From positions 1-32,287 of the forward strand of contig JAHQVX010000044.1 of assembly GCA_019634125.1 (NCBI GenBank): a stretch of 32,287 nt of DNA, read 5' to 3'. Each line of letters opens with the position of its first letter. The stretch's first letter is position 1. The stretch is from Saprospiraceae bacterium. GTDB lineage: Bacteria > Bacteroidota > Bacteroidia > Chitinophagales > JAHQVX01. Under the pieces are notes generated by a model. That model saw only the letters and a list, made by a program, of their open reading frames with translations. It searched no databases and was not told where the DNA came from. A program made the position numbers and the translations under genes. Shown piece by piece: positions 1 to 32,287 of this stretch.

Positions 1-247
1 AGCAGATTAATTCGAAATTGAATACAGTGAAAATCCTTGCCACATCAATCTATCCTCTTTTCCCTTCAAAGCTGTGCGCAAAATAGCACTTACCCCACAC
101 TGCCACACAAAGGTGCTCAAATCGCAGATTTCATCCCCGCCACCCACACTAGTCTATTAAAAGAAATGTTGTTTTCCGACATTCCTGTCGATCCAGAATA
201 CTTCAACATGGACTGAGAACTTCTATATTTGACCTTCAAATCAGTTT

Positions 248-2689
248 ATGGATTTCAAAAAGTGGCTACCAGACCTTGTAGTGCTCGGAATTTTCCTCGC
301 ATTAACCTACATCACTTTCGCCCCAGCATTCAGCGGAAAAATCATGGATCAATACGATATCGAAGGCTATAAAGGCATGGCTTCCGAAATCAAAGACTAC
401 CAGGAAAAAGAAGGTAAAACCATTCATTGGACCAACTCCGCCTATTCTGGAATGCCCACTTACATCGTTTCCAACGATGTATTCCTAGAGAGCAACATCG
501 CACGAAAAGTCAACCGATGGATTAGAAAAGCCTTTCCAAACCCTTCTGGTTTACTCTTCATTGGCTTAATTTGTTTTTACATTCTCGCACGAACACTGAA
601 AATAAATCGTTGGTTAGCTGTTGCTGGAGCAGCGGCCTTTATGCTAGGCACGTTCGTAATGACAAGTATTGAAGCCGGCCACGCTTCAAAAATTAACGCA
701 TACGCCTATACGCCCTTAATCCTCGCTGGTCTGCTCTTACTTTTCCAGCAGAAAAAATACTTACTGGGCTTGTTGGCTCTTTCCTTCGGTCTAGCTGCCC
801 AAATCGCATCCAACCACGTACAAATCACCTTTTACATCTTCTTAATTTGCTTGGTCTATTCCATTTATGAATTGATTCAACACATCAAAGGTGGACAGCT
901 GAAAGAACTAATAAAAGCCAGTGCATTTGCCCTAGCTGGTGTTTTAATTGGTGTTGGAGTGAATTACAATTTACTCGCCACCATTCAGAATTATTCCAAA
1001 GAATCTACTCGAAGCACATCAGCACTCACTCCTTTACCGGGAGGCAATCCCAGCCAAGGTTATGAATATGCAACAGGATGGAGTTACGCCCCCATGGAAA
1101 GTATGACGTTACTAATTCCTCGTTTTATGGGCGGGACTTCGGCAGAGCCACTGGGTGAACAATCTAGTTGGTCGGGCAACCGGCAGATTCCTGCCAGCCT
1201 TCAAGAAAACCCTCCAACTTACTGGGGAAAACTACCTAGCACGTCTAGTCCTGTTTATGTAGGTGTCATCATTTCATTCTTATTCATCTTCGCCTTTTTC
1301 ATTCAAAAAGGCGCCTTTCGTTGGTGGATTCTCATTGCTTCTGTTCTTTTATTATTATTGAGTTGGGGGAAATATTCACCCGGCGTCTACGATATCTTCT
1401 ACAATTTTTTTCCCTTCTTCGATAAGTTCCGAACACCCATGATGGCCTTATTGATGATGGGCCTATTGTGGCCGATGTTCGGTTTCCTTGGCTTAGATCG
1501 TCTGGTCCAATCAGAAGATACATCCACCTTCCTCAAACCATTTTACATTTCACTAGGAATTACGGGAGGCTTGGTGCTCGTATTTGGTCTATTGGGCAGC
1601 TTTATGTATTCGTTCAATGGCCTGGTCGACGAGCAACTCCGAGCAGGTGGTTTTTCAATGGAAATGCTTCAACAACTCAAAGCCGATCGCGTGAAACTAT
1701 TGCAACTCGATTCCCTACGAAGCTTGCTATTCTTAGGCTTGGGTGCAGGTGCGATTTGGTTGTACCTCAAGGACATGATTCAAGCGAAATGGGTCTTGGC
1801 TGGAGTGGCCATTTTGTCGTTCCTAGATATTGCATTGGTTAACAAGCGTTATGTAAATGCCGATGATTATGAGGAGTCGAATGTATTCAATAGAAAACTT
1901 TCTGCCGATGGTGTAGATCAAGCCATTCTTCAAGACAACGACTTGCACTACCGAGTGTTTAACAACTCGCCTTCTGTTATGGCCGAGGCGACCACATCGA
2001 GCAATCACAAATCGATTGGCGGCTATAGTGCGGCAAAACTGTTGCGTTATCAAGATATTTTTGATCGCCAGGTTGGTCGCGAAAACACAGAGAATATTTT
2101 AGCGATGCTGAATGCCAAGTATTTTATTGGCCTAAACCAAAATGGGCAGAAAGGGTACCAGCAAAACTCCAGAGCCTTAGGCAATGCCTGGTTCGTTAAC
2201 AATGTACAATTTGGTGCTAATGCCGATGAGGAAATGCGCTTATTGGGCAGCGCCGACTTTAATGATATCGCCATCTTGCCTGTCAGCGTACAAGGAGAAA
2301 TCCCAACGCTGTTGTCTAAAGCGAATAATGGCATTGAACTGACTTCCTATCATCCAGAGCGACTTGAATACAAAGCTCGAAATGGAAATACCTCTTCCCA
2401 ATTCGCCGTTTTCTCGGAGATTTTCTACCAATCTAAGAATGGCGATGGTTGGCAAGCGTATATAAATGGTGAGAAAGTGCCGCATTACCGAACCAATTAT
2501 GCCTTAAGAGGATTGGTTATTCCGGAGGGCGATCATGATATCGTATTCCAGTTTGAGCATCCCGCCTTTAATCGTCAAGCTATGATCTCGAAGATTGCAT
2601 CTGGATTGATCTTATTGTTAGGATTGGGCATTATTGTATTACAGTTTTTAGGTCGAAAAAAAGCAGAGTCGGTTGAAGTCGAAGCATAA
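248..2689 (+). CDS. YfhO-family multi-pass membrane protein
   Basis: 813-aa ORF with many hydrophobic segments; N-terminal MDQYDIEGYKGMASEIKDYQEKEGKTIHWTNSAYSGMPTY and overall layout typical of Bacteroidota YfhO proteins. Confidence 0.85.
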   Translation: MDFKKWLPDLVVLGIFLALTYITFAPAFSGKIMDQYDIEGYKGMASEIKDYQEKEGKTIHWTNSAYSGMPTYIVSNDVFLESNIARKVNRWIRKAFPNPSGLLFIGLICFYILARTLKINRWLAVAGAAAFMLGTFVMTSIEAGHASKINAYAYTPLILAGLLLLFQQKKYLLGLLALSFGLAAQIASNHVQITFYIFLICLVYSIYELIQHIKGGQLKELIKASAFALAGVLIGVGVNYNLLATIQNYSKESTRSTSALTPLPGGNPSQGYEYATGWSYAPMESMTLLIPRFMGGTSAEPLGEQSSWSGNRQIPASLQENPPTYWGKLPSTSSPVYVGVIISFLFIFAFFIQKGAFRWWILIASVLLLLLSWGKYSPGVYDIFYNFFPFFDKFRTPMMALLMMGLLWPMFGFLGLDRLVQSEDTSTFLKPFYISLGITGGLVLVFGLLGSFMYSFNGLVDEQLRAGGFSMEMLQQLKADRVKLLQLDSLRSLLFLGLGAGAIWLYLKDMIQAKWVLAGVAILSFLDIALVNKRYVNADDYEESNVFNRKLSADGVDQAILQDNDLHYRVFNNSPSVMAEATTSSNHKSIGGYSAAKLLRYQDIFDRQVGRENTENILAMLNAKYFIGLNQNGQKGYQQNSRALGNAWFVNNVQFGANADEEMRLLGSADFNDIAILPVSVQGEIPTLLSKANNGIELTSYHPERLEYKARNGNTSSQFAVFSEIFYQSKNGDGWQAYINGEKVPHYRTNYALRGLVIPEGDHDIVFQFEHPAFNRQAMISKIASGLILLLGLGIIVLQFLGRKKAESVEVEA
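1291..1313. repeat. Intragenic inverted repeat: cgccttttt-CATTC-aaaaaggcg
   Basis: 9-bp perfect arms, 5-nt loop, inside yfhO-like CDS. Confidence 0.9.
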
Positions 2690-3959
2690 AGCACTCCTCG
2701 TAACGTATTACTGGCCGCCTTGCGGGGGTGTAAGTGTGATGCGTTGGTTGAAGTTTTGCAAGTACTTGCCTGAAATGGGTATTGAGCCTATCGTATACGC
2801 GCCTGCAAATGCAGATTATCCTACCCGAGACGATGTGCTGACGAAACAAATTCCATCATCTCTTCAGGTATTGATGCGTCCGATTCGGGAGCCTAACTCC
2901 GTCTTTAAAAAGCTAACATTCCGAAAGGACACGAATTACGGCAGTGATGTATTTTCGGATAAATCGTCTTGGATGAAGCGGCAAGCGTTGAAAATTCGCG
3001 CCAATTATTTCATTCCCGATTCGCGTATGTTCTGGATTAAGCCTTCGGTGAAGTATTTACGAGAATATTTAGAGGAAAACCCGGTAGATATTCTAATCAC
3101 CAACGGAACGCCACATAGTTGCCACGTAATTGGATTCGAATTGAAGCAGTTGTTTCCTGATTTACCTTGGTTAGCTGATTTTCGGGATCCTTGGATGGAG
3201 ATTGATTTTTTCGAGGAATTGAATTTAAGCGCGCGTGCGCGCGCTTCACATGAGCAACTCGAAAAGGCTGTACTTACTACCGCAGATGCCATTACCACGG
3301 TAAGTCCGAGTTGGGCCGATTTGTTTGCCGCCAAAGGCGGCAAAAACATCCACACCATCACCAATGGCTACGATATCGACGACTTTCATTACTTAAAACC
3401 CTACGAGAAGCAAAAGCCATACCTCATCAGCCATGTAGGTACATTAAATGCTTCTCGGAACGCCGAATCGTTTTGGGCAGTCTTGCATCAACTCCAACGT
3501 GAACAACCACAACTCGCCGAACAACTAGAAGTACTTTTGGTGGGCCCGATCGATCAAAGTATCCAAGCAGCTGCCGAGCAATTAGGGGGAATGGTGCGAC
3601 TCACCTCCTCTGTTCCGCATAAAGCAGCCATTAGCATTATGAAAGCCAGTGATATCCTCTGGCTGGCCAATAACTCTACCGGAGCCACTAAGGGCAGAAT
3701 CCCCGCAAAATTGTTTGAATACATCGGTGCGGAAAAACCCATTCTCTACACGGGATCATTAGACAACGACGCCGCACACATTATTCAAACACACCAACTT
3801 GGTCATTGTATGGACTTCCATGCCGCCGAAGGCGGCATGGAATTTATCCAGAAAACCCTGGCCCAACCCAATGAAAAATCTACCATCGACCCTACACCCT
3901 TTCAACGAAAAACATTAACCCAACAACTCGTTAACGTTTTACACCAACTCGTCAAATAA
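2673..3959 (+). CDS. GT4-like glycosyltransferase
   Basis: 428-aa ORF, MKSKHKALLVTYYWPPCGGVSVMRWLKFCKYLPEMG N-terminus and C-terminal GRIPAKLFEYIGAEKPIL. The called start is TTG and overlaps the upstream gene by 17 nt. Confidence 0.85.
   Translation: MKSKHKALLVTYYWPPCGGVSVMRWLKFCKYLPEMGIEPIVYAPANADYPTRDDVLTKQIPSSLQVLMRPIREPNSVFKKLTFRKDTNYGSDVFSDKSSWMKRQALKIRANYFIPDSRMFWIKPSVKYLREYLEENPVDILITNGTPHSCHVIGFELKQLFPDLPWLADFRDPWMEIDFFEELNLSARARASHEQLEKAVLTTADAITTVSPSWADLFAAKGGKNIHTITNGYDIDDFHYLKPYEKQKPYLISHVGTLNASRNAESFWAVLHQLQREQPQLAEQLEVLLVGPIDQSIQAAAEQLGGMVRLTSSVPHKAAISIMKASDILWLANNSTGATKGRIPAKLFEYIGAEKPILYTGSLDNDAAHIIQTHQLGHCMDFHAAEGGMEFIQKTLAQPNEKSTIDPTPFQRKTLTQQLVNVLHQLVK
3227..3246. repeat. 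Intragenic inverted repeat: aagcgcgcg-TG-cgcgcgctt
   Basis: 9-bp perfect arms, 2-nt spacer (8 bp with 4-nt loop), in glycosyltransferase. Confidence 0.9.
3324..3344. repeat. Intragenic inverted repeat: tttgccgcc-AAA-ggcggcaaa
   Basis: 9-bp perfect arms, 3-nt loop. Confidence 0.93.
3816..3842. repeat. Intragenic inverted repeat: ttccatgccgcc-GAA-ggcggcatggaa
   Basis: 12-bp perfect arms, GAA loop. Confidence 0.95.
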
Positions 3960-4031
3960 AGCCATAAAAATCCATCCGGCTTGTAACAATTCTATAACTT
4001 CGAATACTAACTTAGAGTAAAACAACCTAAA

Positions 4032-4094
4032 ATGATTCTTCTACTCGTATTTCTAATCGTTGTTGCCATAACTGCAGCTGTTAAAGCATTATAA
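4032..4094 (+). CDS. Putative 20-aa hydrophobic microprotein (MILLLVFLIVVAITAAVKAL)
   Basis: ATG-to-TAA small ORF ending 5 nt before the ABC ATPase start; sequence resembles a single transmembrane helix. Below the length cutoff of the supplied ORF track. Confidence 0.35.
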   Translation: MILLLVFLIVVAITAAVKAL

Positions 4095-4099
4095 GATTT

Positions 4100-5029
4100 A
4101 TGCCAATACTTGACATTCGTGGCGCTAGTAAGCATTACAGAAACGTTGCCGCGGTAGATCGAGTGTCTTTTGAAGTTCCTAAAGGAAAAATTTTTGGATT
4201 ACTCGGTCCTAACGGAGCTGGAAAAACCTCATTAATTCGTATGATTACCCAAATCACTGGCCTCGATGAAGGCGAGATCTTTTTTGATGGGAATCAACTA
4301 CACCCTAGACATACCGCAGAAATTGGCTACATGCCCGAAGAACGTGGCCTCTATAAAAAGATGCAAGTCGGCGATCAGCTCATGTACTTGGCGCAACTTA
4401 AAGACATGAGCGCAAAAGAAGCCAAAACCCGAATTAAAGAGTGGCTAGATCGGTTCGATATCAACGATTGGTGGCCGAAAAAAATTGAAGACTTGTCCAA
4501 AGGCATGCAGCAAAAAGTACAGTTCATCTCTACGGTCATGCATCAGCCTAAATTACTTATCCTAGATGAGCCCTTCTCAGGTCTTGACCCAATTAACGCA
4601 ACACTTATTCGAGAAGAAATTTTTAGAATGGTGAAAGAAGAAAACATTTCCGTGATTTTCTCTACGCATAGAATGGAGCAAGTCGAGGAAATTTGTGAAG
4701 ACATCGCCCTGATCAATCAAGGCAAGTGCATCCTTTACGGTGAAGTAGATGAACTCAAGCAACAGTTCAAGAAAAATAAATTCTCCATGCAACATGTGGG
4801 AGAACTTCCAGAAGATTTCGGCACCGACTTTGAAATGGAAAATGTAGATGCACACAACCACATTTTTTCCATTAAAGAAGGGCAAGCATCGAACGAACTG
4901 CTTAGAAAGCTAGTAGATCGAGGCGTTCAAGTCACCGGATTCAACGAAATCTTACCCACTATGAATGAGATTTTCATCGAACAAGTTCAATCGAATCGCG
5001 TTATGACTCCTAAAACCGAAGCCGTATGA
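4100..5029 (+). CDS. ABC transporter ATP-binding protein
   Basis: Walker A GPNGAGKTS, signature LSKGMQQKVQ, Walker B LLILDEPFSGLDP, H-loop FSTHRMEQ; NatA-like C-terminal extension. Confidence 0.95.
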   Translation: MPILDIRGASKHYRNVAAVDRVSFEVPKGKIFGLLGPNGAGKTSLIRMITQITGLDEGEIFFDGNQLHPRHTAEIGYMPEERGLYKKMQVGDQLMYLAQLKDMSAKEAKTRIKEWLDRFDINDWWPKKIEDLSKGMQQKVQFISTVMHQPKLLILDEPFSGLDPINATLIREEIFRMVKEENISVIFSTHRMEQVEEICEDIALINQGKCILYGEVDELKQQFKKNKFSMQHVGELPEDFGTDFEMENVDAHNHIFSIKEGQASNELLRKLVDRGVQVTGFNEILPTMNEIFIEQVQSNRVMTPKTEAV

Positions 5030-6333
5030 AAAAAATGTGGGTCATCATTAAACGGGAATACCTTACGCGGGTAAAAAAACGCTCCTTTCTCATCAGCACC
5101 TTACTGGTTCCCCTTTTAATCACCGCCTTCTACGCTGCAATGATTCTATTAGCTACTGGGCAAGGTGGAGCTTCAAAGAAGAGCATTGCCGTTGTAGATG
5201 AAAGTGGTCAGTTCCTTCAAAAGTTTCGTGATTCAAAAGCTGTGGTATTTAAATATCCAAAGGGTACATTAGAAGAAGTGAAAGCCAGCTCGAAAGAAGC
5301 CGAATACACTGGAATTTTACACATTCCAACCATCGATATCTACAAACCAAACGACAATATCACTTACTTTTCAGATGGCACCTTAGGCCTTGCAGCCAAT
5401 GAATACATCGAAAATCAATTACGACGCCGCATCAAAGACTTACGGATGGAAGACCAACAAATCGATAAGGAGTTGTTGGAATCCTTAGAAGTGGATCTTT
5501 CATTAACTAAAGAAGGGTTGTTTGAAGTCAATAAAGACCAAACCGCTGAAGGCATTCTAAGTGGCATTGGCTATGTGATGGGCCTACTCCTGTATTTTGT
5601 CTTATTCTTCTTCGGTATGATGGTCATGCGGGCCGTAAAAGAAGAGAAAACTAACCGTATTGTAGAAGTTATTGTTTCCTCTGTAAAGCCCATGCAGTTG
5701 ATGTTTGGGAAAATCATTGGAATCAGTTTTGTCGGCTTAACCCAATTCCTCATTTGGGGCTTTTTAATGTACGGCGGCTATGCCTTGCTATTGCCTCTGA
5801 TGCTTCGGAAAAATGGAATAGACCAGCAAGCCTTTAATAGCGGAGAATTGTCAAAGGAACAAGTTGACAACTTACCAGACATCTCTCAACTTATGTACGA
5901 CTTAGCGAATTATGGCGGCTATGGCGAATTGATTTTTTACTTTTTATTCTTCTTCCTAGGTGGTTACCTCATTTATGCCTCGTTGTTTTCAGCTGTTGGT
6001 TCTGCCATTGAAGATGAAAACGATGCCCAGCAATTGATGTTACCCGTCATGATGCCGATTATTATTGGTGTAGTCATCTTATCCACCTTATTTAACGACC
6101 CACATAATCCTGTGGCTACTTGGGCTTCGATTATCCCATTAACCTCGCCTATTGTTATGCCAGCAAGAATTCCCTTTGATCCACCATTGTGGCAGAGAAT
6201 AGCATCAATAGTTTCACTTGTTATTTCCGTATTCTTCTTTGTCTGGTTATCGGCCAAGATTTTCCGCGTAGGCATACTGATGTATGGCAAACGGGTAAAT
6301 CTAAAAGAAGTGATTAAGTGGCTTCGGTACTAG
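5026..6333 (+). CDS. ABC-2 type transporter permease (NatB-like)
   Basis: 435-aa ORF overlapping the ATPase by 4 nt; MKKMWVIIKREYLTRVKKRSFLISTLLVPL and VKEEKTNRIVEVIVSSVKPMQLMFGKI are typical. Confidence 0.92.
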   Translation: MKKMWVIIKREYLTRVKKRSFLISTLLVPLLITAFYAAMILLATGQGGASKKSIAVVDESGQFLQKFRDSKAVVFKYPKGTLEEVKASSKEAEYTGILHIPTIDIYKPNDNITYFSDGTLGLAANEYIENQLRRRIKDLRMEDQQIDKELLESLEVDLSLTKEGLFEVNKDQTAEGILSGIGYVMGLLLYFVLFFFGMMVMRAVKEEKTNRIVEVIVSSVKPMQLMFGKIIGISFVGLTQFLIWGFLMYGGYALLLPLMLRKNGIDQQAFNSGELSKEQVDNLPDISQLMYDLANYGGYGELIFYFLFFFLGGYLIYASLFSAVGSAIEDENDAQQLMLPVMMPIIIGVVILSTLFNDPHNPVATWASIIPLTSPIVMPARIPFDPPLWQRIASIVSLVISVFFFVWLSAKIFRVGILMYGKRVNLKEVIKWLRY

Positions 6334-8810
6334 CTTTTCGGCTTTTTGTTCTTCCGAAGGGTATTGTAATCAATGAAATAAGAGACTTTCAGATTAATGA
6401 CATCCGTTTGATCGGCATCCAGTAATTCGCCGAAGTTGTTGAAAAAACCCGTTCGAGTCGTTTCTTGGAAGTCGGAAATCTGCTTTTTATACACTAAAAA
6501 CACATCACTACCTGGAGCGAATCGCCAGTTGAAGATAGCATCTAAATTATACGCCGAAAAGTTGAAGTCAGGCGCCGTGTATTCTGGATTTAAGTCTAAC
6601 TGTCCGTCACTTCTGCGCAGGTTATAGAAATTCTCATAACTTCCTTTATCCCATACATATCGGTTGTTGAGATTGAGGTTCATGTTTTCGTTGAACTTAT
6701 AGCTGAGGTCAAATCCCGCGTTCTGTCGCAATCGGTCACGCTCGCCCATAATCACATCTGAATCCACTTCATCTACATAACCGATATCGTCAGGTCTACT
6801 GTTGTAATTGTAATTCCCGCGTAACAATACTTTATCACTGAAGCGAATTCGTGGTGCGATAAATGCATTATACACCCGAATGGAGTAATAACCGTTAGAA
6901 ACGCCATGTTCTATTTCAGTATCGAAGGCAAATGTTTTCCGATAGTCGGAAGAAAAGCCCATCCCATACCATCCAAAATCTGGGCGTTGGAAGAAGGTTT
7001 CAAAGTCGCCTTGTCGGGGCTCAAAGAAGTCTTTACGGCCTTCTGGGCGTTGAACAGTATACACCCACATATTGTTAAAGTTCTTGAAAGTAGCAAAGGC
7101 ATTCATTCGGGCAGCATAAGCTGTTCTTAGGGAAGGCTGGTAAAGGTTCTCAATCCATGTATTGGCTCGAATGCCGTAATTCTGGAACGTGTTCGTAGGC
7201 TCGTTTACATTGTAACTTCCCCATAAACCATATTCCAGCTGGTTGTTTGTAAATAGAAGTCCAAGATCATTCCGATCGAATTCATCGGATTCAACACTCA
7301 TAAACCCGCCATAGTTGAAGGTTCCACTAATTTTTCCACCTTCGATAAAGGAGGAGAAACCAACATTATTGTTGGTTTCTAACTTTTCAAACACAGTACC
7401 AGATCCATTCTGATAAAAGACAGAGTCTTGGGTAAATATCTGGCTAAGGTTGAAATTCCCTTCCACACCATACTCTACATTTTTATCATTGATTCGAAAT
7501 CCAACACCAGTTACATTCGCGTCACGACCATTTTTAGCCCGGGCTACATTGGTATTAATCAGATTGATTGAAGAGGAGTTCTTTAATGTTTGGTCGAATA
7601 CAACAATATTGTAGTTGGTAAAAGGATCAATCAGGGCTTCTCGACTTTCATTGGTCACAGAGTCGACAACGAGTGCTGTGGCTTCATCTGTAAAGGCGTT
7701 AAAAACACCAATACCAAGGCCGTTTTTGGTTCGTCCAGAAATTTTAGTGGCATTCAGCAGTTTTGTCCGGCCGGGTAATTCCGTCACTTCTTCGTTGGCT
7801 CCAAGGTCGGAATATGGATCAAACTGGAAGCTTAATTGCCCAATTCGCCGGGAATAAAAGAGGTTGTTCTTGGAGAAGAGTTCCGTGCCTTCTGTAAAGA
7901 AGGCGCGGTTTTCATTAAATACTTGCTCGAAAGGCCCTAGGTTAAGTATCTGCTCGTCGGAGCGAACACCGCCAAAATCAGGAATAAGAGTCATGTCGAG
8001 GGTGAAACTCTCATTCAAACCATACTTTAAGTCCATTCCAGCATTAAAGTCTGCCTCTGTGGATGAGCCTGTTGAGCGGCCGATATTGGTAGAGATGAAT
8101 GGAGACAAATTCAACCGAACAGGTGGGTCTATACTTGTTACTCCAGTTAGTTTCCCAGATTGATTGATGAAACCCGCTTGATTCACATCTACGCGGTTCC
8201 AGGATACTTCCTCCCGGTCTCTTCGAATCACTCGCACGAAATTCAATCCCCAATCTTGTACATCGGTTTTAGGAAATCGTATGGCATAATACGGCACTTT
8301 GATTTCTGCTATCCAGCCATCCTCAACAATCTTCACATTACTTTCCCAAACAGCATCCCAACTACTATCTTCTCGTCCTTGTTCACTAAATTTCAGGTCT
8401 AATTGTACACCCGCGGCAGTTACAAAAAATCCAAATCCATTTTGATCATCGTTGAAGGTGTCTAATACGATGGCTAAACGATCGGCATTCACATTGAATT
8501 GATCGCGTTGGCCAAGTTCTTTTAGGATTAACGAAGGGTCATCGTACATCTTAGCTCCGAAATAGATGGCATTGTTATCGTAGACCACCTTAATTTCTGT
8601 CTTCTGACTGGCTGATTCATCTGGATTGGGGCGGAACTGTATGAAATCTGTTGCTACCGGGACATTTTCCCAAGCGGCATCATCGAGATTTCCGTCAATT
8701 TTAGGAGCTTCTGAAATACGAACCGCATTTAATTCTCTTTCTTGTGCGATTGTAAGTACTCCTCCGACTAATAACGCAATGGTTATCAAGGCTTTGCTGA
8801 AAGTGCGCAT
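6330..8810 (-). CDS. DUF5916 domain-containing outer-membrane-like protein with carbohydrate-binding-like N-terminal domain
   Basis: 826-aa ORF; signal peptide; APKIDGNLDDAAWENVPVATDFIQFRPNPDESASQKTEIKVVYD; NENRAFFTEGTELF motif; beta-barrel-like C-terminal half. Confidence 0.88.
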   Translation of the reverse strand: MRTFSKALITIALLVGGVLTIAQERELNAVRISEAPKIDGNLDDAAWENVPVATDFIQFRPNPDESASQKTEIKVVYDNNAIYFGAKMYDDPSLILKELGQRDQFNVNADRLAIVLDTFNDDQNGFGFFVTAAGVQLDLKFSEQGREDSSWDAVWESNVKIVEDGWIAEIKVPYYAIRFPKTDVQDWGLNFVRVIRRDREEVSWNRVDVNQAGFINQSGKLTGVTSIDPPVRLNLSPFISTNIGRSTGSSTEADFNAGMDLKYGLNESFTLDMTLIPDFGGVRSDEQILNLGPFEQVFNENRAFFTEGTELFSKNNLFYSRRIGQLSFQFDPYSDLGANEEVTELPGRTKLLNATKISGRTKNGLGIGVFNAFTDEATALVVDSVTNESREALIDPFTNYNIVVFDQTLKNSSSINLINTNVARAKNGRDANVTGVGFRINDKNVEYGVEGNFNLSQIFTQDSVFYQNGSGTVFEKLETNNNVGFSSFIEGGKISGTFNYGGFMSVESDEFDRNDLGLLFTNNQLEYGLWGSYNVNEPTNTFQNYGIRANTWIENLYQPSLRTAYAARMNAFATFKNFNNMWVYTVQRPEGRKDFFEPRQGDFETFFQRPDFGWYGMGFSSDYRKTFAFDTEIEHGVSNGYYSIRVYNAFIAPRIRFSDKVLLRGNYNYNSRPDDIGYVDEVDSDVIMGERDRLRQNAGFDLSYKFNENMNLNLNNRYVWDKGSYENFYNLRRSDGQLDLNPEYTAPDFNFSAYNLDAIFNWRFAPGSDVFLVYKKQISDFQETTRTGFFNNFGELLDADQTDVINLKVSYFIDYNTLRKNKKPKS
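7883..7908. repeat. Intragenic inverted repeat: ccgtgccttct-GTAA-agaaggcgcgg
   Basis: 11-position stem with one T-G mismatch/wobble, in the NENRAFFTEGTELF region of the DUF5916 CDS. Confidence 0.85.
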
Positions 8811-8914
8811 GAATGTAGGGTTATTGATGTAGAGGTCTTTCGTTAAACTTATTTTATACTATAGACTGCAAATTTAGAACCATGTTACGTGAGAAATGAT
8901 TTTTTTTATCTTCG

Positions 8915-8930
8915 TGTTGTTTAAACAACA
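8915..8930. repeat. Intergenic perfect palindrome TGTTGTTTAAACAACA
   Basis: 8-bp arms, no spacer, ending 3 nt before the ppx-family ATG; preceded directly by TATCTTCG, a possible -7 box. Confidence 0.9.
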
Positions 8931-8933
8931 AGC

Positions 8934-9878
8934 ATGGTCGAAGAAAAAGTGGCTGTTTTAGATCTAGGAACCAACTCCTATCATCTATTAATTGCGAAAG
9001 TGGAGCCGCACGGTTTCGAAGAGTTAGTAAAACGAAAAGAGTTTGTAAGAATGGGTGCTGGCGGGCTAACCGTGATCGATGAAGAGAAATTTTCTCGAGC
9101 TATGAATACCCTAGGCCGATTCAAAAAACTCATGGATGAGTACGGCGTTACTCGGAGTAAAGTTTATGCCACGGAAGGCATGAGAAAGGCCAGTAACTCC
9201 CAAGATTTTATCAATGAAATCAAAAAGTTATTCAATTTCGACATTGAAATTATTGATGGACTTCGGGAAGCAGAATTAATTTACAAAGGCGTTCGTGAGG
9301 CTGTTCCATTAAACGGTCAAAAGAAGCTGCTGATGGATATTGGTGGTGGAAGCTGTGAATTCATTATTGCGAATGATGAAGAAATCTTCTGGAAAAATAG
9401 TTTTCCTATTGGTGCTGCGGTGCTGAAAAACAAATTCCACGACTATCCAGAAGCCATTTTCCCGCCAGATTATAAGAATTTGGTAAATTTCTTAGACGTT
9501 CATTTACAAGAGCTATGGCAAGCCATTGCTGAGCATAAGCCAAAAGCGTTAGTAGGCGCTTCGGGTTCATTTATGAGCTTGGTCAACTTACAACGATCCA
9601 TAAATACCCTATACCCGATTATGGAAGAAAAATCGGAATTGGTGAACTTATCTGGATTCAAGCATGCGCATTTACTCATGTTGAAAAGTACGTTAGATGA
9701 ACGCTTAAGTATTCCTGATTTAGAATCGGCTCGTGCTCCAATGATGCCCGTGGCTACGACATTGATCAGCTTGGTGTTGAGTAAGCTTCCAAAAATTCGC
9801 AGTATTACTGTTTCTCACTATGCTATGAAAGAAGGCATGATGGCTGAAATGGCGAAGGAATTAGAGTTTACTTTTTAA
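8934..9878 (+). CDS. Ppx/GppA phosphatase family protein
   Basis: VAVLDLGTNSYHLLIA, YATEGMRKA, LLMDIGGGSCEFI motifs of the ASKHA Ppx/GppA family. Confidence 0.93.
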   Translation: MVEEKVAVLDLGTNSYHLLIAKVEPHGFEELVKRKEFVRMGAGGLTVIDEEKFSRAMNTLGRFKKLMDEYGVTRSKVYATEGMRKASNSQDFINEIKKLFNFDIEIIDGLREAELIYKGVREAVPLNGQKKLLMDIGGGSCEFIIANDEEIFWKNSFPIGAAVLKNKFHDYPEAIFPPDYKNLVNFLDVHLQELWQAIAEHKPKALVGASGSFMSLVNLQRSINTLYPIMEEKSELVNLSGFKHAHLLMLKSTLDERLSIPDLESARAPMMPVATTLISLVLSKLPKIRSITVSHYAMKEGMMAEMAKELEFTF

Positions 9879-9938
9879 GCAGCGGTTTGTCGAATTGTTC
9901 GAGTTAGTGATTCGTATTTCCTTCCTTATCTTGGTACT

Positions 9939-12900
9939 GTGAAATACCTATTCAGTTTAGCATGCTTCTTTTTTGCCTATACACTCTGTGCTCAAGACGG
10001 CTATTGGCAACAGGAAGTGGACTATGTTATTGATGCGGAGTTCTTTCCTGAGCAGGACTCGCTTTCTGGGAACGTTAAACTCATTTACACCAATAATTCG
10101 CCTGATGCCTTAGAAGAAATTTATTTTCATTTATGGTTGAATGCGCATTCCAGCACGAGCACTGCTTTTTCAAAGCAGTTAGTAGCGCATGGAAACAAAG
10201 ACTTTTACATTGCCGACGACTCGCAACGAGGAGGCATTAGCGGCATCGATTTTTTTGTAAACGACCAGCAAGTAGATGCCGTATTCAGTTCAAACGAACC
10301 AGAAATTATAAAACTGCCGCTTCCAGCGGCAGTTCAACCAGGACAATCGGTAACTATAAGCACACCCTTTGAAGTCCAGCTGCCCTTTTTATTCTCTCGT
10401 CCGGGCTTTGATGGACAAGTCTACCACTTCACCCAGTGGTTCCCCAAACCAGCCGTTTACGACGCAGATGGCTGGCACCTCATGCCCTACCTCGATATGG
10501 GTGAGTATTACGCCGAGTTTGGCCAGTTCGAAGTCAACATCTTCGCGCCGGGCGATATGGTCATTGCTGCTACTGGTGAACTCCAAAATGAGTCGGAAGT
10601 CAACTGGCTCGAAGCCCTAGAAACCGCCACTAGAAACGGAATCAAAGACCAGTATTCCTTCGATGAAGTAGCCGCGCTAAAAGCAGAAAAGGCGGCAACA
10701 ACTCGTTTATGGACATTCAAACAAGACCGCATCCATGACTTCGCTTGGTTTGCCAGCAAGGACTTCCTCTACCTGCAAAAGCCTGTATTAATTGGTGAGG
10801 AAACAGTCCAAGCCCGTGCCTTTTTCTTGGAAGACGATGTTTTCCTTTGGGAACAAGCCCCCAATTACATCGCCCAAGGTTTATCCTTCTACTCCGAAAA
10901 AGTAGGCGATTATCCGTACGCGCATTGCACCGCCGTAGGCGGTGCGCTTCAGGCTGGTGGCGGCATGGAATACCCGATGATCACCGTCATCTCCCCTACA
11001 GATAATGATATCGCCCTGAAAACAGTGATTGTACACGAAGTGGGCCACAACTGGTTTCAAAGCATGCTCGGAAGCAACGAACGCAGCAGCCCGTGGCTCG
11101 ATGAAGGTATTAACTCGCTTTATGAAGAATGGGCACTAGGAGCAGAAATTGGCGTGAATGACCTAGAGTTTCGATTTCAAAAACTCGGCTATTCCTTGAT
11201 GAACTCCAGGCATACCAACCAGGCCATTACAGAAGCCTCGCAGAAACTTACACCAACCAACTATTACCTCGATATTTATGGCGCTGGCGCCTTTGCCACC
11301 TATTACTTAAAGGAATACCTTGGAGAAAGCGCCTTCACGGCTGGCATGCAGGATTATTTCAATACTTGGAAATTCAAACATCCGAACAACGAGTCGTTGC
11401 AACGAAGCCTTGAAAAGGCTTCGGGTAAGGATTTAATGTGGTTCTTCCAGCAATTAATTGTGGCTGAACAAACCTTCGACTATAAGGTAAAAGGTTTAGA
11501 AGGCAATAACATTCGTATTGAGAACACCACCAACATTGAAGCCCCGTTTACACTGACTTACCTGGATGAAACAGGTAAAATTCTCGAGGAGAATTGGCAG
11601 GAAGGCTTTACAGGCGAAGCATTGATTCCCTTATCTCGAAGTGATTTCCACCAAGTAAAAATCTTTCATCGTGAGCTCTTCCCAGAAACCAATAGACAGA
11701 ACAATTCGATCAAATCGTCGGGCCTTTTTCCAAAAAATGAGAAAATCAAGCTTGTAGGCTTAAAAAGCGGTCAGAACGTATTGGCGGGCAAAAGCGATCA
11801 GCCGCTGTTATTCCTCACGCCTTCCGTACTTTGGAATGCCGTCGATAAGTTCTCCATTGGTCCGAGCTTAACGAATACTTCCCTTATTGAAAAGCCTTTT
11901 GAATATACGTTGCTGCCGAACTACTCTTTCGGCTCGTCTGACCTAGTGGGCATGGGCGAAGTCCGTTACACGATTTTCCCGGAAAGTACTACTTTCCAAT
12001 ATATTCGTCCGAGTATCCGTGGCCGCCAATTCCACTATAATACCTTTCAAGATGTAGAATTGAAATACATCCAAGCCCAGCCGCAAATTGAATTCGCCTT
12101 TAAAAAGCCGGAAGTTCGAAGCAGTGTTCAAAAGAAACTCATTCTTCAATCTAGAATCAACTGGATAGAGCCAGAACCAGATGTAAACACGACTACGAAT
12201 GAGCTGATACAATATGATTTAGAAAGTGAGGTATTTAATACACTTGAATTTATCCGTGAAAACGATCGACCATTCAATCCAAACACTGGTCGAATTTGGG
12301 TCGAGCAAAATGAGAACTTTGGGAAGTTATCTGGTGAATACAAATACCGATACGACTTCAAGAACGAAGATCGGCACGTATGGTTTCGGGCATTTGGCGG
12401 AACGATGCTGTATACAGAAACTGGGGCTCCAACGATTAGTCGATTTACGGCTATGAGTAGGTATAATAATACCGATTATGCTTTGCGGGATTTACAGCTC
12501 GACCGAACCGGCGCGGTATACAGTGGCAGTCGATTTTTCTACGATAATGTGGAGACGAATAACTTCCAGAATAATTGGATTCGGGAAAGCGACGGCGGTT
12601 TAAAAATGAAGCGCTATAGTGCCAACCTCTCGGAAGTGGTTGGCGAGTGGATGGCTGCAACGAATGTTGCAGCCTCAGTTCCCGTAGATCTACCATTTGG
12701 GGATTTACGCGTCTTCGGTGATCTGGCCGTTTTTCAAGACCTTGGACTTACCGAAGCTGAACAAACACGCGCCTTGTACGATGTTGGAATCAGTTATGGA
12801 TTTTCCGATTTCTTCAGACTCTATTATCCATTGGCCTTCTCCGATGAGTTTAAACCTGATATAGACGACCTGACCTTTTCCGAAAAACTGACCTTTTCCC

Positions 12901-12950
12901 TTCAAGCCAATCCGCTGGAGTTGAAAGAAGCCATTCGTAAACGTTTTTGA
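9939..12950 (+). CDS. M1 family metallopeptidase
   Basis: Signal peptide, GGMEYPM, zinc motif VIVHEVGHNWFQSMLGSNE, WLDEGINSLYEEW; GTG start in the supplied track. Confidence 0.93.
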   Translation: MKYLFSLACFFFAYTLCAQDGYWQQEVDYVIDAEFFPEQDSLSGNVKLIYTNNSPDALEEIYFHLWLNAHSSTSTAFSKQLVAHGNKDFYIADDSQRGGISGIDFFVNDQQVDAVFSSNEPEIIKLPLPAAVQPGQSVTISTPFEVQLPFLFSRPGFDGQVYHFTQWFPKPAVYDADGWHLMPYLDMGEYYAEFGQFEVNIFAPGDMVIAATGELQNESEVNWLEALETATRNGIKDQYSFDEVAALKAEKAATTRLWTFKQDRIHDFAWFASKDFLYLQKPVLIGEETVQARAFFLEDDVFLWEQAPNYIAQGLSFYSEKVGDYPYAHCTAVGGALQAGGGMEYPMITVISPTDNDIALKTVIVHEVGHNWFQSMLGSNERSSPWLDEGINSLYEEWALGAEIGVNDLEFRFQKLGYSLMNSRHTNQAITEASQKLTPTNYYLDIYGAGAFATYYLKEYLGESAFTAGMQDYFNTWKFKHPNNESLQRSLEKASGKDLMWFFQQLIVAEQTFDYKVKGLEGNNIRIENTTNIEAPFTLTYLDETGKILEENWQEGFTGEALIPLSRSDFHQVKIFHRELFPETNRQNNSIKSSGLFPKNEKIKLVGLKSGQNVLAGKSDQPLLFLTPSVLWNAVDKFSIGPSLTNTSLIEKPFEYTLLPNYSFGSSDLVGMGEVRYTIFPESTTFQYIRPSIRGRQFHYNTFQDVELKYIQAQPQIEFAFKKPEVRSSVQKKLILQSRINWIEPEPDVNTTTNELIQYDLESEVFNTLEFIRENDRPFNPNTGRIWVEQNENFGKLSGEYKYRYDFKNEDRHVWFRAFGGTMLYTETGAPTISRFTAMSRYNNTDYALRDLQLDRTGAVYSGSRFFYDNVETNNFQNNWIRESDGGLKMKRYSANLSEVVGEWMAATNVAASVPVDLPFGDLRVFGDLAVFQDLGLTEAEQTRALYDVGISYGFSDFFRLYYPLAFSDEFKPDIDDLTFSEKLTFSLQANPLELKEAIRKRF
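10161..10179. repeat. Intragenic inverted repeat: actgcttt-TTC-aaagcagt
   Basis: 8-bp perfect arms, TTC loop, M1 peptidase CDS. Confidence 0.9.
10312..10334. repeat. Intragenic inverted repeat: aactgccgct-TCC-agcggcagtt
   Basis: 10-bp perfect arms, 3-nt loop, M1 peptidase CDS. Confidence 0.93.
10927..10945. repeat. Intragenic inverted repeat: gcaccgcc-GTA-ggcggtgc
   Basis: 8-bp perfect arms, 3-nt loop, M1 peptidase CDS. Confidence 0.9.
11403..11423. repeat. Intragenic inverted repeat: cgaagcctt-GAA-aaggcttcg
   Basis: 9-bp perfect arms, GAA loop, M1 peptidase CDS. Confidence 0.93.
12653..12674. repeat. Intragenic inverted repeat: ggctgcaac-GAAT-gttgcagcc
   Basis: 9-bp perfect arms, 4-nt loop, M1 peptidase CDS. 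Confidence 0.93.
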
Positions 12951-14158
12951 GCAGAAGTATGCGAATAGGAATGATTTTAGACAAAAGCTTTCCGCCCGAC
13001 CCAAGGGTAGGCAATGAAGCTGCTGCTTTAATCCAACAAGGACACGAGATCTTCCTCTATTGTTTTGATTATGGAGATCAAGCACCTAAGACCGAAATCA
13101 TTGATGGAATTCAAGTTCATCGTGTTGCACTGCCAAAATATATGTACTCCATCTCTGCATTGGCGTATACGTTTCCGTTTTATCATTGGTATTTAAAAAA
13201 GAGTTTACGGCGTTTCATTCAGGCTTATGATATCGAGGCACTTCACATCCACGACATGCAAATTGCTCGGGCTGTCTTTTGGGTTAACAAGTCATTCCAA
13301 CTGCCGGTTGTGCTAGACCTTCATGAGAATCGTCCAGAGATTATGAAGTATTATTATCACGTGAATACAGCGCTGGGTAAGTTGTTGATCTCACCGAAAA
13401 AATGGAAAGTCTTCGAGTCTAAGTACATACAAGCTGCCGATCATGTGATAACGGTGACTGATGAAGCCAATGCCTATTATGAAGACTCATTGAATCTACC
13501 TGGCGATAAGTTTGTAGCACTACCCAATACCGTGCACAAAGCCTTCTACACCGATTATGCAGTTGATTCGTCTATTTTAGAACGCACGAAAGACAAATTC
13601 ACACTACTCTATTTGGGCGACACGGGCTTACGAAGAGGCTTACTTACTGTTATTGAAGCGATGGACTACCTGATTCCAACAATTCCGAATATTCAATTAG
13701 TTATCGTTGGGAATAGTAAGGAAGATGCTATTTTAAAGCAAGCTGTAGGAGATGCAGGATTAGAAGACTATGTGGAATTCACGGGTTGGCAAGACTTCGA
13801 CCGATTTCCTTCTTATATTTTGGGCGCAGCTATTGGAATTTGCCCGATTCATCGAAATATTCACCATGACACAACGTTTGCCAATAAGGTCTTCCAATAT
13901 ATGGCTTTTGGTAAACCGATTGTGGTCAGTGATTGCACGAGTCAGCAACAATTAGTGGAACAATTTGATTGTGGGTTGGTTTTCGAAGACCGCAACGCTC
14001 AAGATTTTGCAGATAAAGTCATCCAACTGGCAACGAATAAGTCAGATTACGACCGACTTTCTAAAAATGCGGCGACTGCAGTGCATGACCACCTGAATTG
14101 GGAAATAATTAGTACGCGCCTGGAAAAAATTTATAGCCATGAAAGCGATTCAGAATAA
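12947..14158 (+). CDS. Glycosyltransferase (GT4-like)
   Basis: 403-aa ORF; MRIGMILDKSFPPDPRVGNEAAALIQQGHEIFLYCFD and KVFQYMAFGKPIVVSDCTSQQQLVE. The track uses TTG at 12947; ATG at 12959 is a likelier start. Confidence 0.9.
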   Translation: MSRSMRIGMILDKSFPPDPRVGNEAAALIQQGHEIFLYCFDYGDQAPKTEIIDGIQVHRVALPKYMYSISALAYTFPFYHWYLKKSLRRFIQAYDIEALHIHDMQIARAVFWVNKSFQLPVVLDLHENRPEIMKYYYHVNTALGKLLISPKKWKVFESKYIQAADHVITVTDEANAYYEDSLNLPGDKFVALPNTVHKAFYTDYAVDSSILERTKDKFTLLYLGDTGLRRGLLTVIEAMDYLIPTIPNIQLVIVGNSKEDAILKQAVGDAGLEDYVEFTGWQDFDRFPSYILGAAIGICPIHRNIHHDTTFANKVFQYMAFGKPIVVSDCTSQQQLVEQFDCGLVFEDRNAQDFADKVIQLATNKSDYDRLSKNAATAVHDHLNWEIISTRLEKIYSHESDSE

Positions 14159-14678
14159 CACCTATAATAAAACGCATCAACGAAGGTTCCTAAAGACGTT
14201 GGAGTTCATGGCAGATTTAGATTTAAAGTCGGCCTCTATCCTGAATCTTGGGCCAGACAATCCGCTGTCTGACTTATTGATCGCGAACGGTTATTCGGTG
14301 ACAAATACTGCACCAGGCCTAGACCTCGACTTGGATTACGATGTGGTGAAAGATGGGACTTATTCTGCCGTAATTGGATTTGAAATCTTAGAGCATTTAG
14401 TGTCGCCCTTCCCGTTATTGCAGCATATCGCTGGGAATAAGTTGGTACTCAGTGTTCCGCTATCGTTATGGTTTGCGCCTGCTTATTGGAATGAATCGGA
14501 TCCATACGATCGGCATTACCATGAGTTTGAGCCGCGGCAGCTTAAGATGTTGCTTGAAAAGGCGGGTTGGAAGGTGAAGAAAGAAGCAAAGTTTACGAAT
14601 CCGAGTGGTAAAATAGGGCTTCGCCCTATTTTACGGGCCATTACACCCCGACACTATTTCGTTTACTGCGAGCGGTGA
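14139..14678 (+). CDS. Small class I SAM-dependent methyltransferase-like protein
   Basis: 179-aa ORF overlapping the glycosyltransferase; SILNLGPDNPLSDLLIANGYSVTNTA, IGFEILEHLVSPFPLL, HYHEFEPRQLKMLLEKAGW pattern. Confidence 0.75.
   Translation: MKAIQNNTYNKTHQRRFLKTLEFMADLDLKSASILNLGPDNPLSDLLIANGYSVTNTAPGLDLDLDYDVVKDGTYSAVIGFEILEHLVSPFPLLQHIAGNKLVLSVPLSLWFAPAYWNESDPYDRHYHEFEPRQLKMLLEKAGWKVKKEAKFTNPSGKIGLRPILRAITPRHYFVYCER
14608..14634. repeat. Intragenic inverted repeat: gtaaaatagggc-TTC-gccctattttac
   Basis: 12-bp perfect arms, TTC loop, near the 3' end of the methyltransferase-like CDS. Confidence 0.95.
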
Positions 14679-14683
14679 GCGAT

Positions 14684-15847
14684 TTAACCGAATAAATCTT
14701 TCATCTTCTCGAAAAATCCCTTTTCGTTATCATCTGGATTCGGATCGAAGTGCTCACTTTGCTGCAGTTTCTCTAAGATTTTCCGCTCTTCCTTCGACAA
14801 TTTCTTCGGTGTCCACACATTCACATGAATCAGCTGATCGCCTTTTCCGTAGGCATTTACACTTGGCAAGCCCTTCCCTTTCAAACGGAAAATCTTCCCA
14901 CTTTGCGTGCCTTCAGGAACCTTAATCCGTGCTTTTCCACCAATAGTTGGCACTTCTAGGTTTGCACCGAGCGCGGCTTCTGGGAAAGAGATAAAAAGAT
15001 CATAGACCAAATTCCGGCCATCACGTTTCAAGTATTCGTGTTCTTTCTCCTCAATAGCGATAATTAAGTCGCCCGGCGCCCCACCGCGTTTTCCAGCGTT
15101 TCCTTTGCTACTCATAGAGAGCTGCATCCCTTCTTCAACACCTGCCGGCACGTCAATAGTTACCATTTCTTCCTCATAGTTTCTTCCTTCACCACTACAG
15201 GTAGTACAGCTGGCCTTTACGATCTTCCCTTCACCTTTACAAGACGGGCAAGTGGCTGTGGTTTGCATTCTTCCTAAGAAGGTTTCTGATACCCGCACAA
15301 CTACGCCATTTCCATTACATGTTCCACAAGTTTGGAAGGAAGAATCGTCTTTTGCACCTGTTCCAGTACACGTCCCGCAGGTATTAAATTTCTTGATTTT
15401 GATTTGCTTGGACGCACCTTCAGCGATTTCTTCCAGGGTCAACTTGAGTTTCACACGCAGGTTCGATCCGCGCTCGCCTCTTGGTCGCCCACCTCTACTT
15501 CGAGCACGTGACGCTCCGGCAAAGCCTCCGCCGAACATATCACCGAAGATATCGCCGAAGTGTTCGAAGATATCATCAACATTCATGCTTCCGGCACCAC
15601 CGCCATAGCCACCACCTGGGCCACCAACTCCAGCATGGCCAAATCGGTCGTAGCGGGCTTTCTTATTGTCGTCGCTCAACACTTCATAGGCCTCAGCGGC
15701 TTCCTTGAACTTCTCTTCCGCTGCTTTATCATCTGGATTCCGGTCGGGGTGGTACTTTAACGCGGTTTTCCTATATGCTTTTTTAATTTCCTCGGCAGTG
15801 GCCGACTTGGAAACGCCTAGTATTTCGTAGTAATCTCTCTTTGCCAT
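14684..15847 (-). CDS. dnaJ: Chaperone protein DnaJ
   Basis: J-domain [38 protein letters not shown], Gly-rich region, four CxxCxGxG-type zinc repeats. Confidence 0.98.
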
Positions 15848-15856
15848 AGGCGAATA

Positions 15857-16453
15857 TTATTTCCCGACGACTACTTTCGGGAAGCGAATAATTTTATCGT
15901 TCAGCTTATAGCCTTTCTCCAATTCATCGACCACTTTTCCTTTTTGCTCTTCGGTGGGCGCTGGAATTTCGGTTACTGCCTCATGAATCTCCGGATCGAA
16001 CACTTCATTAACAGTTTCCATGGCGGAAAGTCCTTTGTTGGAAAGTGCTGTATACAGCTTGTTAATGATCAGCTCTACTCCATCTTTGAGGGCTTCTACA
16101 TCGGAGGCGTCATTCATATTTTGTTTGGCGCGGTTTAAATCATCGAGCACAGGAAGCAAATCCCGGATAACGTCTTGCCCTGCTGTTTTAAAGAGCTCGA
16201 TACGTTCCTTGGCCACTCGCTTTTTGTAGTTATCAAACTCTGCGTAGAGTCTAAGGTGTGCGTCGGATTTTTCCTTGAGCTGAATTTCCAGTTCTTCTTC
16301 TTTGGAAAGTTCTGGTTGTGGCGTTTCCTCCTTATTTTCTTTGGAAGCGAGCTCATCTTGCTCTACTTCTGGTTTTGTAGTTTCGTCGTTTGCCATATTA
16401 AACAATGCTTTTAATCTCTTTTTCACAGACTTAAATAGGGATACAAATGACAC
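15857..16453 (-). CDS. grpE: Nucleotide exchange factor GrpE
   Basis: LYAEFDNYKKRVAKERIELFKTAGQDVIRDLLPVLDDLNRA and C-terminal beta domain; adjacent to dnaJ. The called start is GTG; an internal ATG at about 16396 (MANDETT) is an alternative. Confidence 0.95.
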   Translation of the reverse strand: MSFVSLFKSVKKRLKALFNMANDETTKPEVEQDELASKENKEETPQPELSKEEELEIQLKEKSDAHLRLYAEFDNYKKRVAKERIELFKTAGQDVIRDLLPVLDDLNRAKQNMNDASDVEALKDGVELIINKLYTALSNKGLSAMETVNEVFDPEIHEAVTEIPAPTEEQKGKVVDELEKGYKLNDKIIRFPKVVVGK

Positions 16454-16495
16454 GCCAAAGCGAATCAGAGTGCCAGATTGGCACGGATTGACCGA

Positions 16496-17275
16496 TTAAA
16501 CGGTTTTATTGATGGCTCTAAGGGCTTGAGTAGTTTCCAGATAAGCTTGTTGCGCTTGCTGAAGCAAGCGCTCTGGCACCACGATATTGGAGTAATCCCC
16601 TCTGTTTTTCACAATTTTCCCCGACTTAATATGGTCGGACGGGTCGCCGGCACCGAAGGTGCCGGTTAATGCAAAGGTGTCATACTCCTGACTAAGTGGT
16701 CGATCTAACTCGAGGTGTGCTTCGATGGCGCGGAGGACTTTTGGAGTATCATCTACGACGTCTTGAGCGTCGATGAAGAGGGCTTTGCCCTCTAACTTTT
16801 GGCCCAATTTCTTCAAGCGCCGAAGGCGCTTGATGTAATACTGCGTAACCTTCTCCGGATTTCGATACCAAGCCACCATGGTCGACATCTTTTGTCCCAT
16901 ATTGATCACACTCTTTATGGTTTTTTCAGGCTCTCGAACCATAATCAGCGCATGAACGTTGGGCTTTAGAAGAATGTTAGGCGCTACGGTATAGTTGTTA
17001 TGCAAAACCTTATCGAACAGGAACTTCGGGCCGCTCTGTGCTTTGGCGACCAGCTTGGCTTTGTATTTCAATTTCAAGAAACTAAACCACGAGCGGTAAC
17101 TCTGGTGCATTTCAGAATAACCTAAAATATTCGGGTGACTGCCAATAATATGACTCAAAACAGAAGTATAGCCCCGCATATGACTGAGTAAAAACACATA
17201 ATGATTGCGCTCTGTCATTGCTTTTGGGTTGATTACGTCCTTAAGAATTGCTTTCATCAAATTACTGCGTAACAA
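16496..17275 (-). CDS. Sulfotransferase-like protein
   Basis: YVFLLSHMRGYTSVLSHIIGSHPNILGYSEMHQSYRSW resembles a PAPS-binding/P-loop sulfotransferase N-terminus; VREPEKTIKSVINM. Confidence 0.7.
   Translation of the reverse strand: MLRSNLMKAILKDVINPKAMTERNHYVFLLSHMRGYTSVLSHIIGSHPNILGYSEMHQSYRSWFSFLKLKYKAKLVAKAQSGPKFLFDKVLHNNYTVAPNILLKPNVHALIMVREPEKTIKSVINMGQKMSTMVAWYRNPEKVTQYYIKRLRRLKKLGQKLEGKALFIDAQDVVDDTPKVLRAIEAHLELDRPLSQEYDTFALTGTFGAGDPSDHIKSGKIVKNRGDYSNIVVPERLLQQAQQAYLETTQALRAINKTV
16552..16571. repeat. Intragenic inverted repeat: gcgcttgc-TGAA-gcaagcgc
   Basis: 8-bp arms with 4-nt loop (9 bp with 2-nt spacer), sulfotransferase-like CDS. Confidence 0.9.
16647..16665. repeat. Intragenic inverted repeat: ccggcacc-GAA-ggtgccgg
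   Basis: 8-bp perfect arms, GAA loop. Confidence 0.92.
16777..16793. repeat. Intragenic inverted repeat: agagggc-TTT-gccctct
   Basis: 7-bp perfect arms, 3-nt loop; individually weak, but in a cluster. Confidence 0.8.
16813..16833. repeat. Intragenic inverted repeat: tcaagcgcc-GAA-ggcgcttga
   Basis: 9-bp perfect arms, GAA loop. Confidence 0.93.
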
Positions 17276-17324
17276 AGGTACATGTAAGTGGTCTTATATT
17301 TAAACCACGAACAAAGCACTGATT

Positions 17325-18464
17325 ATGAGACTCCTACTTTTCTTTTCCTTACTTATTGGAACATTTTCTTCCAATGCCCAAGAATCGAATTTCATTATAA
17401 AAAAAGTCACCGTTTTCGATGGAGAGCAAGTCCTTGAGGACATGGATGTTGTTGTTCGTGAAGGGAAAATTGACGCTGTTTTAAAGTCGAAGAAAAAGAA
17501 TGAGAAAGGATTAGAAGTAGTTGAGGGGAAAGGAAAATTCTTAATGCCTGGTTTGATGAATGCGCATGTACATGCTTGGGCACCTGATCAAACGAAAGAG
17601 GCTGCTTTAGCGGGTGTGCTCACCGTATTCGACATGATGGGCAATCCATTTAGCATGCAGATGAATAAGAATGCTGCAGAAAAAGCCCAACATGCAAGTT
17701 ATTTCAGTGCTGGCTTTGGTGCTACCGTGCCCGGAGGGCACGGTACGCAGTTCGGTCTTGAAGTACCTACCATCAAATCCGATGAGGATATTATTCCCTT
17801 TGTGCAAGCTCGCGTAGATGAAAATGTAGACTACTTAAAAATCTTGTACGAACCCTTGATGGAGGCCTTAACACCTCAACAAGTCAACGCATTAATTCAA
17901 GAAGCTCACCGCCAAGAATTATTGGCTGTTACGCATATTTCATTCTTAGAAAATGCCCTTGAAGTGGCAGAGTTTGGTGGTGATGGCTTGGTCCACTCGT
18001 GGTTCGACAAAGTAGCCAGTGATGAGCAAATTGATCAACTGGCAGAAAGTGGCATCTGGATCGTTCCAACTGCCTTAGTCATTAAGCTATACTTACCCTT
18101 AACTAGAAAGAACTTTGACGTAGACGTAATTGATGAGGAAGGCTTGTTGGAAAATATTCGAAAGATGTACCAAGCCGATATCTTGCTACTGGCAGGCACA
18201 GATCCCCCAAATGCTCAGATCAATTACGGAACGGATCTCTACAAAGAGCTTTACCTCTTTAGAGATGCGGGGCTAACGCCAATAGACATCTTGAAAACTG
18301 CCACTTCGAACGTGGCCAAAGCCTTTCAGCTCGACGATCGAGGTTTGATACAGCCTGGATTACGCGCCGACTTATTGTTGATCGACGGGAATCCGTTGGA
18401 ACGGATCGAAGACGTGGAAAAGATCGAACGAATTTGGAAGGCAGGAGAACTAGTCGAAGACTAG
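17325..18464 (+). CDS. Amidohydrolase family protein
   Basis: Signal peptide; KGKFLMPGLMNAHVHAW metal-binding motif, VTHISF, LLAGTDPPN, LRADLLLIDGNPLE. Confidence 0.9.
   Translation: MRLLLFFSLLIGTFSSNAQESNFIIKKVTVFDGEQVLEDMDVVVREGKIDAVLKSKKKNEKGLEVVEGKGKFLMPGLMNAHVHAWAPDQTKEAALAGVLTVFDMMGNPFSMQMNKNAAEKAQHASYFSAGFGATVPGGHGTQFGLEVPTIKSDEDIIPFVQARVDENVDYLKILYEPLMEALTPQQVNALIQEAHRQELLAVTHISFLENALEVAEFGGDGLVHSWFDKVASDEQIDQLAESGIWIVPTALVIKLYLPLTRKNFDVDVIDEEGLLENIRKMYQADILLLAGTDPPNAQINYGTDLYKELYLFRDAGLTPIDILKTATSNVAKAFQLDDRGLIQPGLRADLLLIDGNPLERIEDVEKIERIWKAGELVED
17723..17745. repeat. Intragenic inverted repeat: taccgtgccc-GGA-gggcacggta
   Basis: 10-bp perfect arms, 3-nt loop, amidohydrolase CDS. 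Confidence 0.93.
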
Positions 18465-18468
18465 TTCT
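18446..18468. repeat. Inverted repeat over two convergent stop codons: agaactagtc-GAA-gactagttct
   Basis: 10-bp perfect arms, GAA loop; the right arm holds the shared CTAG of both stops. Confidence 0.94.
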
Positions 18469-19861
18469 TTGTCCATACCGCGTAGCCGTACTTGTCTAAT
18501 CCAGTTAAATCACCTTCTTCCACCACTTCACCTATTTGCAAGGTGTAATCAGCTGGGACAGGACTTTCGAAGAATAGACCTTCTTCACCAAAGTTCACGG
18601 CCACAATCACCTCGTTACCCTCTTTTTTCCGCGTGAATGCAAATAAGTCTTCACCGCCTTCAATTTCTAAAGGTTCAGGATCAGCTCCATATTGCCCGTT
18701 ATATAAGGCAGGATTGGCTTTCTTTAACTTCAATAAATCGGTATAAAAACCTTGTAAATCGTAGTTTTTCCAATCGATAGTATCCTTCACGAAAAACTCT
18801 AATCGTCGGTCTAAACCGGCTTCCTGACCAGAATAAACTAATGGCATTCCAGAGAAAGTAAAGGCAATCACATCTAAGGCTCTACAAGCATCCCCGTAAC
18901 GTTCAATCATCGGGCCAGCCCAGGCATTTTCGTCGTGATTGGTCGTAAACATCATGGTGTAATGGGCTGCTCCAAAATCTTTATCAAATTGTTGGATGCT
19001 CTCATAAAAGGCTTCTTTCGGCTTCTCGCCTTCCAATACTTCCTTCATCAAGTGATGAAAGCCCCAGCCATAGCTCATGTCAAATGCTGGTGCAATAGAT
19101 GCTTTTTCTGCTTCTGCCAGCATGAATACATCTTTGACTTTATGTAATTCTTGAACAGCAGCATCCCAAAAATCAGAAGGAACATTGTGTGCAACATCAC
19201 ATCGAAACCCATCAATGTTTCGGTCTTTAATCCAGTAGACCATCTCATCGATCATCGCTTGGCGCATTTCCATATTATCGTAGTTCAGGTCGGCCACATC
19301 GGTCCAACCCCAGGACGCACAAGTAGCAGGGTCAAGGGGATCAATGATTTCACCTGCTTCGTTTTTTGTGTAGTACTCCGGATGTTCGGTAATCCATGCA
19401 TGATCCCATCCAGTATGGTTCGGCACCCAATCAATGATGAGTTTCATATCGAGTTCATGAGCTTTGGCCACCATGGCATCAAAATCTTCTATTGTTCCCA
19501 TATCTGGGTTTACTGCTCGGTAATCGTGAATTGAATAAGGACTTCCCAATTCATCAGCGCTTTGCTTCCGCTTCTCTACAGAAATAGGATGAACAGGCAT
19601 TAACCATAAAATGTCAATACCCATTTCTTTAATTCGTGGGATATCTTCTGTAAATGCAGCGAAAGTACCTTCTGGCGTATGATGACGCACGTTGACTTCA
19701 TAAATAGTGGCGTCTTTCGTCCATTCTGGTTGTTGAGGTGTCGTCACTTCAATGAGTGGATCGGTGTGGATACATTCAGAAACCTCAGCATCTTTTGGTG
19801 CTGTTGTACAACTTGTAATTCCTAAACCAAGGAGTAGGAGAATCGATAAATAATGTTTCAT
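18461..19861 (-). CDS. Alpha-amylase family (GH13) glycosidase, predicted lipoprotein
   Basis: DATIYEVNVRHHTPEGTF, KLIIDWVPNHTGWDH, GFRCDVAHNVP, TTNHDENAW. MKHYLSILLLLGLGITSC lipobox supports ATG at 19861 rather than the track start at 19897, which would run into murA. Confidence 0.92.
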   Translation of the reverse strand: MKHYLSILLLLGLGITSCTTAPKDAEVSECIHTDPLIEVTTPQQPEWTKDATIYEVNVRHHTPEGTFAAFTEDIPRIKEMGIDILWLMPVHPISVEKRKQSADELGSPYSIHDYRAVNPDMGTIEDFDAMVAKAHELDMKLIIDWVPNHTGWDHAWITEHPEYYTKNEAGEIIDPLDPATCASWGWTDVADLNYDNMEMRQAMIDEMVYWIKDRNIDGFRCDVAHNVPSDFWDAAVQELHKVKDVFMLAEAEKASIAPAFDMSYGWGFHHLMKEVLEGEKPKEAFYESIQQFDKDFGAAHYTMMFTTNHDENAWAGPMIERYGDACRALDVIAFTFSGMPLVYSGQEAGLDRRLEFFVKDTIDWKNYDLQGFYTDLLKLKKANPALYNGQYGADPEPLEIEGGEDLFAFTRKKEGNEVIVAVNFGEEGLFFESPVPADYTLQIGEVVEEGDLTGLDKYGYAVWTKN

Positions 19862-19871
19862 TGGGATTAAT

Positions 19872-21176
19872 TTATAGTCTCTTAATATCAGCTCCAATCG
19901 CTCTTAGTCGGCTATCGATGTGTTGATAGCCACGATCGATTTGGTGGGCATTGTAAATCGTGCTTTTTCCTTCTGCGCTTAAGGCAGCGATTAATAAAGA
20001 TACACCTGCTCGAATATCTGGAGAAGTCATAGTAATTCCTCGAAGGTTACTGTTTCGACCTAAGCCCATCACACTGGCTCTATGGGGGTCGCAAAGAATA
20101 ATTTGAGCGCCCATTTCTATGAGTTTGTCCACGAAAAATAATCGGCTCTCAAACATCTTTTGATGAATCAACACGTTGCCTTTAGCTTGGGTAGCTACCA
20201 CAAGAACAATACTCAATAAATCCGGTGTAAATCCAGGCCACGGGGCATCTGCCACTGTAAGAATAGACCCATCAATAAACGTACTGATCTCGTAGGAGTC
20301 TTGCGCAGGGATGTAGATATCGTCGCCTTTCAGTTCAAACTGAATGCCCAATCTTCTGAAGATGTTTGGAATCTGCCCTAACATATCGTAGCGCACATCT
20401 TTGATGGTGAGCTCAGATTGAGTCATAGCAGCCAAACCGATAAAACTCCCGATTTCAATCATATCGGGCAATAAACGATGCTCTGTTCCGCCTAGGTAAT
20501 CTACGCCATGGATAGTCAGTAAATTCGAGCCTATGCCTTCGATTTTAGCTCCCATACGCACGAGCATATTGCAGAGTTGTTGGAGGTAAGGCTCGCACGC
20601 TGCGTTGTAAATCGTGGTCGTGCCTTCAGCCATAACAGCTGCCATAATAACGTTTGCTGTACCAGTAACGGAAGCTTCATCGAGCAGCATATATGTCCCT
20701 TTCAACTTCTCCCCGTTCACGCGGAAGCTATTGTCTTCCGCATCGTAATTAAACTCAGCTCCAAGGCGTTGGAAACCAATAAAGTGGGTATCTAATCGGC
20801 GTCGGCCAATTTTATCCCCACCTGGCTTTGGAATGTATGCTTTTTTGAAACGGGCCAACATCGGACCAACCAACATAACAGAACCGCGAATTTTAGTGGC
20901 CATGGCTCGATACTCAGCAGATTCGAGAATATCTAAGTTCACATCATCTGCCTGGAATGCATAGCTCCCTGGACCGAGTGCCTCAACTTTTACACCGAGT
21001 AGCTCTAAGATTTTAATCAGGAAATTGGTGTCGCGAATATCCGGTAGGTTGGAAATAACCACACGTTCCGGCGTAAGTAATACGGCGGAAAGGATTTGCA
21101 ATGACTCGTTTTTTGCTCCTTGGGGAATAATTTCACCATGTAATTTATTCCCGCCGATTACTTCAAATGCGTCCAT
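19872..21176 (-). CDS. murA: UDP-N-acetylglucosamine 1-carboxyvinyltransferase
   Basis: MDAFEVIGGNKLHGEIIPQGAKNESLQILSAVLL; domain order typical of MurA. Confidence 0.96.
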   Translation of the reverse strand: MDAFEVIGGNKLHGEIIPQGAKNESLQILSAVLLTPERVVISNLPDIRDTNFLIKILELLGVKVEALGPGSYAFQADDVNLDILESAEYRAMATKIRGSVMLVGPMLARFKKAYIPKPGGDKIGRRRLDTHFIGFQRLGAEFNYDAEDNSFRVNGEKLKGTYMLLDEASVTGTANVIMAAVMAEGTTTIYNAACEPYLQQLCNMLVRMGAKIEGIGSNLLTIHGVDYLGGTEHRLLPDMIEIGSFIGLAAMTQSELTIKDVRYDMLGQIPNIFRRLGIQFELKGDDIYIPAQDSYEISTFIDGSILTVADAPWPGFTPDLLSIVLVVATQAKGNVLIHQKMFESRLFFVDKLIEMGAQIILCDPHRASVMGLGRNSNLRGITMTSPDIRAGVSLLIAALSAEGKSTIYNAHQIDRGYQHIDSRLRAIGADIKRL

Positions 21177-21800
21177 TTATCTTCTGTATCTTTTTTTGTT
21201 TTTGTTGTTATTCCCGTTGTTATTGTTGTTTCGACGACGATTCTTGTTTTTGTTGTTATATGTCTTAACTCGAATCGCTTGATCTTCGGCAATTTCTAGT
21301 TCACCGTTTGAGATACGGGCAATATCTCCTCTAATAATTTCGTCGTTCACCCCTTCTTTGTTATAATTAGAATAGGTCCGCTTCATGAACATAGCAATAA
21401 GGCGGGTAAATTCGGCTTTCTTCTCCTCATCTTCCATTGCAGCAGCCTTTTTAATCATAGCTTCTAAGTTCATTCCATAGTGACGGTACTTAATGCGATG
21501 GTTGGGATAAGGAAGCGGTTCTGGTTTAGCATACACCGTTTCTGGTGTAGGTTTCGGATACGGCGAATCACATTCGAGTTCGAAATTAGAAATGGTAAAT
21601 ATGTGGTCCCAAAGCTTGTGTTTGAAATCCGCTTCATTTTTTAGATTAGGATTTAAAAACCCCATCATTTGAATGATTTGCTCTACTACATCTTGTCGTT
21701 CTGCACGGTCTTCTAAGGTTTGCGCGTAGCTCACTAGCTTTTGAATATGACGTCCATATTCAGGCAACCTGAGACCTTCTCTAACAGTATTATACTCCAT
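21177..21800 (-). CDS. DUF4290 domain-containing protein
   Basis: MEYNTVREGLRLPEYGRHIQKLVSYA with an Arg/Asn/Lys-rich tail, directly upstream of murA, a typical Bacteroidota arrangement. Confidence 0.88.
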   Translation of the reverse strand: MEYNTVREGLRLPEYGRHIQKLVSYAQTLEDRAERQDVVEQIIQMMGFLNPNLKNEADFKHKLWDHIFTISNFELECDSPYPKPTPETVYAKPEPLPYPNHRIKYRHYGMNLEAMIKKAAAMEDEEKKAEFTRLIAMFMKRTYSNYNKEGVNDEIIRGDIARISNGELEIAEDQAIRVKTYNNKNKNRRRNNNNNGNNNKNKKRYRR

Positions 21801-21842
21801 TAAAAAATTTAAATCTGAAAAAAGGTTGGAGATTCTGATGAA

Positions 21843-24110
21843 TTAATCAATGATCATCAGCTTTGCGAATTTAAGCAATAGTTTTTTGTTTCCATGATTT
21901 TTAAAGAAAACAGTAGCCATTTTCTTACTGGCTTCTCCTTCTAAGCCAATGATTTTACCATCGCCAAAGCGTTGGTGCATGACTTGATGGCCTACTGCCA
22001 GCTCATTCACATTAGACGGCTCAAAATTGTCGATATTCAGCTTTTGCGGCAGCTTGCGTTCAGGCACTTTTTTATGGACCTTCAAGCCGGAGAACTTGGG
22101 TTCTTTCTCTACGACGCGTTGAGGTTGAATTCCAATAAGCTCCTTACTTCCATCCGGAATTTCCTCAAGGAAACGGCTGGGTTCTGGATAAATAAGGTCT
22201 CCAAATTTATAGCGTGTTGTCGCATAGGTGAGGTATAGCTGGCGTTTAGCTCGAGTCACCGCCACATAGAACAGGCGACGTTCTTCTTCCAGATCTTCTC
22301 TGCTGTAAGTAGAAAGGACCGATGGGAACAGGTTTTCCTCCATCCCCCCTACAAAAACCACTTCAAACTCTAGGCCTTTCGCGGCATGAATGGTCATCAA
22401 TTTCACTTGATCGGCAGATGGGTTTTCATTGTCGGCATCCGTGAGCAAGCTCACGGATTGGAGGTAAGCCCCAAGCCCACGATCGTCTGTATCTTCCAAA
22501 CCTTCCACCACTTGATCGTTCACGCTAAACTCCTTAATAGAGTTTAATAGTTCTTGGTAGTTGTCGAAACGGTTCACGCCTTCAACGCTCTTATCGTTGT
22601 ACAGTAAAGCCTGCAATCCCGTACTCTTGGCAATATGCTCCGCCAACTCAAAGGCATCCATCCGATCTTGCATGGCCTGGAAGCTCTTAATTTTGACCAC
22701 AAAATCGCGAATGGCATTTTTCGGACGAGTGCCTAACGGGAAATGATCAATATTCGCCACAATATCCCAAAGGGCGCATTCATTTTCTTTGGCCCAAACA
22801 GTTACCCGCTCAATACTGGCATTTCCAATTCCACGCGTTGGGAAATTAATAACTCTACGCAACGCTTCCTCATCGTTGGGATTCACAACCAGACGTAAAT
22901 ACGCCAACATATCCTTTACTTCCTTACGTTGGTAGAACGACAGCCCACCATAAATTCGGTAAGGAATATTTTTCCGCCGCAAGGCTTCCTCCATCGCTCT
23001 GGACTGCGCATTGGTTCGATATAAAATCGCAAAGTCGTTATTGCGTATATGATGTTGCATCTTATACTCGAAGATTTGCGCAGCAACCCACGCCCCTTCT
23101 TCATTGTCGCTCGCATTTCGAACCACTTTTAGCTTCTCTCCCGGATGATTATCCGTCCAAATGGTTTTAGCATGCTGGTTCTTATTGAACTTAATAATTT
23201 CATTCGCAGCCTCTACAATATGCTTCGTGCTGCGATAGTTCTGCTCAAGCTTAAAGGTTCGAAGATCAGGATAATCTTTATTCAGGTTTAGAATATTCTG
23301 GATAGTCGCCCCCCGGAATCCATATATACTCTGCGCATCGTCGCCTACCACACATACATTTTCATGAACAGCACTTAAGAGTTTAACAATTTGGTATTGG
23401 GCATGGTTGGTATCTTGAAACTCATCGATCATCACATGCGAATACCGCGTTTGGTATTTATGTAAGACATCGGGAAATTGATCTAAGAGTTGGTGCATTT
23501 TAAGAAGGAGATCGTCGAAATCCATAGCTCCCGACAGGAAGCATCTCCGGGCATACTCCCGATAGATCTGCGCCATTTTCGGTCGACCACTGCTTTCATC
23601 CTCGCTGGTTAATTCAGGGATTCCAGCATAGGCTTCCGCGTTGATCAGGCTATTCTTAGCACTGGAAATTCGGTTTAAAACGATGTTGGGCTTATAGAGT
23701 TTTTCGTTCACGCCCATTTCCTTCACGATTTTCTTGATCAGGCTTTTACTGTCTTGTGTATCGTAAATGGTGAAATTGGATGGGTAGTTCAAGCGATGGG
23801 CTTCGTAGCGAAGAATGCGGGCGAAGATGGAGTGAAACGTGCCCATCCATAGGTTTTTCGCTTCGTTACCTACGATTTTCTCGATCCGTTCGCGCATTTC
23901 CCGCGCGGCTTTATTGGTAAAGGTGAGGGCAAGAATACGAAATGGATCCACGCCATTATTAATGAGGTGGGCCACTCGAAAAGTAAGTACACGGGTTTTG
24001 CCGGACCCTGGTCCGGCAATAATCATCACTGGGCCATCAGTCGCCTCCACTGCGGCCCGTTGGGCCGCATTCAATCCTTCTAAATACTGCTTCGTACTCG
24101 ATCCTTCCAT
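21843..24110 (-). CDS. UvrD/PcrA-type ATP-dependent DNA helicase
   Basis: SF1 motifs: LNAAQRAAVEATDGPVMIIAGPGSGKTRVL, VMIDEFQDTNHAQY, VVGDDAQSIYGFRGA, LEQNYRS, LMTIHAAKGLEF, YVAVTRAK. Confidence 0.96.
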   Translation of the reverse strand: MEGSSTKQYLEGLNAAQRAAVEATDGPVMIIAGPGSGKTRVLTFRVAHLINNGVDPFRILALTFTNKAAREMRERIEKIVGNEAKNLWMGTFHSIFARILRYEAHRLNYPSNFTIYDTQDSKSLIKKIVKEMGVNEKLYKPNIVLNRISSAKNSLINAEAYAGIPELTSEDESSGRPKMAQIYREYARRCFLSGAMDFDDLLLKMHQLLDQFPDVLHKYQTRYSHVMIDEFQDTNHAQYQIVKLLSAVHENVCVVGDDAQSIYGFRGATIQNILNLNKDYPDLRTFKLEQNYRSTKHIVEAANEIIKFNKNQHAKTIWTDNHPGEKLKVVRNASDNEEGAWVAAQIFEYKMQHHIRNNDFAILYRTNAQSRAMEEALRRKNIPYRIYGGLSFYQRKEVKDMLAYLRLVVNPNDEEALRRVINFPTRGIGNASIERVTVWAKENECALWDIVANIDHFPLGTRPKNAIRDFVVKIKSFQAMQDRMDAFELAEHIAKSTGLQALLYNDKSVEGVNRFDNYQELLNSIKEFSVNDQVVEGLEDTDDRGLGAYLQSVSLLTDADNENPSADQVKLMTIHAAKGLEFEVVFVGGMEENLFPSVLSTYSREDLEEERRLFYVAVTRAKRQLYLTYATTRYKFGDLIYPEPSRFLEEIPDGSKELIGIQPQRVVEKEPKFSGLKVHKKVPERKLPQKLNIDNFEPSNVNELAVGHQVMHQRFGDGKIIGLEGEASKKMATVFFKNHGNKKLLLKFAKLMIID
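22437..22458. repeat. Intragenic inverted repeat: atccgtgagc-AA-gctcacggat
   Basis: 10-bp perfect arms, 2-nt spacer (9 bp with CAAG loop), uvrD-like CDS. Confidence 0.92.
23998..24019. repeat. Intragenic inverted repeat over Walker A codons: ttgccggacc-CT-ggtccggcaa
   Basis: 10-bp perfect arms, 2-nt spacer (9 bp with CCTG loop), encodes part of IIAGPGSGKT. Confidence 0.93.
24051..24069. repeat. Intragenic inverted repeat: tgcggccc-GTT-gggccgca
   Basis: 8-bp perfect arms, 3-nt loop, uvrD-like CDS Q-motif region (LNAAQRAAVEA). Confidence 0.9.
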
Positions 24111-24303
24111 GCCGTCAAAAATACATGTTCTCTATTTGTCAACCCAGTTGATTTTCTCCACAATACACGAAAAAAAACCACCTCACCGAAAATGGTGAGA
24201 TATTAAAATCCCCTACATCTATTTTTAGTATCTTTAAGAGGGGCTATATCTTTGATCCACACGGAAAGACAGGTCAAACCCGATTCCAAAAAAATGCCCA
24301 GAC

Positions 24304-24972
24304 ATGAAGACACCAATTTCTATTCTTTTGGCAGACGACCATCAGCTATTGATTGATGGCATCAAAGCCATATTATCCGACGAAGATCAATTTGTAATTG
24401 CGGGAGAAGCCCACAATGGTAAAGAAGTGCTTGATTTTTTGAAAACTGATACGCCCGATGTACTCATCATGGACATCAACATGCCCGAAATGGACGGTAT
24501 TGAAACCTTGAAAGTACTCCAAGGCGAAAACAAGGATTTGAAAATCATTATTCTATCCTCTTACGACGACATTCGTTTAATCAAAGAAGTATTAAAAATG
24601 GGTGTAGACAGTTACTTGACAAAAAGCTCCGCGGCGGAAAACATTTTAAACGCGGTCAACGCTGTGATTAAAGGCAAAAAGTACTTCGACGAAGATGTGC
24701 AAGCTCAAATGATTAAAGCCTTCCCAGGAGTTGATTCATCAAAAAACAAACGCAAACGTTCACGAGAAGGTGTGATGCCGATTTCCCTAACCAATCGGGA
24801 AATTGATGTCCTCCGTTTGATTGCTCAGGAATACAGTAGTAGAGAGATTGGCGAACAGTTGTTTTTATCCTCCAATACGGTAGAAACCCACCGAAAAAAT
24901 TTAATTAAAAAGCTCAATGTGAAGAACTCCATTGGGCTGGTGAAATACGCCATTCAATACGATTTAGTATAA
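24304..24972 (+). CDS. NarL/FixJ-family response regulator
   Basis: Receiver domain ILLADDHQLLIDGI, DVLIMDINMPEMDG; LuxR-type HTH LTNREIDVLRLIAQEYSSREIGEQLFLSSNTVETHRKNLIKKL. Confidence 0.96.
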   Translation: MKTPISILLADDHQLLIDGIKAILSDEDQFVIAGEAHNGKEVLDFLKTDTPDVLIMDINMPEMDGIETLKVLQGENKDLKIIILSSYDDIRLIKEVLKMGVDSYLTKSSAAENILNAVNAVIKGKKYFDEDVQAQMIKAFPGVDSSKNKRKRSREGVMPISLTNREIDVLRLIAQEYSSREIGEQLFLSSNTVETHRKNLIKKLNVKNSIGLVKYAIQYDLV

Positions 24973-24989
24973 CCCATAAACCAACACAA

Positions 24990-25454
24990 ATGTTAGCAAG
25001 AGTTTACGCACTACGTCCTTATGTGAATATTATTAAGCATAGCGACACCAAATTTGAAGTTTCGATTTTATACATGCCTTATTACCGAGGGGTGAATTAT
25101 TTAATCACAAAAATCAGCCATCAACTGACTAAGAGCGCCTGCAACGATGGGACCGGCACAGCGCAAGTAAATTGTTGGTTGGAGCCTGTTGGCGATTTAG
25201 ACTTAACCTCTCAAATTGCTTCCGACACGTATTTTATTGAACTAGACTTGAAGACAACCAAGTATATTGACACGGTCTTCAACTTCACCTTGGTGAATCA
25301 ACGAGAGCTACAAACGATGTCGTTCAAAGGAGAACCGATTGCACTTTCTAAAAAATCCGATGATTTCGGAGATGACAATGATGGGGATGGAAAAGGAACT
25401 AATATTCAAAACAGCAATCATTTAGGCGGTTCCGGAGGTATCGGCACGCCTTAA
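24990..25454 (+). CDS. Hypothetical protein, 154 aa, Asp/Gly-rich C-terminus
   Basis: Intact ORF between a response regulator and a histidine kinase, 3 nt from the kinase start; no family recognised. Confidence 0.7.
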   Translation: MLARVYALRPYVNIIKHSDTKFEVSILYMPYYRGVNYLITKISHQLTKSACNDGTGTAQVNCWLEPVGDLDLTSQIASDTYFIELDLKTTKYIDTVFNFTLVNQRELQTMSFKGEPIALSKKSDDFGDDNDGDGKGTNIQNSNHLGGSGGIGTP

Positions 25455-25457
25455 TTT

Positions 25458-27401
25458 ATGAAGTCTTATTTAACCATATTTTTTTTATTAGCAATCATCC
25501 CACTCGCGAATGCGAGTGGGAATGATTCGTTATTCAATGCCTCAGTAGCCAAATGGCAACATTTCCAGCACGGGCGAAATGCTGACTCGTTCCTATTCTA
25601 CACCAAACAGGTGGCTCAGTTAGCAGATGATTCCCAAGACCTCAACCAACTAGCCACAGCAAAAAGGGTGAATGGCTATTATCAAATGGCACAAGGCCGT
25701 TTCGAGCAAGCCGAGGCTTTTTTCAACGATGCCTTAACACAGGCCAGAGAAAACAAATTTGTTGATCATGAAATAAAAGCACTCTGGGGCTTGTATAAGA
25801 ATTTGAATGCCCAGCAATACTATCACTCAGCACTTAAGTTTGCTTATGATGCCTTAGCCTTAGCCGAGCAGAAGGATGATAAAATACTGCAGGTGAATCT
25901 GCTTATTGTTATCGCTGAAAATCTAAGGTTGCAAAAAGAATTTGAAAAAGGGCTTGAAGCATTGGAAAACGCTGCTTCTATCGATGAAAAGATTAGCCCA
26001 AAGCTGGACATTAATGCAGCAAAGATCTTTAATGACCGAGGAAATATCTTTAGTGAGTCGGGGGAAATTGACGCGGCTATTTTTGATTATGAACGTGCCA
26101 TTGAAATTTATTCGCGGCTGAACGATTCCATTCAACTAACAACGACTTTTTCCAACCTGGGTCAAACCTACCGATTAAAAGGCAGCCAACCTTTTTTTGA
26201 CAAGGCATACGATGCACTGTACAAAAGCTTAGAATTCTCTAAAACGATTGGTTACGAGCAGCGAACCATTCAAAATTTGATTTCATTAGCAGAAGTAGAT
26301 ATCGACCTGAAGCAATACAACATTGCTTTAAATCGCACTTTAGAGGCTGAACAACTCAACCAAAAGTTAAACAATAAGAGTCTCACCTATTACATCGAAA
26401 ACAACAAACACCTCATTTACCAAGCACAAGGAAAATACAATCAGTCTTTGGCTGCATTCGAACGCGCTACGAAGATTAAAGAAGAACTAAACAGCACCGA
26501 ACGTGCCATTGTGGTTACCGACCTTCTTGCTCAGTATGAGCTGGAGAAAAACGAAAAAGAGCTACTTGAAAAAGGAATTCAACTCAGAAAGACCAAAAAC
26601 TTATCTGTTATCCTTGGAATCACTTCGGGCATATTACTACTTATTTTTTTTGGTGGGTTAAGGTTCTGGAGACTCTATCAACGAAACACAAAATTATTAC
26701 AGGAGCAAAAATCGCTGAAGCACCAACAAAAAATCGTGGAATTAGAAAGCAAGGCTGAAATGCAAGCGATTAATGCCATGTTAGACGGAAGGGATAAGGA
26801 AAGACAGGCGATTGCAGAAACCCTACATGATAGCGTGAGCACATTACTTTCTTCAGCCAATATGCATTTACAAGCAGTTAAGCATAAGGTTAATGGAGAA
26901 ATGCCCGCAATTCAAAAGACCCAGCGAATCATAAAGGAAGCCTCTCAGAAAGTTCGCTTCTTATCGCATGAATTGATCTCATCTATTCTGATCAAGTTTG
27001 GTATGGAAGCCGCTATGAATGATTTGGTGGATAAAATCAGTAACGATCACCTTCAATTCCAGGCAGAATGTTCTGGATTAGACCAACGTTTTCCCATTGA
27101 ATTTGAAACTAAGATCTATCATATCATTGAGGAGTTGTGCAATAATATTTTAAAACACAGTAAGGCCACCAAAGCGAAGATTTCGTTGCACCGAACAGAG
27201 GAACAACTTATTCTTGAAGTTTGGGATAATGGCATTGGCTTCCCAGTAGTCACCAATACAGAGTACTCTGGCATAGGTTTGAACAAAATTCGTGCTCGAG
27301 TAAAAGGCATGGATGGGGTGATGGCAGTAGACAGTCAGACCGGCGAATATGCCAGAATCACCATTAAACTGCCTGTTGCGGAAGCTATTGAACTCGCATA
27401 A
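25458..27401 (+). CDS. TPR-repeat sensor histidine kinase (HisKA_3/HATPase_c, DegS/NarX-like)
   Basis: Signal peptide, TPR-like repeats, one TM near residue 390, ERQAIAETLHDSVSTLLSS H-box, IIEELCNNILKH N-box, WDNGIGF and SGIGLNKIRARV. Confidence 0.92.
   Translation: MKSYLTIFFLLAIIPLANASGNDSLFNASVAKWQHFQHGRNADSFLFYTKQVAQLADDSQDLNQLATAKRVNGYYQMAQGRFEQAEAFFNDALTQARENKFVDHEIKALWGLYKNLNAQQYYHSALKFAYDALALAEQKDDKILQVNLLIVIAENLRLQKEFEKGLEALENAASIDEKISPKLDINAAKIFNDRGNIFSESGEIDAAIFDYERAIEIYSRLNDSIQLTTTFSNLGQTYRLKGSQPFFDKAYDALYKSLEFSKTIGYEQRTIQNLISLAEVDIDLKQYNIALNRTLEAEQLNQKLNNKSLTYYIENNKHLIYQAQGKYNQSLAAFERATKIKEELNSTERAIVVTDLLAQYELEKNEKELLEKGIQLRKTKNLSVILGITSGILLLIFFGGLRFWRLYQRNTKLLQEQKSLKHQQKIVELESKAEMQAINAMLDGRDKERQAIAETLHDSVSTLLSSANMHLQAVKHKVNGEMPAIQKTQRIIKEASQKVRFLSHELISSILIKFGMEAAMNDLVDKISNDHLQFQAECSGLDQRFPIEFETKIYHIIEELCNNILKHSKATKAKISLHRTEEQLILEVWDNGIGFPVVTNTEYSGIGLNKIRARVKGMDGVMAVDSQTGEYARITIKLPVAEAIELA
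25498..25521. repeat. Intragenic inverted repeat: tcccactcgc-GAAT-gcgagtggga
   Basis: 10-bp perfect arms, 4-nt loop, over the signal-peptide region of the first histidine kinase. Confidence 0.93.
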
Positions 27402-27474
27402 TTCCAGAAGAAGGCATTTGTTTTTATTAAAATACAAGGCGCCTTGAACATATTCCTATATATTCGTAGTACGC

Positions 27475-29256
27475 ATGTTTATGAGATGGGGCCTGGTCGT
27501 TTTATTGCTTATGTTTTGGGTTGGGGTTTCTGCACAAGAAAACCAACTAGATACCGCTATTGAACTATTCGAAAGCGAGCGATATGACTCCGCATTTTCT
27601 GTTTTAGAAGAACTTCCCGACGATGCTACTTCCTTAAGATATAAAGCACTCATTCATTTAAAACGTTTCGATTATAGAAATGCATTAGAGCATATTCAAA
27701 AAGGCTTAACTATTGCCGATTCGCTTCAGCTCGTGCAAGAAAAGGTAGAACTCCTCGAAGCATTTGGTACATTTTACAAGGAACAAGAAGACATTGATAA
27801 TGCGATGCGCCAATACACCTTAGCTAAGACCATTGCTAATGACGCTGGCTTAGAGCGAAATGCTCAAATTCTGAATTTAAAGATTAGCGCGGTCTACCTG
27901 TCTAAAATCAATGTTGAACTGGATAAAGAAAAAGAGCCATTATTAGCCGATACAGTCCTACTCCTATCTGACGAATCTAAAGCCTATTTTGAAGAAAACG
28001 TTGACCATTCTTTATTAGCGGACATCTACAATGCACAAGCTGCGGCCTATTTGATAAAAGGAGACTACGAAAAAGCAGATAGCTTTTTCGGACAATGCAT
28101 TTACGAGCACCAATTCATTGATAAGCCCACAAAATATGGCTGGGCACTATACAACTGGGCGACTTCCAATTTGTTCCAAGAGAAATACCGATTGAGTGAA
28201 CAACAGTTTAAGGAAGTCATCAAAATTGGGGAAGAACATGATAAGAAGCTGCGAACTGCTGCCAAACACAACTTGACGTTTGTATACTATTATGAAGACA
28301 ACCATAAAGCTGCATTAGAAACCTACTTTGACTATGTCTACGAAAAAGACAGTCTGGACCAAGTCGCCAAAAACGCCGATTTAGAACGTTTTGAGGCCGA
28401 CATGAACAACCAAATCCTGGAAAAAGAGCGCATTAATGCCAAGGCCGATGCCTTAGAAAGTTCGCTAAAGGCGAAGAAATTACAAACGTGGTTAATCGGT
28501 ATTAGTGGCCTGTTACTCGCTGCGGTATTCAGCTTTGTGTTCTTGAATCAACGGGCTCGGTTTCGACGAAAAGACTTAGAGTTTCAGTTAAGGCAACAAG
28601 CGCAAGCCACAGAAATTAGAGCGATTAACGCCATGATTGATGGTCGAGAAAAAGAACGTCATTCCATTGCGGCAACGTTGCACGATAGCGTGGCAAGCAT
28701 GCTGGCTTCTGCCAGCATGCATCTGCAAGCCTTCAAACTAAAAAGTAGTGAGACCAATACTTCGTTATCCAAAACTCAAACCATCATTCAAGACGTCACC
28801 ACGAAGGTGCGCAACCTTTCCCACTCACTCGTCTCGCCCGTTTTATTGCGCTTCGGTTTGGAAAAAGCCATAGAAGGATTATGCGACCGCGTTAACTCTG
28901 AGCAATTACTCGTAGAACATAGTATTCATCTAGAGAACGATCGTTTTGAACGCGATTTCGAGGGCAAAATTTTTGGCATTATTGAAGAATTGTTTAACAA
29001 CATCATTAAGCACAGTCAAGCCAGTCAGGCATCGATTAGCCTAAGTGAAAAAGAAGGCTATCTCTTGCTGAATGTAAAAGACAATGGAATTGGCTTTGTG
29101 AAAGAAAAAGACCTCGGAGATGGACTGGGTTTATTCCAGATTTCAGCGCGGGTGAAAAGCCTGGGTGGCGAAACCGACATCCTAACTACTCCCCAATTGG
29201 GCACCTCTATAAATATTAAAGTTCCCGTTCAAATGGTGCCGGAACTGGTCTCTTGA
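27475..29256 (+). CDS. TPR-repeat sensor histidine kinase, paralogue of the upstream gene
   Basis: ERHSIAATLHDSVASMLASASMHLQ H-box, IIEELFNNIIKHSQAS N-box, VKDNGIGF; same architecture as 25458-27401. Confidence 0.92.
   Translation: MFMRWGLVVLLLMFWVGVSAQENQLDTAIELFESERYDSAFSVLEELPDDATSLRYKALIHLKRFDYRNALEHIQKGLTIADSLQLVQEKVELLEAFGTFYKEQEDIDNAMRQYTLAKTIANDAGLERNAQILNLKISAVYLSKINVELDKEKEPLLADTVLLLSDESKAYFEENVDHSLLADIYNAQAAAYLIKGDYEKADSFFGQCIYEHQFIDKPTKYGWALYNWATSNLFQEKYRLSEQQFKEVIKIGEEHDKKLRTAAKHNLTFVYYYEDNHKAALETYFDYVYEKDSLDQVAKNADLERFEADMNNQILEKERINAKADALESSLKAKKLQTWLIGISGLLLAAVFSFVFLNQRARFRRKDLEFQLRQQAQATEIRAINAMIDGREKERHSIAATLHDSVASMLASASMHLQAFKLKSSETNTSLSKTQTIIQDVTTKVRNLSHSLVSPVLLRFGLEKAIEGLCDRVNSEQLLVEHSIHLENDRFERDFEGKIFGIIEELFNNIIKHSQASQASISLSEKEGYLLLNVKDNGIGFVKEKDLGDGLGLFQISARVKSLGGETDILTTPQLGTSINIKVPVQMVPELVS
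28697..28720. repeat. Intragenic inverted repeat in H-box region: gcatgctggc-TTCT-gccagcatgc
   Basis: 10-bp perfect arms, 4-nt loop; absent from the aligned region of the paralogous kinase. Confidence 0.94.
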
Positions 29257-29332
29257 TTGCTGCGTAATAAGCAAGCTACAAAGTTCATTCATAAAATCTT
29301 AACCAACTGTACTACTTCCAAACTTCTGAAAG

Positions 29333-29340
29333 TATATTTG
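29333..29340 (+). promoter_or_regulatory. Candidate Bacteroidota -7 element for uvrA (TATATTTG)
   Basis: Exact match to TAnnTTTG 16 nt upstream of the uvrA ATG; no convincing -33 element located by eye. Confidence 0.35.
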
Positions 29341-29356
29341 GCCATTAACTTTTTGG

Positions 29357-32227
29357 ATGCCAAAGTCAGTAGAAGCCAACAAAAAATCAACCGTTACTCA
29401 GGAGTCTGTAACTCAAAAATTCATACATGTAGAAGGGGCTCGGGTACACAACTTAAAGAATATTGATGTTTCGATTCCTCGCAACCAGTTTGTAGTTATT
29501 ACAGGAATTAGCGGCAGTGGTAAGTCTTCTTTAGCATTTGATACGATTTATGCGGAAGGCCAGCGCCGCTACATGGAAAGTTTTTCGGCTTATGCTCGTC
29601 AATTCGTAGGCGGTTTTGAGCGACCTGATGTCGACAAAATCACCGGGCTAAGCCCGGTGATTTCCATCGAGCAGAAAACAGTATCCAAAAACCCTCGATC
29701 TACAGTAGGCACAACCACCGAAATCTACGACTTTATTCGCCTCCTCTTCGCTCGTGCATCCACAGCCTATTCCTATAATACAGGCAAGGAAATGGTCAAA
29801 TTCACCGAGCAACAAATCGTAGACAATATCCTAGAAGAATACGAAGGATGTAGGGTGAACATACTCGCCCCACTCGTTCGAGGGAGAAAAGGTCATTACC
29901 GAGAACTCTTCGAAAATATTCGCAAGCAAGGCTTCCTCAAAGTTCGCGTAGATGGCGAAATCATTGAAGTGACTCCGAAAATGCAAGTGGATCGCTACAA
30001 GATCCATGACATTGAAGTGGTCATCGATCGAATGACAGTCAAAGAAAGCGATCGAATTCGACTCCTTCAATCCATTCAACAAGCCTTCAAAACCAGTAAG
30101 AACCTCATTATGGTCATGGACCATGATACTGAAGCGACCAAACTCTTCAGTAAAACCCTGATGTGTGTCGACACAGGGATTTCCTACGAAGAACCCTCTC
30201 CAAACACCTTCTCCTTTAACAGTCCCTACGGCGCTTGTCCGTCTTGTAATGGACTCGGGCAAATTAAAGAAGTAGACCCAAAACTCATCATCCCAGACCA
30301 TAGCAAATCCATCAACCAACAAGGCATTGCACCCTATGGCGAAGTCAGAGATAATTACTCCTTCAAACAACTCCGTGCTATTGCAAAGAAGTTTGAATTC
30401 TCCTTTTCGACGCCTGTTAAAGACATCCCTGAAAAGGCCATGGATATTATCCTAAATGGCTCCAACGGCGAAACATTTAAGGTAGACATGGGCTATAAAT
30501 CAGGGAGAGCGTATGATTTAGAATACGAAGGTTTAATTTCTTTACTTAACCGCTCGTACGAAACCACCCAAACCGATAAAATTCGGAAATGGGCCGAGGA
30601 GTTCATGACGAAGACAACTTGCCCAACTTGTGATGGGGCAAGACTTCGGAAGGAAAGTCTTTGGTTTAAAATCGCAGATAAGAACATTGCCGAAATTGCC
30701 GAAAAAGACATTCTAGAATTAGCGGACTGGTTTGAAGGTGTTGAAGATTCCATGTCGGACAGGCAGCGTACAATTGCAAAAGATATTCTAAAAGAAATTC
30801 GAGAACGCATTGGTTTTTTAAAGGAAGTTGGCCTAACATATCTTAGCCTCAACCGCCCGACACGATCGTTATCTGGTGGGGAAAGTCAACGCATTCGATT
30901 GGCCAGTCAGATTGGCTCTAAGCTTCGAGGCATTACCTATATTTTAGATGAACCGAGTATTGGTCTCCACCAACGCGATAACCATAACCTTATCACCGCG
31001 CTAAAAGGTCTGGCAGATGGCGGAAATACGGTTTTAGTAGTCGAACACGATAAAGATATCATGCTGGAAAGTGATTACTTAATCGACATTGGCCCTGCAG
31101 CTGGAAAGCATGGCGGAAAGATTGTTGGCCAGGGTACACCCAGCGAATTTGCTCAATTAAATACGCTTACTGCGCATTACCTTCATGGCGATATCAAAAT
31201 TGATATTCCGGAAGAACGCCGGCCGGGCAACAGCCATCAACTGGTGTTGAAAGGGGCAAGCGGGAACAACTTAAAAGATGTAACCATTAAGCTGCCACTG
31301 GGTAAGTTCATTTGTGTTACAGGCGTCTCCGGCTCTGGAAAAAGCACCTTAATCAACGAAACGCTTTACCCCATCTTGAATGCCCATATTTTTCGCGGGA
31401 AGAAAAAACCACTGCCTTATACAAAGATCCAAGGATTGGAGCATGTAGACAAAGTCATTGAAATTGACCAAAGCCCAATCGGACGGACACCGCGCTCAAA
31501 TCCCGCTACCTACATTGGTGTATTCACCGATATACGAAAATTATTTAGTGAGTTGCCTGAAGCAAAAATCAGAGGGTATAAACCTGGTCGGTTTAGTTTC
31601 AACGTAAAAGGAGGCCGCTGTGAAGTCTGCCAAGGCGGTGGAATGAAAGTGATCGAAATGAACTTCCTCCCAGATGTACTTGTAGAATGCGAAGGTTGTC
31701 AGGGCCGCAGATTTAATCGTGAAACGCTAGAAGTCCGCTACAAAGGCAAGAGTATTAGTGATGTACTAGACATGACGGTTTCGGAGGCAGTCAGCTTCTT
31801 CGAAGCTGTCCCGTCCATCTATAGAAAACTAAAGACCTTAGAAGATGTTGGCTTAACGTACCTCACGCTGGGCCAAAGCTCAACTACAATTTCGGGTGGA
31901 GAGGCACAGCGCGTGAAGCTCGCTAGCGAGCTTCAAAAGAAAGATACCGGCCAAACCTTCTACATCCTCGACGAGCCCACCACTGGCCTCCATTTTGAAG
32001 ACATCCGTCAATTACTCAAAATCCTAAACCGATTGGTAGACCGTGGGAATACAGTGCTCGTCATCGAGCATAATTTAGACATCGTTAAAGCCGCTGATTG
32101 GATCATTGATTTAGGGCCTGAAGGAGGAGCTGCTGGTGGTCAAATCGTTGCAGAAGGCACTCCAGAACAACTCATCAAAAAGAAAAACAGCCATACTGCC
32201 CGCTTCCTGAAAGAGGAATTAAGCTAA
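29357..32227 (+). CDS. uvrA: Excinuclease ABC subunit A
   Basis: GISGSGKSSLAFDTIYAEGQRRYMESFSAYARQF, zinc-finger CPSCNGLG and CEVCQGGG, LSGGESQRIRLASQIG, ISGGEAQRVKLASELQKK. Confidence 0.98.
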   Translation: MPKSVEANKKSTVTQESVTQKFIHVEGARVHNLKNIDVSIPRNQFVVITGISGSGKSSLAFDTIYAEGQRRYMESFSAYARQFVGGFERPDVDKITGLSPVISIEQKTVSKNPRSTVGTTTEIYDFIRLLFARASTAYSYNTGKEMVKFTEQQIVDNILEEYEGCRVNILAPLVRGRKGHYRELFENIRKQGFLKVRVDGEIIEVTPKMQVDRYKIHDIEVVIDRMTVKESDRIRLLQSIQQAFKTSKNLIMVMDHDTEATKLFSKTLMCVDTGISYEEPSPNTFSFNSPYGACPSCNGLGQIKEVDPKLIIPDHSKSINQQGIAPYGEVRDNYSFKQLRAIAKKFEFSFSTPVKDIPEKAMDIILNGSNGETFKVDMGYKSGRAYDLEYEGLISLLNRSYETTQTDKIRKWAEEFMTKTTCPTCDGARLRKESLWFKIADKNIAEIAEKDILELADWFEGVEDSMSDRQRTIAKDILKEIRERIGFLKEVGLTYLSLNRPTRSLSGGESQRIRLASQIGSKLRGITYILDEPSIGLHQRDNHNLITALKGLADGGNTVLVVEHDKDIMLESDYLIDIGPAAGKHGGKIVGQGTPSEFAQLNTLTAHYLHGDIKIDIPEERRPGNSHQLVLKGASGNNLKDVTIKLPLGKFICVTGVSGSGKSTLINETLYPILNAHIFRGKKKPLPYTKIQGLEHVDKVIEIDQSPIGRTPRSNPATYIGVFTDIRKLFSELPEAKIRGYKPGRFSFNVKGGRCEVCQGGGMKVIEMNFLPDVLVECEGCQGRRFNRETLEVRYKGKSISDVLDMTVSEAVSFFEAVPSIYRKLKTLEDVGLTYLTLGQSSTTISGGEAQRVKLASELQKKDTGQTFYILDEPTTGLHFEDIRQLLKILNRLVDRGNTVLVIEHNLDIVKAADWIIDLGPEGGAAGGQIVAEGTPEQLIKKKNSHTARFLKEELS
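29637..29663. repeat. Intragenic inverted repeat in uvrA: aaatcaccgggc-TAA-gcccggtgattt
   Basis: 12-bp perfect arms with 3-nt loop (13 bp if a 1-nt spacer is counted), over KITGLSPVIS. Confidence 0.95.
31792..31808. repeat. Intragenic inverted repeat in uvrA: cagcttc-TTC-gaagctg
   Basis: 7-bp perfect arms, TTC loop. Confidence 0.8.
31914..31935. repeat. Perfect 22-nt palindrome in uvrA: tgaagctcgctagcgagcttca
   Basis: 11-bp arms, no spacer, over QRVKLASELQK just after the second ABC signature motif. Confidence 0.95.
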
Positions 32228-32287
32228 TACCTGAACGCTGGATTCATACGCCGCCCAACCTGCGTCACGATACTCTTTAGCTGCAGC
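32219..32287 (-). CDS. Possible 3' end of a convergent CDS, truncated by window edge
   Basis: Minus-strand frame open from the edge, reading AAAKEYRDAGWAAYESSVQVLA-stop; would overlap the uvrA stop by 9 nt. Confidence 0.35.
   Translation of the reverse strand, partial: AAAKEYRDAGWAAYESSVQVLA

Follow-up and report, generated by a model that had tools for sequence, protein, structure and literature searches.

The palindrome at positions 28697-28720 of the window (the whole stretch of 32,287 nucleotides analysed here, from a Saprospiraceae bacterium) is, in our opinion, probably one product of fold-back template switching, also called quasipalindrome correction, acting genome-wide and in a lineage-specific manner. 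It lies in the second of two adjacent HisKA_3 histidine kinase genes (25458-27401 and 27475-29256) and reads GCATGCTGGC-TTCT-GCCAGCATGC, which is a perfect 10-bp inverted repeat around a 4-nt loop, placed in frame over residues SMLASASMH of the ORF. The host kinase scores above the curated cut-offs for PF07730 and PF02518, and a search with it as query against the genome contigs did not find relatives. As RNA, the palindrome region is more stably folded than most of its shuffled versions (z = -2.3), its loop TTCT/AGAA is not among the best loop types, and Rfam gave no match at gathering score anywhere in the window. An intrinsic terminator was ruled out for this hairpin, as it is located inside the CDS and is followed by ATCTGC, with no T-run.

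The first-pass annotation had presented the palindrome as a natural control, found in one kinase paralogue and missing from the other, and had explained it by the copying of right-arm sequence into the left arm, with amino acid changes next to the phospho-accepting His. The palindrome was confirmed, with perfect arms at 28697-28706 and 28711-28720, and an inverted repeat was not found at the aligned place of the first kinase (26835 onward). The greater difference of the left arm from the paralogue was also borne out by base-by-base alignment, in which 4 of 10 left-arm bases and 8 of 10 right-arm bases are shared. One detail needs correction: the phospho-acceptor is the His of LHD, which precedes the left arm by five residues, and not the His of SMH. 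As a natural control the pair is weak: the H-box palindrome is restricted to one paralogue, but the first kinase has a hairpin of its own (25498-25521) and the second one has another (28068-28090). The window as a whole contains 27 perfect hairpins with arms of at least 8 bp and loops of 3-12 nt, 26 of them with loops of 3-5 nt. The features discussed are collected in Table 1.

Table 1. Kinase genes, parts of the H-box palindrome and other hairpins in the window.
Feature	Position	Strand	Remarks
First TPR - HisKA_3 - HATPase_c histidine kinase	25458-27401	+	paralogue, 39% identical, without the H-box hairpin
Hairpin in first kinase	25498-25521	+	10-bp arms, loop GAAT
Second TPR - HisKA_3 - HATPase_c histidine kinase	27475-29256	+	bears the 28697-28720 hairpin
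Second hairpin in second kinase	28068-28090	+	9-bp arms, 5-nt loop
Left arm GCATGCTGGC	28697-28706	+	4/10 bases in common with paralogue
Loop TTCT	28707-28710	+	4 nt, AGAA on the opposite strand, closed by C-G
Right arm GCCAGCATGC	28711-28720	+	8/10 bases in common with paralogue
Hairpin in uvrA	29637-29663	+	over KITGLSPVIS
Palindrome in uvrA	31914-31935	+	perfect, 11+11, over VKLASELQ
Hairpin over Walker-A-like motif	23998-24019	-	exactly over IAGPGSGK
Hairpin	22437-22458	-	10-bp arms
Hairpin	18446-18468	.	10-bp arms, loop GAA; partly outside called ORFs (overlaps end of ORF 17325-18464)
Hairpin	17723-17745	+	10-bp arms, loop GGA
Hairpin	16813-16833	-	9-bp arms, loop GAA
Hairpin	14608-14634	+	12-bp arms, loop TTC
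Hairpin	11403-11423	+	9-bp arms, loop GAA
Hairpin	10312-10334	+	10-bp arms, loop TCC
Hairpin	7355-7380	-	11-bp arms, 4-nt loop
Hairpin	3816-3842	+	12-bp arms, loop GAA
Hairpin	3324-3344	+	9-bp arms, loop AAA
Hairpin	461-481	+	9-bp arms, loop TCC

The size of the class was computed on 1.64 Mb of the 2.20-Mb draft genome, a metagenome-like assembly of 146 contigs that is 83% complete and that falls within the order Chitinophagales, judging by related genomes. Perfect hairpins with arms of at least 9 bp and loops of 2-4 nt number 595 in 1.50 Mb of coding DNA, and extrapolation to the whole genome, intergenic regions included, gives roughly a thousand. With arms of at least 10 bp and loops of 2-5 nt the density is 25.5 per 100 kb of CDS (first 0.56 Mb), against 0.7-0.9 in about 100 relatives, in which the excess of coding hairpins is only small. 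Loops of 8-19 nt in the same genome served as control and gave arms of at least 10 bp at 0.03 per 100 kb of CDS per loop size (first 0.56 Mb). The kinase hairpin is therefore well outside chance expectation, but nothing unusual in this genome. Centres of the form C[AAA/GAA/GGA]G carry a stem of at least 8 bp in 372 of 11,416 cases (3.3%, intergenic ones included), compared with 3 of 12,265 (0.02%) in the same relatives; favoured-loop hairpins are thus about 130-fold more abundant here. A coincidence of chance or codon usage at this one locus is very improbable in view of the control loops and of a genome-wide excess that includes the kinase locus, even if only about two base changes would let the right arm of the paralogue pair perfectly with the left arm and any single hairpin locus could arise by chance despite the class-level excess.

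The spacing of the hairpins is close to random (CV 0.93) and their arms are unrelated in sequence to one another. Multiple insertion of a mobile or repetitive palindromic element (REP, MITE or mobile hairpin) would also leave small hairpins scattered over the genome, and one minor repeated family does exist, but we find this explanation hardly credible: the kinase hairpin is single-copy even if 3 mismatches are allowed, the arms have no common sequence, and the hairpins are not insertions relative to homologues. Indeed, alignments with homologues for a first set of 47 hairpins gave no excess of gaps inside the hairpin segments compared with outside. The repeated family is a small one of the form CTATGGACT-NN-AGTCCATAG, with copies at L037:4404 and 5225, L049:11234, L210:3611, L241:1716 and L247:13209; those examined, on L037 and L247, lie between genes and have their loops in different orientations.

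The hairpins follow strict rules of stem and loop. Stem lengths at C[AAA/GAA/GGA]G centres in CDS, on either strand, decrease geometrically to about 5 bp, rise again to a distinct maximum at 9-10 bp (class 9-11) and end at 13 bp. The dependence on loop sequence is more than 100-fold, from 3.4% for C[AAA], 2.7% for C[GAA] and 2.6% for C[GGA] to zero for the loops CTC, CTA, CGC, CGA, CAC and ACG. The value for C[AAA] is raised by the inclusion of intergenic terminator-like hairpins; the rates in CDS only are 1.2% for C[AAA], 2.5% for GGA and 2.1% for GAA. Besides the triloops, GNNA tetraloops closed by C-G are enriched nine-fold over other loops. Outside coding DNA, the stems of triloop hairpins are longer (peak at 12-13 bp) than in CDS, and the long-stem intergenic ones are probably intrinsic terminators that use the same loops.

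GNA and GNNA loops with G-C stems, such as d(GCGAAGC), form extraordinarily stable and exonuclease-resistant DNA mini-hairpins (PMC4686876). The loop and closing-pair preferences of these superstable structures are the same as those of the genome hairpins, although the former are in-vitro oligonucleotides, whereas here the rules appear as a signature of genome evolution. A ranking of triloops by DNA energy was uninformative, the parameter set having no triloop-specific terms. The loop classes and their complements occur at similar per-triplet rates on the sense and antisense strands, and thus the effect is at the level of DNA and not of mRNA. The 5' arms are rich in A and C and the 3' arms in G and T, whichever strand is read, an asymmetry for which duplex stability gave no explanation.

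Within proteins, the hairpins largely spare conserved positions. Identity of the arms to homologues is 0.40, compared with 0.43 in shifted control windows (n = 147, p = 0.04), and the less well conserved arm falls below expectation (n = 147 hairpins, p = 0.01). Hairpins are under-represented in the codon phase by which first codon positions are coupled to second ones (p = 0.0025). Some hairpins are present over conserved motifs, for example KITGLSPVIS of UvrA and the Walker-A-like IAGPGSGK. This protein context also has to be considered in relation to a sequencing, amplification or assembly artefact, that is, chimeric fold-back. Fold-back chimeras are a known laboratory artefact, and the draft is a metagenome-like assembly in 146 contigs. 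However, arm overwriting of this origin would erase the conservation of one arm, while the arms remain close to their controls; moreover, ORFs stay open, the hairpin rate varies with codon phase, and the same hairpins are found again in separately assembled copies that are 87-97% identical. We think that an artefact is very unlikely.

Comparison of related copies within the genome gives traces of the copying itself. At L201:11020 and L232:8587, contig ends that are 96% identical and likely allelic, the loop is exactly inverted (GAA/TTC) with the arms unchanged. A loop inversion of GA/TC was also found between copies of a repeat family at 80% identity, and in several diverged copies the arms are unchanged while the loops and flanks have changed. 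The ORF at L252:8209-11371 consists of 52-aa GCDS repeats, two of which share their hairpin arms but differ in the loop, TTC in one and GAA in the other. Its right arm, GGTTGTGATT, is also present in repeats that have no hairpin, whereas the matching left arm is confined to the two hairpin-bearing repeats; the left arm is therefore the new one in this case.

That this class of palindromes arose by the copying of one arm into the other, as the first-pass annotation had supposed for the kinase, is well supported by the loop-sequence dependence, the discrete peak of arm length, the lack of insertions, the spacer inversions and the repeats with one private arm. Perfect inverted repeats with short spacers, in-register replacement without change of length, and inversion of the spacer are among the marks of a quasipalindrome switch, and these three are found here. 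What we infer from these patterns is the step taken by the polymerase, when it occurs and why. During DNA synthesis, the nascent 3' end would leave its template, and the nascent strand would fold back about a mini-loop of very high stability (C-GNA-G, C-AAA-G or GNNA). The folded 3' end would then copy about 9-11 nt of its own fresh strand and rejoin the template in register, by which one flank would become the exact reverse complement of the other with the length unchanged. Because the replacement is length-neutral, reading frames would survive and only the outcomes tolerated by the protein would be kept. Existing hairpins would be prone to further rounds, in which arms would be re-perfected and the loop flipped. 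An exceptional, lineage-specific rate of fold-back switching fits these observations.

The right-to-left direction proposed for the kinase locus is another matter, as the signals there point both ways. In a set of 34 H-boxes from homologues (28-43% identical), the residues most often found at the corresponding left-arm positions are M and L (about 14 of 34 and 27 of 34), while the right-arm Ser8 occurs in just 1 of 34, at a position dominated by K and R. Judged by the kinase family, the left arm looks ancestral and the right arm could be the copy. On the other hand, the left arm contains CTG, the rarest Leu codon (9% of Leu codons), and this codon, together with the greater difference from the paralogue, points to the left arm as the possible copy. 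The first kinase is itself atypical in the left-arm region, and the direction stays two-sided because there is only one paralogue, at 39% identity. Over the whole class, conservation is lower in the sense 5' arm (0.374 against 0.430), with a one-sided p of 0.03 against shifted controls and a non-significant paired test (p = 0.12), which fits right-to-left copying weakly. The two arms could not be told apart by codon usage, and no derived 3' arm emerged when the hairpins were oriented by their GNA strand.

A further property of the class is its near perfection: perfect hairpins, those with one internal mismatch and those with two stand at 265 : 38 : 15. Simple gain followed by unhindered neutral decay would be expected to give perfect and imperfect classes of similar size, so that the observed ratio implies a recent burst, re-perfecting by repeated switching, or selection. 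If selection on structure were responsible, the hairpins would be functional sites, for DNA-hairpin binding, single-stranded DNA initiation, mRNA stability or pausing. The few imperfect copies, the discrete stems of 9-11 bp and the constancy of arms in several diverged copies with altered flanks and loops all speak for it. Nevertheless, we consider it unlikely, given that arm sequences are unrelated and their spacing near random, that loop classes are about equally frequent on the sense and antisense strands (which argues against selection at the RNA level), and that hairpins occur inside conserved catalytic motifs such as Walker A while relatives do without them. A stronger form of the fold-back explanation, to which we give slightly more credit while still regarding it as doubtful, is that a dedicated or altered enzyme writes and re-perfects the hairpins. 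A fold-back tract of about 10 nt would be seeded at C-GNA-G or C-AAA-G and upheld by continual self-copying, as a bacterial chromosomal counterpart of the palindromes in nematomorph mitochondria.

Regarding the cause of frequent fold-back switching, mutS, polA and recG are present in the genome. RecJ, which is otherwise nearly universal in the Chitinophagales and was above cut-off in 27 of the 31 genomes searched, was not found in the 83%-complete assembly; neither were SbcD (above cut-off) and XseA, which are also missing from many hairpin-poor relatives. Another genome of the comparison, G030, likewise gave no match to RecJ, SbcD or XseA. Given the incomplete assembly, we treat the absence of these genes as no more than a lead. 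Loss of SbcCD or ExoVII was rejected as a sufficient cause, as many relatives are without them and one genome without both (G008) has ordinary hairpin counts.

Quasipalindrome template-switch mutation has been studied with lacZ QP reporters in E. coli (PMC7202029), and in yeast such switches have been placed on the strain tree, within genes, with arms of 10-11 bp and loops tcc/gga, ttc/gaa and aa/tt (PMC8604942). The genome hairpins resemble both systems in their perfect arms of about 10 bp, loops of 2-5 nt, in-register homogenisation and spacer inversion, and the loops gaa/ttc, gga/tcc and aa/tt are common to the yeast events and to ours. The scale is different: 39 genes over all S. cerevisiae strains examined (PMC8604942), compared with hundreds of hairpins and a steep loop dependence in one bacterial genome. 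Mitochondria of Nematomorpha also have perfect inverted repeats in functional genes, with near-binary perfection, a codon-phase bias and no obvious function (PMC6649704). The near-binary perfection and the codon-phase bias are found here as well, but nematomorph palindromes reach 284 bp and are mitochondrial, whereas the present ones have stems of 9-13 bp (arms around 3-nt loops in CDS end at 13 bp) and defined loops, and are located on a bacterial chromosome.

Close inverted repeats are over-represented in prokaryotic genomes, and in some genera they lie inside coding regions, according to the parts of a survey that we draw on (PMC4060949); a discrete arm-length peak and a GNA/AAA loop rule, as found here, are not described in those parts. 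Because coding palindromes occur in some genera, a milder hairpin excess may be commoner than our comparison set suggests. In the open-access papers searched, with subscription journals outside the search, we did not find such a density of fold-back hairpins described for one bacterium, so we regard the density as new and the mechanism as known.

So far, template switching of this kind has been seen in reporter genes and in a few dozen genes of yeast, and here it appears to shape a whole bacterial genome. Hundreds of events give direct access to the loop rules, the tract length, the strand bias and the protein filter. A single mutational mechanism could supply many clustered amino acid changes, which standard tests might misread as positive selection. 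We see in this organism a natural mutant that lends itself to a search for the factors by which fold-back copying is normally kept down.
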